Below, in pieces: positions 1 through 64,000 of a DNA stretch of 64,000 nucleotides. Positions within the stretch are counted from its first letter, which is position 1; each line of letters opens with the position of its first letter. Position numbers and translations under genes: made by a program. The notes beneath the pieces were generated by a model. That model was not told the DNA's origin, did no database searches, and was given only the letters and a program-made list of their open reading frames with translations. This stretch comes from Wenzhouxiangella marina (lineage in GTDB: Bacteria > Pseudomonadota > Gammaproteobacteria > Xanthomonadales > Wenzhouxiangellaceae): the NCBI RefSeq assembly GCF_001187785.1, contig NZ_CP012154.1:3342501-3406500 (forward strand), given 5' to 3'.

Positions 1-1019
1 ATGGCGCCGAAGCCACCGACCAGCCACGGCGAAGACGGCACCGGAGCGTAACGACCGAAAGAGGTCACGCGGCTCAGGCCGAAGTTGCCGTACAGGCTCC
101 AGTCAGCGTTGATGTCGTAACGCGAACGAGCGAACAGGGACTGGTTCTCGGTCTCGGCTTCGTCAGCGGCCTGCAGCGTGAAGTCATACGCACACAGAGA
201 GCCGTTGATGAAGAAGCCGGGGCCCTGGCAGCCCGGAACGTTGGCAGCGCCGTAGGTCGGGTTGTTCAGGAAGCTGAAGCCCGCGGTCAGGAAGTTGTTC
301 GAGAAGATCGACGCACCGCCCTGGGACCACTCACGGTCACGCTGGAAGACGATTTCGCGCTTGTTGTTCGACACGCCGGCCATGATGCGGCCGCGGTTGC
401 CAGCGACACCGAAGATCACGCCAGCTTCACGGGTGTCACCACCCTCACGCTTCGGATCGGAGATGCCGGCGAACATTTCAACGCCTTCGAAATCGGAACG
501 GGTGATGATGTTGACCACACCGCCGATGGCGTCAGCGCCGTAAATAGCGGAAGCGCCGTCAGCCAGGATTTCGATCCGCTCGACAGCGGCCAGCGGGACA
601 GCGTTCAGGTCCTGAGCGGTACCGACGTTCGGTGCGTTAGGAGCACGACGACCGTCGACCAGGATCAGGGTACGACCAGAGCCCAGGGCGCGCAGGGACA
701 GACCAGCGAAGGACTGAGCCGAGCTACCGGACTGCGGACGGAAAGAACCGGCGCTGTTGATCGGCTGCTGACGCAGCAGGTCGGCGACGGACGTCTGACC
801 GGACAGCTCGATCTGCTGGCGGTCGATGACCTGGATCGGCAGAGCGCCTTCCACGTCAGTGCGCTTGATGCGGGAACCGGTGACCTGAACGCGATCCAGA
901 TCCGCGGCCTCCTCGTCCTGGGCGGAGACCGGGGCAGCGGTCATCGCCAGGCCGGCAACCATGCTCGCGCCCAGCGCGTAATGGATTGCCTTGGCAAGTG
1001 GGTTACGGTTGTGCTTCAT
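1..1019 (-). CDS. TonB-dependent outer-membrane receptor, N-terminal part (runs off window)
   Basis: The reading frame is open from an ATG at 1017-1019 to the left edge, giving 339 residues of the N-terminus. A signal peptide ending near A-P-V-S-A-Q is followed by the plug domain, with D-R-V-Q-V-T-G-S-R-I-K, L-V-D-G-R-R-A-P-N and the conserved I-Y-G-A-D-A-I-G-G-V-V-N-I-I-T motif, then the first barrel strands. This is the large TonB-receptor class common in Xanthomonas-like bacteria; the substrate cannot be told. A GGAGAG Shine-Dalgarno lies just upstream. Codon use is unlike the neighbours: CGT, GCT and GGT are frequent where the rest of the window prefers CGC, GCC and GGC, which suggests very high expression. 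Confidence 0.93.
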   Translation of the reverse strand, partial: MKHNRNPLAKAIHYALGASMVAGLAMTAAPVSAQDEEAADLDRVQVTGSRIKRTDVEGALPIQVIDRQQIELSGQTSVADLLRQQPINSAGSFRPQSGSSAQSFAGLSLRALGSGRTLILVDGRRAPNAPNVGTAQDLNAVPLAAVERIEILADGASAIYGADAIGGVVNIITRSDFEGVEMFAGISDPKREGGDTREAGVIFGVAGNRGRIMAGVSNNKREIVFQRDREWSQGGASIFSNNFLTAGFSFLNNPTYGAANVPGCQGPGFFINGSLCAYDFTLQAADEAETENQSLFARSRYDINADWSLYGNFGLSRVTSFGRYAPVPSSPWLVGGFGA

Positions 1020-1343
1020 CAGACTCTCCAAAGTTGTCTTTTGATTTTGCTTTTCAGCATTCGATACTAGTATCGACAGCAAGTGTCGGAGCGGAGACGC
1101 CCCGTGCCAAACGACTGCCCACGGGCAGCAGTTCGGCTGAGACCCTCCGACTCTGCGCCGATACTAGCACCATCCTTCGGTGATGAAAAGGCCTTTGTTA
1201 AGGACTTGTAAACCTCGGCCAGGCCTTGGTTCGTCCGCCAAGTCGTTGATTCTTATTGCCCGGCCTGAGTTCATCACCCGATCCTGCGAAAGCGGTCCGT
1301 TTTCTGCCGTTTTCGCACCGAAAGCGGGCCGGAAAGCGCCCGC
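1020..1343. other. Intergenic region between TonB receptor and pckG
   Basis: About 320 bases without a credible gene. It holds the palindrome described at 1061-1076, the receptor leader, and at 1185-1235 a pair of AAGGCCT/AGGCCTT segments that could form a weak hairpin downstream of pckG. No strong terminator with a T tract is visible. Confidence 0.5.
1061..1076. promoter_or_regulatory. Perfect 16-bp palindrome upstream of the TonB receptor
   Basis: TCGATACTAGTATCGA is a perfect palindrome 42 bases upstream of the receptor start. The half-site CGATACTAG recurs at 1159-1167. A dyad at this distance from a start codon is a plausible repressor operator, but no convincing -35/-10 pair was found around it, so the role is inferred. 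Confidence 0.4.
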
Positions 1344-3092
1344 TCAGCCCCCCAGACCAGCACGCACCCGAGCCAACTCATCCCTGAGTTCGGTCGGTAC
1401 GCGCTCGCCGAAGGATTCGAAGAATTCCTCGATCGAGGCCATCTCCTCGCGCCACTCGCCGGCGTCCACCGCCAGCAGGGTCTCGAGGTCGGGCCGCTCT
1501 TCGAGACCCTCCAGATTCAATGCATCCGGCGTCGGCAGCAGCCCCACGGGCGTCTCGACCGCATCGGCCTCTCCGCGAGTGCGCGCCAGAATCCACTCCA
1601 GCACGCGCAGGTTCTCGCCGAAGCCCGGCCAGATGAAACCGCCGTCGCTATCGCGGCGGAACCAGTTGACCTGGAAGATCCGCGGCGGCTGTGTGAGCCT
1701 GGAACCGACGCTCAGCCAGTGCGACCAGTAATCGGCGAAGTGGTAGCCGCAGAACGGCTTCATCGCCATCGGATCGCGGCGCACCACGCCCACCTGGCCC
1801 GTCGCGGCGGCGGTGGTCTCGGACGCCATCGCGCTGCCGACCAGCACGCCATGGCGCCAGTCCCTGGCTTCCATGACCAGCGGCGCCAGCCCGGCACGGC
1901 GGCCACCGAAGACGATCGCATCGATCGGCACGCCCTCGGGGTTCTCGGCCTCGGCCGAATAGCTCGGGCAACGCTTGATCGAGACGGTGAAACGCGAGTT
2001 CGGGTGAGCGGCCGGACCGTTCTTCGGATCGTAGTCGCGGCCACGCCAGTCGACGGCGGGCTGGCCTTCGTCCAGGCCTTCCCACCAGGGCTGGCCATCC
2101 TCGGTCGTGGCGACGTTGGTGAAGATCGCCTCGCGATCGAGCATGGCCAGGGCATTGGGGTTGGTCTTCTTGCCCGTTCCCGGCGCCACACCGAAGAAGC
2201 CGGCTTCGGGGTTGATGGCGTAGAGCCGACCGTCCTCGCCCGGATGCAGCCAGCAGATGTCGTCACCCACGGTCCAGACCTTCCAGCCTGCCTCACGGTA
2301 GGCTTCGGGCGGAATCAGCATGGCCAGGTTGGTCTTGCCGCAGGCCGACGGGAAGGCGGCGGCGATGTAGCGAACTTCACCCTGCGGGTTCTCGATGCCG
2401 ACAATCAGCATGTGCTCGGCCAGCCAGCCTTCCGTGCGCGCCTGATAACTGGCGATGCGCAGGGCGTGGCACTTCTTGCCGAGCAGGGCATTGCCGCCGT
2501 AGCCGGACCCATAGCTCTGGATGCTGAGTTCTTCCGGAAAATGCACGATGTAGCGGCGATTCGGATCCAGCTCGCCCGTGGAATGCAGTCCGCGCACGAA
2601 CTTTCCGTCGCGCTCGATGCGAGCCAGGGCGTCGGCGCCCATGCGCGTCATCAGGCGCATGTTGACGACCACGTAGGGACTGTCGGTGATTTCGACCCCG
2701 CAGCGCGACAGGGGCGAGTCGACCGGACCCATGCAGTAGGGCACCACATAGAGAGTGCGGCCCGCCATGCAGCCAGCGAACAGACCGTTCATCAGGGCAT
2801 GGGCTTCGGCCGGGTCCATCCAGTTGTTGTTCGGCCCGGCATCGTCCTGACGGCTCGTACAGACATAGGTCAAGTGCTCGACGCGGGCGACGTCGTCGGG
2901 ATCCGAGCGGTGCAGGAAACAATCCGGATGCGTGTCGGGATTGAGCTTGTGAAGATCGCCATTTTCGAGCATCTGCTCGATCAGGCGCTGGTTCTCGGCG
3001 GCGGAACCGTCACACCAGTGGACCCGGTCGGCACGCGTGAGCGCAGCCACCTGGTCCACCCATTCATTCAGGGCGGCAAGTTTGGAAGTCAT
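1344..3092 (-). CDS. pckG: Phosphoenolpyruvate carboxykinase, GTP-dependent
   Basis: 582-residue cytosolic enzyme that converts oxaloacetate and GTP to PEP, GDP and CO2, the first committed gluconeogenic step. The kinase-1 loop F-P-S-A-C-G-K-T-N (about residue 260) is the signature of the GTP-type family, and length matches that family. The frame is open further upstream to 3167, but the ATG at 3090-3092 (M-T-S-K-L-A-A-L-N) fits the family N-terminus, so it is taken as the start; the Shine-Dalgarno is weak. It is a single-gene unit divergent from the CsgG-like gene, with a short shared upstream region. Confidence 0.95.
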   Translation of the reverse strand: MTSKLAALNEWVDQVAALTRADRVHWCDGSAAENQRLIEQMLENGDLHKLNPDTHPDCFLHRSDPDDVARVEHLTYVCTSRQDDAGPNNNWMDPAEAHALMNGLFAGCMAGRTLYVVPYCMGPVDSPLSRCGVEITDSPYVVVNMRLMTRMGADALARIERDGKFVRGLHSTGELDPNRRYIVHFPEELSIQSYGSGYGGNALLGKKCHALRIASYQARTEGWLAEHMLIVGIENPQGEVRYIAAAFPSACGKTNLAMLIPPEAYREAGWKVWTVGDDICWLHPGEDGRLYAINPEAGFFGVAPGTGKKTNPNALAMLDREAIFTNVATTEDGQPWWEGLDEGQPAVDWRGRDYDPKNGPAAHPNSRFTVSIKRCPSYSAEAENPEGVPIDAIVFGGRRAGLAPLVMEARDWRHGVLVGSAMASETTAAATGQVGVVRRDPMAMKPFCGYHFADYWSHWLSVGSRLTQPPRIFQVNWFRRDSDGGFIWPGFGENLRVLEWILARTRGEADAVETPVGLLPTPDALNLEGLEERPDLETLLAVDAGEWREEMASIEEFFESFGERVPTELRDELARVRAGLGG

Positions 3093-3234
3093 TGAGTGAG
3101 GGCGTACTAGCTCGAGGCAACGTGGATCAAGCCCCTCAGAGTACCCGCTGGCCAGGGCCGATTGCAAGCTGTCGGGGCGGTTGACAGGTTTCCTCCCGTT
3201 TTTGCGTTTTCAGAGGTGGAACGCGGCTTTCAAT

Positions 3235-3263
3235 TCACGGCCTGTTGTGAATACACTTATTAA
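3235..3263 (+). promoter_or_regulatory. Candidate sigma-70 promoter of the CsgG-like gene
   Basis: TTCACG (3235-3240), 17-base spacer, TATTAA (3258-3263), followed by GGAGGA at 3276-3281 and the ATG at 3289. The expected transcript start gives a leader of about 20 bases. Confidence 0.5.
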
Positions 3264-3288
3264 TACGTGGAGTTTGGAGGAGTACATC

Positions 3289-3996
3289 ATGAAGCGAATT
3301 CTGAGCAAGGCCCTGGTGCTGGGCCTGATCCTGGCCAGCGGTGCGGCCCTGGCAGACCGTCCGGTGCTGGGCGTGGCCGAGTTCAAGAACGAATCGGGCG
3401 CCGGCTGGTGGAGCGGCGGCGTGGGCTGGGACCTGTCCGGCATGCTCGCCAATGAGCTGGCTTCGACCGGCGCATTCCGCGTGGTCGAACGCTCCAATCT
3501 GGAGTCGGTACTGAACGAGCAGGACCTGGGCGCCTCGGGCCGCGTACGGGCGGAGTCCGCCGCGCGCATCGGCGAACTGACCGGCGCCGAGTACATCGTT
3601 CTCGGCACGATCACCGCCTACGACGAGCAGACCCGCTCGACCGGCGGCGGCATCAGCTTTCGCGGCATCGGTGTCGGCGGTCGTCGCACCGAGGCCTTCC
3701 TGGCCGTGGACCTCCGCGTGGTCAACGCGAACTCCGGCGAGATCGAGTACGTGCGCACCATCGAAGGGCGTGCCACCGGTGGCGGCCTGAACCTCAGTGC
3801 CTACCGGGGCGGCTTCGGCGGCAACCTGTCCAACTACGAGGACACGCCGGCCGGCGAGGCGATCCGTGCCGCGCTGATGGAAATCACCGACTACCTCGAA
3901 TGCGCCATGGTGACCCAGAGCCGCCGCTGCCTGGCCGAATACGAAGAGCGGGACGACACCCGCCGCGAACGCACCCGCAGCCGACTGCGCTTCTGA
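3289..3996 (+). CDS. CsgG/HfaB-like exported protein
   Basis: 235 residues. Signal peptide M-K-R-I-L-S-K-A-L-V-L-G-L-I-L-A-S-G-A-A-L-A then a CsgG-type fold: V-L-G-V-A-E-F-K-N, F-R-V-V-E-R-S-N-L, G-A-E-Y-I-V-L-G-T-I and a Gly-rich strand region. CsgG itself is an outer-membrane lipoprotein secretion pore; this protein has no lipobox cysteine, so a soluble periplasmic relative is more likely. No curli subunit genes are nearby. The frame extends upstream to 3181, but the ATG at 3289 has a strong GGAGGA site 7 bases before it and begins the signal peptide. The C-terminus is Arg-rich (R-R-E-R-T-R-S-R-L-R-F). Single gene, closed by the terminator at 4040-4069. Confidence 0.8.
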   Translation: MKRILSKALVLGLILASGAALADRPVLGVAEFKNESGAGWWSGGVGWDLSGMLANELASTGAFRVVERSNLESVLNEQDLGASGRVRAESAARIGELTGAEYIVLGTITAYDEQTRSTGGGISFRGIGVGGRRTEAFLAVDLRVVNANSGEIEYVRTIEGRATGGGLNLSAYRGGFGGNLSNYEDTPAGEAIRAALMEITDYLECAMVTQSRRCLAEYEERDDTRRERTRSRLRF

Positions 3997-4039
3997 TCGA
4001 TGCGGGCCGGCACCGCCGGCCCGAACGCTTCGCACCCGA

Positions 4040-4069
4040 CGCCGCCCCATCGAGGGCGGCGTTTTTTTT
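4040..4069 (+). terminator. Rho-independent terminator
   Basis: CGCCGCCC (4040-4047), six-base loop, GGGCGGCG (4054-4061), then eight Ts. It lies 44 bases after the CsgG-like stop codon. Confidence 0.92.
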
Positions 4070-4087
4070 GGGAGATCGGGCGCGGGC

Positions 4088-4978
4088 TTCGATCGGGATT
4101 GGGGCGGGTGGTGGGTTCGATTGTCGGGCTGACCGTGATGTCTGGGGTATCCGTGCGTCGGGTTCTTTGTGGTGGCTGGGGCATTCCGCCGTCGGGTTGA
4201 CGGAGTTGTCTGGGGCATGGACCGTCGGGCGCGTGGGCCCGACCTACGCAGGGTTTCGATCGGGCGGTGTCGATGTTTGGATCTTCAGTGGCATCTGGTG
4301 GTCCGGGGTGGCTTCGTTCGGCATCCGGTTCTCCTTGGCCAGGGACCCGGGAATCGCCCCGCCCCAAGGCTTGCCACCCGCATCCACCCCGCGGTCAATC
4401 GAAGCCCCGACGAGTAGGTCGGCCCAGCGCGGCCGACGGTCCATGTGCCAGGCTTCTCCGTCAATGCGATGGCGAGACGTTGCAGTGGCCACTGAAAGCG
4501 CTACGCACGCATGCCGAATCCATCGCCAGCAATTCAACGATAGAAGACCATGTCGATGGCACCACCAATCCTTGCTACGCGATCGAGGTCTTGCGGTCAG
4601 GACCTCAAGCGGTGCCATCGAAGCCCCGACGAGTAGGTCGGCCCCACGCGGCCGACGGTCCATGTGCCAGGCTTCTCCGTCAATGCGATGGCGAGACGTT
4701 GCAGTGGCCACTGAAAGCACTACGCACGCATGCCGAATCCATCGCCAGCAATTCAACGATAGAAGACCATGTCGATGGCACCACCAATCCTTGCTACGCG
4801 ATCGAGGTCTTGCGGTCAGTAGTCCGCGTAGGGAGGTCTGGCGTGATCGGGTCGCTCCGGCCGTCGGGCGCACGCGCGGCCGGTCTTCGGCGCGGCGCTT
4901 CTGGCCTGCGGCCAATCGCACTACGCCTTTGACCTGCGCTGGCCCGACCTACCCCGGGGCTTCGATCGGGTTCGGGGC
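4088..4978. repeat. Hairpin repeat cluster A (convergent gap)
   Basis: Fills the gap between the CsgG-like gene and the converging kinase gene. It contains the family hairpins GTCGGGC-GCGTGG-GCCCGAC (4224-4243), GTCGGCC-CAGCGC-GGCCGAC (4418-4437) and GTCGGCC-CCACGC-GGCCGAC (4637-4656). It also has the conserved flanks GGCATGGACC, CCGTGCGTCGGGTT and GCCGTCGGGTTGACGGAG that recur in clusters B (35888-36334) and C (49278-50175). Bases 4858-4952 are almost the same as 50083-50172. Open frames across it are not credible genes. Confidence 0.85.
4398..4819. repeat. Two 203-bp tandem copies inside cluster A
   Basis: 4398-4600 and 4617-4819 are 203-base direct copies separated by 16 bases (period 219). 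By eye they differ at three positions, two of them in the hairpin loop region. Each starts with the family hairpin and carries about 150 bases not seen in clusters B or C. Confidence 0.9.
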
Positions 4979-4988
4979 GATCGGGTGC

Positions 4989-6947
4989 TCAGTCCTCGAG
5001 GTCGGCGCTGATCCGGGCCAGGCGCGGGGTGATCAGGGCCTGGGCGCGCTGGGTGGCGTTGAGGGCGGTGTATTCGATCTGCTCGACTTCGGTGCTGCTG
5101 ACGCGGCGACGCTCGACCAGGTCGAAGACCACCGTATCGGCCTGAACGATGTAGGCGGTATCGGACCGACCGTAGAAGTTCAGCTGCCGCTGTCCCGCCG
5201 GCAGGGCGCGGGCGATGACGGCGTAGCGAGCACCGGCCTCCACGCCGAGCTCGGCCAGGGCAACGAGATCCAGCTCGGCCTCGCCCAACACGGCGGCAAG
5301 GCCGGGCACGAAACCGCGCTCGACCAGCGCATGACCGTCTTCGGTCAGGGCCTGCTCGATGGCGCGCACCATGGGATCGGTGATGGCGCCATCACCCTGC
5401 CCGATCACCAGCACGCCCTCGGGTGGCGGCGGGGGCTCGACGGGCACCGGCTCGGGCATCGTGTCCACTGGCTGCGTCTGCGGCCGGCGGTCGACCGAAG
5501 CGACGACCAGCGGCTTGTCCGCCGCCAGCGTGGCGGACTCCGTCGGCGCCGCCTGGGACTTGACCACGGCATCGGCCGTATCGATGGGCGTCTGATCGAC
5601 CAGCCCGCGCTCGATCGTGGAACCTGGCTCGCCGGCCTCGCTCGTTTCCAGACCCGGGTCCGAATCCGGTTCCTGCCCGAAAGGCGCGGAAACCGGTGCG
5701 TCGGCCTCCTGGGCAACGGTCGTTTGCGCGGGCTCGGAGAGCGGGCGGGCCGGCTCGTCCTGGAAATCGTCGATCGTCTCGTTGACGCGACTGCCCGCCA
5801 CCGTGACCTCGCCTTGGTCGATCGGATCGTCCGAACTCAGACCGAGCATGGCCGTGACCCGCTCGATCTGGGCCGGGGCGAACTTCACCACGGCGAAGCC
5901 GGACGCGGCCAGACCCACCAGAACCAGCACGACGAACACGGCCAGACCGGCCTTGGAACCGCTGCGAGCCGGCACGGAGGTCTCGGTAATCGGAGGCTGG
6001 ACCACGGTGGGATCGATGGTCTGGGTCGCGACCTTGGACGGCTCGCCGGCCGATGCAACCGCCGGCGCCGGGGTCACGGCGGTCGGCGCATCGACGGGCG
6101 GCGGCGCGGGGGCACGTGGCGCTGCCTGGGCGGAAATCTCGCTGGCCACGCCGAGGTCGGCCAGCAGGGCGTCGTAATCCTGATAGCGCTTGGAAGGATC
6201 CGGCGCGAGCATCCGACCGAGCACGCCGAAGGTCTTCTCGTCGAGCGTCTCGTCGAGGTCGCCCAGTTCCGGGAAATCGGAGGCCAGCAGGGTGCGGGCC
6301 GTGTCTTCCAGGCCCGAGCCCGGCACCAGACGCTTGCCGGCCAGCATCTCGTAATAGACCGCGCCCAGGGCGAAGATGTCGCCCCGGTGATCGGCGGGCT
6401 TGCCCGTGATCACCTCGGGCGGCAGATAGCCGGGCGTCCCCATGATGTACTTGCTGGTGGTCTGTTCGGCATCGGGATGCACGATGCTGGCGATGCCGAA
6501 ATCGGTCAGCACGCTGCGTCCGCGGCGATCGATCATGATGTTGCCGGGTTTGATGTCGCGGTGGACGATGTTCTCTTCCCACGCGGCCTTCAGCGCCTGA
6601 GCGCATTCGGTAATGATCCGGCGCGCCTGCTCGGGCAGCAGGCGGACATCGCGCTCGAGGCGGTCGGCCAGCGATTCGCCATCGATGAATTCCATCACGA
6701 AGTAAGGCTTGCCCTCGTCTTCGTCGGCCAGGAAGATCTGTGCGATGTGCGGATGATTCAGGGCCGCGACGTTGCGCGCTTCGCGCAGGAAACGGGTGAC
6801 GGTGATCTCGTCGTTGCTCAGTTCGTCGCTCAGGCACTTGATGGCGATGAAGCGCTCGAGCTTGGGATCGACCGCCTTGTAGACCACGCCCATGCCGCCG
6901 CGACCGAGCTCGCTGATGATGTGATACCGACCGAGAACCTTGGGCAT
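4989..6947 (-). CDS. Membrane Ser/Thr protein kinase with extracytoplasmic C-terminal domain
   Basis: 652 residues. Hanks-type kinase at about 5-270: G-R-G-G-M-G glycine loop, catalytic V-H-R-D-I-K-P-G-N, D-F-G-I-A and G-T-P-G-Y-L-P-P-E activation segment. A Pro/Ala linker leads to one membrane segment near 335-357, a long acidic linker, and a globular domain near 509-650 that starts V-L-V-I-G-Q-G-D-G and has no recognised family. The ATG at 6945-6947 (M-P-K-V-L-G-R-Y) has GAGGA 8 bases upstream and is preferred to the ATG at 6974. The gene is divergent from the FHA/ABC-like gene, with 198 bases between starts, which suggests kinase and phosphothreonine-binding partner. Confidence 0.9.
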   Translation of the reverse strand: MPKVLGRYHIISELGRGGMGVVYKAVDPKLERFIAIKCLSDELSNDEITVTRFLREARNVAALNHPHIAQIFLADEDEGKPYFVMEFIDGESLADRLERDVRLLPEQARRIITECAQALKAAWEENIVHRDIKPGNIMIDRRGRSVLTDFGIASIVHPDAEQTTSKYIMGTPGYLPPEVITGKPADHRGDIFALGAVYYEMLAGKRLVPGSGLEDTARTLLASDFPELGDLDETLDEKTFGVLGRMLAPDPSKRYQDYDALLADLGVASEISAQAAPRAPAPPPVDAPTAVTPAPAVASAGEPSKVATQTIDPTVVQPPITETSVPARSGSKAGLAVFVVLVLVGLAASGFAVVKFAPAQIERVTAMLGLSSDDPIDQGEVTVAGSRVNETIDDFQDEPARPLSEPAQTTVAQEADAPVSAPFGQEPDSDPGLETSEAGEPGSTIERGLVDQTPIDTADAVVKSQAAPTESATLAADKPLVVASVDRRPQTQPVDTMPEPVPVEPPPPPEGVLVIGQGDGAITDPMVRAIEQALTEDGHALVERGFVPGLAAVLGEAELDLVALAELGVEAGARYAVIARALPAGQRQLNFYGRSDTAYIVQADTVVFDLVERRRVSSTEVEQIEYTALNATQRAQALITPRLARISADLED

Positions 6948-7145
6948 GACGAATTCCTCAACACAGTGACGCAATGGGTTTCCGAGAACCCGACGAACGC
7001 ACCAGCCGAAACCGGCGCCTGACCCCCGTCATTACGAATATAGCAGAGCATCCCTGCCACCCAGAACGCCCCCGGCCGTGCCATCATCGGTTCCCGAATC
7101 CCGTAGAAACGGACAGGCCCCACCGCCAGGAAGCCCCGAACCTCC

Positions 7146-9017
7146 ATGAGCGAGCGCGAAACCGATCCGGCGCTGCTGCGTTCCCTGCATCCGGGGCCGC
7201 TGCGCGAGGAAAGCCATCTGAAGGGCGCCGGTCAGGTCATCGGCCGGGACCTCGAGCAGGTCGATCTGCTCCTCAGCGGCCCGGAAGTCTCGCGGCGACA
7301 CGCCTGGATCGGCCTGAACGAGGCCGGTGAGTGGGTGATCCACGATCTCGACTCGCTCAACGGCGTGTTCGTCAACGGCCAACGAATCGACCATCAGCGG
7401 CGCCTGGAGCCCGGGGACGTCATCGGCCTGGGGCGGGCCCGCGCGCCGGACTACGAGTTCACCCACGCCGGCGCAGCCCACGGCCGACGCCTGCGTCTGG
7501 CCGGGCCCGGGCCCTGGCAACTCGGTCGCGACCTGGACTGCCACATCTCCATTCCGGCCGATCTTTCGGTCAGCCAGCGACATGCTTTGCTGAGTCGACA
7601 GGACAGCGGTCTGCTGATCAGGGACGCCGGCAGCCGCAACGGCTTGTGGCAGGGCGAGGAACGCCTGCGCCGCCTGCGCCTGCATCCGGACGAAACCGTC
7701 ATGCTCGGCCATCAGCGCCTGACGCTGCTGGGCATCGATGCTGAGCGGGTGGAGGTCGAACTGCGCTCGCTCGGCGGGGCGATCGGACTGCATGCCCGCG
7801 GCCTGATTCTGCCCGGCCTGGAGCATCCGCGACGCCTCGATCTGCCGGCCGGCCAGCTGCACCGCCTGCGACTGCCCTCGCGTGCAGCCTGCGAAACCCT
7901 GATGGAGCGCCTGGGTCGGGACGGACCGACCCAGTCCGGCGACTTCGGCGAAAGCTGGCTGGACGAACAGCCTGCGAGGCAGCGCGACCGGATAGCGCTG
8001 GTCGGTCCCTCGTCGCTGCAATCGCCACTGCCATCGAGCCGCATCAGCCTGCGCCGCTGGCTGGCCGAAGAGATCGTCCTGCGCCTCGGCGAGGCCCTGC
8101 CCGAAACGGCACGGCGCGAACTGATCCACACCACGCTCGAGGCCCTGGACCTGGTCGAGGCTGCGAACAGAAGCCTGAGCCAACTGTCCCCACTCGAGCA
8201 ACGCCTGGCCAGACTGGCCGCCGCGCTGTTGACTCGGCCTGGCCTGTTGATCGTCGATGCCCCATCGACCGGCCTGAAACCGGGCGAGGCGGCGAGGATC
8301 GAGGCCCGCCTCGAACGGCTGGCCGGAAACCATCTGACCATCGTTCTGTTATCGGAAGACGCCGGCGAAACGCCGAGCGAGGACGACGGGCCGATCCGAC
8401 GACCGCGCCTTGCAGCCGCGCCGCGCCAACCGAGCCTTGCGGCCAGCGCCTGCCTGCTGCGCCGCCGCTGGCGGGGAATGAAGGCCAGGCCCGGGGCCCT
8501 GCTCGAAATCCTGGCCCTGCCGCTGGTGCTGGCCCTGGCCCTCGATCTCGCCCTGGACATCCGCTCGGCGAGCCTGGCTGCGCTGGCGGTGCTGCTGATC
8601 AGCTCGCCCCTGTCCAGCCTGTCCTTGAGCGCGGCTCGCATGGGACTGGACCGGCACCAGATCCGCCGCTTCGGCTTGAGCAGGGACGCCGCCCTGTCCG
8701 GCCTGCTACTGGCCTGCACCGCCCTGCTGGTCCAGTTTCTGATCGTGCTCTCCCTGGCCACCTGGCGCTTCCCCCTGGACGTCTGGACGGTCGAGGCGGG
8801 ACTGGAGGTGCTGCTGGCGGGACTGGCCGGTCTGGCGCTGGGGGCCGTCGTTCAGCAGGCCCTGCCCGCACGCTCATGGCGCGCACTGCTGCTGATCGGA
8901 CTGCTGGGCGGAGCTCAGGCCGGATTCCTGCTGGCCCAGGCTTCCGGCCCGGCGCTCCCTGCCGCATTGGCAGGCCTCTGGGCTTTCCTCCTCTGGCTCA
9001 GCCGGGCGCGAGATTGA
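7146..9017 (+). CDS. FHA-FHA-degenerate ABC domain-membrane protein (Rv1747-like architecture)
   Basis: 623 residues. Two FHA domains: first near 25-100 (G-R-D at 33, S-R-R-H at 49-52, L-N-G at 71-73), second near 115-195 (L-G-R-D, S-Q-R-H, S-R-N-G). Residues about 205-400 resemble an ABC ATPase: the signature region S-Q-L-S-P-L-E-Q-R near 344 and a Walker-B-like L-L-I-V-D-A-P-S-T-G-L near 365. No P-loop G-x-x-G-x-G-K-S is present, and Asp-Ala replaces the catalytic Asp-Glu. About six hydrophobic segments follow from 445 to 620, as in an ABC2-type membrane domain. Mycobacterial Rv1747 has the same order with a working ATPase and is phosphorylated by a neighbouring kinase; the divergent kinase here gives the same context. 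Nucleotide hydrolysis is probably lost. Confidence 0.82.
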   Translation: MSERETDPALLRSLHPGPLREESHLKGAGQVIGRDLEQVDLLLSGPEVSRRHAWIGLNEAGEWVIHDLDSLNGVFVNGQRIDHQRRLEPGDVIGLGRARAPDYEFTHAGAAHGRRLRLAGPGPWQLGRDLDCHISIPADLSVSQRHALLSRQDSGLLIRDAGSRNGLWQGEERLRRLRLHPDETVMLGHQRLTLLGIDAERVEVELRSLGGAIGLHARGLILPGLEHPRRLDLPAGQLHRLRLPSRAACETLMERLGRDGPTQSGDFGESWLDEQPARQRDRIALVGPSSLQSPLPSSRISLRRWLAEEIVLRLGEALPETARRELIHTTLEALDLVEAANRSLSQLSPLEQRLARLAAALLTRPGLLIVDAPSTGLKPGEAARIEARLERLAGNHLTIVLLSEDAGETPSEDDGPIRRPRLAAAPRQPSLAASACLLRRRWRGMKARPGALLEILALPLVLALALDLALDIRSASLAALAVLLISSPLSSLSLSAARMGLDRHQIRRFGLSRDAALSGLLLACTALLVQFLIVLSLATWRFPLDVWTVEAGLEVLLAGLAGLALGAVVQQALPARSWRALLLIGLLGGAQAGFLLAQASGPALPAALAGLWAFLLWLSRARD

Positions 9018-9150
9018 GCGTCGACCCGCCTGTCAGGTCAGGCCCGTGAGCTCTTCGACGCCGAAACGGTGCGTCACTGGTAACAAGCCCGAGCCTCGAG
9101 GAGTTCCTTCATCATGTCCGACCCGAGACCGATGCCCCGCCAGGGCCGCG

Positions 9151-9169
9151 GCGGCCACGGCCTGGCCGC
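9151..9169 (-). terminator. Stem-loop after the ECF sigma gene
   Basis: GCGGCCA, five-base loop, TGGCCGC, 11 bases past the sigma-factor stop codon. There is no T tract, so termination is only a possibility. Confidence 0.25.
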
Positions 9170-9179
9170 GGGAACCTGC

Positions 9180-9785
9180 CTAGCCGGCCGTGGGATGAGC
9201 CGCGTCCCGCTCCAGCTCACGCGCCATCCAGGCCCGCGCCAGGCGCCAGGCGCGTTTGACCGTCACCACGCTGATTCCCAGCGCGTCCGCCGTTTCCTCA
9301 TTGGTGTAACCGGCGAAATAGCGGCATTCGGTCACCCGGGCGGCGCGCGGATCGAGCTCGGCCAGGCCCTCGAGCAGGCGTTCGACCGCCAGCAGCTCCA
9401 GGCAACGATCGTCGCTCACCAGTCGGGCCAGGACGTCGGGGGCGTCGAGATCGACCCGCTCGCCACCACCGCCTCGCTTGAGGCGGCAGCGGTCTCGGGC
9501 ATGATTGACCAGGATCCGACGCATGGCCGTGCTGGCGACGGAAAAGAACTGGGCCCGATTGAGCCACTCGGCGCGGCTCTGGGCGGAGAGCTTGAGAAAG
9601 GCTTCATTGACCAGTGCCGTGGCCGACAGGGTGTGCCCGGGGCGCTCGGCATTGAGGTGGTGCTGAGCCAGGCGACGGAGCTCGCCGTAGACCTGCTGGT
9701 AAGCCTCGGCGAAGGCGTCCTGGGCACCCTCGCCCGTATTGAGCAACGCAGTCAGGTCCGGCGATGAAGCGTCGGACCCGCTCAT
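9180..9785 (-). CDS. ECF sigma factor, kinase-associated type (TIGR02999-like)
   Basis: 201 residues. Region 2 includes T-A-L-V-N-E-A-F-L-K-L and F-F-S-V-A-S-T-A-M-R-R-I-L-V-N-H-A-R; region 4 includes the helix-turn-helix Y-T-N-E-E-T-A-D-A-L-G-I-S-V-V-T-V-K-R-A-W-R-L-A-R. No anti-sigma factor is adjacent; a Ser/Thr kinase gene lies divergently 131 bases away. In the ECF43-type systems studied in Vibrio and Xanthomonas the sigma factor is switched on by threonine phosphorylation from such a kinase. T56, just before A-L-V-N-E, is the likely counterpart by position (inference). The start ATG at 9783-9785 has a weak ribosome site. Confidence 0.88.
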   Translation of the reverse strand: MSGSDASSPDLTALLNTGEGAQDAFAEAYQQVYGELRRLAQHHLNAERPGHTLSATALVNEAFLKLSAQSRAEWLNRAQFFSVASTAMRRILVNHARDRCRLKRGGGGERVDLDAPDVLARLVSDDRCLELLAVERLLEGLAELDPRAARVTECRYFAGYTNEETADALGISVVTVKRAWRLARAWMARELERDAAHPTAG

Positions 9786-9916
9786 TCGTCCCGGGCCGAC
9801 CTGAAGAAAGGGGATTCCCTGCGCATGGCCTCGATCATAGCCAGCCCGCCGCGGACCCGCAACGGCGCGGCCCGCCCTGTGTAGACTGGCCCTTCCCCAC
9901 TGCGGTCCGAGCGAGC

Positions 9917-12262
9917 ATGGACGAGCGCCGCCCGAGCAATTCTCCGAACGATTGGCAGGTCCTCAGCGATGCCTTCGACGAACTCGCCGAGGCGGCGCCG
10001 GCCGTACGTCAGGCTCGACTGGATGAACTGAAGCAGACTCGGCCCGAGCTGGCCTTGGAACTCGACTCCCTGCTGCACAGTCTGGACAGCCAGCCCGATT
10101 TTCTTCAGCGCCCGGCCCTGGACTGGACCGAGCACGAATCAGGCGATGGCTCCGCGCCCGAGCGCATCGGCCCCTACGTGCTGCTCGAGCGCGTTGGCCA
10201 GGGTGGCATGGGTCGCGTCTACCGGGCACGTCGGGATGACGGGGCGCTGGAGCAGGAAGTGGCGATCAAGATCGTTCAGGCCGGCGTGGACGATCCCCAT
10301 CACATCGAGCGCTTCGCCCGCGAAGCCCGGCTGCTGTCCCGACTCGACCACCCGGGCATCGCCCGCCCCCTCGACGCCGGCCTGCTCGACAAGGACCGGG
10401 CCTACCTGGTCATGGAGTTCGTCGATGGCGTGCCGATCGACCGTTACTGCCGAGAGCAGGCGCTGGACAAGAACGAAATCATCGAACTGCTGATCCAGGT
10501 CTGCGAGGCCGTGCAATTCGCCCACCGCAACCTGATCGTGCATCGCGACATCAAGCCGGCCAATGTGCTGGTCGATCGCCAGGGTCGGGCGCGGCTGCTG
10601 GACTTCGGCATTGCCCGGCTGCTCGAATCCGACGACGCAGATCTGACCCGAACGGGCCAGCTCGCCCTGACCCCGCGCTACGCCAGCCCCGAGCAGCTGA
10701 CCGGCGAGGCCATCACCACCGCCAGCGACGTCCATGCCCTCGGCGCCCTGGCCTACCAGCTGCTCTGCGGCCGACCGCCGCTGGATCTCGACGGCCTGTC
10801 CCTGCCCGCTCTGATCGACCGTGTCACCCGCGAACAGCCGGCCAAAGCCAGCGAGGCGGCGGCGGACACACGACTTGCCGGCGACCTCGACGCCATCCTC
10901 GCCATGGCCCTGCGCAAGGAGCCGGGGCGACGCTATGCCAGTGCCGGCGCCCTGGCCGATGACCTGCAACGCCACCTGCGCGGCGAGCCCGTCCAGGCGC
11001 ATCCGGATGAACTCGGCTACCGGCTCGGAAAATTCTTCCGCCGCCACCGGGGCGGCGTGATAGCCGGCCTGCTGACCGCCGTGGCCCTGATCGGGCTGGC
11101 CTCGATCGCCAGCCTGCAGGCCCTGCGGGCGGACCAGGCTCGAAGCCTGGCCGTGCAGGAAGCCGATCGGGCCAACCAGGTGCTGGCCTATTTCCAGCAG
11201 ATGCTCGCCTCCGTTCGCCCGGCCACGGCGCAGGGCGAGGACGTGCGCGTGCGCGACCTCCTCGATCGCACCGCCAGCACCCTCGCCGAGGCCGATCTGG
11301 ACCCCCTGGCCCGCGCCAGCGTCCAGGAAACCGTGGCCTCCACCTACCTCGCGCTCGGGCTGCCGCAGGCCGGCCTGCCGCTGGCCGAAGCCGCTTCGGC
11401 CACGCTGGAATCCACCCTCGGAGCCGACGACCCGCGCAGCCTCTCGGCCCGCCATGCCGAAGCCCGCTTCCATCTGTACCAGGCCCACTGGGACGAAGCG
11501 ATCGCCATCCTGGAACCCACCTTCGAGCGCCGCCGGGCCGTGCTCGGCGACCACATGGACACGATGTCCTCCCTGCACAACCTGGCGATGGCCTATGCGG
11601 GACGGGGCGAGGTCGAGCGAGCCCTGGAGATGGATCTGATCCAGCTGGCCATCGTCGAACGCCTGAGCGGCCCGGACAGCGCCGAAGCACTGACCACGCT
11701 CAGCAGCGTCGCCCACGGCTACTTCAGCCTGGGACGAATGGACGAGGCCCGCGACACCTTCGGGCGCATCCACGCCGGCCAGCGCGAGCTTCTCGGCGAG
11801 CGTCACCCGACCACCCTCAGCGCCCTGCACAACTACGCCACCCTGCTGCGACGAACGGGCGAGATCGACCAGGCTGAATCGCGTTACCTGGAGCTGATCG
11901 CCCTGCGCCGCGAGGTTCTGGGCGATCGCCACGCCCAGACCCTGAACTCGCTGAACAACCTGGGTGAGCTCTACCTGCACACGGACCGGCCCGACCGGGC
12001 CGCCCCCTTCATCGAAGAGGCCCTCGCCGGGCGCATGGCGGCGATGGGCGAAGCGCATCCCGACAGCATCGATTCCCTGGTCGCCAACGCCAAGCTCCGC
12101 CTGGCGCAGGGTCGGATCGACGAGGCACTCCCGCTGGCCCAGCGCGCCCATGAGCTGGCTGAAGCGCACTTGCCGGCCGACGGCGAACACCTCGACAAGG
12201 CAAGAAAGGTGCTGGCGGAGGCCAGGGAAGCACTGCGGCTCGACGACGCGTTGCAACCCTAG
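9917..12262 (+). CDS. Ser/Thr protein kinase with TPR sensor tail
   Basis: 781 residues. An N-terminal leader of about 80 residues is followed by a kinase domain near 84-345: G-Q-G-G-M-G-R-V-Y, V-H-R-D-I-K-P-A-N, D-F-G-I-A-R, Y-A-S-P-E-Q. One membrane segment lies near 379-400 and then a series of tetratricopeptide repeats to about 780 (repeated S-x-L-H-N-L-A / S-L-N-N-L-G-E-L-Y pattern). The start is set at the ATG at 9917; the frame is open further upstream but that part overlaps the sigma gene's leader. It is divergent from the ECF sigma gene and probably its activating kinase. The stop overlaps the end of the converging lipoprotein gene by 4 bases. Confidence 0.92.
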   Translation: MDERRPSNSPNDWQVLSDAFDELAEAAPAVRQARLDELKQTRPELALELDSLLHSLDSQPDFLQRPALDWTEHESGDGSAPERIGPYVLLERVGQGGMGRVYRARRDDGALEQEVAIKIVQAGVDDPHHIERFAREARLLSRLDHPGIARPLDAGLLDKDRAYLVMEFVDGVPIDRYCREQALDKNEIIELLIQVCEAVQFAHRNLIVHRDIKPANVLVDRQGRARLLDFGIARLLESDDADLTRTGQLALTPRYASPEQLTGEAITTASDVHALGALAYQLLCGRPPLDLDGLSLPALIDRVTREQPAKASEAAADTRLAGDLDAILAMALRKEPGRRYASAGALADDLQRHLRGEPVQAHPDELGYRLGKFFRRHRGGVIAGLLTAVALIGLASIASLQALRADQARSLAVQEADRANQVLAYFQQMLASVRPATAQGEDVRVRDLLDRTASTLAEADLDPLARASVQETVASTYLALGLPQAGLPLAEAASATLESTLGADDPRSLSARHAEARFHLYQAHWDEAIAILEPTFERRRAVLGDHMDTMSSLHNLAMAYAGRGEVERALEMDLIQLAIVERLSGPDSAEALTTLSSVAHGYFSLGRMDEARDTFGRIHAGQRELLGERHPTTLSALHNYATLLRRTGEIDQAESRYLELIALRREVLGDRHAQTLNSLNNLGELYLHTDRPDRAAPFIEEALAGRMAAMGEAHPDSIDSLVANAKLRLAQGRIDEALPLAQRAHELAEAHLPADGEHLDKARKVLAEAREALRLDDALQP

Positions 12263-12690
12263 ACTTCACCACATAGATCGGTCGCCTCGACGCGCCAGTT
12301 CAGGACTCGCAATTCGCCTCCAACGCGCTCGAGGTCGAGATTGGCGTGACGCGTTCCACCGTCGCCCGCGACCAGAGTGAATTCGACATAGCCGGTGTGC
12401 TTGAAGGCGCTGACCGAGCTGAAGGACCAGCCTTTCGGCTGAACAGCGGCAGCCTGGACCCGTTGCTCCAGCCCGGAGGCCGAGCCGCAGGCGGCCTGGA
12501 AATCGCCGTGCATTCGGCCGAAGGCCGCTTGCCAGGCGCCGGCCCGCAGATCGGCCAGGAAGTCCTCGGCCAGGGCTTCGGCTTCCGCCTCCCGGCCGGC
12601 GCCGCAGGCGGCGAGCACAAGGCCCGCCGCCATTCCCAGCACCAGGCCCCGCAGCGACGGGATCCGCCCCCCGCATCGCTCGCGCTTCAC
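12259..12690 (-). CDS. Small lipoprotein with NTF2-like fold (DUF4864/DUF4019 type)
   Basis: 143 residues. Signal peptide with lipobox L-V-L-A-A-C at about residue 29. The mature part (A-L-A-E-D-F-L-A-D-L-R-A-G-A-W-Q-A-A-F) has the helix pattern of small NTF2-like periplasmic proteins, and two further cysteines could pair. It starts with GTG overlapping the TGA of the upstream lipoprotein gene (GTGA), so the two are translationally coupled. Function unknown. Confidence 0.7.
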   Translation of the reverse strand: MKRERCGGRIPSLRGLVLGMAAGLVLAACGAGREAEAEALAEDFLADLRAGAWQAAFGRMHGDFQAACGSASGLEQRVQAAAVQPKGWSFSSVSAFKHTGYVEFTLVAGDGGTRHANLDLERVGGELRVLNWRVEATDLCGEV

Positions 12691-13310
12691 AGGCCCAAGC
12701 GCTCGGCTTCTTCGGGATTCTGCCGCTCGAGCAGATCGAAGAAAGCGTACTGGGTGAGGATGTTGAAACTCGCGAACAGTCGGTTGAACTCCCGGTTCGA
12801 GCTCATCACACCGGCGTCCCGGTAATGCCCATGCAACGCCGTGTAGGCCTCGTAGACCGGCTTGATCGCGGGGTCGTACTGCAGGCCGGACTGGACCCGG
12901 CTGACGGCGGACTGCACCGTGGCCTTGTCAGCATCCGAGAGGGCCTCGACCTTGCGCCCCAGGGCCACCAGGTCCTGAATATGGCGCTCGCGAACCCCAC
13001 GCATGCGCTCCAGGGCCACGGCCTCGTCCGGATGATCGGCCAGGGCCTCGGCGAGATCGGCGAAAGCCTGCACATAGACATCGGCCACGGCCTGGCCGAT
13101 TTCTTCCGCCGTGTTGGCGGCCGCCACATCGACCCCGCCGCCAGCCGCCGCACTGGATGACGACGATCCAGCGGGCGCCCCGGGTGCGGCGGCACTCGTC
13201 GCCTCATCGCTGCCACCACAGGCGGCCAGGGCGATGGCCAGCCCGAGCACGACCACGGCTCCACGCGTCGAGCGATGAGCTCGGTTGAAGTTGCTCCCAG
13301 AATCTTTCAT
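12687..13310 (-). CDS. Hypothetical lipoprotein
   Basis: 207 residues. Signal peptide and lipobox A-L-A-A-C-G-G near residue 31, a low-complexity Ala/Gly/Ser linker, then a mostly helical domain (A-V-A-D-V-Y-V-Q-A-F-A-D-L-A-E-A-L) with no family I recognise. It is first in a two-gene unit with the next small lipoprotein, overlapping by GTGA. Confidence 0.7.
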   Translation of the reverse strand: MKDSGSNFNRAHRSTRGAVVVLGLAIALAACGGSDEATSAAAPGAPAGSSSSSAAAGGGVDVAAANTAEEIGQAVADVYVQAFADLAEALADHPDEAVALERMRGVRERHIQDLVALGRKVEALSDADKATVQSAVSRVQSGLQYDPAIKPVYEAYTALHGHYRDAGVMSSNREFNRLFASFNILTQYAFFDLLERQNPEEAERLGL

Positions 13311-13419
13311 GTTCGGTTCCTTTTCTCAACGGATGTTCCGAAGCCATCCTTCGACGGCTTCTCCTCAGTCCCCTTGGGTTCCTGCTCCCCCGAGCAGCAA
13401 GGGCGGCACGACCGGCCGC

Positions 13420-15153
13420 CTAGTTCTCGAATCGGGACGAAAAGATCGAATCGCTGACGACCTCGAAATCGGCGGTCACGACGCGTGCCGTCGTCAGATT
13501 CACGACGCATGGGCCCTGGCCACTGCAGGCCCCGCCCCAGCCGTTGAACTGGCTGCCCGGCGCCGGACTGGCGACGAGCGTGTAGCTCTGATCCCGCGGC
13601 AGGGGCAGCTGGCAGAAATCGGGGGCATCACAGCCCAGCGGCAGATCATCGACCAGGGACACCTGGCCGCCGCCCGTGCCGGGAAAGCCGACGCTGAGCA
13701 TGTAGGCATTGCCCCACTCGAAGGCGCCGATGTCGCACTGCCCGAGGCCGCCGCTGGCATTACCGTCGCGCGGGCGAGCTTCGCCGCGCTGATCGACGGT
13801 CAGAACGCTGTTGCCGGTGGCGTCCTCGCAGCTCAGGGGTCCCGCATCGACCGCCGCGCTGGCCGGATGCGGCGGCAGGGTTTCGGTCGGTCCTCCGTAA
13901 TCCCCCAGGGGCAGGAGTTCGACGTCCGTGAACGGCAGATCGCTGGCCTGCGAGGTGCAGGAATCGCCATGGGTTTCGAGGTTGTATCCGGACGACAGGA
14001 AACTGCCATCACCCTCACAGGGCGGCACGTCGGTCACGAACAGGCTACCGATCAGACGGGCGGTCCCGGCGCTGCCGGCGCGGATGGCGGCTCGAGCACT
14101 GAGCTGGAAGCTGCTGTACTGGATCCGGGTCTCGTTCTGATCGACGTGGATTTCGGCCTGCGCATCCGGAAAGGGCGGCACGTCATTGATGAAGGTGGAA
14201 TTGGTGATCGTCATCGCCACGGGTGCCGAGGTCTGGCTCGAACCGCTGGCGATCGAACGTCCCAGGGTGCTGTCGTTGTTGATGAAAAGGCTGCCGGAGA
14301 TCTGCGTCGAAGCGAAATCGCTGATCAGGGCCCCGCCCTGGTAGAAGGCATTGGCACCGATGGAGGTCAAATTGTCCTGAAACACGGATTCCCGAATCAC
14401 CAGCAGGCCCGACGACACGGCCGCCGCGATCGCGCCCCCTTCTCGATCGGCGCGGTTATTGATGAACACGCTGCCCTCGACGGTCAGGTCGAAGTCCGCC
14501 GCATCGGAGATCGAGCCACCGATATAGACCGCACCGCCGTAGAGGCTGGAAGCGTTGTTCTGCACGAACTCGCTGTCGCGGAGCGTCAGCTCGGTCAACG
14601 ATTGCGTCGGACCCACGGGAAAGGATCGGGAATTGATCGCACCGCCCACCGTTGGCGCCACGTTGGCATCGAAGCCGACCCGGTCGAACAGCACCTGATC
14701 GGCGTTGACGATCTGGACCGCGCTGTCCTGGAAACCTTCGATACGCAAGTTGGACAGGGAGAAGTCCTCGCCGGCATTGGCGACATCGATCTCGAAGGCG
14801 GGAAAGGTCCCCGCGCCTCCCGGCACCAGGACCAGATTGTCGATTCCGGGCCCGATGATGTTGGTGGTGTCGGTCACCACCAGCGGCGCTTGGAGGGAAA
14901 TCGTCAGGCCCGTCTGGCCGATCAGCACGAACACCCCGTCCGGTCCGGACGAGTCGCCGGCCGCGCAATCATCCACCGCCTGATTGGTGTTGGCCGCCAG
15001 GACGGCTTCGCGCAGGGAGCAGTTGTTGTCATTGACCACGGCGTCGCTGGGCTCGTCGACGAAGATCAAGGCAGCAGACAGCGGTCCGCTGATCAGCGTG
15101 CCCAGGGAGATGAACAGGATCGAGCAAAGCGCTCTGCAAGGAACATTCGACAT
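13420..15153 (-). CDS. Exported CSLREA-type parallel beta-helix protein
   Basis: 577 residues. Signal peptide, C-S-L-R-E-A-V motif near 45, then repeated short strands typical of right-handed beta-helices (I-E-G-F-Q-D-S-A-V-Q-I-V-N, S-E-F-V-Q-N-N-A-S-S, S-V-F-I-N-N-R-A-D, S-L-F-I-N-N-D). A D-A-G / D-I-G-A-F-E-W segment marks the choice-of-anchor end, and an InlB-B-like repeat with F-N-G-W-G-G-A-C-S-G follows. The C-terminus is D-S-I-F-S-S-R-F-E-N, matching the D-A-I-F-G-D-R-F-E tail of the protein at 21136-23388. The ATG at 15151-15153 with GGAG upstream is preferred to the GTG at 15162. It lies 46 bases behind the beta-helix gene at 15200-15961 and is probably co-transcribed. Likely surface or secreted. 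Confidence 0.82.
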   Translation of the reverse strand: MSNVPCRALCSILFISLGTLISGPLSAALIFVDEPSDAVVNDNNCSLREAVLAANTNQAVDDCAAGDSSGPDGVFVLIGQTGLTISLQAPLVVTDTTNIIGPGIDNLVLVPGGAGTFPAFEIDVANAGEDFSLSNLRIEGFQDSAVQIVNADQVLFDRVGFDANVAPTVGGAINSRSFPVGPTQSLTELTLRDSEFVQNNASSLYGGAVYIGGSISDAADFDLTVEGSVFINNRADREGGAIAAAVSSGLLVIRESVFQDNLTSIGANAFYQGGALISDFASTQISGSLFINNDSTLGRSIASGSSQTSAPVAMTITNSTFINDVPPFPDAQAEIHVDQNETRIQYSSFQLSARAAIRAGSAGTARLIGSLFVTDVPPCEGDGSFLSSGYNLETHGDSCTSQASDLPFTDVELLPLGDYGGPTETLPPHPASAAVDAGPLSCEDATGNSVLTVDQRGEARPRDGNASGGLGQCDIGAFEWGNAYMLSVGFPGTGGGQVSLVDDLPLGCDAPDFCQLPLPRDQSYTLVASPAPGSQFNGWGGACSGQGPCVVNLTTARVVTADFEVVSDSIFSSRFEN

Positions 15154-15199
15154 GGGTTGCACTCCGGAGTGGATCGGTCTGGTGGGGGACGGGCCTGGC

Positions 15200-15961
15200 T
15201 CAGTCGTTGTTGCCCAGGTCGGTGGCCGTACCGGCGTAGGCCTGTTGAACCGCCGCCGTCAGGTTGTCGCGGTAGCGAACCTCGCTGCCCAGGTAGAGGT
15301 AGAAGCCGATGCGGGCGTTCTGGACGCGGTTCTCGACCACCAGGTTGTTGTTGCCATTGCCGGTCGCGATGCCGGCCCCTGCGTTACGAACCAGCTGGAC
15401 ATCGTTGTTGCGGATCGTGTTGCCCTCGCCGCCGACGTAAAGACCGCGGCCATCGCGGTCCTCGCGAGCACCCGTGTCGACGATGTGGTTGTCCGCATAG
15501 ACGCCGAAGTCCCCTTCGGCAAAGATGCCGGCGTAGGCGCTCTGGTGGATGCGCATATTGCGCACCTGGTTGCCCTGGTTGCAGTCACCGCAACGCGACT
15601 GGCTGAGTTGCACGCCCGTGTCGAAGCAGCGCAGGGCGCCGTTGTGGACGAGCACGTTGCGTGCCTCGAACACATGCACTCCGATGCTGGGCTCGCCGAG
15701 CCACTCGGCGTTGCAGCTGCCGCCCTCGAAGGCCGGATTGCGTAGCGTATGACCGCGCAGGTCCAGTTCAACGTCGTTGGCCAGGATCAGAATCGCCGCA
15801 TCGCCCCCGCCCAGCGCCAACTCATGCGACTGATCCAGGCAGTACTTGCCGGGTCGATCGATCTCGGCCGGAAAGGCCTTGAGAATCTGGCAATCGAAGG
15901 CCGGGGCCGTCTGAGTAGCAAGCAGCAGGAAAACAGGAATCGAACGAAACAAGCGGTGCAT
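15200..15961 (-). CDS. Exported right-handed beta-helix protein (NosD/PbH1 type)
   Basis: 253 residues. Signal peptide (M-H-R-L-F-R-S-I-P-V-F-L-L-L-A-T), then beta-helix turns: V-E-L-D-L-R-G-H-T-L-R-N, V-L-V-H-N-G-A-L-R-C-F, I-R-N-N-D-V-Q-L-V-R-N-A-G-A-G-I-A, L-V-V-E-N-R-V-Q-N-A. Several Cys pairs are present, as expected for an exported protein. GAGGGA lies 6 bases before the ATG at 15961. A sigma-54-like promoter is 67 bases upstream, and the divergent neighbour encodes an AAA+ activator. No enzyme motif is recognised; related folds include polysaccharide lyases and passive adhesins. Confidence 0.8.
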   Translation of the reverse strand: MHRLFRSIPVFLLLATQTAPAFDCQILKAFPAEIDRPGKYCLDQSHELALGGGDAAILILANDVELDLRGHTLRNPAFEGGSCNAEWLGEPSIGVHVFEARNVLVHNGALRCFDTGVQLSQSRCGDCNQGNQVRNMRIHQSAYAGIFAEGDFGVYADNHIVDTGAREDRDGRGLYVGGEGNTIRNNDVQLVRNAGAGIATGNGNNNLVVENRVQNARIGFYLYLGSEVRYRDNLTAAVQQAYAGTATDLGNND

Positions 15962-16027
15962 GAGAATCCCTCGTCAATGAATGAATCGGATCGAATGCGA
16001 ACGGCGCAAACGTGACGAAGCTCTCAA

Positions 16028-16043
16028 TGCAGAAAGCATGCCA
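16028..16043 (-). promoter_or_regulatory. Candidate sigma-54 promoter for the beta-helix genes
   Basis: On the minus strand TGGCATG-CTTT-CTGCA, 10 of 12 consensus positions of TGGCACG-N4-TTGCW, with the GG and GC doublets at the required spacing. The predicted start is near 16017, about 56 bases before the beta-helix ATG. Confidence 0.5.
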
Positions 16044-16228
16044 GCCGAGCAGAAGTCGCTCAGGCTGCTGTTTTTACAGGATTTTCCCGGACCTCTCTCG
16101 CTTGCTCATTCCCCGGGAGCGGGACGGGGGCCGGACCGAGCCTGGCCGAGACGCTGGCGCAGGGCTCGCGTTTATCGGGCCTGCGCAGTATTCTCGATTT
16201 CGAGAACGGGATTGTCAGGTCCGAGATC

Positions 16229-17911
16229 ATGGCTTCGATCACATTGATGGCGCACTACGCCAGCGGCGAGCGGCGCTATCCACTCGATGCAGGCTGCTGG
16301 CTGATCGGCTCGCACGAAGACTGCGACGTACTGCTCGGCGATCCGACCGTCTCGCGCCGCCATGCCCGACTGGAATTCGCCGATGCCGAGTGGAGCCTCG
16401 AAGACCTGGGCTCGAGCAATGGTGTGCAGATCAATGGTGAAGCCCTGACCGGGCGGCGGCGAGTGCAGCCGGGCGACCGACTCCAGTTCGGCAGCCTGAT
16501 CTGTTCATTGATCGAGACCGATCCGACCGATCTGGAGCTGGCCGTCCCCGCCGAAAGCCGGGGCGGGCGGTCCGACCGACCCTCCGCCTCCATCGAGCAG
16601 CGGGGGCCCACGATCTCCAGCGATCGCATCAGCCGCTTCTACTTCGAGACCCTGCCCGCCCTGGTCCGGCGCTGTACCCGGCAGCGTCCGGGCGAGGCCG
16701 TGGTCACGGTCGTGGCCGCGCTGGCGGACAGTCTGGGCGGCAGCTGGACCCTGAGCCTGGACGGCGCGGTCCAGGCCACGTCCGGCCCCGCGACACCCGA
16801 GCAGGATCGGGAACAGGCCCATGAAGAGCATGACTGGCGCTTGGCCCGACGCGCCAGACAGGCCCTGAACGATCGGACCTACCGACAGATCGCCGAGACC
16901 ATTCTGCCTCTGATCGAGCGAACGAACGCAAGCCGGTCATCGGGCCGGACGCCGGACTCGGACACGACCGTGCCGCCGTTCCCGGAGCCCGTGACGCGCC
17001 ATGCAGCGCTGCTCAACCTCTATCGGCAGGCGGCTCGAGTCGCGACGTCGGTGCTCAACGTCCTGATCGAGGGAAGCTCGGGCACCGGCAAGGAGTTGTT
17101 CGCGCGCTACCTGCACCGCTGCGGCAGTGACGGCCAGCCCCTGGTGACCCTCAACTGCGCCAGCCTGCCGCAGGACCTGCTCGACGCCGAACTGTTCGGC
17201 ATCGAACGCGGGGTGGCCACCGGCGTCGATGCGCGGCCCGGCAAGTTCGAGCAGGCCGATGGCGGGGTGATCTTTCTCGACGAGATCGGCGACATGCACC
17301 TGGCCACCCAGGCCAAGCTGCTGCGCGTGCTCCAGGAGCAGGAAGTCTATCGGGTCGGTGGCAGCCGGCCGAGACCGGCCCGCATTCAGGTGGTGTCCGC
17401 CACCAATCGGGACCTGGAGGCGATGGTCGCGCAGGGCGAGTTCCGACTCGACCTCTACCATCGGATCGCCGACTGGACCGTCCGTCTGCCCGATCTCGAA
17501 GAGCGCGCCGTCGACATCGCCAATCTGGCCGCCTACTTCCTGCGCCGCGCCTGCGGTGACATCGGTCAGCGCTTCGGCGGGATTTCCCAAGCCGCCCTCG
17601 ACTGCCTGCTCGCGCATCGCTGGCCCGGCAATGTCCGCGAACTCGAACGCGAGATGAAGCGCTGCGCCCTGTTTCTGGAGCCCGGCGAGGCGCTGCGCTC
17701 CGACCATCTCGACGCCCGCATCCGCCAGGCCAGAGGCACGGGCGGTCCCGTCGAGGGCTTGAAGGCGCTGCTGATCCGCACCGAGAAGCGCGCCATCGAG
17801 CAGGCGCTTCAACTCTGCGGCGGGGACGTGGCGGCGGCGGCCGACCGGCTCGGTATCGGCAAATCGACCCTTTATCGGCAGATTCGCAATCTGGACATCG
17901 ACACGGCCTGA
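16229..17911 (+). CDS. FHA-AAA+-Fis transcription activator (sigma-54 activator family)
   Basis: 560 residues. FHA domain near 20-95 (I-G-S-H-E-D-C, S-R-R-H-A-R, S-S-N-G), a linker of unclear fold, then the AAA+ domain: Walker A G-S-S-G-T-G-K-E near 282, Walker B G-V-I-F-L-D-E-I-G near 346, sensor and R-finger region R-L-D-L-Y-H-R-I. A Fis-type helix-turn-helix is near 515-555 (A-A-A-D-R-L-G-I-G-K-S-T-L-Y-R). The sigma-54 contact loop G-A-F-T-G-A is replaced by G-V-A-T-G-V near 327, so interaction with sigma-54 may be altered. The kinase gene follows after 4 bases, so phosphothreonine sensing by the FHA domain is the obvious input. Confidence 0.88.
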   Translation: MASITLMAHYASGERRYPLDAGCWLIGSHEDCDVLLGDPTVSRRHARLEFADAEWSLEDLGSSNGVQINGEALTGRRRVQPGDRLQFGSLICSLIETDPTDLELAVPAESRGGRSDRPSASIEQRGPTISSDRISRFYFETLPALVRRCTRQRPGEAVVTVVAALADSLGGSWTLSLDGAVQATSGPATPEQDREQAHEEHDWRLARRARQALNDRTYRQIAETILPLIERTNASRSSGRTPDSDTTVPPFPEPVTRHAALLNLYRQAARVATSVLNVLIEGSSGTGKELFARYLHRCGSDGQPLVTLNCASLPQDLLDAELFGIERGVATGVDARPGKFEQADGGVIFLDEIGDMHLATQAKLLRVLQEQEVYRVGGSRPRPARIQVVSATNRDLEAMVAQGEFRLDLYHRIADWTVRLPDLEERAVDIANLAAYFLRRACGDIGQRFGGISQAALDCLLAHRWPGNVRELEREMKRCALFLEPGEALRSDHLDARIRQARGTGGPVEGLKALLIRTEKRAIEQALQLCGGDVAAAADRLGIGKSTLYRQIRNLDIDTA

Positions 17912-17915
17912 TCCG

Positions 17916-20900
17916 ATGAGCGAGTCCCGCATCGACTGGCACACGGGCGTGCCGCTGGCCCAGGGTGGCAACGGCGAGGTGGTGCGCGCCTACTCGCCGG
18001 ATCTCGGTCGGGACATCGCGATCAAGTACCTGCGTCAGGAAGACCCGGCCGCCATCGAACGCATGCTGAGGGAAGCGCGCACTCAGCGCGCCCTGTCCCA
18101 TCCGCACATCCTGCCGATCCATGCGACCGGCGTGCACCTCGACCGCCACTACATCGCCATGGAGTTGGTCGATGGCGCACCCCTGGATCGCTACCTGGCC
18201 GACCGCTCGACGGAACTGAAGCTGGCGGTTTTCGATCAGGTGCTGGATGCGATGGCCCATGCCCATGCCCAGGGCGTCGTTCACCGCGACCTCAAGCCCG
18301 GCAATCTGATGGTAGAGGAAGGCGACGGCCGACCGCAGGCCTGGGTGATGGATTTCGGCCTGGCGCGCCGGCCCGACGACGCCACCCTGACGATGGCCGG
18401 GGACGCCCTGGGCACCCCCGGCTACATGGCGCCGGAGCAGGCCCGCGGTGCCGAAGGCGCCGACCCGCGCGCGGATGTCTACGCCCTGGGCGTGGTGCTC
18501 TACGAAGTGCTGACGGGCGCCCTGCCCTACACCGCCGATACCCCGATGGCACTGGTCATGCAGGCCGCTGCCGGCCAGACCGTGCCGGTTTCGGAAATTC
18601 GCCGACGGCTGCCCGAAGGCCTGGCCCGAATCGTCGTGCGCTGCCTCGAAACCGAGCCGGCGCGCCGCTACGCAGACGCCGGCGAACTGAGGGCGGACCT
18701 CGCGGCCTTCAGCGCCGGCCAGGTCATCGCCGCACCCGTGCTGGGCAGGCGCTACCGCTTCGCGCGCTGGATGCGCAGCAATCCCTGGCGAGCCCGTTCG
18801 AGCCTCGCCCTGGGGGCCGTAGTGCTGATCGGTGCAGCATCGCTGGTGGTGATGGCAGAGCAGAATCGCCGCGCACTGAGCACAGCCAGCGAGCTGATCG
18901 CCGAGGCCGAGCGAGCCCGCGGGGACTGGCATATCGAGCAGCTACTGCCCCTGCACGATCAACGCGCGGCCCTTGCAGAGGCTCGCGAGACCGTCGACCG
19001 TCTCGCCGCCACCCGCGACCAGCTGAGCGAGGCGGCGAGCGCCCGCATCGATGCGGCCCTGGCCGATCTCCTCGACGCCATCGGTGAACCGGCCCGCGCC
19101 TTCGAACACGCCGAGCGCGCCTGGCGCGGCGGCGTGCGCACCACCAGCGTGGCCAATCGGGCCGCGCGAGCCCGACTGCAGCAGTTCGGCGCCCGCCGCC
19201 TCGAGCTCGGTCTGACCGCCGATGCCGCCTCGCTCGCCGAACTCCAAGCGCTGGAACGCGACGCCCTGGCGAGTGATCTCGAACCCTACCGCAGCCTGCT
19301 CGGCGCGGACCTCCGACAACGCATCGAACGAGCCCTGGACGCCGAAGGCGCGCCTACGCCCAACGTGGAATCGCAGGCCGAAACGCCGCTGCTGAGCCCC
19401 GATGACTGGCAGAACGCCTTGCTCGATCTGCAGGCCGAGACGGTTCGTCGCATTGACCAGCTCAACGTCGCCCCCGATGAGGCCCTGGCCGCGCTGGAAG
19501 ACGTGGACGTCAGACTCGAGGATCTTCGACGAACTGCTCGATCCTACCTGCCGGTCTATCAGCTCGGCTGCACGATCGCGGCCGCGCGCCAGTCCCTGCA
19601 GACCATGCAGACCGAAGACGCCGCCATCGACACCTCGAGACAGGCCTGCGATCAGGGCCTGCAGCTGATTGCCGATGACTCGGAGCTGCTGGCGACCTCC
19701 TCGATGCAACTCTGGCTCCGCGCCAAGGACCTGCTGCGCGATCGCCAGCCCCTGACCGAACCGCTGAACGACGCCATCGCTCAGGCCCGTCGGGCGCTCG
19801 AGCTCGACCCGGACAATGAACTCGCCCAGCTGTCCCTGGGTTCGGCGCTTCAGGTGCTGGGCCGCAAGCAGCTGGCCGAGGGCGAGGACCCCGAAGCGGC
19901 GCTCGAAGCCTCGCTGCGCTGGCTGGAACGAGTTCATCAGGCCCGCCCCAATGACGTCAACGTCATGAACAATCTGGCCGTGACCTGGAGCACCATCGCA
20001 TCGGCAGGCCTCGGTGAAGGAGGCTCCCGCGCCGCGCTCGAAGCCGAACGCCAGAGCGTGAACTGGCTGCGGGCGGCCAGCGCCGTGACCCCGGGAGACC
20101 GGCGACTGATGCACAACATGCTGGCCAGCCGGGGCAATGTGGCCTACCAGGACGCCTTGCTCGGCCGCGATCCGACCGAGGAACTGACCGTGATCATCCG
20201 CGGCCTGGAGGAACTGGTCGAGCAGCATCCCGACTACATTTCGCCCCTGAACACCCTCGGCCTGAACTGGTGGACCCTGGGCCTGTGGCAGGCCCTGATC
20301 GGCCAGGACCCGGCGCCCGCCATGGGCGAGGCCAGGTCGGCGCTGGAACGCGCCATGGAACTTCGACCGGACTGGGACAGCCCGCGCATCAACCACGCTG
20401 GCGTCGCTCGTCAGTGGTTCGCCTTGAGCGACACGCCGCCGAGCCCGGCGCTGACCGCCCTGGCGGACCAGGCGCTGGCCAGTTACCGAGGCCTGGAGGA
20501 CAGTGGCCTGGTGGACGATGACGAAGGACCCAGCGAATTGGGTTGCCTGATCAGCGAAGTGCTGGTCGCTCGCGCGCGCTGGAGCCCACCAGCACAGGCA
20601 CAAGCGCTTCTGCTGGAAGCCGAAGCGCTGAGCCGCCTGGACCGCAACATCGACTGGATGCACGGCGATTGCCAGGTCGCCCGGGCGCGCCTGGGCCCGC
20701 TCTGGATCAGCCACCGCCTCGACGCGGACACCCTCGCCGAGCTGTGGAACGAAACCCGCTCCGCCAGCGAGGACAGTGACCACCCCCTGTTGCTGATCGC
20801 CGCCCAGCGATTCGCCAGAACGGGCGGCCACGAAGCGTCAGCCAGCGAACTGACGGCACGCATCCCCGAGGCGTTCCGTCATCGGATCCTGGCAGCGGAC

Positions 20901-20921
20901 CGTGCGATCGCGAGCCCCTGA
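17916..20921 (+). CDS. Ser/Thr protein kinase with long TPR-like tail
   Basis: 1001 residues. Kinase domain near 12-270: Q-G-G-N-G-E-V-V glycine loop, A-I-K, V-H-R-D-L-K-P-G-N near 122, D-F-G-L-A-R, G-T-P-G-Y-M-A-P-E-Q. A membrane segment lies near 297-315 (L-A-L-G-A-V-V-L-I-G-A-A-S-L-V-V). About 680 residues of helical repeats follow, with T-P-R-like units such as A-L-E-L-D-P-D-N-E-L-A-Q-L-S-L-G. Architecture resembles the other kinase-TPR protein in the window but the tail is longer. It begins 4 bases after the FHA-AAA+ activator, so the two form an operon and probably a phosphorylation pair. Confidence 0.9.
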   Translation: MSESRIDWHTGVPLAQGGNGEVVRAYSPDLGRDIAIKYLRQEDPAAIERMLREARTQRALSHPHILPIHATGVHLDRHYIAMELVDGAPLDRYLADRSTELKLAVFDQVLDAMAHAHAQGVVHRDLKPGNLMVEEGDGRPQAWVMDFGLARRPDDATLTMAGDALGTPGYMAPEQARGAEGADPRADVYALGVVLYEVLTGALPYTADTPMALVMQAAAGQTVPVSEIRRRLPEGLARIVVRCLETEPARRYADAGELRADLAAFSAGQVIAAPVLGRRYRFARWMRSNPWRARSSLALGAVVLIGAASLVVMAEQNRRALSTASELIAEAERARGDWHIEQLLPLHDQRAALAEARETVDRLAATRDQLSEAASARIDAALADLLDAIGEPARAFEHAERAWRGGVRTTSVANRAARARLQQFGARRLELGLTADAASLAELQALERDALASDLEPYRSLLGADLRQRIERALDAEGAPTPNVESQAETPLLSPDDWQNALLDLQAETVRRIDQLNVAPDEALAALEDVDVRLEDLRRTARSYLPVYQLGCTIAAARQSLQTMQTEDAAIDTSRQACDQGLQLIADDSELLATSSMQLWLRAKDLLRDRQPLTEPLNDAIAQARRALELDPDNELAQLSLGSALQVLGRKQLAEGEDPEAALEASLRWLERVHQARPNDVNVMNNLAVTWSTIASAGLGEGGSRAALEAERQSVNWLRAASAVTPGDRRLMHNMLASRGNVAYQDALLGRDPTEELTVIIRGLEELVEQHPDYISPLNTLGLNWWTLGLWQALIGQDPAPAMGEARSALERAMELRPDWDSPRINHAGVARQWFALSDTPPSPALTALADQALASYRGLEDSGLVDDDEGPSELGCLISEVLVARARWSPPAQAQALLLEAEALSRLDRNIDWMHGDCQVARARLGPLWISHRLDADTLAELWNETRSASEDSDHPLLLIAAQRFARTGGHEASASELTARIPEAFRHRILAADRAIASP

Positions 20922-21083
20922 AGCCGCGGCCCACGCGACAGCGTCGATTCCCTGATTCGATAAACGCATTCTCTCAAGCGAGAAGCGGGCCCGTGGAATT
21001 CACGATTCGACGGACCCGAAGACTAAGCCCAAACCACTGAAAAGATGGAAGAAACCAGCCTCTTCGAGATTGCCGTCGGACGC

Positions 21084-21099
21084 TGGCCTGGTTCTTGCT
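21084..21099 (+). promoter_or_regulatory. Candidate sigma-54 promoter upstream of the exported beta-helix gene
   Basis: TGGCCTG-GTTC-TTGCT matches 10 of 12 consensus positions of TGGCACG-N4-TTGCW with correct GG/GC spacing. The predicted start is near 21110, 26 bases before the ATG at 21136. Confidence 0.5.
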
Positions 21100-21135
21100 T
21101 AGAGCTATCCCAAACCACTTTCGGGTCGCTCTGCC

Positions 21136-23388
21136 ATGATTTCTCCTCGCCAAGAACGGGCTTTGGCCCCTCACTCTGCCCAGACACTTTCCTGCCTTTC
21201 TCTCGCGCTGCTCCTATGCCTGATCGGTAGCCCGGCCCTGGCCGCCACCATCTGGGTCAACACCAACAGCGACAGCATCGCCAACGACGCACGCTGCTCC
21301 CTGCGAGAGGCCCTGTCGGCCAGCGCCAGCAACGCCGCCGTCGGCGGCTGCAGTGCGGGAAGCAGCGGCACCGCCGACCTGATCCGCTTCGACTGGGATG
21401 ACTTCGAAGGCGGCACTGTCCTCGGCGCCATCATCAATCTGAGCCAGGGTCCGCTGATCGTCAGCGACGCCGATCTGGTCATCGACAATTCCGGCGGACG
21501 CCGCCTGACCGTTTCGGCCCAGAACCTGCACCGCGTGATGGAAGTGGCCCAACCCGCCGCTGCGAGCCTGACCCTGATCAATCTGGGCCTCCGGGATGGC
21601 CTGGCCGAAGCACCCGACCCCCACGGCGGCGCCCTGCTCCTGGTCAGCGGCACCCGGACCCTGACCCTTCAGAACATGACGATCCGCAGCAGCCAGGCCC
21701 TGGCCGGCGCCGGCGGGGCTCTCGCCTTCGGCGCTGACCTCGAGGTCCTGAACATCAGCGAATCCCGTTTCACCAGCAATTCCGCCGGCCGCTCCGGCGT
21801 GCTGGGCTCCGTCGACGCCATCCATGGCAGCGACCTGAGCATCGCCATCAGCGACAGCGGCTTCTTTGCCAATACCGCCCTGAGCAGCGGCGGCGTGCTG
21901 AGCCTGGGCCTGAGCCCGACCAGCAGCGCCGAAGTCATCCGCGTCGACATCGTCGACAGCCAGTTCGGAGGCAACAGCGCCGAGGCTAGCGGTGGCGCCC
22001 TCCATTTCGAGCCCGGCGCCATCGACGCCAGCCTGATCGTTCTCGACAGCCTGTTCGAAGACAATCTGGTCAATGACGGCGCAGGCGGCGCCATCAATGT
22101 CAGCGGCGGCGCCGTCGGTTCGGGCCTGGCCGTGGTCGACGTGCAGCGCTCCAGCTTCATCGGCAACCGCGCCTTCATCGGCGCCGCGGTCCGCAGTGCG
22201 CTGACGCCGACGAGGCTGATCAACAACCTGTTCCTCGACAACCTGAGCGGATCCTCGGCGGCCGTCAACGTCTCGCCGATCGTCCCCTTCCTGTCGACCC
22301 TGCCATCGACCCTCGTCGGCAACACCTGGGCCGGCAACCTGGCGAGCCAGGACGAGGGCCAGCCGGCGGGCCTGGCGACCGACCTGTCCTATGCAAGCGA
22401 CTGGAGCACGGGCCAGCATCGCCTGGTCGGCAATCTCTTCATCCCGGTGGCCAACGCTCCTGCCTGCAATTTCGGCCAGAGCGATACCAGCCAGACCAGC
22501 CTGGCCTCGATCAACCACAACCTCACCGTGTCCGACGGCGGCCAGGTGGTCAGCGCCTGCGAGCTGGTCCTGTCCGACGGTCAGGGCATGGCTTTCGAGG
22601 ACCCCATCGCCGTCCATGCCCTGCGCGAGGCAACGGGTGATCTCCTCAAGCCCTGGCGCATCCGCTTCGGGGCCGGCAGCACTGCCGTCGACGCCTGGCC
22701 GCGCAGCGACTGCCGGGATGAAACGGCCTTTCCGGTGGTGCTGGATCTGGACCGGAACCGCTTCGTCCCCGACGCCGGTGGCGACCCGATCGACGGCAAT
22801 CCCGCGCTGACGGCCGCCTGCGACATCGGCGCCTTCGAGAACCGCGAGGGCCGCACCCTGGACATCAGCGTCTCCGGCAGTGGGCGGGTGTTTTCCGACC
22901 CGGTCCCGGCCATCGACTGCACCGGCAGCTGCTCGAGCTTCGCCCAGCAGTTCGACACGGTGGACCTGCGCTGGCTGAACGAGCCGGGCTCGGTGTTCGC
23001 CCAGTGGGATGGCGACTGCAGCGGCAGCGCCGAGTGCGAGGTCGACCTCGACCAGAACAGAGTCGTACTGGCGACCTTCACGACCACCGCCACCCATCCG
23101 ATCGATATCCAACTGGCCGGCACCGGCGAAGGCCGGGTGGTCAGCGTCAATTCGACCTACGGCATGGACTGCCCCGACTACAACTGCACCGGTCACTTCG
23201 AAGCCGGCAGCGTCGTCGTGCTGGAAGCGATTCCGGCCGAGGGATCGAGCTTCGTCGCCTGGGAAGGCGACTGCCAGTTCGGCTGCGACGATCCGGTGAT
23301 CGGCCTCACCCTCAACGGCCCACGCCAGTACATCGCCCGCTTCGATTTCGACGACGCCATCTTCGGCGACCGCTTCGAGAGCCCCTAG
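21136..23388 (+). CDS. Exported CSLREA-type beta-helix protein with InlB-B-like repeats
   Basis: 750 residues. Signal peptide ending A-L-A-A, C-S-L-R-E-A-L near 55, then a long beta-helix with N-N / G-G-A-L units (S-R-F-T-S-N-S-A-G-R, S-Q-F-G-G-N-S-A-E-A-S-G-G-A-L, S-L-F-E-D-N). D-I-G-A-F-E-N ends the helix; two InlB-B-like repeats with C-x-x-x-C and F-x-x-W-x-G-D-C follow. The tail is D-D-A-I-F-G-D-R-F-E-S-P, shared in pattern with the protein at 13420-15153. It lies just downstream of the activator-kinase operon behind its own sigma-54-like promoter. Probably secreted or surface attached; function unknown. Confidence 0.82.
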   Translation: MISPRQERALAPHSAQTLSCLSLALLLCLIGSPALAATIWVNTNSDSIANDARCSLREALSASASNAAVGGCSAGSSGTADLIRFDWDDFEGGTVLGAIINLSQGPLIVSDADLVIDNSGGRRLTVSAQNLHRVMEVAQPAAASLTLINLGLRDGLAEAPDPHGGALLLVSGTRTLTLQNMTIRSSQALAGAGGALAFGADLEVLNISESRFTSNSAGRSGVLGSVDAIHGSDLSIAISDSGFFANTALSSGGVLSLGLSPTSSAEVIRVDIVDSQFGGNSAEASGGALHFEPGAIDASLIVLDSLFEDNLVNDGAGGAINVSGGAVGSGLAVVDVQRSSFIGNRAFIGAAVRSALTPTRLINNLFLDNLSGSSAAVNVSPIVPFLSTLPSTLVGNTWAGNLASQDEGQPAGLATDLSYASDWSTGQHRLVGNLFIPVANAPACNFGQSDTSQTSLASINHNLTVSDGGQVVSACELVLSDGQGMAFEDPIAVHALREATGDLLKPWRIRFGAGSTAVDAWPRSDCRDETAFPVVLDLDRNRFVPDAGGDPIDGNPALTAACDIGAFENREGRTLDISVSGSGRVFSDPVPAIDCTGSCSSFAQQFDTVDLRWLNEPGSVFAQWDGDCSGSAECEVDLDQNRVVLATFTTTATHPIDIQLAGTGEGRVVSVNSTYGMDCPDYNCTGHFEAGSVVVLEAIPAEGSSFVAWEGDCQFGCDDPVIGLTLNGPRQYIARFDFDDAIFGDRFESP

Positions 23389-23425
23389 GACCCACTGAAC
23401 CCCCTCGAGACCCAAGGAGATCACC

Positions 23426-24409
23426 ATGTCCCTTCGCACCCTCGCCTGCCTGACCCTGCTCGGCCTGCTGATTCGCCCCGTGTCCGCCGACGAGCTCCGC
23501 AGCCCGCACGGCGTGGCCATCGACCCGGCCGCGCCCCACCCCTCGCTGCTCTTCTCGGACCTGCTCAAATCCATGTCCGATCAGGTGGTCTGGGAGCAGG
23601 GCAAGCTGCGCTTCTTCGAGCGCGTCCGCTTCGCCTTCCTGCCCGACTTCAATGACCCGCAGCACATCGCGGCCTACAACCCGAATACAGGCGCCTTCCT
23701 GACCAGCCAGATCACGGACGCGACCGGGAATGTGGTCCAGACCGTGCAATGGGAGGCCCGGCGCGAAGCCTTTCCGATCTGGGTCGGCCAGGCCGTCAAC
23801 AATTCCGACCCCGCCCCGCTCGCGCCGGGCGCCTACACCGCCACCTGGACCCTCGATGGCCAGGCCTTCTGGGCAATGGATTTCGAGCTCGTCGCCTCCG
23901 GCGGGGCCAGCCCCTACGAGCAAGGCCATTACCTGCTCGAAGGGCCATGGTCCGAGTGGGCATATGTCTACGTCCCCAACGGGAACCTGAGTCAAGCCCC
24001 GACCTTCAACCTGTTCCTGCGCGATGCCGAGGCCCGGCCCTGGCAATGGACGGATCAGGTGGTCGTCATCGAGGTCTATCGAAATGGAGAACTTGTCGCC
24101 CAGCACGGCCACAACGCCGGCGCCTCGCGCCCGGCCAGCATCGTCCAGGCGAAGCCCTGGTGGGTGGCCCATGAATTCAGTCTGCGATCAGCCACCGACG
24201 ATGGCTTTGTGCCGGCCAGCGCCCTGACCGAGGCCGGGGCCTATGAAGTCCGCGTCGGCATCAACGGTGAGCCTTGGGGCGTCTTCCGCTACGCTGCCGA
24301 CGGCAGCCTGCCACGGCCCGATCGCCAGAGGCGCGGCAGCGACGATCCGATGCACTTCCTCGAAGGCCTGACGGACCGCTTCTACCTGCAGCGCGTTCAG
24401 GCCGACTGA
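23426..24409 (+). CDS. Exported protein of unknown family
   Basis: 327 residues with a clear signal peptide (M-S-L-R-T-L-A-C-L-T-L-L-G-L-L) and an AAGGAG site 6 bases upstream of the ATG. The mature part is rich in Trp and Tyr with beta-type spacing (Y-T-A-T-W-T-L-D-G-Q-A-F-W-A-M-D-F-E-L; Y-E-V-R-V-G-I-N-G-E-P-W-G-V-F-R-Y). I do not recognise a family. It begins 37 bases after the beta-helix gene and is very likely on the same transcript, so it may be a partner of that surface protein. Confidence 0.75.
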   Translation: MSLRTLACLTLLGLLIRPVSADELRSPHGVAIDPAAPHPSLLFSDLLKSMSDQVVWEQGKLRFFERVRFAFLPDFNDPQHIAAYNPNTGAFLTSQITDATGNVVQTVQWEARREAFPIWVGQAVNNSDPAPLAPGAYTATWTLDGQAFWAMDFELVASGGASPYEQGHYLLEGPWSEWAYVYVPNGNLSQAPTFNLFLRDAEARPWQWTDQVVVIEVYRNGELVAQHGHNAGASRPASIVQAKPWWVAHEFSLRSATDDGFVPASALTEAGAYEVRVGINGEPWGVFRYAADGSLPRPDRQRRGSDDPMHFLEGLTDRFYLQRVQAD

Positions 24410-24433
24410 GTCGGAGCAAGCCGCCTGCAAGGC

Positions 24434-25075
24434 TCATCGCCGGCTCACCCGATCCAGGTTGCGCGCGTACTCGTTGAGCGTGTCGAAGCAGCCGGGATGG
24501 CGGCTGTCGCAGGCATAGAAGATGAAGGCCAGGTCGTCGTACTCCGGGCGATCGTAGTAGATCGTCGAGCGATCATTGGCGGGGATCGAGCCGGCGCTGG
24601 TCCCGGTTTCACAACCCGTGGTCGTATTGCCGAAGCACCAGCGCACGGACACCTCGTGGGCACAGTGGTTGTCCATGAAGGAAGTGCCACCCCAGGCTTC
24701 ATCGCGAGCGACGGTGACGCAGTGTCCGAGCCGTGGCGCGATGGCGGAGGCAGCTGGGGCGCGTTCGCGCGATGGCGCCGACCGCTGTGCTGCCCTCGGC
24801 GGCGGGCTCGATGCTGCCGCGTGGCGGTCCCTGGCGGCGGCCATCGCATCCATCACGCAGCGCGATGCGGCATCGTAATCACGACCGTGGCGGCGGGCGC
24901 AGCGTTCGCTCAGCGCCTGCATCTGTGCGGGCGTCATGCCGGTCATGCCCTGCAGCTCGTTCAAGGGGTCCTGCGCCGCGGCCTGCGGAGAGAAGGCGAC
25001 CGGCACCCCGATCAGCATCGACAGCATGGCGACAAGCACCCGCTGGCCGACCCGGGCCCCACGGCTCCAAACCAT
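24434..25075 (-). CDS. Exported Cys-rich protein of unknown function
   Basis: 213 residues. Signal peptide ending near A-A-A-Q-D, a helical Ala/Arg region with C-x10-12-C spacing, then a C-terminal beta domain with six cysteines (G-H-C-V-T-V, N-H-C-A-H-E-V-S-V-R-W-C-F-G-N). That C-terminal motif is seen in many small exported proteins without known role. The ATG at 25073-25075 overlaps the TGA of the upstream gene by one base (TGATG), which decides the start over the TTG at 25096. Second gene of a two-gene unit. Confidence 0.7.
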   Translation of the reverse strand: MVWSRGARVGQRVLVAMLSMLIGVPVAFSPQAAAQDPLNELQGMTGMTPAQMQALSERCARRHGRDYDAASRCVMDAMAAARDRHAAASSPPPRAAQRSAPSRERAPAASAIAPRLGHCVTVARDEAWGGTSFMDNHCAHEVSVRWCFGNTTTGCETGTSAGSIPANDRSTIYYDRPEYDDLAFIFYACDSRHPGCFDTLNEYARNLDRVSRR

Positions 25076-25482
25076 CAGCGACGACCGGCGTGACAACGCG
25101 CCACCTCCAGCCAGGCCTGACCGATCGAGCGCGCGTCCATCGCCATGGCCAGCGCCCGCTGGTGCTGCCCACCCACCGAGCTGCCGCCGTCCAGCGAAGG
25201 CCGGACGGCCACGCCCAGCTGCTGCAGCGCCTGCGTGGATTGATCGATCGCCGCATCGGCCTGCTGGATACTGGTGCGCAGCATGCTGATCAGCATCGCG
25301 TGATCCCCACCAGCGCGAGCCAGCATCTGCTGATGGTTCATGCTCCGCGCCTGGGATTGCATCTCGGGGAAGTGGAGACGGGAGGCCGTCTCGGAAATGT
25401 CATTCGGACAGGCGGCGACGGCCGCGGGCCCGATCACCACGCCTGCGATCAGCACGATGGCGGCTGCCATTCGATCCATCAT
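25075..25482 (-). CDS. Small exported protein of unknown function
   Basis: 135 residues. Signal peptide M-M-D-R-M-A-A-A-I-V-L-I-A-G-V-V, then a helical mature domain with two cysteines. The AAGGAG site 6 bases before the ATG at 25480-25482 sets the start; the longer frame up to 25608 has no ribosome site and no signal sequence at its end. It is translationally coupled to the Cys-rich protein downstream. A LuxR-type regulator gene lies 144 bases upstream on the same strand. Confidence 0.7.
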   Translation of the reverse strand: MMDRMAAAIVLIAGVVIGPAAVAACPNDISETASRLHFPEMQSQARSMNHQQMLARAGGDHAMLISMLRTSIQQADAAIDQSTQALQQLGVAVRPSLDGGSSVGGQHQRALAMAMDARSIGQAWLEVARCHAGRR

Positions 25483-25547
25483 CTCGTTCTCCTTGGGTTC
25501 AGTCAGGTCCTGGCCCTGACGATAGAATCCGAAGTCAGGGGGACGCA

Positions 25548-25563
25548 TCCCCCGATCGGGGGA
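25548..25563. promoter_or_regulatory. Perfect 16-bp palindrome between luxR-type gene and its downstream pair
   Basis: TCCCCCGATCGGGGGA lies 66 bases upstream of the small exported-protein gene. A GGGGGA at 25538-25543 can also pair with its left half. Possible operator of the LuxR-type regulator, or part of a terminator for that gene; there is no T tract. Confidence 0.4.
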
Positions 25564-25626
25564 GTCAGGATCCACAAGGCCGCCCGCACGATCGTCGGGC
25601 GCTGGCATGGAGAAAGAGTTCCGGGT

Positions 25627-26724
25627 TCAGGCGCGCGTCGCGACGACCAACGTGTCCCGAATGATGGCGATCAGCTCCGCCTGGCCGGCCACGCCCATCT
25701 TCTGGAAGCAGCGCTTGAGGTGAGAACGGGCCGTCTCGTGGCGCATGCCCAGCCGGCCAGCGGCCTCCGGCAGTGTGAAGCATCGGGCCAGTTCGATCGC
25801 GAGTTCGGCCTCGCGCGGCGTGAAGTCGAACAGTTCGCGCAGCCTGGCGGCACACCCGTCGACCTCGGGTCGCAGGGGCTTCAGAATCACCAGAAAGCTC
25901 GGCCGTCGCCGGTCGGCCAGCGGCAAGCCGGAGGGCACCGCCTCGATGCGAATCATCAAGGCCGCCGAGCCCTCCGGATCACGAAGGATTCGCTCCGCGG
26001 GCGCTTCGGAGGGGGTGAAGGATTGCAGCCACCGTCGGGCGAGCGGATCCACTAGTTCGAAACGCTGACGGGGCCCACGACGAACGAAGCCTTCCTCCTC
26101 CAGAAACATCTCCGCTTGCTCGTTTGCTTCGACGATGCGGCCGTCAGCATCGAGTCGCAGCATGCCGTCGATGCTGCGATCCATCAGCGCGCGAAGTTCA
26201 CTGATTCGCTGGCCGATTTCGCAAGCCCGGCCGAACATCTGGACCATGGCCTGGAGATGCGGCTGGAGGCCCTTGAAGCGCTTCAGTTCATCGTCCTGGA
26301 ACTGACCGATACGCTGCGACCGGCTCAGGCTCAGCATCGCGAAGCTGCCGTCCGCGCGGGCATCGCAGAGCACGCCCATGCTGTGATCGAGGTCCAGGGG
26401 CTTGAGCAAGTAGCGGTGATAGTCGGTCCGCTGCATCTCCTTCAACGGCGTGTGGTGGCCGTCATGGGTGATGCCATCGCGCATCAGTTCGGGCAGGCCA
26501 CGCTCGAGCCAGAGGTTGTCGAAGTGGGGATAGTCCGAAGCCACGGCCTCGAGGTCGACGCCGCAGGTGAAGCCGAGCTGCTTCTGGCCGGGTCGTTCGA
26601 TGTGGAGCGCGCACACGGGCGCATCGAATCGTTCAGCCAGCTGCTGGAATTGATGGAAGAAAGCCTCCGGATCGAAGACCGAGGCATAGGTTTCGCTGAT
26701 CCAACCGTCGAGATCCCGGCGCAT
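25627..26724 (-). CDS. LuxR-family transcription regulator
   Basis: 365 residues. The N-terminal two thirds has PAS-like features (D-G-M-L-R-L-D-A-D-G-R-I-V-E-A-N-E-Q-A-E-M near 200), and the C-terminus (about 295-360) is a LuxR helix-turn-helix: F-T-P-R-E-A-E-L-A-I-E-L-A, A-A-G-R-L-G-M-R-H-E-T-A-R-S-H-L-K-R-C-F. No phosphate-acceptor domain. The ATG at 26722-26724 with GGGGAC upstream is preferred over the longer frame. It probably controls the exported-protein pair that follows. Confidence 0.85.
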   Translation of the reverse strand: MRRDLDGWISETYASVFDPEAFFHQFQQLAERFDAPVCALHIERPGQKQLGFTCGVDLEAVASDYPHFDNLWLERGLPELMRDGITHDGHHTPLKEMQRTDYHRYLLKPLDLDHSMGVLCDARADGSFAMLSLSRSQRIGQFQDDELKRFKGLQPHLQAMVQMFGRACEIGQRISELRALMDRSIDGMLRLDADGRIVEANEQAEMFLEEEGFVRRGPRQRFELVDPLARRWLQSFTPSEAPAERILRDPEGSAALMIRIEAVPSGLPLADRRRPSFLVILKPLRPEVDGCAARLRELFDFTPREAELAIELARCFTLPEAAGRLGMRHETARSHLKRCFQKMGVAGQAELIAIIRDTLVVATRA

Positions 26725-26829
26725 GACGATGTCCCCTGACCTGGCCGCACGATCGCCCCGAGGCTCAGCGTGCGGCACCTACCGCGTGCCTGGCCCGATC
26801 TTAACCAGCGTCGAGGGGTGCTGTCGAAT

Positions 26830-26853
26830 GCCGCTGCGCCGTTACGCAGCGGC
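26830..26853 (-). terminator. Stem-loop after prfC
   Basis: GCCGCTGCG, six-base loop, CGCAGCGGC: a 9-bp perfect stem 9 bases past the prfC stop. No T tract follows on the minus strand, so it may be a weak or Rho-assisted terminator. Confidence 0.4.
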
Positions 26854-26861
26854 GAAGGAAC

Positions 26862-28463
26862 TCAGTCGGTGTCGACGTAGACGCTGACTTCGCGGGTGGC
26901 GCGGAAGGTGATCTCCGGGTGGCGCTCCTGGGCCAGCTGCAGATTGACCCGCGTCGGCGCCAGGTAGACCAGCTGTCCGCCGCCGTCTTCGGCCAGGTAC
27001 TGCTCGTTCTTGTTGCGGAATTTCTCCAGCGCACGCTCGTCGTCGCAGCTGACCCAGCGGCAGGTCGCGACGTTGACCGCCTCGAAGCGGGCCTCGACCT
27101 TGTACTCGGCCATCAAGCGATAGGCGACGACGTCGAACTGCAGCATGCCGACCGCGCCGAGGACGAGGTCATTGCCCACGATCGGCTTGAAGAACTGGGT
27201 GGCGCCTTCTTCGGAGAGCTGGGTCAGGCCCTTGGTCAGGGCCTTCAGCTTGAGGGGATCGCGCAGCTGCACCCGGCGGAACAGTTCCGGCGCGAAGCTC
27301 GGAATGCCGGCGAACTGCAGGGCTTCGCCCTCGGTGAAGGTGTCACCGATGCCGATCGTGCCGTGGTTGTGCAGGCCGACGATGTCGCCGGGGTAGGCGT
27401 ACTCGGCCGTGGCACGCTCGTCGGCCATGAAGGTCAGGGCGCCGTGCGTGCGTTGCTCTTTCCCCAAGCGCACATGGTGCAGCTTCATGCCCTTCTCGAA
27501 CACGCCCGAGCAGACGCGCATGAAGGCCATGCGGTCGCGGTGGGCCGGATCCATATTGGCCTGCACCTTGAAGACGAAGCCGGTCAGCTTGTCTTCGTTG
27601 GGGTCCACGGTCCGGCCCAGGGTCGCACGCGGCTGGGGCTGGGGCGCGTACTCGACGAATTCATCGAGCAGGGGAATCACGCCGAAGTTGTTCAGGGCCG
27701 AGCCGAAGAAGACGGGCGTCTGCTCGCCCTTCAGGTAACGGTCCAGATCGAAGTCGTGGCTGGCGCCCTTGACCAGTTCGATCTCATCGCGGAGCTCGGC
27801 CGCCATCGGCCCCAGCACCTCGTCGGCTTCCGCGCTCTCCAGGCCCTGGATCACGCGCGGCTCCTGGCGCATGTAGTTCTTGCCGGACTCGTACAGATGA
27901 ATCTCGTCGCGCAGCAGATGATAGATGCCCTTCAGACGTCGTCCCATGCCGATCGGCCAGGTCACCGGCGCGCACTCGATGCCGAGCACGTTCTCGACCT
28001 CGTCGAGCAGTTCGATCGGCTCGCGGCCCTCGCGGTCGAGCTTGTTGATGAAGGTGAAGATCGGCGTGTCGCGCATGCGACAGACTTCCATCAGCTTGAT
28101 CGTCCGCTCCTCGACACCCTTGGCGCAGTCGATCACCATCAGGGCGGAATCGACGGCGGTCAGCACGCGGTAGGTGTCTTCCGAGAAGTCGGCGTGGCCC
28201 GGTGTGTCGAGCAGGTTGACCACGCGTTCCTTGTAGGGGAACTGCATCACCGAGGAGGTGATCGAGATGCCGCGCTCCTTCTCCATCTCCATCCAGTCCG
28301 AGGTCGCGTGCCGCGAAGCCTTGCGCGACTTGACCGAACCGGCCAGCTGGATGGCACCGCCGAAGAGCAGGAACTTCTCGGTCAGGGTCGTCTTGCCCGC
28401 GTCGGGGTGGGAGATGATGGCGAAGGTGCGCCGGCGCGCGACTTGTTCGGAAAGCTTGCTCAC
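26862..28463 (-). CDS. prfC: Peptide chain release factor 3
   Basis: 533-residue translational GTPase that removes RF1/RF2 from the ribosome after termination. G1 loop [10 protein letters not shown]3 [10 protein letters not shown]4 N-K-L-D, and the RF3-specific T-S-S-V-M-Q-F-P-Y are all present; length matches the E. coli protein. The likely start is the GTG at 28461-28463 ([14 protein letters not shown]); a TTG ten codons upstream is the alternative. Single-gene unit divergent from the first LRR gene. Confidence 0.95.
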
Positions 28464-28535
28464 GGGATCGACTGCTGCGGGTAAACCGCGCAATTATAAG
28501 GCAGGCGGTGGGCTTGCCCGGCCCAGCCGCTGCAT

Positions 28536-28565
28536 TTGACTTGTGTGAAAGGCGCCCGTTAGCAT
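28536..28565 (+). promoter_or_regulatory. Candidate sigma-70 promoter of the LRR cluster
   Basis: TTGACT (28536-28541), 18-base spacer, TAGCAT (28560-28565), 43 bases before the first LRR start codon. Confidence 0.4.
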
Positions 28566-28608
28566 CAGGAGGTCCAGGGGGACCCAATCCAGAGGAACGA
28601 GGTCGATC

Positions 28609-30300
28609 ATGAGTTCCAGCATGCGAATCCCGGCCATCAGCGCCGCCATCCTGGCCGCCAGCTTCTTCACCGGCAGTCCCGCCTCCGCGCTCAGCCCGCC
28701 ACCGCCCGAACCCACCAGCGCCCTGGTGCAGTTCTACATGGCCACCGGCGGCGAGGACTGGAAGCGCAACGACGGCTGGCTGGACTCGAGCGTACCGATG
28801 TGCGATTGGTATGGCGTAGTCTGCAACAACGAGTTCGGCAGCCCGGTCTTTTCGGGCCTGAGTCTGCCGGACAACAACCTGAGCGGATCGATCAACGACC
28901 TCGATCTCATCCACTTCATGTTCGAGCGCCTGGATCTGAGCGGCAACGCCCTGACCGGCAGCCTGGACCGGATTCCCTTCTGGATCAGTTTCGTCGACCT
29001 GTCCCGCAACTTCCTCGGCGGCTCGCTGCCCGAGGTCACCGCGGGCCGTCTGATCGGCACTCTGCCGCCGGATTATTTCCACGGCCTGTCCTACCTGAAC
29101 CTGTCCGGTAACGAGTTCCGGGGCGAGGTGCCGGCGGACTGGGATCGGATGGCCCTGAGCGTTCTCGACCTGTCGAACAACCAGCTCGAAGGAGGCATCG
29201 AAAACGCCTTTGCAGCGATCCGCAAGGCCAACGGCGGCGAGCTCTATCTCCAGGACAACCTTTTCGGTGGCACGCTCTCACCCACGGTGGCGTCGACCAC
29301 CCTATGGGAAACCGACCTGCCGGCCTCCGGTGGCGGCCTGAACCTGTGCTGGAACGACCTGATCGTCGAGGATGAGGGCCTGGTCGATTTCATCGATCGG
29401 CATCATGTGGCCGGCCCAGGCTGGCAGGGCTGCCTGAATCGCGAGCGCGTAGCCATCGATGCCTCGGTCAGCGGATCCTGGTTCTCTCCGGCACGTTCCG
29501 GCGAAGGCGTCAGCCTGATGCTCCTCGACAACGGCGCCCCGCTGGTCTACAGCTTCACCTACGACCGCGATGGTGAGCAGCTGTGGTTCTTCGAAGTGGG
29601 CCGCAGCGGCGAGAAACACCTGAACTGGCCCACGCTGATCGAGACCCGCGGTGATTTCAACGTGGGCCTGCGCATGGTCGAGGACGAGCCCGCCCTGCGA
29701 TCGGTGGCGCGCCTGCGCATGGATCGCCTCGGCGATGGGGTGATGCAGTTCGAGCGCGTCTTCCTCGACTACAGTGGCTGCCCGCCCTTCGACGGCCTGC
29801 CGCCGGAAGAAGGCGACCCCATCCCCCTGCCCTGCCCGGTCAGTTCGATCTCCGATCGCAGCCCCCAGATCCAGCTGACTCGCCTGGCCGGGACGCGCTG
29901 TGACAATCAAGCGCAAATGCAATGGACCAGCGGCGCCTGGTTCAGCCCCGAGCGCAGCGGCGAAGGCTTCATCATCGAAGCGCTCAGTGACGATCGCGCG
30001 GTCGTCTACTGGTTCACCTACACGGCCGATGGCTCGGGCCAGCAGGTCTGGCTGACCGGCGACGGGCGCTTCGACGGTGAGCGACTCCGGATCGAGACCC
30101 TCTATCAGCCCACGGGCGGCGTGTATGGACCGGGCTTCGAGAGCGGTGACATCGTGCTGAGCGACTGGGGCAGCCTCGAGCTGAACTTCGGCGATGAAAG
30201 CTCGGTCGAGGCCGCGTTCGCCAGTAGCCGCAGTGAATTCGGCAGCGGACAGTTCTCCCTCGTGCGCCTGGCCCAACCGATGCTGGCCAGCTGCGACTGA
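28609..30300 (+). CDS. Exported leucine-rich-repeat protein with two W-F domains (copy 1)
   Basis: 563 residues. Signal peptide, then a plant-like LRR N-cap (L-V-Q-F-Y-M-A-T-G-G-E-D-W, C-D-W-Y-G-V-V-C). About five LRR units follow (L-D-L-S-G-N-A-L-T-G-S-L, L-N-L-S-G-N-E-F-R-G-E-V). Two copies of a beta-rich domain near 287-380 and 440-535 begin S-G-S-W-F-S-P-A-R-S-G-E-G and S-G-A-W-F-S-P-E-R-S-G-E-G, with V-Y-W-F-T-Y and Q-V-W-L-T-G-D-G inside. The C-terminus is L-A-Q-P-M-L-A-S-C-D. GAGG lies 6 bases before the ATG. First of three tandem paralogues; likely secreted, role unknown. Confidence 0.88.
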   Translation: MSSSMRIPAISAAILAASFFTGSPASALSPPPPEPTSALVQFYMATGGEDWKRNDGWLDSSVPMCDWYGVVCNNEFGSPVFSGLSLPDNNLSGSINDLDLIHFMFERLDLSGNALTGSLDRIPFWISFVDLSRNFLGGSLPEVTAGRLIGTLPPDYFHGLSYLNLSGNEFRGEVPADWDRMALSVLDLSNNQLEGGIENAFAAIRKANGGELYLQDNLFGGTLSPTVASTTLWETDLPASGGGLNLCWNDLIVEDEGLVDFIDRHHVAGPGWQGCLNRERVAIDASVSGSWFSPARSGEGVSLMLLDNGAPLVYSFTYDRDGEQLWFFEVGRSGEKHLNWPTLIETRGDFNVGLRMVEDEPALRSVARLRMDRLGDGVMQFERVFLDYSGCPPFDGLPPEEGDPIPLPCPVSSISDRSPQIQLTRLAGTRCDNQAQMQWTSGAWFSPERSGEGFIIEALSDDRAVVYWFTYTADGSGQQVWLTGDGRFDGERLRIETLYQPTGGVYGPGFESGDIVLSDWGSLELNFGDESSVEAAFASSRSEFGSGQFSLVRLAQPMLASCD

Positions 30301-30323
30301 GCAAGGCCATTTAACGTCCACCC

Positions 30324-30354
30324 AACGCCCCATCCGCTAGGCTGGCGGGGCGTT
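30324..30354 (+). terminator. Stem-loop between LRR copies 1 and 2
   Basis: AACGCCCC, 15-base loop, GGGGCGTT. It lies 24 bases past the stop codon; no T tract follows, so termination is uncertain. Confidence 0.35.
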
Positions 30355-30470
30355 GAGTAGGTAGACCGGGGCGGGACGTCACAGGAACGACCCGCGGCCT
30401 TTAGCCGTGCGCAAGTGCCCCATCGCTGTCAGCTCTTCGCGATTCGATCCGAACCGACTGCGAGCCCGTC

Positions 30471-32495
30471 ATGCAAAAGCTGATCCCGACCCTGCTGGCC
30501 CTGGCCGCCACGCTGCCCCTGAGCACCCAGGCACAGGTCTCGGCAGCGGAGCGCGATGTCCTGATCGAGTTTTATCAGGCGACCAACGGCGACCGATGGA
30601 CGAAGAACTACTCCTGGCTGGGCCCGGTCGGCACGGAATGCGATTGGTATGGCGTGGAATGCCAGAGCCACCCTGACCCGGCCATCGAAGACGAGGTCGT
30701 CACCAGACTTCGCCTGGAATCGAACAACCTGTCGGGCGAACTCCCGACCAGCCTGGGGGGCCTGCCGCACCTTATATCGCTCCACCTGCGCGCCAACAAG
30801 ATCACGGGGACGGTTCCCCGAACACTGCTACTCACGCCTCTGGAATCCATCGATCTGAGTTTGAACAGGATCAGGGGTTTCGGCGACGAAGTGCTCCCGG
30901 GACCGCCATCGGCAACCGTCTTTCTCATCGATCTGTCCAGCAACCTCCTGAGCTGGCTGCCACCGGACGAATGGTTGGCGCACGTTGTTCATCTGGATCT
31001 TTCCACCAACAACCTTTCGTACGCCCTCGCCGTGGAGCGCGACTGGCCGATGACGATGTCCACGCTGCGATTGGCCGACAACCGCATCCACGATGTGATC
31101 CCGATCAGCCTGACGGACTTCCCGGCGCTGCAGACCCTGGACCTGTCGCAGAACACGATCGCAAGCTGGCCGCTGGACGAGGCGGACCCGCCGGCACTGA
31201 CCGAGCTTGACCTGAGCTCGAACTGGCTCGGTCCGTTCTGGCCGGAGCATCTGCCGCTTGATTCGGCGGCAAGCATCCTGCGCCTGGCGTCCAATGGTTT
31301 TACGCGACCGCTGCCCGCCTGGCTTTCCAGCCTCGAGCTGCAGGAACTCGACATTTCGAACAACGACATCCCCGGCGACATCGCGCCCGCCTTCTCAAGC
31401 CTCCGGTTCGCCGAGATCGGCAAAGTCGCGCTGTTTGCCAGAAACAACCGATTCACTGGCGAGCTGCCTTCGAACGTCCCCTGGGAATACTTCGACCGGG
31501 CGATCTACAACCACTTCTTGAATTTAGGATTGAACGGCACCGCCGCGCTGGATCTTTGTGGCAACGAGCTCAGCGCGCCCGATTCACTGCCCCTGGAGAC
31601 CATCGATGCGGTGCACCGTGGTGGCGGATTCGAAGCCTGCCAAGCCACCCGCGAGCCCGCCCTGGACCGCACCTTCAGCGGCAGCTGGTTCCATCCAGGC
31701 ACGGCCGGCGAGGGTTTTTCCATGATGCTGACGACGGACTGGGAGCTGCTCGTCTACTGGTTCGGCTATGGCGCCTCGGGCACGGGCACCCCGGGCCCGG
31801 TCTGGCACCTGGCAACGGCGTCCATCACCGATTCGGGCGTTCACTTCAACAAGTTCCTGACCACCTCCGGCCGCTTCGGAAACGGCGGCGACCTGCTGCG
31901 CAAGGACAGCACACGATCCATCTGGCTCGAGCGCGCCGCCGATGAATCGCTGCTGCTGACCGTCGAGGGATGGCGGCCACCGTTTCCACCGGGCATCGCC
32001 TGCCCAGGCGTGGGCCATCCGCTGGAGTGCTGGGGAGCCTATATTTCCGAGCGGGTTGAGCCCGTACAACTGACCCGACTGGCGGGATCGACCTGTGACA
32101 CGCAGTTGGACCAGCAGATTTATTCCGGTGCCTGGTTCAATCCCTGGCGGAGCGGCGAGGGATTCGTCATCGAAGTCACCACCTCGGGAGATGGCCTGGT
32201 CTACTGGTTCACGCACGAAGCGCAAGCGAGCGGCAATCAACTCTGGTTGATCGGGCAGGCCCCCTTCGAGGGCTCGCGCCTGGAAATCCCGGAAATGCTC
32301 GAGCCCAGGGGTGGGCAGTTCTGGTCCGAGGACAACCCGGAAGACGTGTCGTTCTCCGATTGGGGCAGCCTGACCATCGAGTTCACCGACCGAGACCAGG
32401 GGCGAATCAGCTACGAAAGTCATGACCCGGACTACGGCGCAGGAAGCTACGACATCGTCCAGCTCGCCCGACCGCGGCTGGCCGACTGCTACTGA
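30471..32495 (+). CDS. Exported leucine-rich-repeat protein with two W-F domains (copy 2)
   Basis: 674 residues, the longest of the three. Signal peptide (M-Q-K-L-I-P-T-L-L-A-L-A-A-T-L-P), LRR cap L-I-E-F-Y-Q-A-T-N-G-D-R-W and C-D-W-Y-G-V-E-C. About ten LRR units follow (L-R-L-E-S-N-N-L-S-G-E-L, L-H-L-R-A-N-K-I-T-G, L-D-L-S-Q-N-T-I-A-S-W). W-F domains near 403 (S-G-S-W-F-H-P-G-T-A-G-E-G-F) and 551 (S-G-A-W-F-N-P-W-R-S-G-E-G-F); the tail L-A-R-P-R-L-A-D-C-Y ends one codon before the stop. The ribosome site is weak. It may have its own promoter since 170 bases and a hairpin separate it from copy 1. Confidence 0.87.
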   Translation: MQKLIPTLLALAATLPLSTQAQVSAAERDVLIEFYQATNGDRWTKNYSWLGPVGTECDWYGVECQSHPDPAIEDEVVTRLRLESNNLSGELPTSLGGLPHLISLHLRANKITGTVPRTLLLTPLESIDLSLNRIRGFGDEVLPGPPSATVFLIDLSSNLLSWLPPDEWLAHVVHLDLSTNNLSYALAVERDWPMTMSTLRLADNRIHDVIPISLTDFPALQTLDLSQNTIASWPLDEADPPALTELDLSSNWLGPFWPEHLPLDSAASILRLASNGFTRPLPAWLSSLELQELDISNNDIPGDIAPAFSSLRFAEIGKVALFARNNRFTGELPSNVPWEYFDRAIYNHFLNLGLNGTAALDLCGNELSAPDSLPLETIDAVHRGGGFEACQATREPALDRTFSGSWFHPGTAGEGFSMMLTTDWELLVYWFGYGASGTGTPGPVWHLATASITDSGVHFNKFLTTSGRFGNGGDLLRKDSTRSIWLERAADESLLLTVEGWRPPFPPGIACPGVGHPLECWGAYISERVEPVQLTRLAGSTCDTQLDQQIYSGAWFNPWRSGEGFVIEVTTSGDGLVYWFTHEAQASGNQLWLIGQAPFEGSRLEIPEMLEPRGGQFWSEDNPEDVSFSDWGSLTIEFTDRDQGRISYESHDPDYGAGSYDIVQLARPRLADCY

Positions 32496-32554
32496 CCCGA
32501 ATGACACCGGGGTCTCACACAACGAACAGGTCTGCACCTGGAGGGACAAGTCCA

Positions 32555-34264
32555 ATGGGCATATTCAGAAGCACCCGCCTCACACTCGCCGCCCTGGCCT
32601 TGCTGCCATCCATACCATTGATGGCCCTTTCGCCGCCCCCGCCGCAGCCGGATGATTTCCTGCTGCCCGCGCTCTACGAAGCCCTGGACGGTGACAACTG
32701 GATCAACAACGACGGCTGGCTGGACCCGGACGTGCACTGGTGCGACTGGTATGGCGTGACCTGTGGCGAGGAATACTGGCCCGGTCTGTTCGAGTTCGAT
32801 TCCTTGAATCTGTCGGGCAACGGGTTGACCGGTGAATTCGGCACCCAGGTGCTGGACTACTTCGAACGCGGCGTGACCCTGCCGGACTTTGTCCTGGACC
32901 TGTCGGACAACGCCATTTCCGGCCCGCTCAGCGCCTTGCCGGTTTACCCGCGTGTCGTCCTCATGAACGACAACCAGTTCGACGGCAATCTCCCCGTCCC
33001 AGCACCGCTGGATGCGCATCTCTTCCCGGTCTGGCGGCTGGAAGTGCTGGATCTTTCCGGTAATGGGTTCTCGGGGACCATTCCTGCGCTGTGGGCAGAC
33101 CGCCTGCGCCTGCTTTTCCTGAACCTCAACGACAATCGGCTCGAAGGCAGTATCGAAGCGGCGGTCCATGCCCTGGACCCCGACCTACCCGCGCCCTCAG
33201 CCGCCGCCTTCTTCACCGGACTCGGCCTGTGGCTGGCCGACAACGACTTCAGCGGCGAGCTCGACCCGGCCTGGTTCGAAGACCGAGAAGTCACTTCCTT
33301 CAATCTATGCTGGACCGAACTGCAGATCGATGACCCGCAGCTGGGCGAATGGATCGCCGAGCGCCACTGGGGCGGCGACCCGGCGCAGTGCCTGAATCAG
33401 GCGCGTCTGCCGCTGGATCCCTCGGTCAGCGGAAGCTGGTTCGATCCGCGGCGATCGGGCGAGGGCTTCTCGCTGATGCTGCTGGAGGACGGCACGCCGC
33501 TGGTCTACTGGTTCTCGCACATCTCGAACAACCGCCAGCTCTGGTTGTTCAACTCCGGGGGCGCCACCGGGACAACGGCCCGTTTCCAGCCCTTGCTCCG
33601 GACACGCGGCGAATTCGACCTGGGCCTGAGCGATCTGGAGTTCCCGCTGGTCAGGGGCGGCGCCCTGCGCCTGGACCGGACGGGCCCTTCGCTCCTGCAC
33701 GCCGAGTTCAGCCTCGCCTATACCGGCTACGACATCGCGCAACCAGGCGACATCCAGATCACCTGGCCGCCGCAGCCGGACATCGGACGGCGTTCGGACC
33801 ACATTCAACTCAGCCGCCTGGCCGGGACGAACTGCGAGAACCAGCAGGCGCATCAATGGATCTCCGGCGCCTGGTTCGATCCCGAACGCAGCGGCGAGGG
33901 CTTCGTCGTCGAAGTGATCGAAGACGGGCGAGGCGTCGTCTACTGGTTCACCTATACGCCGCCCGGCACCAATGACGAACGCCTGCTCGAGCGGGCCGGT
34001 GACTGGCAGGTCTGGATGACCGGCGATGGTCAGTTCGACGGCAATACGCTGACCATCGACCCCTTGTACCGACCGCAGGACACCGGCTTTCTCATGCCCG
34101 GCGGCACCGAGTTCATCGACAACCTGCCCATCGGCACGCTGCAGATGATTTTCCAGGACGATCAGTCCGGCAGCATCCAGTTCACCAGCAGCGACCCGGA
34201 CTTCCCCTCGACCAGCTATCCGATCGAGCGCCTGGCCCGACCGATGCTGGTCGACTGCGACTGA
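32555..34264 (+). CDS. Exported leucine-rich-repeat protein with two W-F domains (copy 3)
   Basis: 569 residues. Signal peptide M-G-I-F-R-S-T-R-L-T-L-A-A-L-A-L-L, then L-Y-E-A-L-D-G-D-N-W and C-D-W-Y-G-V-T-C. About four LRR units follow, then W-F domains near 291 (S-G-S-W-F-D-P-R-R-S-G-E-G) and 436 (S-G-A-W-F-D-P-E-R-S-G-E-G). It keeps the linker I-Q-L-S-R-L-A-G-T-N-C and the tail L-A-R-P-M-L-V-D-C-D; the two cysteines are conserved in all three paralogues and may form a disulfide. GGAGGGA about 10 bases before the ATG at 32555 decides the start over 32501. It ends 9 bases from the converging MAPEG gene. Confidence 0.88.
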   Translation: MGIFRSTRLTLAALALLPSIPLMALSPPPPQPDDFLLPALYEALDGDNWINNDGWLDPDVHWCDWYGVTCGEEYWPGLFEFDSLNLSGNGLTGEFGTQVLDYFERGVTLPDFVLDLSDNAISGPLSALPVYPRVVLMNDNQFDGNLPVPAPLDAHLFPVWRLEVLDLSGNGFSGTIPALWADRLRLLFLNLNDNRLEGSIEAAVHALDPDLPAPSAAAFFTGLGLWLADNDFSGELDPAWFEDREVTSFNLCWTELQIDDPQLGEWIAERHWGGDPAQCLNQARLPLDPSVSGSWFDPRRSGEGFSLMLLEDGTPLVYWFSHISNNRQLWLFNSGGATGTTARFQPLLRTRGEFDLGLSDLEFPLVRGGALRLDRTGPSLLHAEFSLAYTGYDIAQPGDIQITWPPQPDIGRRSDHIQLSRLAGTNCENQQAHQWISGAWFDPERSGEGFVVEVIEDGRGVVYWFTYTPPGTNDERLLERAGDWQVWMTGDGQFDGNTLTIDPLYRPQDTGFLMPGGTEFIDNLPIGTLQMIFQDDQSGSIQFTSSDPDFPSTSYPIERLARPMLVDCD

Positions 34265-34273
34265 GCCTCTGAA

Positions 34274-34693
34274 TCAGAGCGCGTTCAAGGCGAAGCCGAT
34301 CCACATCGCGAACAGCAGCAGATAGCCGGCGATGAAGACGTAGAAGCGGTGCATGACGCGGTTGTAGCTGCACTGGATCAGACTGTGGATCACGCGCAGG
34401 GCAACGAAGCCCCAGGCAGCGATCGGCAGCCAGCTCGGAATCGTCCCGCTACCCACCGCCAGGGCGCAGAGCGCGTAGAACAGCACCGGCAGCTCGAACA
34501 GGTGCTTGAAGTTGTCCGAGGCGCGCGTGTCTTCGTAGCGGTCGGCAGCCTGACCGGACAGGGCGACGGACTGCGGCGCGATGCGATTGGCCTTCATTTC
34601 CCCGATACGGACGAACAGCAGTCGGAATCCGATCAGGAAGGTCAGGATGGCGAGGCTGGCGCAGGCCAGGATCAGATGCTGAGATGGCGTCAT
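34274..34693 (-). CDS. MAPEG-family membrane protein
   Basis: 139 residues with four hydrophobic segments and the MAPEG pattern: R-I-G-E-M-K-A-N-R-I-A-P, A-D-R-Y-E-D-T-R-A-S-D-N-F-K-H-L-F-E-L-P-V-L-F-Y-A, R-V-I-H-S-L-I-Q-C-S-Y-N-R-V. Family members are glutathione-linked or lipid-metabolising inner-membrane enzymes; the bacterial substrate is unknown. It is downstream of the 35-residue peptide gene and a 10-bp stem-loop. Confidence 0.88.
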   Translation of the reverse strand: MTPSQHLILACASLAILTFLIGFRLLFVRIGEMKANRIAPQSVALSGQAADRYEDTRASDNFKHLFELPVLFYALCALAVGSGTIPSWLPIAAWGFVALRVIHSLIQCSYNRVMHRFYVFIAGYLLLFAMWIGFALNAL

Positions 34694-34730
34694 GGCGGGC
34701 TGGCCGTAGAAGGATCAGCGCCCATCATAA

Positions 34731-34756
34731 CGAACCGGGGCGACGGCCCCGGTTCG
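34731..34756 (-). terminator. 10-bp stem-loop between the small peptide gene and MAPEG gene
   Basis: CGAACCGGGG, six-base loop, CCCCGGTTCG: a perfect stem starting 10 bases past the small peptide's stop. The T tract on the minus strand is poor. Confidence 0.5.
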
Positions 34757-34765
34757 TGCAAGGAA

Positions 34766-34873
34766 TCAGACCCAGCCGCTGACGATCAGGGCCATGCCGA
34801 TCTGGGCGGCCGCGGCCAGCAGGGCGAAGGCCAGGGTCCGACGAGAGCTTGAATTTCTGCAGCATTGGATCAT
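34766..34873 (-). CDS. 35-residue membrane peptide
   Basis: ATG at 34871-34873 preceded by AAGGAG six bases upstream, TGA at 34766-34768. The peptide starts M-I-Q-C-C-R-N-S-S-S-R-R and then has one hydrophobic stretch (L-A-F-A-L-L-A-A-A-A-Q-I-G-M-A-L-I-V) ending G-W-V. The strong ribosome site, membrane-segment pattern and following stem-loop support a real gene. It lies 47 bases downstream of the SdpI-like gene and may be on that transcript. No family recognised. Confidence 0.6.
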   Translation of the reverse strand: MIQCCRNSSSRRTLAFALLAAAAQIGMALIVSGWV

Positions 34874-34920
34874 TGGACTCTCCTTGAATGGGATCGATTC
34901 ATGTGGTGGCTTGCTGCGCG

Positions 34921-35496
34921 TCAGAGGGCTTCACTCGGGCCGGTTCGTCCACGCAGTAAACCGATCAGGACAATGATCGCCAGGGCGGCGTACAGCACGC
35001 CGCTCACGATCCAGGCCAGATTCTCGCTGAGCGGAAGCAGCCACAGGATCACCAGCGCCAGACCCACGAGCACGAAGGTCCAGCCAAACAGACGCTGGAG
35101 GCCCAGACTGCGACTCGAACGGCAGGCGGTCTCGATCTTCTTGGGCAGGCCATTGCCGATGATCACCAGCACCAGGGCATTGCTGATCATCGCGTAGCGG
35201 ACAATCCAGCTTTCGTCCATGACGCCGGTCGATCCCAGGGCGCAGGCGCCCAGTGCGCCGGCGATCAGCAGGCCAGCACCCACCAGGCTGTTGAGCACCA
35301 CCCGCCTTTCCTGGCTGTCCTTCTTCGGCATCGCACCGAACAGGTTCAGGCCAACCCAGGCTGCAGGCAGCGACAGCATGCCCAGCAACCAGATCAGCGC
35401 GCCTTCCGGCCGGGCGATCCAGGCCAGGGTGCCGAAGGCCAGGGCCAGGAAGACCAGCACCTGGAAGGCGATCATTCGAAGTTTCAGTGGATTCAT
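34921..35496 (-). CDS. SdpI-like integral membrane protein
   Basis: 191 residues with about six membrane segments. The segment I-I-G-N-G-L-P-K-K followed by L-G-L-Q-R-L-F-G-W-T-F-V-L-V-G-L resembles the G-N-Y-L-P-K / F-L-G-W region of SdpI, the toxin-immunity and signalling protein of Bacillus. The start at the ATG 35494-35496 has AAGGAG eight bases upstream, inside the last codons of the SdpR-like gene; the two genes are 2 bases apart. No SdpC-like toxin gene is visible here, so immunity function is only suggested. Confidence 0.7.
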   Translation of the reverse strand: MNPLKLRMIAFQVLVFLALAFGTLAWIARPEGALIWLLGMLSLPAAWVGLNLFGAMPKKDSQERRVVLNSLVGAGLLIAGALGACALGSTGVMDESWIVRYAMISNALVLVIIGNGLPKKIETACRSSRSLGLQRLFGWTFVLVGLALVILWLLPLSENLAWIVSGVLYAALAIIVLIGLLRGRTGPSEAL

Positions 35497-35498
35497 GT

Positions 35499-35825
35499 TC
35501 AATTCTCCTTGGGATGCTCAGCGTCCAGACCCGCAGGGTCGGGATCGACGGCGGAATCGGCGGCAGCCTGAATTCCGAAGGCCTTGGCGAGACCCATCAG
35601 GGCCTCTTCGAGCACCGACATCTTCAGCGAGTAGGTGATCGAGGTGCCATGCTTCTCGGCCCGCACCAGATCGGCCTCCTTCAGCACCTTGAAGTGCGTC
35701 GACATGGTCGGCTTCGAGACCTCGAAATGCTCGGCGAGCTCGCCGGCGGTCATCGGTCCACGCCGCAGCAGTTCGAGCACCTTGCGTCGCGTCGGGTCGG
35801 AAATGGCTTTCAGTACCTGGCTCAT
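35499..35825 (-). CDS. ArsR-family autorepressor, SdpR-like
   Basis: 108-residue winged helix repressor: A-I-S-D-P-T-R-R-K-V-L-E-L-L, G-E-L-A-E-H-F-E-V-S-K-P-T-M-S-T-H-F-K-V-L-K-E-A-D-L-V. It has no metal-binding cysteines, which separates it from metal-sensing ArsR proteins and fits the SdpR autorepressor group. It is first in an operon with the SdpI-like membrane protein, the same order as sdpR-sdpI, and its own promoter carries a dyad operator. Confidence 0.88.
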   Translation of the reverse strand: MSQVLKAISDPTRRKVLELLRRGPMTAGELAEHFEVSKPTMSTHFKVLKEADLVRAEKHGTSITYSLKMSVLEEALMGLAKAFGIQAAADSAVDPDPAGLDAEHPKEN

Positions 35826-35832
35826 GATTCGT

Positions 35833-35861
35833 AATTTAGCTAATTATCTAATTAGAGTCAA
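35833..35861 (-). promoter_or_regulatory. Promoter with operator in the spacer, SdpR-like operon
   Basis: On the minus strand: TTGACT (35861-35856), 17-base spacer, TAAATT (35838-35833). The spacer contains the dyad CTAATTA-N2-TAATTAG (35840-35855). The expected transcript start is within a base or so of the ATG, so the mRNA would be leaderless. The fit suggests repression by the gene's own product. Confidence 0.72.
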
Positions 35862-35887
35862 GTCTAAATTCCAGACCCCAGACAACG

Positions 35888-36334
35888 ACACCGCCCGATC
35901 GAAGCCCCCCGTAGGTCGGGGCCACGTCCCCGACGGTCCATGTACCCGAACTCTCCGCCAACCCGACGGCGCGAGAAATCAGACATCGCCGGAAACCCGA
36001 CACACGGATATCGCAGCCCAGCTCGGAGTCAGCTCCGGGCTGGCGCGATTGACGGAGATTGATTCAGCATGGTCCGACGGGCGCGTGGGCCCGACCTACT
36101 GTCCGATCGAAGCCCCCCGTAGGTCGGCCCCACGTGGCCGACGGTCCATGTACCCGAATTCTCCGCCAACCCGACGGCGCGAGAAATCAGACATCGCCGG
36201 AAACCCGACGCACGGATATCGCAGCCGAGCTCGGCGTCGGCCTTGGGCTGGCGCGATTGACGGAGATTGATTCAGCATGGTCCGTCGGGCGCGTGGGCCC
36301 GACCTACCGCCCGATCGAAGCCCGACATTGGTCG
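35888..36334. repeat. Hairpin repeat cluster B
   Basis: Two full 208-base tandem units (35898-36105, 36106-36313) and the start of a third at 36314. Each unit opens with a hairpin (GTCGGGG-CCACGT-CCCCGAC in unit 1, GTCGGCC-CCACGT-GGCCGAC in unit 2) and ends with an inverted one (CGCGTGGGCCCGACCTAC), giving an inverted-repeat layout. It lies between the end of the M23 peptidase gene and the SdpR-like promoter. Confidence 0.88.
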
Positions 36335-36355
36335 CCCAGCACGGCTCGATGACGA

Positions 36356-37333
36356 TCAGTCGACGGCCTTCAGAAGCAGGCCCGGCTCGGGAGTGACGCC
36401 CTGCCCGGTTTCATCGCTGAACTCGAAGGGCACGGAGTAGAGCTTCATGTCGCGGTTGAGCTGGACGACGAAGTGCAGATGGGGGCCGGTGGAGAAACCG
36501 GTGTTGCCCGAGCGGCCGATCATCTGGCCGCGCCGGACGCGATCACCCGGGCGCACGAGCACACCCTCGTAGTCAAGATGGGCGTAGACGGCCATGCTGC
36601 CGTCTTCGTGCAGGATGCGGATGTAGTTGGCGCGCGGTCCGTCGCGCTTCAGGTCGGTGCCGGAGCGGGCGAACCAGCGCGCAACGTCCATCACCACGCC
36701 GCCGCGGGCCGCATGCACCGGCGTGCCGACCTCCATCGGGATGTCGACGGCATGTGCCGAAGCCGGCGTGTCGTGGCTGTACTCGCCGCCGAAGGCCTGG
36801 CCGATGATGAAGCGCTCATTGGTCGCGAAGGGCGGCCGATAGGGGCGCGTCGGCGCGTGCACGGCGCGCGGGTCGCCAGGCGCGGCTTCGGACAGGATGC
36901 GATAGCGCCAGGGCTTGCGCGGGTCGAAGGCGCCGATCGTGACCAGCTCCTCGACGGCACCACCCGGCAGCACGAAATCGGCCGGCAACTCCGGATAGCT
37001 GACCACGTTTTCGGCGTCTTCCAGCCAGACCCGCACACCCAGCGGTCCCTGGCTTCGATTGCGAAACTTCCAGACCGGCGCCTCGGGCGTGCCCGCCTCG
37101 ACCATCTCGAGCAGGCTCTCCGGCTGCCGCGCCACCGAGCGCTGCACCGTCACCTCCTGCTCGGTGACCGGCCGGCGGTCGGTGAAATGGGTGATTCCGT
37201 TCTCGTCGGTCCAGGAGTAGATCGTCTGCGCCCAGCAAGCACCGGAGCCCAGCAGGGCAATGATCAGCAGGAACCGAGAAGCGAGCACCCCTGAAACCTG
37301 AGCCCTTGACCCTGAACCCTTCCCGCTCAACAT
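36356..37333 (-). CDS. M23 metallopeptidase with DUF4124 domain
   Basis: 325 residues. Signal peptide ending A-C-W-A-Q, a DUF4124 region ([16 protein letters not shown]), and a C-terminal LytM/M23 domain near 195-300 with H-A-V-D-I-P, Y-A-H-L-D and G-P-H-L-H-F. The zinc ligands H, D and the H-x-H pair are present, so it is probably an active murein endopeptidase in the periplasm. The ATG at 37333 overlaps the end of sdaA by 7 bases; a GTG at 37288 nearer the signal peptide is an alternative start. Confidence 0.85.
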
Positions 37334-38697
37334 TCGATCACGTTGACCGCCAGACCGCCGCGCGAGGTTTCCTTGTACTTGGTCTTCATGTCGCGGCCCG
37401 TGTCGCGCATGGTCTTGATCACCTTGTCCAGGCTGACCCGGTGCTTGCCGTCACCGGCCATCGCCATGCGGGTGGCGTTGACGGCCTTCACCGCGCCCAT
37501 GGCGTTGCGTTCGATGCAGGGAATCTGGACCAGTCCGCCGACCGGATCGCAGGTCAGGCCCAGGTTGTGCTCCATGCCGATTTCGGCGGCGTTCTCGACC
37601 TGGCTCATGGTGCCGCCCAGGGCCGCGGTCAATCCGGCGGCAGCCATCGAACAGGCCACCCCGACCTCGCCCTGACAACCCACTTCGGCGCCCGAGATCG
37701 AAGCGTTTTCCTTGTACAGGAGACCGACGGCTCCAGCCGTCAGCATGAATTCGATCACGCCCTCTTCGTCCGCGCCGGAGACGAAGCGGCGGTAGTAGTG
37801 CAGCACGGCCGGGATGATGCCGGCGGCCCCGTTGGTGGGCGCGGTCACGACCCGACCGCCGGCGGCGTTCTCTTCGTTGACCGCCAGGGCATAGAGGTTG
37901 ATCCAGTCGAGCTGATCGAGATTGTCCTTTTCCGAACGGTGCTTGAGCTTGCGGAACAGGGTCGGCGCACGGCGCAGGACCTTGAGCCCGCCCGGCAGAT
38001 GACCGGTCTGTTCCAGACCGCGCTGCACACAGTCCTTCATCGCCTGCCACAGGGCGAGGATGCCCTCGCGAACCTCGTCTTCGCTGCGCCAGGCCTGCTC
38101 GTTGGCCAGCATCACGTCGGAGATCCGAAGCCCCTCGGCCTCGCAGATGGCAAGCAACTCATCGCCACTGGAAAACGGGTACTTCAGCGCCGTGGTGTCC
38201 GGCATGATCCGGTCTGCCGCCGCGTCGTCCGCATTGACCACGAAGCCACCACCGACCGAATAGTAGTCGCGCTCGAGCAGCACCTCGCCGTCACCGTCGT
38301 AGACCGTGAAGCGCATGCCATTGGGGTGATACGGCAGGGTCTGACGCTTGTGGAAGATCAGATCCTGGCGCAGGTCGATGGGGATGTCGCGCTGGCTGGC
38401 CAGACGGAGTCGGCCAGTCTCGCCGATCTGGGCGATGCGCGGCTCGATGTGGTCGGGGTCGACCTTGTCCGGCTGCTCGCCTTCAAGACCCAGCAGGACG
38501 GCCCGGTCGGTGCCATGCCCCCGGCCCGTATGACCCAGGGAGCCGAACAGGTCCACCCGCACCCGCTCGACGCGATCGAAGACGCCGGCATCGGCCAGGC
38601 GATCGAGAAAGATACAGGCGGCGCGCATCGGCCCTACGGTGTGCGAGCTCGAAGGTCCGATGCCGATCTTGAACAGGTCGAAAATACTGACAGCCAT
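37327..38697 (-). CDS. sdaA: L-serine dehydratase (iron-sulfur type)
   Basis: 456 residues, the usual length of the single-chain bacterial enzyme that turns L-serine into pyruvate and ammonia. N-terminal [21 protein letters not shown], the cysteines of the [4Fe-4S] site in V-A-C-S-M-A-A and [14 protein letters not shown]. The start ATG is at 38695-38697. The stop overlaps the M23 peptidase start, so the pair is co-transcribed. Confidence 0.95.
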
Positions 38698-38828
38698 GCG
38701 CTTATCGAGTCCGATTCCGGTCAGAGGTTCCGCCGCCCATTATGAGGGCTGGATCGGCTCCTAACCAGAGCGGAGCTCGGGCCGGGAGCTCACCGAAGGT
38801 CCAACGGCCATCGCCTTTGTTCGCAGAC

Positions 38829-39887
38829 CTACTGGATGGTGAGATCGCCGACCTTGAGGCGCTCGCCCGAGACCGGATCCACCAGCACCAGAGGATGCTC
38901 ACCGCGACCCAGTTCCGCGAAATGCTCGACCCGCGCCGTGACCAGGCCGGGACGCACCGTGGTCCGCAGGACCACACCGTCGAGCTCGAGCACCGCGCTC
39001 CGCGGCGCACAGCCCACGTGCACCCAGAACCCGGCGGCACCATCGGGCTGGCGGTTGAAGGCCTCCCCCTCGACGGCGACGTCCGGCCCCCATTGTCCGA
39101 GCTGGCAGAACACGGTCGACTCGGTGCCATCGTCCAGAATGGCAGGCGGTGGCCGCTCGGCCACCGTCAGAACCCCGACCGTCTGCCGGAGTCGGCGCGA
39201 CTTGTCCAGCAGCGCCAGCTCATAGGCGCCCGGACGATGAATGACCTCGTCCATGTATTCAGGCTCGAGGCTGGCCGTGATCACGCCAAGTTCGAAGTGC
39301 GTCGCGAGTTCGACGCCGTCGAGTTCCAGTCGCATGGAACCATTGACGTCACCATTGACACGCAGCCAGAACCCACCGCGTCCATTGCCGATCGGGTTGA
39401 AGATCTCACCCTCGATCGTCGCGTCGGGTCCCCAGCGCTCGATCTGGATGAATTCGGCATCGCTGAAGCCGCTTGCTTCGGTCAGGCGCGGCTCGCTCAA
39501 GCCCTGCAGTCGCGCGGCGCCGGCCAGCAGCAGGCACTCGCTCACACTGAGTTTCCAGCCGTCGATATCGAGCAGCTCACCGGCCTGGAAGTCCCGCGCC
39601 ATGCGCGCCTGAACGGCGGGAATCAGATTGCCGTCGGCCGGATCCAGACGCTGGAGCAGCGCGCCGAGGGGGTCGGCTTCTCCAAGCCGCCGATCGCAGA
39701 CCGGCCCGACGAAGTCGATGCCCGAAAGCGATTCGCTCAGCTGATCCAGGGCACGACGGGCATCGGGGTGGTCCGGCGCGAGCTCGACGCTCGCGAGCGG
39801 GGCCTCTCCCTTGCAGCCCGTGACCAGGGCCAGCTGAAGGGCGACAAGGCTGCCGCCGAGTGCCAGGTTGAATTGGCGTCGTTTCAT
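38829..39887 (-). CDS. RR-signal lipoprotein with two repeated C-terminal domains
   Basis: 352 residues. N-terminus M-K-R-R-Q-F-N-L-A-L with lipobox L-V-T-G-C near 25: a twin-arginine-like lipoprotein signal. The middle part (L-G-A-L-L-Q-R-L-D-P-A-D-G-N-L-I-P) recalls small subunits that partner periplasmic GMC oxidoreductases, but identity is uncertain. Two related beta domains follow, each with W-G-P-D-x-x-x-E-G-E-x-F-N and G-F-W-L/V-x-V. The frame is open much further upstream over the GMC gene, but the ATG at 39885-39887 overlaps the GMC stop (ATGA) and begins the signal. Last gene of the four-gene cassette. Confidence 0.72.
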   Translation of the reverse strand: MKRRQFNLALGGSLVALQLALVTGCKGEAPLASVELAPDHPDARRALDQLSESLSGIDFVGPVCDRRLGEADPLGALLQRLDPADGNLIPAVQARMARDFQAGELLDIDGWKLSVSECLLLAGAARLQGLSEPRLTEASGFSDAEFIQIERWGPDATIEGEIFNPIGNGRGGFWLRVNGDVNGSMRLELDGVELATHFELGVITASLEPEYMDEVIHRPGAYELALLDKSRRLRQTVGVLTVAERPPPAILDDGTESTVFCQLGQWGPDVAVEGEAFNRQPDGAAGFWVHVGCAPRSAVLELDGVVLRTTVRPGLVTARVEHFAELGRGEHPLVLVDPVSGERLKVGDLTIQ

Positions 39888-41320
39888 CCTGCCTCCCCCA
39901 GTCGCTGATCGAGGTGTTCGGCCAGGCGAGCGGCCAGAGCCACGATGGTGAGGGTCGGGTTGGAGTATCCCGCATGGGGAAACAGGGAACTGCCGGCCAG
40001 GTAGAGATTGTCCCGGTCCCAGCAGCGTCCCTGGGCATCGGTCACGCCGAATTCCGGCGTTGCGGACATGCGGGTCGTGCCCATGTGGTGATAGCCGATT
40101 CCGACGTGTGCATCGAGGGGCGTCGGATCGCGACGAGTCTGGCGGACACGCGCCAGTCCGGCCGCGGACACCGCCCGAGCCCAGTGCTCGAACAGGGCCA
40201 GCACGGGCTCGAACTCGGACGGGGGCAAATGCCAGTTCAGGCGCGCCCGCCGAAGACCGATCGCATCGCGCTCCTCGCTCAGGCTCAGGCCACTTTCCGG
40301 GTGAGGAAGGGGTTCGTTGATCATGCCGATCCGACGCATCCCGCCGGGTCCGTCGCCGAGCAGCGGGGACGACCAGTAGTCCGGCGCCAGCAGGGCGTCG
40401 GGCTCGTCCGCGTTGAGCATGATGCAGCTGTTGCGAAGCCCGAACTCCTGAACCAGTGCATTCGTGCTGGACATGACGACCATGACGTCCCGTCCCGGCA
40501 GGGCACCGCGCTCGTAGGCCAGGCTCTCGCTGCCGAGAAGCCCGCCCGGAGAGAAACCGTAGTGGTCCATGAAGCAGCGCCCGACCAGGCCGGCCTGGTT
40601 GCCGGGCACCTGCGACTGGTTGAGCAGGAAACGCGCGTTCTCGATCCCGCCCATGGCGAGCACGAAATGCGCCGCACGCACCCGGCACTCGCCACCGCCG
40701 AGGGTTCGACAGCGAAGTGCACGCACCCGGTCCTCACCCTGCTCGAGTTCGACCGCATTGAGTTCGGTCCAGCACTCGATGCCGGGAGACTCGGTCAAGG
40801 CGTCACGATAGCGGCGCCCGAAGCGCGTCGGCGGGCTGAAACGAAACAGACGATGCTCGAAGCCACTCTCCGGGCTCAGCGGCATCAATCGCTCGCGCTC
40901 GGCCTCGCTGAGGGCATCCATCGAGAAATCATGATCATCCAGCTCGCACCACTCCGACGCGGTCCGATACCAGGGCTGCAGGGTATCGAGCGCCATCGGC
41001 CAGCCCGGCAGGGGAAAATGCGGCTTGTCTTCGAAATCAACGGGATCGAAGGGTTTGACCCAGCCGCCCCAGTGGTTGGAGGTCCCACCCAGCCAGCGCA
41101 ATCTCGACCCGAGCAGTGGATAGGCGCGACCGGTGACTTCGCCATCGTAGATCGACTGACCGTCACCGGGAGAATCGACACCGCCTCCTTCGATCAGCAG
41201 GACCTGGCGGCCGCGAGCCGCCAGCTCCAGCGCCAGCACGATTCCGGCCGGCCCGGCACCTGCGATACAGACCTCCGCCTCGAGTTCGCTCGGCAGGGTC
41301 TGGCGCGCGTCATGGATCAT
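39884..41320 (-). CDS. GMC-family FAD-dependent oxidoreductase
   Basis: 478 residues. N-terminal FAD motif V-C-I-A-G-A-G-P-A-G-I-V-L-A-L-E-L and L-L-I-E-G-G, substrate-entry region G-G-T-S-N-H-W-G-G-W, and the C-terminal G-Y-H-H-M-G-T-T-R-M with P-H-A-G-Y-S-N-P-T-L-T-I, which carries the catalytic His and Asn of the family. It probably oxidises an alcohol or sugar. No signal peptide is visible, so export would need the RR-signal partner. The ATG at 41318-41320 overlaps the methyltransferase stop (TGATG), which decides the start. Confidence 0.88.
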   Translation of the reverse strand: MIHDARQTLPSELEAEVCIAGAGPAGIVLALELAARGRQVLLIEGGGVDSPGDGQSIYDGEVTGRAYPLLGSRLRWLGGTSNHWGGWVKPFDPVDFEDKPHFPLPGWPMALDTLQPWYRTASEWCELDDHDFSMDALSEAERERLMPLSPESGFEHRLFRFSPPTRFGRRYRDALTESPGIECWTELNAVELEQGEDRVRALRCRTLGGGECRVRAAHFVLAMGGIENARFLLNQSQVPGNQAGLVGRCFMDHYGFSPGGLLGSESLAYERGALPGRDVMVVMSSTNALVQEFGLRNSCIMLNADEPDALLAPDYWSSPLLGDGPGGMRRIGMINEPLPHPESGLSLSEERDAIGLRRARLNWHLPPSEFEPVLALFEHWARAVSAAGLARVRQTRRDPTPLDAHVGIGYHHMGTTRMSATPEFGVTDAQGRCWDRDNLYLAGSSLFPHAGYSNPTLTIVALAARLAEHLDQRLGEAG

Positions 41321-42168
41321 CAGAACGCGGCGCGGCGACGACGCCGCTGCCACCAGAAGTGGCCGGCCTTCGGATCCCGCTCGAGCACCGCTTCGAAGGC
41401 CTCACCCTCCTCGGGCGCGGCGTTCCAGTGGATCAGACGCAGTCCGGTTCGGCGGGCGGTCAGCTCGAACCAGGTCCTGGAGAGATAGGCAATGTGGGCA
41501 GGCACATGCATATAGGAGTACTTCTGCCAGGCCTCGATGCCCTGGCCGGGCTGCCAGCCAGCCGGTCGGTGAGGTGCCGTCACCAGAATGCGTCCGCCCC
41601 GAACCAGGCGCTCGGACAGATCCAGCAGCATGCGTGCCGGATGCTGGAGATGCTCGATCACATGGGTCAGGGAGATCAGGCGGAATCTGGGCCGAGGCGG
41701 CAGATCCTCGACGCCGCCGACCCGATAGTCGTCCACCCAGGGGCAGCGCTCGCTGCACTCGTCGGTCACGTCCTGGGCCACGGTCCGTACGTCCTGACTC
41801 CGCTGCCGGATCGCTCGCGACACCCAGGCAAAGCCCGCGCCCACTTCCAGGCTGGCCTCACCCCGGCCCGGCATCAAACCGAGGTGATCGAGACAGTAGC
41901 CGTAGTACTCGAGCATCTGGGCGACCCGCGCCTCGTCGGTGTAGTGGTCATCGACGAATTGCTCGGTCTGTCGGTAGAGGATGTCGAGATCGGCATCGGT
42001 CGGCAGGGGCGACAGGCGCGCCACGTCACAGCTCCGACAATGCACGAGGTCGTACTGCGATTGGCTGAAGGCCCCGCCATGGGTATTGCCCAGGCTGCCG
42101 ATCAGCTCCGGCGCAGGCGCCGAACGCTGGCAGAGCTCGCAGCGATCCTGCTTCGTGTCGGTGCTCAT
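41320..42168 (-). CDS. SAM-dependent methyltransferase with N-terminal zinc ribbon
   Basis: 282 residues. N-terminal C-E-L-C and H-C-R-S-C form a zinc-ribbon-like pair, then a class I methyltransferase core (S-L-E-V-G-A-G, D-V-T-D, L-T-H-V-I-E-H-L-Q-H-P) and a Trp/Arg-rich C-terminus. This layout is common in methyltransferases acting on sugars or natural products. ATG at 42166-42168 overlaps the oxygenase stop (ATGA). Confidence 0.82.
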   Translation of the reverse strand: MSTDTKQDRCELCQRSAPAPELIGSLGNTHGGAFSQSQYDLVHCRSCDVARLSPLPTDADLDILYRQTEQFVDDHYTDEARVAQMLEYYGYCLDHLGLMPGRGEASLEVGAGFAWVSRAIRQRSQDVRTVAQDVTDECSERCPWVDDYRVGGVEDLPPRPRFRLISLTHVIEHLQHPARMLLDLSERLVRGGRILVTAPHRPAGWQPGQGIEAWQKYSYMHVPAHIAYLSRTWFELTARRTGLRLIHWNAAPEEGEAFEAVLERDPKAGHFWWQRRRRRAAF

Positions 42169-43184
42169 ACGCCCAACCTCCGTCCCAGCCAGCGACGCGC
42201 ACGCGCGATCCATCCGGCCTGCAGCAACTCGTGCAGGGTCCGCACTTCCTGATCGCGTTCTGCGACCAGACGCATGGCCTGGTCACGCTGGGCGATCAGG
42301 TCCTCCACATGCGCACTGAGATCCGAGATATTGCCGTAGAGACGCTGCAGGTGTTCGTCCCGGCGCCGCAGCATGCCCTGGACCTGCTGATATTCAGCGT
42401 CCCCCAGCGGCTGGTTCGGCTGGATGTGCGAAGGCAGAGGCCGTTCGACATAGATCGTCGAGTGCGGCTTGGTCTGCTCCTTTTCCGGACGGGTCCTGCT
42501 GTAGAAATACAAGGCCACCGACTTGCGGGACCGGGGGTCGGCGTCGCCCTCGGGCAGATTGATCCGCTCGAAGCCATGCCAGGACCAGTGCGTGGTCTCG
42601 AACAGCACGGCTCGATTGAACTTCGGATTGACGTACTCGATCCGGTTCTCCTCCGGCGGCAGCCGAGGATCCTGATGGAACTCGATCGCGCCTCCCCAAT
42701 CATCCTGCCACTCCTCGTTGAGATAGACGATGAGGTTCAGGCGCCGGTGCAATCCCGTCTCGGGATGCTTGTTGAAATCGACGTGCGGGTCGAGATCCTG
42801 TCCATGCCGATTTTCATGCGTCCCACCACCGAAGTAGTTGGGGTCGTAGAGCAGTTCATCGATGCCGGTCAGAGCTTCCAGCCAGGCAAGGAACTCACGT
42901 GACTGAATGAGCTCGTCCAGGCGCTGGTAGGGTGGCGCCAGCTCGGCGAGCTTCTCGTGCACGCATTTGCCACCGATCTTGCCGGCCTCGTTACGGGCCA
43001 GAGCCGTATCGAAGGGCGGGAATTCCTGCAGCAGGGACCGCGCGTAATCCGGCGTGAAGAAATCATCCAGCACCAGATGTCGGAATGGCTTCGCCGAGTC
43101 GAATTCGCTGCGCAAACCGGCAGGGTCGGCGAGATGGTCTTGTCTTATCAGGGAGTCCACGATCAAGGCCTTTCGAGTGGTCAT
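42165..43184 (-). CDS. 2OG-Fe(II) oxygenase with coiled-coil C-terminus
   Basis: 339 residues. Core D-P-H-V-D-F-N-K-H gives the H-x-D iron ligands (H134, D136), T-H-W-S-W-H-G-F-E the distal His, and R-K-S-V-A-L-Y-F-Y-S the 2-oxoglutarate Arg, as in prolyl-4-hydroxylase-like enzymes. The last 90 residues are a predicted coiled coil (V-Q-G-M-L-R-R-R-D-E-H-L-Q-R-L, A-Q-R-D-Q-A-M-R-L-V-A-E-R-D-Q-E) like those seen in glycan-modifying proteins. Start set at 43184 (AGGAG 10 bases upstream); the ATG at 43223 is possible. First gene of the cassette. Confidence 0.82.
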   Translation of the reverse strand: MTTRKALIVDSLIRQDHLADPAGLRSEFDSAKPFRHLVLDDFFTPDYARSLLQEFPPFDTALARNEAGKIGGKCVHEKLAELAPPYQRLDELIQSREFLAWLEALTGIDELLYDPNYFGGGTHENRHGQDLDPHVDFNKHPETGLHRRLNLIVYLNEEWQDDWGGAIEFHQDPRLPPEENRIEYVNPKFNRAVLFETTHWSWHGFERINLPEGDADPRSRKSVALYFYSRTRPEKEQTKPHSTIYVERPLPSHIQPNQPLGDAEYQQVQGMLRRRDEHLQRLYGNISDLSAHVEDLIAQRDQAMRLVAERDQEVRTLHELLQAGWIARARRWLGRRLGV

Positions 43185-43332
43185 CGGTTCGAGTGCTCCT
43201 GATGCCGCAGGAGCGCGGCTCATGATACTACCAACGCCGATTCCTTTCGGAGGCCGTGAATCCGCGTGACTGGACGCGTCGACAGGACAATGGAATACTT
43301 GGCGGCCCTGTACGATGCGGAGTCATCCAGCG

Positions 43333-43563
43333 ATGACGCTGATTCTCTACTCGCGCCCCCAGTGCGGGCTGTGCGACAAGGCCGAAGCGCTGCTGGCCGA
43401 GGGCGGCCTGGGCAGCGACTACCGGAAGGTCGACATCGAGAGCGATCTGGACCTGATTTCCCGCTACGGCGATCAGGTGCCGGTGCTGTTCAACGAACAA
43501 TCTGGCCAGAAGCTGGCCTGGCCGTTCACGGTTTCACAGGCGCGCACACTGCTTGATGGCTAG
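43333..43563 (+). CDS. Glutaredoxin-like protein
   Basis: 76 residues with thioredoxin fold start L-I-L-Y-S-R-P-Q-C-G-L-C-D-K-A-E-A-L-L and Y-G-D-Q-V-P-V-L-F. C-x-x-C is complete, so it can act as a thiol oxidoreductase. It resembles the DUF836 group often placed in front of housekeeping genes. ATG at 43333 with a weak ribosome site; the in-frame ATG at 43315 is less likely. The stop overlaps the next gene by 8 bases. Confidence 0.82.
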   Translation: MTLILYSRPQCGLCDKAEALLAEGGLGSDYRKVDIESDLDLISRYGDQVPVLFNEQSGQKLAWPFTVSQARTLLDG

Positions 43564-45388
43564 TCACAGCGCGGCGATCAACCACATCGACGCCGACCGC
43601 CTGGCCAATGCGCTCCGGGCCGGCATCGCACACGTCCTCGAACGCCGCGACTTCATCAACAGCATCAACGTCTTCCCGGTGCCCGACGGCGACACGGGGA
43701 CCAATCTGGCCTTCACCCTGGCCAGCGTCCATTCAGCCATGTCCAGCGGCCCGAGGGCGACCCTGAGCGAGCTGCTCGAGCGCGTCGCCGACGGCGCGAT
43801 CAACGGCGCCAGAGGCAATTCCGGCGCGATCATGGCGCAGTACTTCCAGGGCCTGAGCGAAGCCAGCGGGCACTACCAGGTGCTCGATGCCTCGCGCCTG
43901 GCCGCCGTCACCACCGCCGGCGCACGCTCGGCCTGGGGCGCCATGTCCAATCCCGTGCCCGGCACCCTGCCCACGGTGCTGGAGGACTTTGCCGACGAGC
44001 TCGTCCGACGCGTCGACGAGGGCATCGAAGACATTCGCGCCCTGTTCCAGCACGGACTCAAGCGAGCTCGGAAATCGCTGTCGGAGACGCCCGAAAAACT
44101 CAGCGCCTTGAAGGAGGCGGGCGTGGTCGATGCCGGCGCCCAGGGCTTCGTCGATCTGCTCGAAGGGGTCTGGAACTACATGCGCAGCGGCAAGGTGCCC
44201 GAGTTGCCGCAGGCCAGCCAGTCGAGCGGCGTCCAGCACGAACCTGCCGCTCGCGACAGCCAGGCACCGGAGCACCACCGCTTCTGCACCGAGTGCCTGC
44301 TCGAGGGCGAGGCACTGGACGTCCCGGGGCTGCGCGCCCGCTTGGAAAGCCTGGACGCCAGCTCCCTGGTGGTGGCCGGTGGTGCCGGCAAGGCCCGCGT
44401 GCACATCCACACCGACTCACCCGGCGAAGTGTTCCGGGTCTGCACCGAATTCGGCGAGATCCGCCAGCAGAAGGCCGACGACATGACGCGTCAGCACGGC
44501 CTGATGAATCAACGCGGCCAGGTCGCGATCGTCACCGACTCGGCCGCCGATCTGCCGGTCGAGGAGATCGAGCGCCTCGGCATCCATGTGGTACCCGTGC
44601 GCCTGAACTTCGACCAGGAGGAATACCTGGACAAGCTCACCATCACGCCTTCGGAGTTCTACCGCAAGCTCGAGGGCTCGGAGCACAAGCCGCAGACCTC
44701 GCAGCCACCGCCGGCGGATTTCCGGCGCCAGTTCGAGCTGCTCAGCTCGCACGGTCTCGAAGTGCTGGCGATCCAGGTCTCCGGCGCACTCAGTGGCACC
44801 CGGCAAGCCGCCGAAACGGCCGCGAGAATGGTCGATGCGGAGCGCATCGAGGTCTTCGATTCCCTCAATGCCGCCTGCGGCCAGGCCCTGATGGTGCTCT
44901 GGGCCGCCGAAGCCGCGGCCAGGGGCTGGGAGCGCCTGGCCATCGTCAAGCACCTGGAAGAACATCGCGGCGACTTCCGCACCTTTGCCCTGATGCGGGA
45001 TCTGAGCTGGGGCGTGCGCGGAGGCCGGGTCAAACCCTGGATGCACACGATCTCGCGCCGCCTGGCCCTCAACCCCGTACTGACCGCCTCGCCGGAGGGC
45101 CTGCTCAAGGCCTGTTCGGCCATTCCCGGTCGGCGCAAGGCCGTCGAGCGCTTCGCGCGCTTCCTGCTGCGGCGGATGCGCACCGACCTGGTCTTTCGCG
45201 TGCTGATCAGCCACACGAATGCGCGCGACGATGCGCGACGCCTGAGGGACCTGCTGCTCGACGGGCACCCGCGGGTCGACGCCTGCTGGCTGGAAGAAGC
45301 CAGTCCGGCGGTAGGCGCCCATGCCGGTCCTGGCACCCTGATCGTCGGCCTTCAGCCCTGGCGGGCACCCGAGGAACAACATGCTTGA
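43556..45388 (+). CDS. Fatty acid kinase fusion: DhaL (FakA) plus DegV (FakB)
   Basis: 610 residues. The N-terminal DhaL-type kinase domain (about 1-200) has N-V-F-P-V-P-D-G-D-T-G-T-N-L with the magnesium-binding aspartates and G-A-R-G-N-S-G-A-I. A middle region (about 200-325) follows as in FakA, then a complete DegV fatty-acid-binding domain from about 325 (V-A-I-V-T-D-S-A-A-D-L-P, S-G-A-L-S-G-T-R-Q-A-A). In Gram-positive bacteria FakA and FakB are separate and make acyl-phosphate; here both parts are one protein and plsY, which consumes acyl-phosphate, follows with an 8-base overlap. The ATG at 43556 is preferred to the TTG at 43553. Confidence 0.85.
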   Translation: MASHSAAINHIDADRLANALRAGIAHVLERRDFINSINVFPVPDGDTGTNLAFTLASVHSAMSSGPRATLSELLERVADGAINGARGNSGAIMAQYFQGLSEASGHYQVLDASRLAAVTTAGARSAWGAMSNPVPGTLPTVLEDFADELVRRVDEGIEDIRALFQHGLKRARKSLSETPEKLSALKEAGVVDAGAQGFVDLLEGVWNYMRSGKVPELPQASQSSGVQHEPAARDSQAPEHHRFCTECLLEGEALDVPGLRARLESLDASSLVVAGGAGKARVHIHTDSPGEVFRVCTEFGEIRQQKADDMTRQHGLMNQRGQVAIVTDSAADLPVEEIERLGIHVVPVRLNFDQEEYLDKLTITPSEFYRKLEGSEHKPQTSQPPPADFRRQFELLSSHGLEVLAIQVSGALSGTRQAAETAARMVDAERIEVFDSLNAACGQALMVLWAAEAAARGWERLAIVKHLEEHRGDFRTFALMRDLSWGVRGGRVKPWMHTISRRLALNPVLTASPEGLLKACSAIPGRRKAVERFARFLLRRMRTDLVFRVLISHTNARDDARRLRDLLLDGHPRVDACWLEEASPAVGAHAGPGTLIVGLQPWRAPEEQHA

Positions 45389-46031
45389 CCCCGTCCTGAC
45401 CACGATCCTCATCACCCTGGGCGGCTACCTGCTCGGTTCGATTTCCGGCAGCCTGGTGCTCGGTCGCTTCCGCGGCGTCGATATCCGGGCCATGGGCTCG
45501 GGCAATGCCGGCGGCACCAACGCCCTGCGCACGGTGGGCTGGAAATTCGCCCTGGGCGTGGTCCTCATCGACATCGGCAAGGGCGTGCTCGCCGCCGCTG
45601 CACTGCCTGCCTTGGCGCCCTACCTGAGCAGCAATCCATCGGATCCACTGCTTCTGGCCAGCCTCGCGGGCTTCGCGGCGGTCCTCGGCCACATCTGGCC
45701 GCTGTACTTCGGCTTCCAGGGCGGCAAGGGGGCCGGCACGGCCGTCGGCGTGATCCTGATCATCGCGCCCTGGTGCCTGGCGCCCATGCTGACGGTCTGG
45801 CTGGTCACCGTCTTCGGCACCGGCTACGTGGGCCTGGCCACCATCCTGGCCGGCCTCAGCCTGGTCCCGGCGATGTGGCTGATCGGCCCCGAGCCCCTGC
45901 CGCCCGTGCTGGGTGCCCTGGCCATTGCACTGGCCGTGCTGCTGATCTTCACCCATCGCGCCAACCTGGCGCGGATGCGCTCGGGCACCGAGAATCGCTT
46001 CGAAAAGGCCCGACTGATCAAGCGTCGCTGA
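45381..46031 (+). CDS. plsY: Glycerol-3-phosphate acyltransferase PlsY
   Basis: 216-residue inner-membrane enzyme that transfers the acyl group from acyl-phosphate to glycerol-3-phosphate. Conserved loops G-S-G-N-A-G-G-T-N and Q-G-G-K-G-A-G-T-A-V and about five membrane segments are present. The C-terminal T-H-R-A-N-L-A-R-M-R-S-G-T-E-N-R is typical. It overlaps the fatty acid kinase fusion by 8 bases and birA starts 3 bases later. Confidence 0.94.
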   Translation: MLDPVLTTILITLGGYLLGSISGSLVLGRFRGVDIRAMGSGNAGGTNALRTVGWKFALGVVLIDIGKGVLAAAALPALAPYLSSNPSDPLLLASLAGFAAVLGHIWPLYFGFQGGKGAGTAVGVILIIAPWCLAPMLTVWLVTVFGTGYVGLATILAGLSLVPAMWLIGPEPLPPVLGALAIALAVLLIFTHRANLARMRSGTENRFEKARLIKRR

Positions 46032-46033
46032 GC

Positions 46034-46990
46034 ATGAGCCTGGCCATGAACCCCCTGCTGGCACGGCTGGCGGACGGACAGTGTCACAGCGGTGAGGACC
46101 TGGCCCGGGAGCTGCAGATCAGCCGGGCCGCCATCTGGAAACGCATCGAGGCCCTGCGCGCTCTGGGCCTGAACGTGCAGGCCAGAGCCGGCGGAGGTTA
46201 TCAACTCGAGCGGCCCTTCGATGGCCTCGACGCCGAGCGCATTCGATCGCAACTCGGCGAGAAGGCCCTGCCGGTCGAAGTACGCTTCCAGGTCGATTCC
46301 ACCAATGCCTGCCTGCAGCGCGAGCGCCGCGAGCACGCGCCGCCCCGCGCCCTGCTGGCCGAAGTGCAGACCGCCGGGCGAGGTCGGCGCGGACGACCCT
46401 GGATCTCACCGCCGGGCGCCGGTCTGTATCTGTCGATGAGCTGGCGTTTCGATTGCGGCCTCAGCGGCCTGTCCACGCTCAGCCTCGCCACCGGGGTGGC
46501 CGCGGCCCGGCTGCTGGAAGCGCAGGGCATCGAGGACCTGGGTCTGAAATGGCCCAACGACCTGGTCTGCGACCAGGGCAAGCTCGGCGGCTGTCTGATC
46601 GAAGTGCAGGGCTCGGCCGAAGGCCCCTGCGAGGCCATCGTCGGCATCGGCATCAATGTCCGCCTGGATCGGAACGACTCGATCGACCAGGCCTGGACCG
46701 ATCTGCACCGCCTCGGCTGGCAGGGCGATCGCAATGCCCTGGCCGCCGGCCTGATCCAGAACCTGGCCGACGCCTTCGCGGCCCTGGATCGATCGGGCTT
46801 CGAGTCCTTCGCCGACGACTGGCGGCGCCTGGACTTCCTGCAAGGCAAAACCGTCCGCATCGAACAGAGCAGTCGCGCGCCGCTGGAAGGCCGGGCCGCA
46901 GGCATCGACGAGCTCGGCCGCCTGCTGATCGACACCGCCACGGGCCGCCAGGCCGTGGGCAGTGGCGACGTCCGGGTGCGGGCGATCTGA
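46034..46990 (+). CDS. birA: Biotin-protein ligase and biotin operon repressor
   Basis: 318 residues. N-terminal winged helix (G-E-D-L-A-R-E-L-Q-I-S-R-A-A-I-W-K-R-I-E-A-L-R) makes it the two-function type. Ligase core has G-R-G-R-R-G-R-P-W, L-K-W-P-N-D and G-I-G-I-N. It attaches biotin to carboxylases and, with biotinyl-AMP, should bind an operator; a BirA-box-like dyad lies at the bioB promoter 3.9 kb away. ATG at 46034 is taken; 46046 is possible. Confidence 0.93.
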   Translation: MSLAMNPLLARLADGQCHSGEDLARELQISRAAIWKRIEALRALGLNVQARAGGGYQLERPFDGLDAERIRSQLGEKALPVEVRFQVDSTNACLQRERREHAPPRALLAEVQTAGRGRRGRPWISPPGAGLYLSMSWRFDCGLSGLSTLSLATGVAAARLLEAQGIEDLGLKWPNDLVCDQGKLGGCLIEVQGSAEGPCEAIVGIGINVRLDRNDSIDQAWTDLHRLGWQGDRNALAAGLIQNLADAFAALDRSGFESFADDWRRLDFLQGKTVRIEQSSRAPLEGRAAGIDELGRLLIDTATGRQAVGSGDVRVRAI

Positions 46991-46993
46991 GCC

Positions 46994-47725
46994 ATGACCG
47001 ACGTCTTCATCGACCTCGGCCATAGCCGGGCCAAGTGGGCCTTCGGCCAGGGCGGGCGCCTGAACGAGGGCGGGAGCGGCGCCTGTCCGGCCGTCGACCT
47101 GGCGCCCCTGCGGGCCGCCCTGACCGAGGCCCGACCGGCTCGCGCCTGGTACTCCCCGCAGGGCGATCCGGACCGCGTTGCCGCGCTGGAACACGAACTG
47201 TCCGCCCTCGGGTTATCCTGTCGCCCCGTGACCACCGGATCGATTGCCTTGCCCGTCGCGCCCGCCTACCCCCAACTCGGAACCGACCGCTGGCTGGCCC
47301 TGCAGTGGCCCTGGCAGCAGTCCCGGGCGCCCTTCTGCCTGATCGACTGCGGCACGGCCGTGACCATCGACGCGGTCGATGCGCGAGGCCGGCATCTGGG
47401 CGGCTGGATCATGGCCGGCCTGCCCGCCCTTCGCCACGGCCTCGGCGGACTGGCCCGACGACTTCCGGACGCGGCCATGGAACCGGAGGCGGCCGAGGCA
47501 CCGGCCACCGACAGCCAGCGGGCGATCGGCGGCGGTCTGAGCCTGCAGATGGCCGGCGGCATCGAACGCGCCGTCGAAGGCCTCCGTGCCCGCCTCGGCC
47601 AGGACATCGAGCTCTGGCTGACCGGGGGCGATGCGGAGTGGATTCGACCCTTGCTGCATGAGGCGACCCGCAGCGACCCTCATCTCGTGCTGCGGGGCCT
47701 GGCCCTGGCGGGGTCGGAATCATGA
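46994..47725 (+). CDS. coaX: Type III pantothenate kinase
   Basis: 243 residues, cytosolic, first step of coenzyme A synthesis. Family motifs D-L-G-H-S-R-A-K-W (substrate Asp), L-G-T-D-R-W-L-A-L, and L-I-D-C-G-T-A-V-T-I-D are clear. It follows birA after 3 bases, the same order as in many gammaproteobacteria, and overlaps the SPOR gene by 4 bases. Confidence 0.93.
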   Translation: MTDVFIDLGHSRAKWAFGQGGRLNEGGSGACPAVDLAPLRAALTEARPARAWYSPQGDPDRVAALEHELSALGLSCRPVTTGSIALPVAPAYPQLGTDRWLALQWPWQQSRAPFCLIDCGTAVTIDAVDARGRHLGGWIMAGLPALRHGLGGLARRLPDAAMEPEAAEAPATDSQRAIGGGLSLQMAGGIERAVEGLRARLGQDIELWLTGGDAEWIRPLLHEATRSDPHLVLRGLALAGSES

Positions 47726-48378
47726 ATGCCTGGCCCTGGCGCTGGATCGCCCTCGTTCTCCTGACCGCCAACCTGCTGGCCGGGCTGCTGTGGCTGTCCA
47801 GCGCCGATCGGCGCGAGCCGGAGCGACCGCCGATTCCGCCGCTGGACGAGAGCCTGCCACGCCTGGAGCTGGTCACCGAGCTTTCGCAGGGCCCTCAGGA
47901 TCCGACCGCCGAGCGTTGCTATACCATCGGACCGCTGCCGACCCTGGTCTCCCAGCAGCGTGCGGAAGACCGTCTGCGACCCTTCGCCAGCGCCTTCCGC
48001 TCTCGCCAGACCACCGCCGACAGCGACCGCGGCTGGTGGGTCTTCCTGCCGGCAAGCAACCGGGCCGAGGCCACCAGCCTGAGCCGGGAGCTGGCAGAAC
48101 GCGGCCTCGAGGACTATTACGTCGTCACCAGTGGCGAGATGGAGAACAGCGTTTCGGTCGGTCTCTATTCCAGCCTGGAGAACGCCCGCGCCCGCCAGGC
48201 GCGAATCCGGAGCATGGGCTTCAACGCCCAGCTCGAAGTTCGACGGGAAACCATCCCGCAGTTCTGGGTCGACTACCGGATCGCCCCGGAAGAGCGCTCA
48301 CCCTGGCGCTTCATCGTGCGCGCCTCACCGGGCAGCCAGCATCGGGAGATTCCCTGCTGGGATGAAGACCGGACCTGA
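47722..48378 (+). CDS. SPOR-domain protein
   Basis: 218 residues. N-terminal membrane segment (A-L-V-L-L-T-A-N-L-L-A-G-L-L-W-L), Pro-rich linker, then a SPOR fold near 105-175: W-W-V-F-L-P-A-S-N-R-A-E-A, V-S-V-G-L-Y-S-S-L-E-N-A-R-A-R-Q-A-R. SPOR domains bind denuded peptidoglycan at the septum. Starts ATGA-overlapping coaX. Confidence 0.82.
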   Translation: MNAWPWRWIALVLLTANLLAGLLWLSSADRREPERPPIPPLDESLPRLELVTELSQGPQDPTAERCYTIGPLPTLVSQQRAEDRLRPFASAFRSRQTTADSDRGWWVFLPASNRAEATSLSRELAERGLEDYYVVTSGEMENSVSVGLYSSLENARARQARIRSMGFNAQLEVRRETIPQFWVDYRIAPEERSPWRFIVRASPGSQHREIPCWDEDRT

Positions 48379-48395
48379 TTCCATGAGAGACAGGA

Positions 48396-49277
48396 ATGGA
48401 ATTTAGGCTGCGAGCTGCCATCTTCGACGGGCCCGCCGGGCCGTGGCTGCGCCTGATGCGCTTCGACCGGCCGATCGGGATCGCCCTGCTGCTGTGGCCG
48501 ACCTGGTGGGGCCTGTGGCTGGCCGCCGGCGGCGCGCCGAGCCTCAAGAACCTGATCATCTTCAGCCTGGGCGTGATCGTGATGCGCGCCGCGGGCTGTG
48601 TCATCAACGACTACGCCGACCGCGACCTGGACCCCCAGGTCGAACGCACCCGCTCGCGCCCCATCGCCGCCGGCGAGATCCGCGCCCGCGATGCACTACT
48701 GCTGTTCTTCGGCCTGCTGCTGCTCGCCCTGTTTCTGGTCCTGATGACCAACCGCCTGACGGTGCTGATGGCCTTCGGCGGCGCCCTGCTCGCCGGAACC
48801 TACCCCTTCTTCAAGCGCTTCACGCATTTCCCGCAGGTGGTGCTCGGCGCGGCCTTCGGCTGGGCCATTCCGATGGCCTTCGCCGCCGAGGCCGGCCAGG
48901 TGCCGGCACTGGCCTGGTGGCTGTTCGCGGCCAACCTGATCTGGACGGTGATCTACGACACCGAGTACGCCATGGCCGACCGCGCCGACGACCTCCAGGC
49001 CGGCGTCAAATCCACCGCCATCGCCTTCGGCCGCTTCGACCTGCCGATTCTGGCCGCCCTGATGGGCCTGATGACGGCCCTGCTGCTGTTGATCGGCATG
49101 CAGTACCTGCCCCATCCGGCCTGGTTCACCGCCGTGGCCCTGACTCTGCTGCACTTCCAGCTGCAACTCTGGAAGATCCGCGAACGTGAGCCCCAGGCCT
49201 GCTTCCAGGCCTTCCTGAGCAACCACTGGGTGGGACTGTTCCTGTTCGCGGGGATTGCCGTCAGCCTGGGGGGGTAG
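48396..49277 (+). CDS. ubiA: 4-hydroxybenzoate polyprenyltransferase
   Basis: 293-residue membrane prenyltransferase of ubiquinone synthesis. The two Asp motifs N-D-Y-A-D-R-D-L-D and Y-D-T-E-Y-A-M-A-D-R-A-D-D are intact, with about nine membrane segments; length matches E. coli UbiA. Begins 18 bases after the SPOR gene and ends the operon; repeat cluster C follows at once. Confidence 0.94.
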   Translation: MEFRLRAAIFDGPAGPWLRLMRFDRPIGIALLLWPTWWGLWLAAGGAPSLKNLIIFSLGVIVMRAAGCVINDYADRDLDPQVERTRSRPIAAGEIRARDALLLFFGLLLLALFLVLMTNRLTVLMAFGGALLAGTYPFFKRFTHFPQVVLGAAFGWAIPMAFAAEAGQVPALAWWLFAANLIWTVIYDTEYAMADRADDLQAGVKSTAIAFGRFDLPILAALMGLMTALLLLIGMQYLPHPAWFTAVALTLLHFQLQLWKIREREPQACFQAFLSNHWVGLFLFAGIAVSLGG

Positions 49278-50175
49278 CTGTCGGGTTGGTGGAGATTCCT
49301 GAGGCATGGACCGTCGGGCGCGTGGGCCCGACCTACGGTTCGGGGCTTCGAGCGAGCGCCGTCGGGCGCACGCGCGGCCGGTCTTTGGCGCGGTGATGCC
49401 GGCGGTATCCGTGCGTCGGGTTTTATGCTGTGGCTGGGGCATTGCGCCGTCGGGTTGACGGAGATGCCTGAGGCATGGACCGTCGGCCGCACGCGCGGGC
49501 GGTCTTTGGCGCGGTGATGCCGGCGGTATCCGTGCGTCGGGTTCTATGCGATGGCTGGGGCATTGCGCCGTCGGGTTGACGGAGATGCCTGAGGCATGGA
49601 CCGTCGGGCGCGTGGGCCCGACCTACGGTTCGGGGCTTCGAGCGAGGACCGTCGGGCGCGCGCGACCGGTCTTTGGCGCGGTGATGCCGGAGATATGCGT
49701 GCGTCGGGTTTTATGCGGTGGCTGGGGCATTGCGCCGTCGGGTTGACGGAGATGCCTGAGGCATGGACCGTCGGCCGCGTGGGGCCGACCTACCTCGGGG
49801 CTTCGAGCGAGGATCGCCGGGCGCACGCGCGGCCGGTCTTTGGCGCGGTGCTTCTGGCCCGCGCTGGGCCGCCCGCTCGGAGGGTTCAAGCGGGTTTGGT
49901 GCGGGTGTGCCGTAGGTCGGGGCCACGTCCCCGACGGTCCATGTCGAAGCCATCTCCGTGAATTGGACGATCAACACCGCCTAACCGTTGCTCGGCGATG
50001 CCGGAGATATCCGTGCGTCGGGTTCTATGCGGTGGCTGGGGCATTGCTCCGTCGGGTTGACGGAGATGCCTGAGGCATGGACCGTCGGGCGCACGCGCGG
50101 CCGGTCTTCGGCGCGGCGCTTATGGCCTGCGGCCAACCGCACCACGCCTCCGTCCTGCGCTGGCCCGACCTACGG
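49278..50175. repeat. Hairpin repeat cluster C (convergent gap)
   Basis: About 900 bases between the ubiA and comF stop codons. The core GGCATGGACCGTCGG occurs at about 49304, 49473, 49594, 49761 and 50075. Hairpins include GTCGGGC-GCGTGG-GCCCGAC near 49313, GTCGGCC-GCGTGG-GGCCGAC (49770-49789), and GTCGGGG-CCACGT-CCCCGAC near 49917 in the reverse layout. The last copy ends five bases before the comF stop. Open frames here are made of the repeat and are not credible genes. Confidence 0.9.
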
Positions 50176-50180
50176 GACAA

Positions 50181-50888
50181 TCACGCTCGCGCCACGACCC
50201 ATAGATCTACGCGCTCGACTCCGGCGCGCTTGAGTACCCGGGCGCATTCGTCCAGGGTCGAGCCGGTGGTCATCACGTCGTCGACCATGGCGACGTGTCG
50301 CACGCCCGGGGGCAGGTGACGGAGAGCGAAGGCGTTGCGGACGTTGCCGCGCCGACGGTCGGCGGGCAGTTCGGACTGGGCATGGGTCGCGCGGCGGCGA
50401 TGCAGGGCATCGGCCCAGGGCAGGCCCTGCAGAGACCGGGACAGATCGCGACACAGAAGCTCGGACTGGTTGAAGCCGCGTCGCCAGCGCCGCGCCGCAT
50501 GCAGGGGCACGGGCACCATGAGGTCCGGACGCGTCGCACCCGCCTCTGACAGTCGCCGCGCCAGCACCGTGGCCAGCACACGACCCGCGGCCAGATCACG
50601 CTGGAATTTGAAGCGCTGGACCAGGCGCTCGACCTCACCGCGGTAGGCCATGCCGGGCCAGCAACGATCGAAGACCGGCAGACGACGGCTGCATCGCCCG
50701 CAGAGCTCGACGGGCCGCTCCAGTTCGAGGCCGCATCGACCACACTGCGCACGCAGGCGCGGCAGCTCGACCTCACAGGCTTCGCAGCAATCGATCGTCT
50801 CGCGACCGTCCAGACCACAGAGCAGGCAGACGGGCGGATAGAGCCAACCGTCAACCCGAAGCGCCTTCCTCAGGTTGACAAGCACCAC
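50181..50888 (-). CDS. comF: ComF-family phosphoribosyltransferase
   Basis: 235 residues. Zinc-finger cysteines (C-L-L-C, C-C-E-A-C, C-G-R-C) at the N-terminus, then a PRTase domain with [13 protein letters not shown]. Needed for DNA uptake in competent species, exact reaction unknown. The frame is open far upstream but that part overlies bioB; a GTG at 50886-50888 (or the next) gives the normal length. Divergent from bioB with about 33 bases between starts, so the biotin operator lies inside the comF coding region. Confidence 0.9.
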
Positions 50889-50904
50889 CGCCGCTCCCGA
50901 TACT
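50848..50904 (+). promoter_or_regulatory. bioB promoter with BirA-box-like operator
   Basis: CCGTCAACC (50848-50856), 16 bases, GGTTGACAA (50873-50881): compare the enterobacterial BirA box TTGTAAACC/GGTTTACAA. The right half contains TTGACA (50875-50880), followed after 18 bases by GATACT (50899-50904), a good -35/-10 pair for bioB. Binding would block the promoter. Confidence 0.6.
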
Positions 50905-50921
50905 TGCCGCCTTCTTCTGCC

Positions 50922-51977
50922 ATGGCCGCCCAGCCCGCTATGTCCCAGCCCGAGATTAGCATCCGTCATGACTGGCGTCGCGACGAGATCGAAGCCCTGT
51001 TCGACCTGCCCTTCGCCGATCTGCTCTACCGGGCCCAGCAGGTCCATCGAGCGCACTTCGACCCGAACGAAGTCCAGGTCTCGACCCTGCTGTCGATCAA
51101 GACCGGTCGTTGCCCCGAGGACTGCAAGTACTGCCCCCAGTCCGTGCGCTGGAACACCGGCCTGGAAGAGGAGTCGCTGCTGCCCGTCGAGGTCGTGCGC
51201 GAGGCCGCCCGCAAGGCGCGTGAAGCCGGCGCGCAGCGCTTCTGCATGGGTGCCGCCTGGCGCCGCCCGAAGGACCGGCAGCTCGACCAGGTCATCGAAC
51301 TGCTCGAGGTCGTCCGCGAAGAGGGCCTGGAAACCTGTCTGACCCTGGGCATGCTCAGCACCGAGCAGGCCGCGCGACTCAAGGACGCGGGCCTGGACTA
51401 CTACAACCACAACCTCGACACCTCACCCGAGTACTACGAGGACATCATCTCCACGCGGACCTACCAGGACCGCCTGGAGACCCTGGAAGCGGTTCGCCGG
51501 AGCGGCATGAAGGTCTGCTGCGGCGGCATCATCGGCATGGGCGAATCGCGCCAGGACCGGGCCGGGCTGATCGAGGCCCTGGCCAATCTGCCGGAGCACC
51601 CCCAGTCCGTGCCGATCAACCAGCTCGTGCAGGTCCCCGGCACGCCGCTCGAGGGCACGAAGGCCATCGATCCGATCGAGTTCGTGCGCACGATCGCGGT
51701 TGCCCGCATCGTGCTCCCGACCTCGCGCGTGCGCCTGTCCGCCGGGCGCGAAGCGATGAGCGATGAAATGCAGGCCCTGTGCTTTCTGGCCGGTGCCAAC
51801 TCGATCTTCCACGGTGAAAAGCTGCTGACCACGGGCAACCCGGAGGTCGAGCAGGATCGGCGCCTGTTCGAGTCCCTTGGCATCAACACCGCCGAGCCGA
51901 GCTGCTCGTCGGCCCGGCGAGAGACCGAACCCTCGGTGGAGTTGGCGACCGCCGCCCGGCCCGCCGCGCGCGCCTGA
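50922..51977 (+). CDS. bioB: Biotin synthase
   Basis: 351-residue radical-SAM enzyme that inserts sulfur into dethiobiotin. [10 protein letters not shown] binds the [4Fe-4S] cluster; [13 protein letters not shown] and the C-terminal [10 protein letters not shown] are characteristic. The start is either ATG 50922 or ATG 50940; neither has a strong ribosome site. First gene of bioBFHCD. Confidence 0.96.
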
Positions 51978-52004
51978 GCCCCGGCGCTCGACGCTTACCC
52001 GACC

Positions 52005-53171
52005 ATGCGCAAGCGCCTGGCGCGACAGCTGGCCGAGGCCCGCAGCGAGCGTGAACGCAGACACCGGCAGCGCCGGCGTCAGACCGTCGAGGTCGTCGGA
52101 CCGGGGCTGCAGGTTCGGGTCGACGGGCAGCGCCTGATCGACTTCTGCAGCAACGACTACCTGGGCTTCGGTCACGAGGTGCCGGAAGGCTCGCAGCAGC
52201 GCAGCAGCGCATCGTCCTCGCCCCTGGTCTGCGGCCACGGCCCGATCCATGGCGAGCTCGAGGCCCGGCTGGCCGAGTTTCTGGGCACGGGCGCCTGCGC
52301 GCTCTTCCCCTCTGGCTATCAGGCCAATCTCGCCGTCGGCCAGGCCCTGGGCCAGCGCGGGCAGGCCGCGCTGGCCGATCGCCTCAACCACGCCAGCCTC
52401 AATGATGGCCTGCGTCTGGCCGGCAGCCGCATCCTGCGCTATGCCCACGCCGACGCCCGGGCCGCAGCCGAGCGCTGGCGTCCCGAGTGCCGGCTGCTGG
52501 TCACCGACAGCGTCTTTTCCATGGACGGTGATCTGGCCCCCCTGGCCGAGCTGGCGGAGCTGGTCGATGCCCGCGATCTCGCCTTCTGGGTCGACGACGC
52601 GCACGGCTTCGGCGTGCTCGGCACCGAAGGTCGCGGCGCCGTGGAAGCCTGCGGACTTGAACCCGATCGCGTCGACGTCCTGGTCATCACCTTCGGCAAG
52701 GCACTCGGTACCGCCGGCGCCGTCGTCGCCGGTGATCCCGCCCTCATTGAACACCTGGAGAACGAGGCCCGTGGACTGATCTATTCCACCGGCCTGGCGC
52801 CCGCCCTGGCCGAATGGACGCTGCACAAGCTCGTCCGACTGCAGCGCGAGCCACAGCGCCGGGAACGTCTGCGGGCGCACATCGAGCGCTTCCGAGACGG
52901 CTGCGCACGAGCCGGCGTCGCCCTGAGCGATTCATCGACACCGATCCAGATCCTGCCGCTGGGCGGGGATCAGCGGGCCCTGGCCCTGGCCGAGCAGCTG
53001 CAGCAGGCCGGCTTCCTGATCCGCGCGATCCGCCCGCCGACCGTTCCGGAAGGCAGCGCAAGGCTGCGCATCACCTTGTCCAGCGAGCATTCACCCCAAG
53101 ATATCGACCGCTTGTGTGCGACCCTGGGTCAACTGACCGAGGCGCACCCTGGCACCGACTCACTTCACTGA
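52005..53171 (+). CDS. bioF: 8-amino-7-oxononanoate synthase
   Basis: 388 residues, PLP enzyme joining pimeloyl-ACP and alanine. N-D-Y-L-G-F, H-A-S-L-N-D-G, D-D-A-H-G-F-G-V-L-G, and the PLP lysine in F-G-K-A-L-G are present. Follows bioB after 27 bases. Confidence 0.95.
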   Translation: MRKRLARQLAEARSERERRHRQRRRQTVEVVGPGLQVRVDGQRLIDFCSNDYLGFGHEVPEGSQQRSSASSSPLVCGHGPIHGELEARLAEFLGTGACALFPSGYQANLAVGQALGQRGQAALADRLNHASLNDGLRLAGSRILRYAHADARAAAERWRPECRLLVTDSVFSMDGDLAPLAELAELVDARDLAFWVDDAHGFGVLGTEGRGAVEACGLEPDRVDVLVITFGKALGTAGAVVAGDPALIEHLENEARGLIYSTGLAPALAEWTLHKLVRLQREPQRRERLRAHIERFRDGCARAGVALSDSSTPIQILPLGGDQRALALAEQLQQAGFLIRAIRPPTVPEGSARLRITLSSEHSPQDIDRLCATLGQLTEAHPGTDSLH

Positions 53172-53183
53172 CTGCTGCAATCC

Positions 53184-53963
53184 ATGGCTCAACACCCCTT
53201 GATCGTCGACGAGTTCGGCCACGGCCAGAAGCTCAGCCTGGTCCATGGCTGGGCCATGCATTCGGGGCTCTTCGAACGACTGATCGGGCATCTGGACGGG
53301 CTCGAGGTCCAGTGCATCGACCTGCCCGGGCACGGCCGCAACCAGGACCTGGCCTGGCCCGAGTCCGGTCAGGTGCTGGCCGAGCAGCTGGCGCAAGCGG
53401 CCGACCACGGCTGGCTGGCCGGCTGGTCCCTGGGCGGCCTGCTGGCGCTGAAGGCCGCGCTGGCCCGCCCCGGCCAGCTCAAGGGCCTGATCCTGATCGC
53501 GGCCACGCCCTGCTTCGGTCAGCGTCCGCACTGGCCCCATGGCGTGGCGCCGGCCCTGGTGGGTCAGCTGGCCCATGAACTCGAAGTCGGCCCCGAGCAG
53601 GTCCTCAACCGCTTCCTGGCCCTGGAAGTCCATGGATCGGAGCATGCGGCCGCCGATCTGAAGCTGCTGCGCAAGGTCGCCTTTCGCTACGGCCTGCCCC
53701 GGGACAGCGCCCTGCATGCGGGCCTGAACATGCTCAAGGCCAACGACTTGAGCGAGCAACTGGGCGAACTCGATCTGCCGGTGCTGCTGATCGGCGGTCG
53801 GCGCGACAAGCTGGTCAGTTTCGAGGCCCTGGAAGCCACCCATGAGCGCCTCCCGAACAGTCGCCTGGTGCGCATCCCCGGCGCGGCGCACGCGCCCTTC
53901 CTGACCGATGCCGAAGCCGTGGCCCACGCCATCACCGACTTCATCGAGGAGCACGAGACGTGA
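53184..53963 (+). CDS. bioH: Pimeloyl-ACP methyl ester carboxylesterase
   Basis: 259-residue alpha/beta hydrolase that removes the methyl group put on by BioC, releasing pimeloyl-ACP. Nucleophile S82 in G-W-S-L-G-G, Asp in G-G-R-R-D-K-L-V, His in G-A-A-H-A-P-F. Between bioF and bioC; GTGA overlap with bioC. Confidence 0.93.
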   Translation: MAQHPLIVDEFGHGQKLSLVHGWAMHSGLFERLIGHLDGLEVQCIDLPGHGRNQDLAWPESGQVLAEQLAQAADHGWLAGWSLGGLLALKAALARPGQLKGLILIAATPCFGQRPHWPHGVAPALVGQLAHELEVGPEQVLNRFLALEVHGSEHAAADLKLLRKVAFRYGLPRDSALHAGLNMLKANDLSEQLGELDLPVLLIGGRRDKLVSFEALEATHERLPNSRLVRIPGAAHAPFLTDAEAVAHAITDFIEEHET

Positions 53964-54832
53964 GTCTGGACAGCAAGGCCATCGCCCGACAGTTCGGTCG
54001 CGCGGCGGACAGCTACGACGGTCATGCGGCCCTGCAGCGCGAGGTCGGCGAACGGCTGATGGAACGCCTCGACGGGCTCCGCTTCGAGCCGCAGCGAATT
54101 CTCGACCTGGGCTGCGGCACCGGTGCGCAGTCACAGGCCCTGCACCAACGCTTCCCCGGGGCCCGATTGATCGCCAGCGATCTGGCCGGCCCGATGCTCG
54201 TCCAGGCCGCACGACGCCGCGGCTGGTGGCGCAAGCGCTTCGACCTCGTCCAGGCCGATGCCCGTGCCCTGCCGATCGCCGAAGACAGCCTGGACCTGGT
54301 CTACTGCAATCTGATGCTGCAATGGTGCGAGGACCCGGCGGCGGTGTTCGCCAATCTGCGCCGTGCCCTGAAGCCCGGCGGTCTGCTGCTGATTTCCACC
54401 TTCGGTCTCGACACCCTGCGTGAGCTTCGCCAGGCCTGGGCGGCGGCCGATTCGCATCCGCACGTCGGCCGGTTCACCGACGTTCAGCGCCTGGGTTCGG
54501 CCCTGACCCGCGCCGGCTTTGCCGAGCCCGTGCTGGACACCGACTGGATCACCAGCACCTACTCCAGGCCACAGGAGCTGTTGAGCGAACTCAAGGGCAT
54601 CGGCGCCACCAACGCCGATCAGGCGCGGACCCGCGGCCTGACCTCGCCGACTCGACTGCGCCGCATGCTTCGCGCCTACGAGACCTTTCGCCAGGACGAC
54701 GGCCGCTACCCCGCCACCTGGGAAGTCGTCTACGCGTCGGCCTGGGCACCCGAGCACGGCCAGCCGATGCGCACCGAGCAAGGCGAGGAGGCCAGCATCC
54801 CGATCAGCCGCCTGGGTCGCCTGCAACGATGA
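53960..54832 (+). CDS. bioC: Malonyl-ACP O-methyltransferase
   Basis: 290 residues. SAM motif I-L-D-L-G-C-G-T-G, N-terminal I-A-R-Q-F-G-R-A-A-D-S-Y-D typical of BioC. Methylates malonyl-ACP to prime pimelate synthesis. Starts with GTG overlapping the bioH stop; overlaps bioD by ATGA. Confidence 0.94.
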   Translation: MSLDSKAIARQFGRAADSYDGHAALQREVGERLMERLDGLRFEPQRILDLGCGTGAQSQALHQRFPGARLIASDLAGPMLVQAARRRGWWRKRFDLVQADARALPIAEDSLDLVYCNLMLQWCEDPAAVFANLRRALKPGGLLLISTFGLDTLRELRQAWAAADSHPHVGRFTDVQRLGSALTRAGFAEPVLDTDWITSTYSRPQELLSELKGIGATNADQARTRGLTSPTRLRRMLRAYETFRQDDGRYPATWEVVYASAWAPEHGQPMRTEQGEEASIPISRLGRLQR

Positions 54833-55518
54833 CGCCGACCCTGTTCATCACCGGCACGGACACCGGCTGCGGCAAGACCACCGTGACCGCCGCCCTGGCC
54901 CGTCGCCTGGCCGATGGCGGCCAGCGCGTGGCCTGCTTCAAACCCGTCGCTTCGGGCTGCGAGTGGATCGAGGGAACCTGGCGCAATGAGGATGCACTGG
55001 CCCTGATGGCAGCCGCCAGCGTCGAACTCGACTACGATCAGGTCAATCCGATCGCACTGGAAGAGGCCATCGCACCGCATCTGGCGGCCGAACGCAGCGG
55101 CGTTGCCATCGACCTCGACGCCCTGGTCGCCGGAATCGAAGCCCCATCGGCCGACATCAAGCTGGTCGAAGGCGCCGGCGGCTGGATGGTACCGCTGGGC
55201 GATGAGCTGATGACCGCCGACCTGGCGCGCCGCCTCAGCGCCGGCGTGGTGCTGGTCGTGGGCCTGAAGCTCGGCGCCATCAACCACGCCCTGCTCAGCG
55301 CTCGCGCCATCGAAGCCGACGGCCTGAAACTGGTCGGCTGGATCGCGAACCGCCTGGACCCCGATCAGCCCGTGCAGGACGAGAACATCGCCACCCTCGG
55401 TTCGAAGCTGGGCCCGCCGTTGGCCGTATGGAAACACGACGGCGGATGGGAAGACGATGGAAGGCTGGCCGAAGGCCTGTTCGGCGGCGCTGGCTCAGCG
55501 CTGCTCGCTCAGCCGTAG
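54829..55518 (+). CDS. bioD: ATP-dependent dethiobiotin synthetase
   Basis: 229 residues. P-loop G-T-D-T-G-C-G-K-T-T-V, V-A-C-F-K-P-V-A-S-G, V-E-G-A-G-G-W-M-V-P. Last gene of the operon; bioA is not in the window, so the DAPA aminotransferase is encoded elsewhere. Its stop overlaps the converging cyclase gene by 10 bases. Confidence 0.95.
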   Translation: MTPTLFITGTDTGCGKTTVTAALARRLADGGQRVACFKPVASGCEWIEGTWRNEDALALMAAASVELDYDQVNPIALEEAIAPHLAAERSGVAIDLDALVAGIEAPSADIKLVEGAGGWMVPLGDELMTADLARRLSAGVVLVVGLKLGAINHALLSARAIEADGLKLVGWIANRLDPDQPVQDENIATLGSKLGPPLAVWKHDGGWEDDGRLAEGLFGGAGSALLAQP

Positions 55519-56417
55519 ACTCGATTTCGGCCTTCGCGTTTGGCCCGGTAGAGCTCCGCGTCAGCGGCCCGCAGCAGATCGCTGGCCTCGTTCATCCCGG
55601 CGCCCCATTCGGCCAGACCGATACTGACGGTGACCGTGCCGATTCCGGATCCGGCAGCCACGGCGAACTCCGCCCTCTCGACCGCCGAGCGCAATCGCTC
55701 GCAGATCGAGCGGGCCGGCGCCAGGCCCGAGTCGGGCATCAGTACGGCAAACTCTTCGCCGCCGATCCGGGCGAGTAGATCCGTTTCCCTGACCGCGCCT
55801 TCGAGCAAGCGAGCCAGCTGCCGCAGTACCTCGTCGCCGACCAGGTGCCCTGCGCGATCGTTGATGGCCTTGAAGTGGTCCACGTCCAGGATGGCCAGGC
55901 TCAGGGGTGAATCCATGCGCTGGCGCCGGCGCGCCAGCTCGTCGTCCAGGCCCGCCATCAGATGCCGCCGATTGTGCAGACCGGTCAGTTCGTCGCGGAT
56001 GACATGCTCGTGCAGCTTGGCCAGGTAGATGGCTTCGGTGCTGCCGGCGGCCAGGAACTTCAGCTCCGAATCTCCGACCCGGATCCGATCGCCATCGTTC
56101 AGGGGCCGACGGTCGATCGGGTGTTCGTTGACCAGGGTCAGGTTGGTGGAGCGCAGGTCTTCGACCCACCAGGTCCCGCGATCCTGCAGCACTCGGCAGT
56201 GCCGGCGGGAAACGCTGGGTGAAGGAATACGGAAATCGGCATCGGAGCCACGGCCGATCACGGCAGGAAGCGCGTCGGGCTCGATCCGCTCGCCCAGTCG
56301 CTCGCCGCGGATCACGACCAGACAGGCCGAGCGCGGCTCGACCGCGTCACCCTGATCATTGACGATCAGCAGCGTGCACGGGTCGGTCTGTTCGTCGGAG
56401 CGCGAGCCCTGCGCCAT
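55509..56417 (-). CDS. FHA-GGDEF diguanylate cyclase
   Basis: 302 residues. FHA domain near 30-135 (I-G-R-G-S-D-A-D, S-R-R-H-C-R, R-S-T-N-L-T) then a GGDEF domain with I-L-D-V-D-H-F-K-A-I-N-D and an intact G-G-E-E-F active site. It should make cyclic-di-GMP, with phosphothreonine binding as possible input. Start at ATG 56415-56417 with GGGA upstream; the longer frame to 56495 has no support. Confidence 0.9.
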   Translation of the reverse strand: MAQGSRSDEQTDPCTLLIVNDQGDAVEPRSACLVVIRGERLGERIEPDALPAVIGRGSDADFRIPSPSVSRRHCRVLQDRGTWWVEDLRSTNLTLVNEHPIDRRPLNDGDRIRVGDSELKFLAAGSTEAIYLAKLHEHVIRDELTGLHNRRHLMAGLDDELARRRQRMDSPLSLAILDVDHFKAINDRAGHLVGDEVLRQLARLLEGAVRETDLLARIGGEEFAVLMPDSGLAPARSICERLRSAVERAEFAVAAGSGIGTVTVSIGLAEWGAGMNEASDLLRAADAELYRAKREGRNRVYG

Positions 56418-56481
56418 AGTCGGATCCCACCAGATTGACTCCCGGGCACAACGCCGATGCGCGGCACCCGGTTCGATTCTA

Positions 56482-56685
56482 GTGTACCCCGCCACTCATT
56501 CTGTAACTTTCAGCGAGTCGGAAAGTGCCTGACCGCAAGGCCCGGGCTCGCCCTTCGGGAGCGCGTCTGAGTCGACATTGCGGCGTTCCAATCCTTGCAA
56601 AGGGCGCGCCATTCACAGCGGATTGCGCCTTGCACTATCGACTCGGTCACGCTCCGAAAGTTACAGAATGAGTGACGGGCTACAC
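56482..56685. repeat. 204-bp element with 30-bp terminal inverted repeats (MITE-like)
   Basis: The ends GTGTA...CTTTC (56482-56511) and GAAAG...TACAC (56656-56685) are inverted copies matching at 28 of 30 bases, including a perfect 19-base arm CACTCATTCTGTAACTTTC. There is no coding frame inside and no clear target duplication. Lies between the cyclase gene start and the terminator of the hybrid kinase. Confidence 0.75.
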
Positions 56686-56726
56686 AAGCCGATCTGGAAA
56701 ACGGTTCCGGCCCGCGAACGACGGGC

Positions 56727-56760
56727 AAAAAAAGAGCCGGCACCTTGCGGCCACCGGCTC
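56727..56760 (-). terminator. Rho-independent terminator for the hybrid two-component gene
   Basis: On the minus strand GAGCCGG, 13-base loop, CCGGCTC, then seven Ts (plus-strand A run at 56727-56733). It is 186 bases past the hybrid kinase stop; the stretch 56761-56945 between them has no visible gene. Confidence 0.85.
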
Positions 56761-56945
56761 CTCCCCTTACTCGAATCCCCCCGCATGGCCCGAAGGCGAT
56801 GTCTGCCAACACCTGATCAGCAATGACGCCGATCCCATGACTGCAGGTTAAGGGCAGAGGCGATTCTTGATGGTATCCAGACGCGACATTTCAGTGCCCG
56901 CATGCGACAGTCGCTTGAAAATCAGCAAGATAGGAACGGCGGAGC

Positions 56946-59900
56946 TCAGTCTGCCGGATGGCCCGAACCCTGGCTGAGTTGCTGGCGCGCGCGGCGCCAG
57001 CGATCGGGGGGCTCGCCATACTGCCGGGAAAAACTGCGCGAGAAGCTCTGCGCGCTGGAGAAGCCACAGCTCAGCGCAATGTCATTGACGCTGCGCTCGG
57101 TGTTCAGCAGAAGGTTCATCGCGTGCTGCAGCCGGAAGTGACGGATGTACTCACTGGGCCGTTGCCCCGTCAGGGCCTTGAGCTTGCGCTGCAGGGTCCG
57201 GACTTCCAGCGACAGCAGGCTGGCCATGGCCTCGACGCTGACTTCGTCTTCGAGATGTTCGCCAAGCCAGGCGTCCATCCTTGCCAGGAGCTCGCGATCG
57301 CGTTCGCCCAGGTCGGGCGCGCCGAGCTCGTCCGGGCCCCCGACCGGCTCCGGAGAGCGCTCGAGCAGGAAGCGTTGCAGCCTCAGGCGGTTGTCCTGCA
57401 TGCGCTTGAGACGCAGGCGCAGTTCATCGGCCGAGAACGGTTTGCCCATGAAGTCATCGGCGCTGAGCATGATGCCGCGCAGCCGGCTGTCCCGATCGTG
57501 GCGGGCCGTGAGCAGCAGGACCGGAATGTGGCTGGTCGCCAGGTCGCCGCGCAGGCTCCGCAACAGCTGGAAGCCGTCCATGCGCGGCATCATGACGTCA
57601 CTGACGATCAGGTCCGGCACCTCCAGACGGGCCAGCTCCAGGCCCCGCTCGCCATGCGGCGCTTCCAATACCCGCCAGTCGCGTTTGAGCACGTCGACCA
57701 GGTAGGCGCGCAGATCGGCCTGATCCTCGACGACCAGTACGGTGGCCTCCGAGCCACCCTCGGTCGGCGCCGGCCGATCCGAGCCCTCTTCATGCCGGGC
57801 GGAACTCAAGGCCAGCTGCGAGGCCTCGAGGTCATAGGGCTTGGTGTCGGTTTCCGATGGCTCCAGCGGCAGGTCGGGCCGCTGCTCGCCCGGCAGCCGA
57901 GCGGTGAATCGGCTGCCCGCGCCCGGCCGGCTTTCGAGATCGATCGAGCCGCCCATGGCTTCGATGCTCTCGCGCACCAGCGCCAGTCCGATCCCCGCGC
58001 CCGCCTGTCCGCTGATGTAGGCATCCGGCGCGCGATGGAAACGCTCGAAGATCGCCTGCTGCTCATCCTCGGCAATGCCGGGCCCCGTGTCGACCACGCA
58101 GAGCTCGAGCAGGCCGTCGTCCTCGCCGGCACGCAGCAGGACCTGAACACTCGCACCCTTCGGGCTGTACTTGATCGCGTTGCTGATCAGGTTCAGGGCA
58201 ATCTGCTCGACGTGGTGCCGAGGACAGCAGGTGATGCAGTCGGCCTGCAGATCGGCACTGAACTGCAGACCCTTCTCCTCGGCGAGGGGGCGGAAGGAAC
58301 CGACCATCAGCTCCAGCACCCGGCTGAGGGACCAGGGGGCCTCGGCCGGCATCGGCGCCCCGGCCTGCAGGGCCGACAGATCCAGCAATTGATCGACCAG
58401 GCGGACCAGGCGGTCGAGGTACAGGCGGGCCCGTGACAGCACGGGGGATTGACGGTCCCGGGCCTCGAGTTCCTCCAGGCTGGCCTGGATCAGGCTCAGG
58501 GGCGTTCTGAATTCATGGGACACGTTGGCGAAGAACTCGGTCCTCGCGGCCAGGGCCCGCTCCAGATCACGCGCCTGACGCCGAATCAGGGCCTGCTTCT
58601 CGGTCAGCTCCGAAGTACGCTGCCTGACCTCCGCCTCGAGCAGACGGCGGCGGCGCTGGCCCTGGAACCACATGCCGCCGAGCGTGAGCAGAGCGATCAG
58701 CACATAGCTCAGATAGGCCCAGCCCGTGGCCCAGGGCGGCGGCTTGATGGTGGCCTCGAGCAGCACGGCGTCGTCCGACCAGACCCCGTCGCTATTGGCC
58801 GCCCGGACGATCAAGCGGTACGTGCCGGGTGCAAGTCCGCCGTATCGAACCTGGCGCTGGAAGCCGACCTCCCGCCAGTCCTCGTCGAGCCCCTCCAGCC
58901 AATGCTGGTAGCGGTGGCGAGACGGGGCTGCCGAATGCAGTCCGACGAAGCTCGCTTCGAGGTCGTTTTCATCATGGGACAGTTCGATGACCGCCGGCAG
59001 GCTGGCCGCGACCGAACGGGCCTGGCCATTCACGCGCAGCTCGCTCAGACGCAGGCGCGGTGGATCGGCCAGCATGTGGATCTGCTCGGGAACGAAGGCG
59101 TTCACCCCGTTGATGCCGCCGAAGTAGAAGCGCCCGGAGGCCCCCAGATGCGCCACCGTGTTGTTGAATTCGAAGTGCTGGACCCCATCCGGCGGGGTGA
59201 AGTGGCGGACATCGCCATTGGCGGGATCCAGGCGCATCAGCCCCTGATTGCTGCTCAGCCAGAGCCGCCCCGAGGCTTCCGGCAGGATCGCGTAGATCGT
59301 CTCGTCGACCAGGCCGTCCTCGGCCCCGAACCAGCGGATCTGGGGCGTGCTGGAGCCGGTCTCGAACCAGACCTGGGCCAGCCCGCTCTGGCGCGTCCCG
59401 ATCCAGAAGCCACGCTCCGGATCGACGGCCAGACCGAAGATCTCCTGCCCTTCGCCAAGGCGGTGTCGTCGAGAGAAAACGGTCATCGCGTCTCGACCAC
59501 TATGGAAATCGACTTCGCTGAAGCCCTCGCGACCAGCGACGATCAGGCGACCATCGGGCAGCTCGATCAGATTGTGCAGCCCCCGATCGGGCAGATAGGA
59601 GCCGTTGGGACAGGCCTCGAGGGACAGACGGTCCGAGGAGAGGTGAAACTCCTCGACGGCGGCGTGCCCGATCCAGAGCCGCTCCCCATCGTCCGAGAAC
59701 AGCAGGCTCTGGATTCGTCCCAGGCCCTCGGCCGGGCCGGGCAGCAGGCGGCGGATGATTTCGCCGCTGCGAGGGTCGATCACGACCATGCGACCGTCCA
59801 GACCGACCCAGACGTTCATGGTCAAGGGATCGACCGCCACCGACCAGGTCCGATCGCTGGGCAGGCGCCACGGCTCTTCGGCCTCGGCGTGATAGGCCTG

Positions 59901-61274
59901 CTGCAAGGAATAGGTGCCGTCGGCGCCTCGCTCGTACTGGCGAAGCCCCGCCGTGTCCAGCGCGACCCAGACCTGCTCCCGACCACCGACCAGGGTCTCG
60001 GCCACCCCCCGCACGACGTTCTGCCCGGCAAAGGGCAATTCGCCGGGGCGGGACTGGTCGACGATATGATCGAAGCGCTGGGCATTGATCGGCAAGCGAG
60101 CCACGCCGCCCAGCTGACTGCCGACCCAGAGGGTCCGATCACGGTCGGCAAAGACGTAGTAGGGCGAAGTCCGCAAGGTCGGAGGCAGGCTGTCGTCCTC
60201 ACCGGGCGTGTGCATGAAGATTCGCACGCCGTCCCGGCCAGCCAGCCAATGGGCCACCCCGTACTGATTGGCGAACCAGTAGTCCCCTTCGCCGCGCTCG
60301 GCCACGGTCAGGCTCATCGGGAGGCTTCGCCCGCTCGCCTCGGGCGGCGCCGAATAGATCCACTGCCATTCGTCCAGCGAGGGTTGGTAGCGGGCGAAGG
60401 AGGCATCCATCGCGATCCAGATCGAGCCGTCGCTGGTCGTGACCAGCGCATCCACCCGGTCATCTTCTCGCCCGTATTCGCTCGGCCGCAGCCGCTCCAC
60501 CACCTCAGCGCTTGCCGGATCGATCAGGCTGACGCCCTCTTCGGCATTGACCACGATCAGCCCATCGGCGCTCTCGGCCAGACTGCTGTAGTGGGCGCGG
60601 AAGCGTCGGGGCGTGACGCCCTCGACCAGCTGGAGCACCCCGTCGCCTGGCGGTTGCCACCATAGACCGGCATCATTGATGACCCAGAGGCGATCGGCGG
60701 AGTCCACCAGACCGCTGCTTCGGCGCAGGCCCAGTTCAGTCAGGGGCAGGGAGAACTCCAGCGGTTCGAGCGTCTGTCGACCGGCTCGAAGCACGGCCGG
60801 GCGATGGGCATCGCCGACGGACACGAACAGATCACCGCTGCCGGACTCGCCCAGGATCTCGTTGATGCGGTCAACTTCTTCAGCGGACCCCGCCGGTGCG
60901 CCTGCGGCGAGGACGAAACGCTCGACCCGGCCCGTCCGGGGGTCCATCCGGTTCAGTCCCAATGGAGTGGCGACCCAGATCCGGCCATCGAAGGACAGAT
61001 GGAGATCGAGCACGAAGCCATGGCTCAGGCTGTCGGGATCCCCGGTCCGATGCCGATGGGTCTCGAATCGGTAGCCGTCGTAGCGGCTCAGGCCGAACTG
61101 GGTCCCGAACCACAGGTAGCCATCCCGGTCCTGCAGCATGGAGGAAATCGACGACTGCGCCAGGCCGTCGCCCATCGACAGGCGCTCGAATCGAATTTCG
61201 GCCACAGCCAGGCCCGCCGCCAGCAGGCCCGCCATCGCCGTCAGGAGTCGCCAGCCAGTCCCTTGCACGTCCAT
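56946..61274 (-). CDS. Hybrid two-component system protein (propeller sensor, kinase, receiver, AraC)
   Basis: 1442 residues, whole signalling chain in one protein. N-terminal signal/anchor, periplasmic two-bladed-repeat propeller sensor to about 760 (units such as D-G-Y-L-W-F-G-T-Q-F-G-L-S-R-Y-D), Y_Y_Y domain near 782-838, membrane segment near 850. Histidine kinase follows with N-V-S-H-E-F-R-T-P-L-S near 918 and ATPase motifs N-L-I-S-N-A-I-K-Y, D-T-G-P-G-I-A, then a receiver domain with D-V-M-M-P near 1224 and an AraC helix-turn-helix near 1335-1420. This architecture is best known from Bacteroides, where it senses glycan fragments. No polysaccharide genes adjoin, so the ligand is unknown. 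Confidence 0.93.
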   Translation of the reverse strand: MDVQGTGWRLLTAMAGLLAAGLAVAEIRFERLSMGDGLAQSSISSMLQDRDGYLWFGTQFGLSRYDGYRFETHRHRTGDPDSLSHGFVLDLHLSFDGRIWVATPLGLNRMDPRTGRVERFVLAAGAPAGSAEEVDRINEILGESGSGDLFVSVGDAHRPAVLRAGRQTLEPLEFSLPLTELGLRRSSGLVDSADRLWVINDAGLWWQPPGDGVLQLVEGVTPRRFRAHYSSLAESADGLIVVNAEEGVSLIDPASAEVVERLRPSEYGREDDRVDALVTTSDGSIWIAMDASFARYQPSLDEWQWIYSAPPEASGRSLPMSLTVAERGEGDYWFANQYGVAHWLAGRDGVRIFMHTPGEDDSLPPTLRTSPYYVFADRDRTLWVGSQLGGVARLPINAQRFDHIVDQSRPGELPFAGQNVVRGVAETLVGGREQVWVALDTAGLRQYERGADGTYSLQQAYHAEAEEPWRLPSDRTWSVAVDPLTMNVWVGLDGRMVVIDPRSGEIIRRLLPGPAEGLGRIQSLLFSDDGERLWIGHAAVEEFHLSSDRLSLEACPNGSYLPDRGLHNLIELPDGRLIVAGREGFSEVDFHSGRDAMTVFSRRHRLGEGQEIFGLAVDPERGFWIGTRQSGLAQVWFETGSSTPQIRWFGAEDGLVDETIYAILPEASGRLWLSSNQGLMRLDPANGDVRHFTPPDGVQHFEFNNTVAHLGASGRFYFGGINGVNAFVPEQIHMLADPPRLRLSELRVNGQARSVAASLPAVIELSHDENDLEASFVGLHSAAPSRHRYQHWLEGLDEDWREVGFQRQVRYGGLAPGTYRLIVRAANSDGVWSDDAVLLEATIKPPPWATGWAYLSYVLIALLTLGGMWFQGQRRRRLLEAEVRQRTSELTEKQALIRRQARDLERALAARTEFFANVSHEFRTPLSLIQASLEELEARDRQSPVLSRARLYLDRLVRLVDQLLDLSALQAGAPMPAEAPWSLSRVLELMVGSFRPLAEEKGLQFSADLQADCITCCPRHHVEQIALNLISNAIKYSPKGASVQVLLRAGEDDGLLELCVVDTGPGIAEDEQQAIFERFHRAPDAYISGQAGAGIGLALVRESIEAMGGSIDLESRPGAGSRFTARLPGEQRPDLPLEPSETDTKPYDLEASQLALSSARHEEGSDRPAPTEGGSEATVLVVEDQADLRAYLVDVLKRDWRVLEAPHGERGLELARLEVPDLIVSDVMMPRMDGFQLLRSLRGDLATSHIPVLLLTARHDRDSRLRGIMLSADDFMGKPFSADELRLRLKRMQDNRLRLQRFLLERSPEPVGGPDELGAPDLGERDRELLARMDAWLGEHLEDEVSVEAMASLLSLEVRTLQRKLKALTGQRPSEYIRHFRLQHAMNLLLNTERSVNDIALSCGFSSAQSFSRSFSRQYGEPPDRWRRARQQLSQGSGHPAD

Positions 61275-61436
61275 CAGCTATCGCGCATATCGAACTCTAA
61301 AACTGCCTCGCGTCGGGACCATTGTCAAATCGACCCGCCCTTCGCCAGAACGGAGGCATGATATTCTTACCGGTCTTCCCGCCGCCGCAGAACCTGGCCG
61401 GCCGGGATCCTTCAGATTCCAATACAGACCAGAACC

Positions 61437-61772
61437 ATGTCCGACGAGCAGAAACAGATCGACGCGCACAACAAGGCCACCGAACGCTTCATCGAGCTGG
61501 CCAATCAGATGGCCAATGACGAAGGCCAGGATATCAAGATGATCTCCGCCGCTCTGATGGCCGCTTCCGGCGTCTACGCCACCTTCATGGCCGCCGGCAA
61601 CCAGGGTTTCCTGGCCCCGCAGGGCGTCGAGCGCGTGGCCCAGGTCTACAAGAACAACCTCGGCTACATCCAGGAGCGCAAGAAGCAGGAACTCGAAGCC
61701 CAGGGCCTCGAACCCAAGCCCATGGGCGAAGTTTCCGGTAGCGCCGACGCGCCCAAGCCCACCGACGCCTGA
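61437..61772 (+). CDS. DUF3144 protein
   Basis: 111 residues, soluble, helical: F-I-E-L-A-N-Q-M-A-N-D-E-G-Q, I-S-A-A-L-M-A-A-S-G-V-Y-A-T-F, L-G-Y-I-Q-E-R-K-K-Q-E-L. Matches the small DUF3144 family of gammaproteobacteria, function unknown. Divergent from the hybrid kinase gene; the tRNA gene follows 8 bases after the stop. Confidence 0.85.
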   Translation: MSDEQKQIDAHNKATERFIELANQMANDEGQDIKMISAALMAASGVYATFMAAGNQGFLAPQGVERVAQVYKNNLGYIQERKKQELEAQGLEPKPMGEVSGSADAPKPTDA

Positions 61773-61780
61773 CCCGTTCC

Positions 61781-61857
61781 GGGCCCTTAGCTCAGTTGGT
61801 TAGAGCAGCCGACTCATAATCGGTAGGTCGTAGGTTCAAGTCCTACAGGGCCCACCA
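61781..61857 (+). tRNA. tRNA-Ile2 (anticodon CAU, lysidine type)
   Basis: 77 bases with full cloverleaf: acceptor GGGCCCT/AGGGCCC, anticodon stem GCCGA/TCGGT, loop CTCATAA (anticodon CAT at 61815-61817), T arm GTAGG-TTCAAGT-CCTAC, encoded CCA. The CTTAGCTCAG start, GACTCATAATCG core and TTCAAGTC loop resemble bacterial tRNA-Ile2, which reads AUA after lysidine modification; elongator tRNA-Met is the alternative. Confidence 0.9.
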
Positions 61858-61916
61858 TCTTGCTGATTTCAATGAGTTTCCCGCTGGGCGACTCATTGAC
61901 TGTGGGTCGGGTGGTC
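61855..61916 (+). repeat. Left 62-bp direct repeat at the tRNA 3' end (att-like)
   Basis: Begins with the tRNA's CCA and matches 62793-62854 with a few changes. It contains the dyad CAATGAGT-N13-ACTCATTG. Position at a tRNA end suggests an integration site. Confidence 0.75.
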
Positions 61917-62217
61917 AAATGGGAAGCAGTATCCCAGCAACATCTGCCTGGGAGAGCTCTCAACCCTCGGATACGCGAAAGAAACCAAACCATCATCCTT
62001 GTTGGGAGCGAGGCACCTCGTCAACCGGCTCTTGAAGGCGGCAGCGAAGAACGCTGATCATCTCGCCCAGAAAGTGCGGAGTGTCCAACGTTCGCTCACC
62101 AGCATCTGTCTCTCACCCCCCTTCGATCGTTCAGGGCCAGGGAACACCGGCGAAAAGCTCAGTCGTTGCGGCCAGGTGCGCTAGACTGCGGGCCGAATCC
62201 TTGGCTCCGAAAATCTC
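61917..62217. other. Intergenic stretch upstream of yaeQ-like gene
   Basis: About 300 bases with no credible gene, no obvious promoter and no strong hairpin. Frames here are short and lack ribosome sites. Confidence 0.4.
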
Positions 62218-62757
62218 ATGGCCTTGAGTGCGACAACGTACAAGATGCACCTCGACCTATCCGATACGGATCGTGGCGTCTATGAAGAGCTCCGGCATAC
62301 GGTAGCGCGCCACCCCTCGGAAACCGAGGAGCGGTTGACTGCTCGAATTCTGGCTTTTGGGCTGTTCTGGGACCCACGCATGCATTTCGGGCGCGGCCTA
62401 TCAGACGTCGACGAGGCCGCCTTGTGGTCCAGGAACCTGGAGGGGCAGATCGAGCACTGGGTTGAGGTGGGTCGACCCGATGCTGATCGGCTGAAGCGGT
62501 GTTCCAATCGGACGGATCGCTTGACTCTGCTGGCCTATGGCAACCAGGACGTGTGGGCCGCTCAGGTCCTGCCCAAAGTGGCAAATCTGGACAAGCTGGC
62601 CATTGCTTCTCTGCCCCAGGCGCCGATGAACGAACTGGCCGTTGACCTGCCGCGCAGCATCCACTGGGGCCTGATGATTACAGACGACGTGCTCTACGTC
62701 AGCGACGGCGATCGGCAAGTGGAGATCGCGCTCAGCTGGCTCAAGCGCTCAGGCTGA
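62218..62757 (+). CDS. YaeQ-family protein
   Basis: 179 residues. M-A-L-S-A-T-T-Y-K-M, D-R-G-V-Y-E-E-L, A-R-H-P-S-E-T-E-E-R-L-T-A-R-I-L-A-F, E-V-G-R-P-D-A-D-R are conserved YaeQ positions; the family has a nuclease-like fold of uncertain role. It sits between the two 62-bp direct repeats, so it may be part of an inserted cassette, although its base composition is only slightly below the window average. Confidence 0.85.
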   Translation: MALSATTYKMHLDLSDTDRGVYEELRHTVARHPSETEERLTARILAFGLFWDPRMHFGRGLSDVDEAALWSRNLEGQIEHWVEVGRPDADRLKRCSNRTDRLTLLAYGNQDVWAAQVLPKVANLDKLAIASLPQAPMNELAVDLPRSIHWGLMITDDVLYVSDGDRQVEIALSWLKRSG

Positions 62758-62792
62758 CCCGAAACACTCAGGCTTGTTCAGGACATGCCCAG

Positions 62793-62854
62793 CCATCTTG
62801 CTGATTTCAATGAGTTGACCGCTGGGCGACTCATTGATTCCGGGTCGGGTGGTC
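62793..62854 (+). repeat. Right 62-bp direct repeat (att-like)
   Basis: Second copy of the sequence at 61855-61916, 938 bases downstream, with the same CAATGAGT/ACTCATTG dyad. The bases just before it (GCCCAG) still resemble the tRNA end. No tRNA copy precedes it. Confidence 0.75.
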
Positions 62855-63086
62855 GGAAAGGTGGCCAATGCCGGGAAGGGCGGCATTGCATCCGTGCCTG
62901 GACTTCGAGTTGCATTAGGGCGCACCGGGGATGCCTTGCTTCCAGCACGGATCCTTGATCTTCATGCCAGCTTCGACCTTATCAGGTTTCAAGCCCCCCT
63001 TTCGACAAGGCCCTTTTCTGGCCCAATGCCTGGCACCTTGAACTGTAGCCAAAGAATGCAGAGTCGATCATTCTGGAGAGACCGTT

Positions 63087-64000
63087 TTGCAAAGTAGACA
63101 TCTGATCGTCAGTCTTGTGGCTTTGGTCGCTATATCTTCTGCGATCATTCTGTTCATTGATGGCCCATCTGAACCATCTTCAGAAGCAGGCAGTCTTGAG
63201 CTGGAGCACTCCGAGGAGACTGAACAGGGTCAGTTGGGGGATATTTCAGAGAATGCAGCCAGTCAAGTCGCCGCGATAAGCAGATCTCTTGAAAACGAGC
63301 TACTCACTGACGAAGCCCGACTTATCCAAGAGGATATCGCTAGGCTTAGAAGCCCCTCCTCCCTTTCAGAACTGATCGGAGTTGATGGCGATGCGATGGG
63401 TCATGGATCATTTCAGTCTGATCAAATTCTTGCAGCATGGGCATCGTGTTCACTGATAAACGAGCTGGACAGCAATGATCCGGCCAAACGACCTTGGCTC
63501 GAACGGCTCGAAAGCTTTTGCGATTTGGACGGTGACGAAGAGTATGTTTCCGAGGCGTGGGATAGTTCCGGCTACCACAACACGTTGCAACTCATTAATG
63601 CAGACCTGGATCTCAACCACCCAGAGGGAGCCATCGAAACGATACGCAGGACCATCGCGAATGCCTCTAGCATCGGTGAGTTGCGTGCTTCTGCTGCGTG
63701 GTTGATCGAGATTGCCTCTCAAGGCAAACACATCGAATCAGAAGTCTTGAATTTTGACGGAATTTCTTGGGAAGACGCCCACATTGCTGCGCAAGACGCT
63801 GTGTCGATATATTACTGCCAGATGAACGGAGGGTGCGGCACAGATCACTTTCTGACCTTTGCGGTTTGCTCCAATCTTGGGTGCGACTCATCGGTGAATG
63901 ATATCGAGTCGGCGATCTATCGAGGTAGGCCCCCAAGACACTTTGACGCTGTCAATCAGGTACTGTCGTTCTTCTATCAGGCAAGACGTTCTTCGCAATA
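63087..64000 (+). CDS. Hypothetical membrane-anchored protein, 3' end outside window
   Basis: Open frame of 304 codons to the right edge, starting with TTG at 63087-63089 behind GGAGAG. One N-terminal membrane segment (L-I-V-S-L-V-A-L-V-A-I-S-S-A-I-I-L-F-I), an acidic linker, then a helical domain with several cysteines (C-S-L-I, F-C-D-L-D-G-D-E, Y-Y-C-Q-M-N-G-G-C, V-C-S-N-L-G-C-D). No family recognised; similar exported proteins of this layout occur as orphans in related bacteria. The region is visibly richer in A and T than the rest of the window, which suggests acquired DNA. Confidence 0.72.
   Translation, partial: MQSRHLIVSLVALVAISSAIILFIDGPSEPSSEAGSLELEHSEETEQGQLGDISENAASQVAAISRSLENELLTDEARLIQEDIARLRSPSSLSELIGVDGDAMGHGSFQSDQILAAWASCSLINELDSNDPAKRPWLERLESFCDLDGDEEYVSEAWDSSGYHNTLQLINADLDLNHPEGAIETIRRTIANASSIGELRASAAWLIEIASQGKHIESEVLNFDGISWEDAHIAAQDAVSIYYCQMNGGCGTDHFLTFAVCSNLGCDSSVNDIESAIYRGRPPRHFDAVNQVLSFFYQARRSSQ

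Follow-up and report, generated by a model that had tools for sequence, protein, structure and literature searches.

Genes and candidate promoters at the locus

The window, the 64-kb stretch of Wenzhouxiangella marina DNA that was analysed, contains an activator gene and a kinase gene on the plus strand, with their open reading frames 4 bp apart, flanked on both sides by genes for predicted exported proteins (Table 1). The ORF calls and the domain search agree with the earlier note, which had read 16229-20921 as an operon for an FHA-AAA+-Fis activator and a Ser/Thr kinase. Matches above the profile cut-offs were obtained for PF00158 (187.5 bits), PF25601 and PF02954, the domain set of a sigma-54 enhancer-binding protein (bEBP), and the FHA fold was recognized by PF00498 (70.4 bits) and PF16697 (66.3 bits). 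TIGR02915 matches residues 255-557 with an E value of 2.7e-75, albeit at 253.9 bits, far under its curated cut-off of 502.6. The kinase retains K37, HRDLKP and DFG of a eukaryote-like Ser/Thr kinase domain, and a single strong hydrophobic segment at about residues 295-316 is followed by a long C-terminal part with a weak TPR match under the cut-off. The window also carries an ECF-kinase pair at 9180-12262.

Table 1 Features of the activator-kinase locus, in window positions
Feature	Positions	Strand	Remark
Short lipoprotein-like gene, LAAC at N-terminus (by eye)	12259..12690	-	probable last gene of minus unit
Lipoprotein-like gene, LAAC (by eye)	12687..13310	-	
BH2, predicted exported CSLREA protein	13420..15162	-	CSLREA match at G000:C1:3357489-3357545
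BH1, predicted exported right-handed beta-helix/NosD-like protein	15200..15961	-	first gene past minus site
Candidate -24/-12 sigma-54-like promoter CTGGCATGCTTTCTGCA	16028..16044	-	highest score in window, 17.4
Palindrome TTCTCGATTTCGAGAA, candidate enhancer (UAS)	16191..16206	.	162 bp upstream of minus site
Activator: FHA, middle domain, AAA+ (Sigma54_activat), Fis-type HTH	16229..17911	+	profile search
GVATGV codons, activator residues 328-333	17210..17227	+	at GAFTGA loop position
Ser/Thr protein kinase	17916..20921	+	domain search, intact catalytic motifs
Second palindrome TTCTCTCAAGCGAGAA, candidate enhancer	20969..20984	.	114 bp upstream of plus site
Candidate -24/-12 sigma-54-like promoter CTGGCCTGGTTCTTGCT	21083..21099	+	second-highest score in window, 16.4
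BH3, predicted exported CSLREA-like protein	21136..23388	+	probable beta-helix
H4, predicted exported protein	23426..24409	+	no known family

Export of the flanking proteins is predicted from their N-termini, as judged by eye. The earlier note had placed beta-helix genes on both sides of the operon; the flanking layout was borne out, but the minus side carries two such genes, and BH1, which directly follows the site, had been omitted. BH1 matches the Pfam Beta_helix model with an E value of 2.8e-11, whereas BH2 reaches 20.3 bits, under the Pfam cut-off of 25.9. BH2 also has a weak InlB-like repeat match in its C-terminal part and ends in SIFSSRFEN, while BH3 ends in IFGDRFESP. The assignment of the downstream BH3 as a beta-helix protein was upheld in part: no Pfam beta-helix match was found and the CSLREA model also missed this protein, but its structure model, of low confidence (mean pLDDT 42.6), displays repeating strand triplets. 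The best PDB matches of the model are mostly pectate-lyase-type beta-helices, none of them significant. By eye, the protein encoded at 12687..13310 seems related, through YAFFDLL, to the product of the gene that directly follows the sigma-54-like site of locus L172.

Sites were scored with a position-weight matrix. The two candidate promoters are both intergenic, and the next same-strand exported-protein gene, as positioned by a simple in-house gene caller, lies 67 bp (minus) and 37 bp (plus) away. Both match 10 of 12 consensus positions, exactly where the earlier note had put them. Such matches are not rare, since 15 sites with at least 10/12 occur in the 64-kb window, one of which, 56596-56611 on the minus strand, is a better consensus match (11/12; matrix score 15.1 for 56596-56612) and is the only other of the 15 that is intergenic and less than about 100 bp from a same-strand gene. 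Likewise, at no more than 3 mismatches to the 13-position pattern the window count showed no excess over shuffles (56 versus 56.9), and match counting was therefore dropped as evidence. As consensus matches are not above chance, the case for the sites rests on conservation. Sites scoring at least 13.5 also occur off promoters in larger loci, e.g. inside genes of L062 and L065. A single rpoN match was found in the genome (TIGR02395, 438.3 bits).

Sigma-54 control as a general trait of CSLREA proteins was considered and rejected: among the 10 CSLREA loci of the genome only the BH2 unit has a site of at least 13 within the scanned 1.5 kb upstream. With the nine other loci lacking one, the putative control seems tied to the module and not to the protein class.

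Palindromes and their conservation

TTCTC-N6-GAGAA occurs at 6 places in the 3.68-Mb genome, two of them in this module, where the minus-side copy lies 22 bp ahead of the activator gene. Putative -24/-12 promoters with palindromes upstream thus lie beside the presumed targets, as expected of a bEBP. When related loci were scanned for the two sites and the gene order, L062 yielded both site-palindrome pairs and L169 that of the minus side, whereas the cargo genes change. L062 is a close ortholog locus, with an activator 95% identical and a BH1 ortholog at 92%; it has no BH3 counterpart between the kinase and H4, and the H4 ortholog (74%) directly follows the promoter. L169, from another genus, keeps the minus palindrome and site ahead of a 253-aa BH1-like gene in an intergenic region that has otherwise diverged. 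The palindrome-to-site spacing is 161 bp in L169, 162 bp in the window and 161 bp in L062. These conserved local pairs support the self-contained regulatory layout proposed in the earlier note, but its plain sigma-54 reading is opposed by the GVATGV loop of the activator, a change (GVATGV/GAATGV instead of GAFTGA) that the note had missed.

The relatives with the changed loop fall into two clades, A (14 members) and B (13 members), the activator of the window belonging to clade A. An exact TTCTC palindrome was found in 3/14 clade-A member loci (L159, L165 and L169), in each 22 bp ahead of the activator gene. The W. marina genome carries a second FHA-activator/kinase module, a paralog with its own palindrome pair and a site scoring 19.9 (maximum 20.2); here the two copies of GTTCGC-N4-GCGAAC are the only two in the genome. 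This palindrome is present in exact form in 3/13 clade-B loci. L174 has it once exact and once with 1 mismatch, at the 43-bp spacing of the paralog, and keeps both copies though its divergent site scores just 8.7; L180 has it once exact and once with 2 mismatches. Strong sites with neither palindrome beside them were found at L063, L064, L066 and L067.

Palindromes lie 79-162 bp upstream of a site in five loci: the window, L062, L169, L030 and L180. An unguided inverted-repeat scan, in which the best repeat per region was compared with shuffles, was weak as stand-alone evidence and was set aside as such: the palindromes of the window, L030, L062 and L169 gave P values of 0.13-0.19, none was returned at L063 or L066, and the plus-side palindrome of the window, with outer arms of 5 bp, was not listed.

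The activator loop, its clade and the FHA domain

The activator has GVATGV at the loop position, with Ala in place of the GAFTGA Phe, so that the usual aromatic third residue is absent. GVATGV or GAATGV is found in 27/27 clade members, which span five families of the order, and T331, G332 and the ATPase motifs are invariant in the aligned members. The same genome encodes ordinary activators with the loops GAFTGA, GAFTDA and GAYTDA. As far as the available text of PMC3162934 and PMC2941729 shows, replacement of the GAFTGA Phe mostly abolishes sigma-54 activation; published work indicates that only Tyr can substitute for it in PspF, and a large survey filtered true sigma-54 activators by an intact GAFTGA motif (PMC3162934).

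Nevertheless, a site of at least 15 lies within 320 bp in 14/27 clade members, or 15/28 with L070 included, against 0.2 expected from shuffles and 2/18 for ordinary activators, counts that are not independent because the clade members are related. L070, chosen for its loop, is an outlying Myxococcota protein with GVATGV and a GAF instead of an FHA domain; it groups with ordinary activators in the tree, and the loop may thus have arisen separately. The 13/28 that have no such site nearby are mostly of clade B, in which 2/13 have one, and at L171 the sole site is directed back at the end of the activator gene. A search for relatives in genome contigs (80 loci) gave mostly ordinary activators, because AAA+ motifs dominated, with L070 the sole GVATGV protein among the parsable loops. 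No further GVATGV was found at threshold in a class sample of 369 genomes with at most 3 candidates scored each, the two matches outside the window's own genome both being GAFTGA, and no Desulfovibrio record appeared among the plasmid matches listed (40 of 2,398 records).

In FHA domains a conserved Arg after the loop Gly binds phosphothreonine, and a conserved Ser-Arg-x-His and an Asn take part in its reading. The latter are retained (S42, R43, H45 and N64 are invariant among 9 aligned members), whereas the Arg position is occupied by Ser in the window activator (G-S), by Ser or Thr in 14/14 clade-A members and by Arg in 9/13 clade-B members. A kinase gene lies within about 1.5 kb in 19/28 family members, a count that includes the window activator, but in 0/22 ordinary activators. 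With the usual Arg missing, the step from kinase to activator stays one that we infer, from the adjacency of the genes.

Regulatory interpretation and known systems

The domains, sites, palindromes, loop and their conservation are read directly from the DNA, and on this basis we regard a local sigma-54 control module with two targets and a kinase-linked FHA-AAA+-Fis activator as the probable arrangement. The membrane-anchored kinase, with a long, sensor-like C-terminal part that is presumably periplasmic, would signal to the activator through phosphorylation or FHA binding. The activator may then bind TTCTC-N6-GAGAA at 16191 and 20969, as the conservation suggests, and remodel sigma-54 RNA polymerase at 16028-16044 minus and 21083-21099 plus. 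If active, the minus promoter would turn on BH1, BH2 and the lipoproteins and the plus promoter BH3 and H4, for products possibly located at the surface, while the palindrome just ahead of the activator gene probably also restrains the activator's own operon. Given the clade loop, the contact with sigma-54 would have to occur without the GAFTGA Phe. A broader joint reading has, in our estimate, an even chance of being correct: the clade activates sigma-54 RNA polymerase directly via a non-aromatic loop, clade A reads the kinase through an Arg-less FHA domain, and the modules are insulated switches, each with a private palindrome and with exported cargo exchanged between fixed promoters. The kinase would then act on clade A by docking or another non-standard route.

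Chance occurrence of both the sites and the palindromes in intergenic DNA that is rich in GC, with the genes controlled by other means, would fit the 15 consensus matches and the shuffle-like counts of the window, but is made highly improbable by conservation and spacing across genera, the enrichment over shuffles and the rarity of the palindromes. Somewhat less improbable is that, to work with sigma-54, the activator has to form mixed hexamers with an ordinary activator of the genome, which supplies the aromatic loop. Ordinary-loop activators are indeed present, and hetero-oligomers of such activators in myxobacteria were reportedly described by Volz in 2012. On the other hand, the loop change is fixed in the clade across five families, no neighbouring gene call resembles a second activator by eye, and the palindromes are rare and located at the modules.

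Unlikely, yet to be taken seriously, is a palindrome-binding activator that has lost the ability to work with sigma-54, as TyrR and VpsR have, and instead serves sigma-70 promoters or represses its own operon; another activator of the genome would then use the -24/-12 sites, unless these are relics. The GVATGV loop favours such a protein, loop-defective homologs being named as sigma-70 dependent in the available part of PMC3162934, as do the palindrome positions in L159, L165 and L169 and the retention of palindromes in L174, where the sigma-54-like site is weak. Conversely, it would not account for the enrichment of strong sites relative to ordinary activators or for the placement of palindromes upstream of sites in five loci, and the invariant T331, G332 and ATPase motifs speak against a dead loop.

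Under the favoured two-target sigma-54 module, the locus would link a kinase to enhancers in a compact circuit that controls exported proteins, the kinase step being the presumed one. Contact with sigma-54 has been regarded as requiring the GAFTGA Phe, which is missing throughout this clade, yet about half of the members adjoin strong sigma-54-like promoters. Private enhancer palindromes accompany some of these, and the single rpoN of the window genome must serve ordinary activators too. Both the need for an aromatic residue and the rule by which sigma-54 dependence is assigned are thereby directly testable.

Among known systems, FHA-domain enhancer-binding proteins of Myxococcus xanthus, a presumed connection between Ser/Thr kinases and sigma-54, were reportedly linked to fruiting-body development by Jelsbak, Givskov and Kaiser in 2005. 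They share the FHA domain on a sigma-54-type activator, whereas clade A has Ser/Thr at the FHA Arg position and a GVATGV/GAATGV loop. The TIGR02915 PEP-CTERM-box response regulators and NtrC-type activators are related in the AAA+ and HTH part, but have receiver domains where the window activator has FHA. In PknS-EcfK of Xanthomonas citri, as described in the available text of PMC6653060, a transmembrane Ser/Thr kinase is likewise combined with a dedicated transcription factor beside its target genes, but there the kinase acts with an ECF sigma factor, and a type VI secretion system is the target.

The GVATGV loop itself was already known from DVUA0100 of Desulfovibrio vulgaris Hildenborough (Kazakov et al. 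2015, PMC4641369), and among the open-licence papers listed by the search only this one concerns GVATGV in a sigma-54 activator. In the available text of that paper, by whose description the two were compared, DVUA0100 governs a type III secretion cluster, is a single protein in its genome and has a long N-terminal region, possibly with unknown sensing domains; no kinase pairing is mentioned in that text, unlike in the window module. Its sigma-54 promoters and predicted motif adjoin its own gene, and the authors inferred that the substitutions leave sigma-54 activation possible. The window activator likewise combines the GVATGV loop with a sigma-54-like promoter at its own locus.

Layout of the module

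The operon proposed in the earlier note, with its kinase gene, and the two sigma-54-like sites were recovered at the positions claimed, as seen from the window sequence and the domain search. The accompanying layout held insofar as an exported gene lies on each side, whereas the single gene envisaged on the minus side did not, since two exported genes follow the minus site. The domain search matched no known Pfam family to H4, the exported-protein gene after BH3. The predicted structure of the activator has a mean pLDDT of 79.5 and, in our reading of its domains, shows a strand-rich N-terminal part and an alpha/beta middle region (~132-234), followed by the AAA+ and HTH parts.

Features of the FHA-activator module and its surroundings in the window
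Feature	Position	Description
BH2	13420-15162	Minus unit, after BH1; then two lipoprotein-like genes
BH1	15200-15961	Minus unit, first gene after minus site
Minus site	16028-16044	Sigma-54-like; same-strand gene begins 67 bp further on
TTCTC palindrome	16191-16206	162 bp upstream of minus site
-10-like element	Within 16191-16228	TATGCT/TATTCT-like, by eye; directly ahead of activator gene
Activator	16229-17911 (+)	560 aa; FHA, AAA+ and Fis-type HTH domains
Kinase	17916-20921 (+)	1001 aa; catalytic motifs intact; a single strongly hydrophobic stretch around residues 295-316
TTCTC palindrome	20969-20984	114 bp upstream of plus site
Plus site	21083-21099	Sigma-54-like; same-strand gene begins 37 bp further on
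BH3	21136-23388	Plus side, ahead of H4
H4	23426-24409	Plus side, after BH3

A kinase gene lies within ~1.5 kb for 19 of 28 family proteins, compared with 0 of 22 ordinary activators, and this adjacency supports a kinase-activator circuit; at three of the loci compared (L065, L066 and L067) the kinase is divergent from the activator, not downstream. The Ser-Arg-x-His and Asn residues of the FHA domain are conserved in all nine aligned members. Because the loop Arg position is occupied by Ser or Thr in 14/14 members of clade A, to which the window's activator belongs (Arg in 9/13 of clade B), phosphothreonine reading by its FHA domain, as judged from the residues, is not supported.

Close to the module, the region 9180-12262 contains a PknS-EcfK-like pair, in which an ECF sigma factor gene (minus) and one for a Ser/Thr kinase (plus) are transcribed divergently, and a protein with two FHA matches is encoded at 7146-9017. 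The kinase query returned 30 places in the whole genome at E ≤ 0.001, its own module included, which is many Ser/Thr kinases for 3.7 Mb.

Activator loop and sigma-54-like sites

A profile search of the order sample found 27 clade members in 19 of 398 genomes, and in the tree these form one well-supported clade (support 100/99) separate from eight ordinary activators. At the position of GAFTGA, the usual sigma-54-contacting loop, all 27 carry GVATGV or GAATGV, and the GAFTGA that marks sigma-54 activators is absent from the window's activator. In an alignment of ten proteins, the loop was GVATGV in 8 and GAATGV in 2. Ordinary loops in the same genome are GAFTGA, GAFTDA and GAYTDA (L011, L013, L014; L012 and L017 were unmatched by the loop script), and rpoN gave a single match. 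The outlying protein L070, from a Myxococcota MAG, was chosen for its GVATGV and hence stands outside the 27/27 count; it has a GAF rather than an FHA domain and groups with ordinary activators. GVATGV is also recorded for DVUA0100 in PMC4641369, where the protein is inferred to be still functional at sigma-54 promoters.

Sites matching at least 10 of 12 consensus positions are common in the window (15), and a looser consensus gave the same count as in shuffles. By a weight matrix derived from the consensus, the minus and plus sites, both intergenic, outscore all others in the window, at 17.4 and 16.4 respectively (maximum 20.2). Another of the 15, an intergenic sigma-54-like sequence at 56596-56611 minus (TGGCGCGCCCTTTGCA, 11/12 positions), lies 101 bp ahead of an FHA-GGDEF protein gene (55509-56495 minus).

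Across the family, 15 of the 28 activator genes (L070 and 14 of the 27 in the clade) have a site scoring at least 15 no more than 320 bp away, versus 0.2 expected from dinucleotide shuffles. The members are related, so that the events are not independent, and some loci are truncated at contig ends. Among ordinary activators the figure was 2/18 (22 supplied, 4 unparsed). Sites occur in 12/14 of clade A, 11 of them in a sensible orientation, and in 2/13 of clade B, the clades being those of the tree. Seven of the 15 proteins have a divergent upstream site and seven a sense downstream one; L171 has an antisense downstream site only, and L170, in the sense downstream group, has an additional upstream site facing its own activator. 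Where readable among the loci other than L171, the genes after the sites have signal-like N-termini by eye (starts at L063, L064 and L067 read from sequence, not automatically; the L170 downstream gene incomplete, reaching the locus end), with the exception of the L170 upstream site and L070. At L070, a site scoring 15.7 (9791-9807) lies shortly past the activator gene, ahead of a DnaJ-like gene.

The window's activator thus lacks GAFTGA, yet its surroundings say that it would work in the manner of a sigma-54 activator. The interest lies in this tension, which is decidable by experiment.

Palindromes and conservation

TTCTC-N6-GAGAA, first spotted by eye from the two copies in the module and tested afterwards, occurs at 6 places genome-wide, 2 of them in the module, versus 1 for the reversed control; in a blind inverted-repeat scan these palindromes were not significant region by region. 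Exact copies are present in just 3 of 14 clade-A loci (L159, L165, L169). L064 has one at 5633, ~2.4 kb off its site, and pattern search found none at L063, L066 or L067.

The close ortholog L062 (genome G010), whose activator is 95% identical, retains the two palindromes and the two sites (TTCTCGCAAGCGAGAA at 10987, CTGGCGCGCTATTTGCA at 11121); BH3 is missing, with H4 directly after the promoter, and BH1 is separated from BH2 by an additional gene of 904 aa. Similarly, at L169, from a different genus (G459), TTCTCAAAATTGAGAA is found 161 bp upstream of the site of a BH1-like gene, and the alignment shows the palindrome and -24/-12 conserved and the remaining DNA diverged. The sites being kept at both loci despite the gene differences, regulatory sites stay and cargo changes. 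Overlap of the -10-like element with the palindrome in the window suggests that the activator may repress its own gene; such elements were also seen ahead of the activator at L063, L064, L168, L173 and L182.

A second FHA-activator/kinase pair in the same genome (L030, 38% identity) has a divergent site, CTGGCACGTGTCTTGCT, which scores 19.9 and faces the gene of an exported protein that matches P_proprotein and DUF11. Its intergenic region contains two GTTCGC-N4-GCGAAC palindromes, the genome's only two. L174, from another family of the order, has one exact and one single-mismatch copy at the 43-bp spacing of L030, and its best divergent site (8.7, with a poor -12) is near the matching place; L180 has an exact and a two-mismatch copy spaced by 44 bp, and L182 one copy with one mismatch.

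As DNA architecture, the module proposed earlier is well supported. The odds for this reading rest on the close orthologs and the clade-wide site count; the spread of the palindromes is limited.

A recurrent C-terminal motif

Variants of [ILV]F-x-D-R-F-E occur in BH2 and BH3, and the motif directly precedes the stop in many proteins of the genome, being located ≤13 residues from the stop in 27 of 30 loci checked out of 86 DNA matches. The motif resembles a C-terminal sorting tag; a literature search on its letters gave, among the papers listed and judged by title, none on such a tag. Over 121 genomes of the order, matches were near control level in some (0 vs 0 in G057, 2 vs 5 in G441) and in strong excess in others (107 vs 2 in G040, and 86 vs 3 for the reversed control in the window's own genome).
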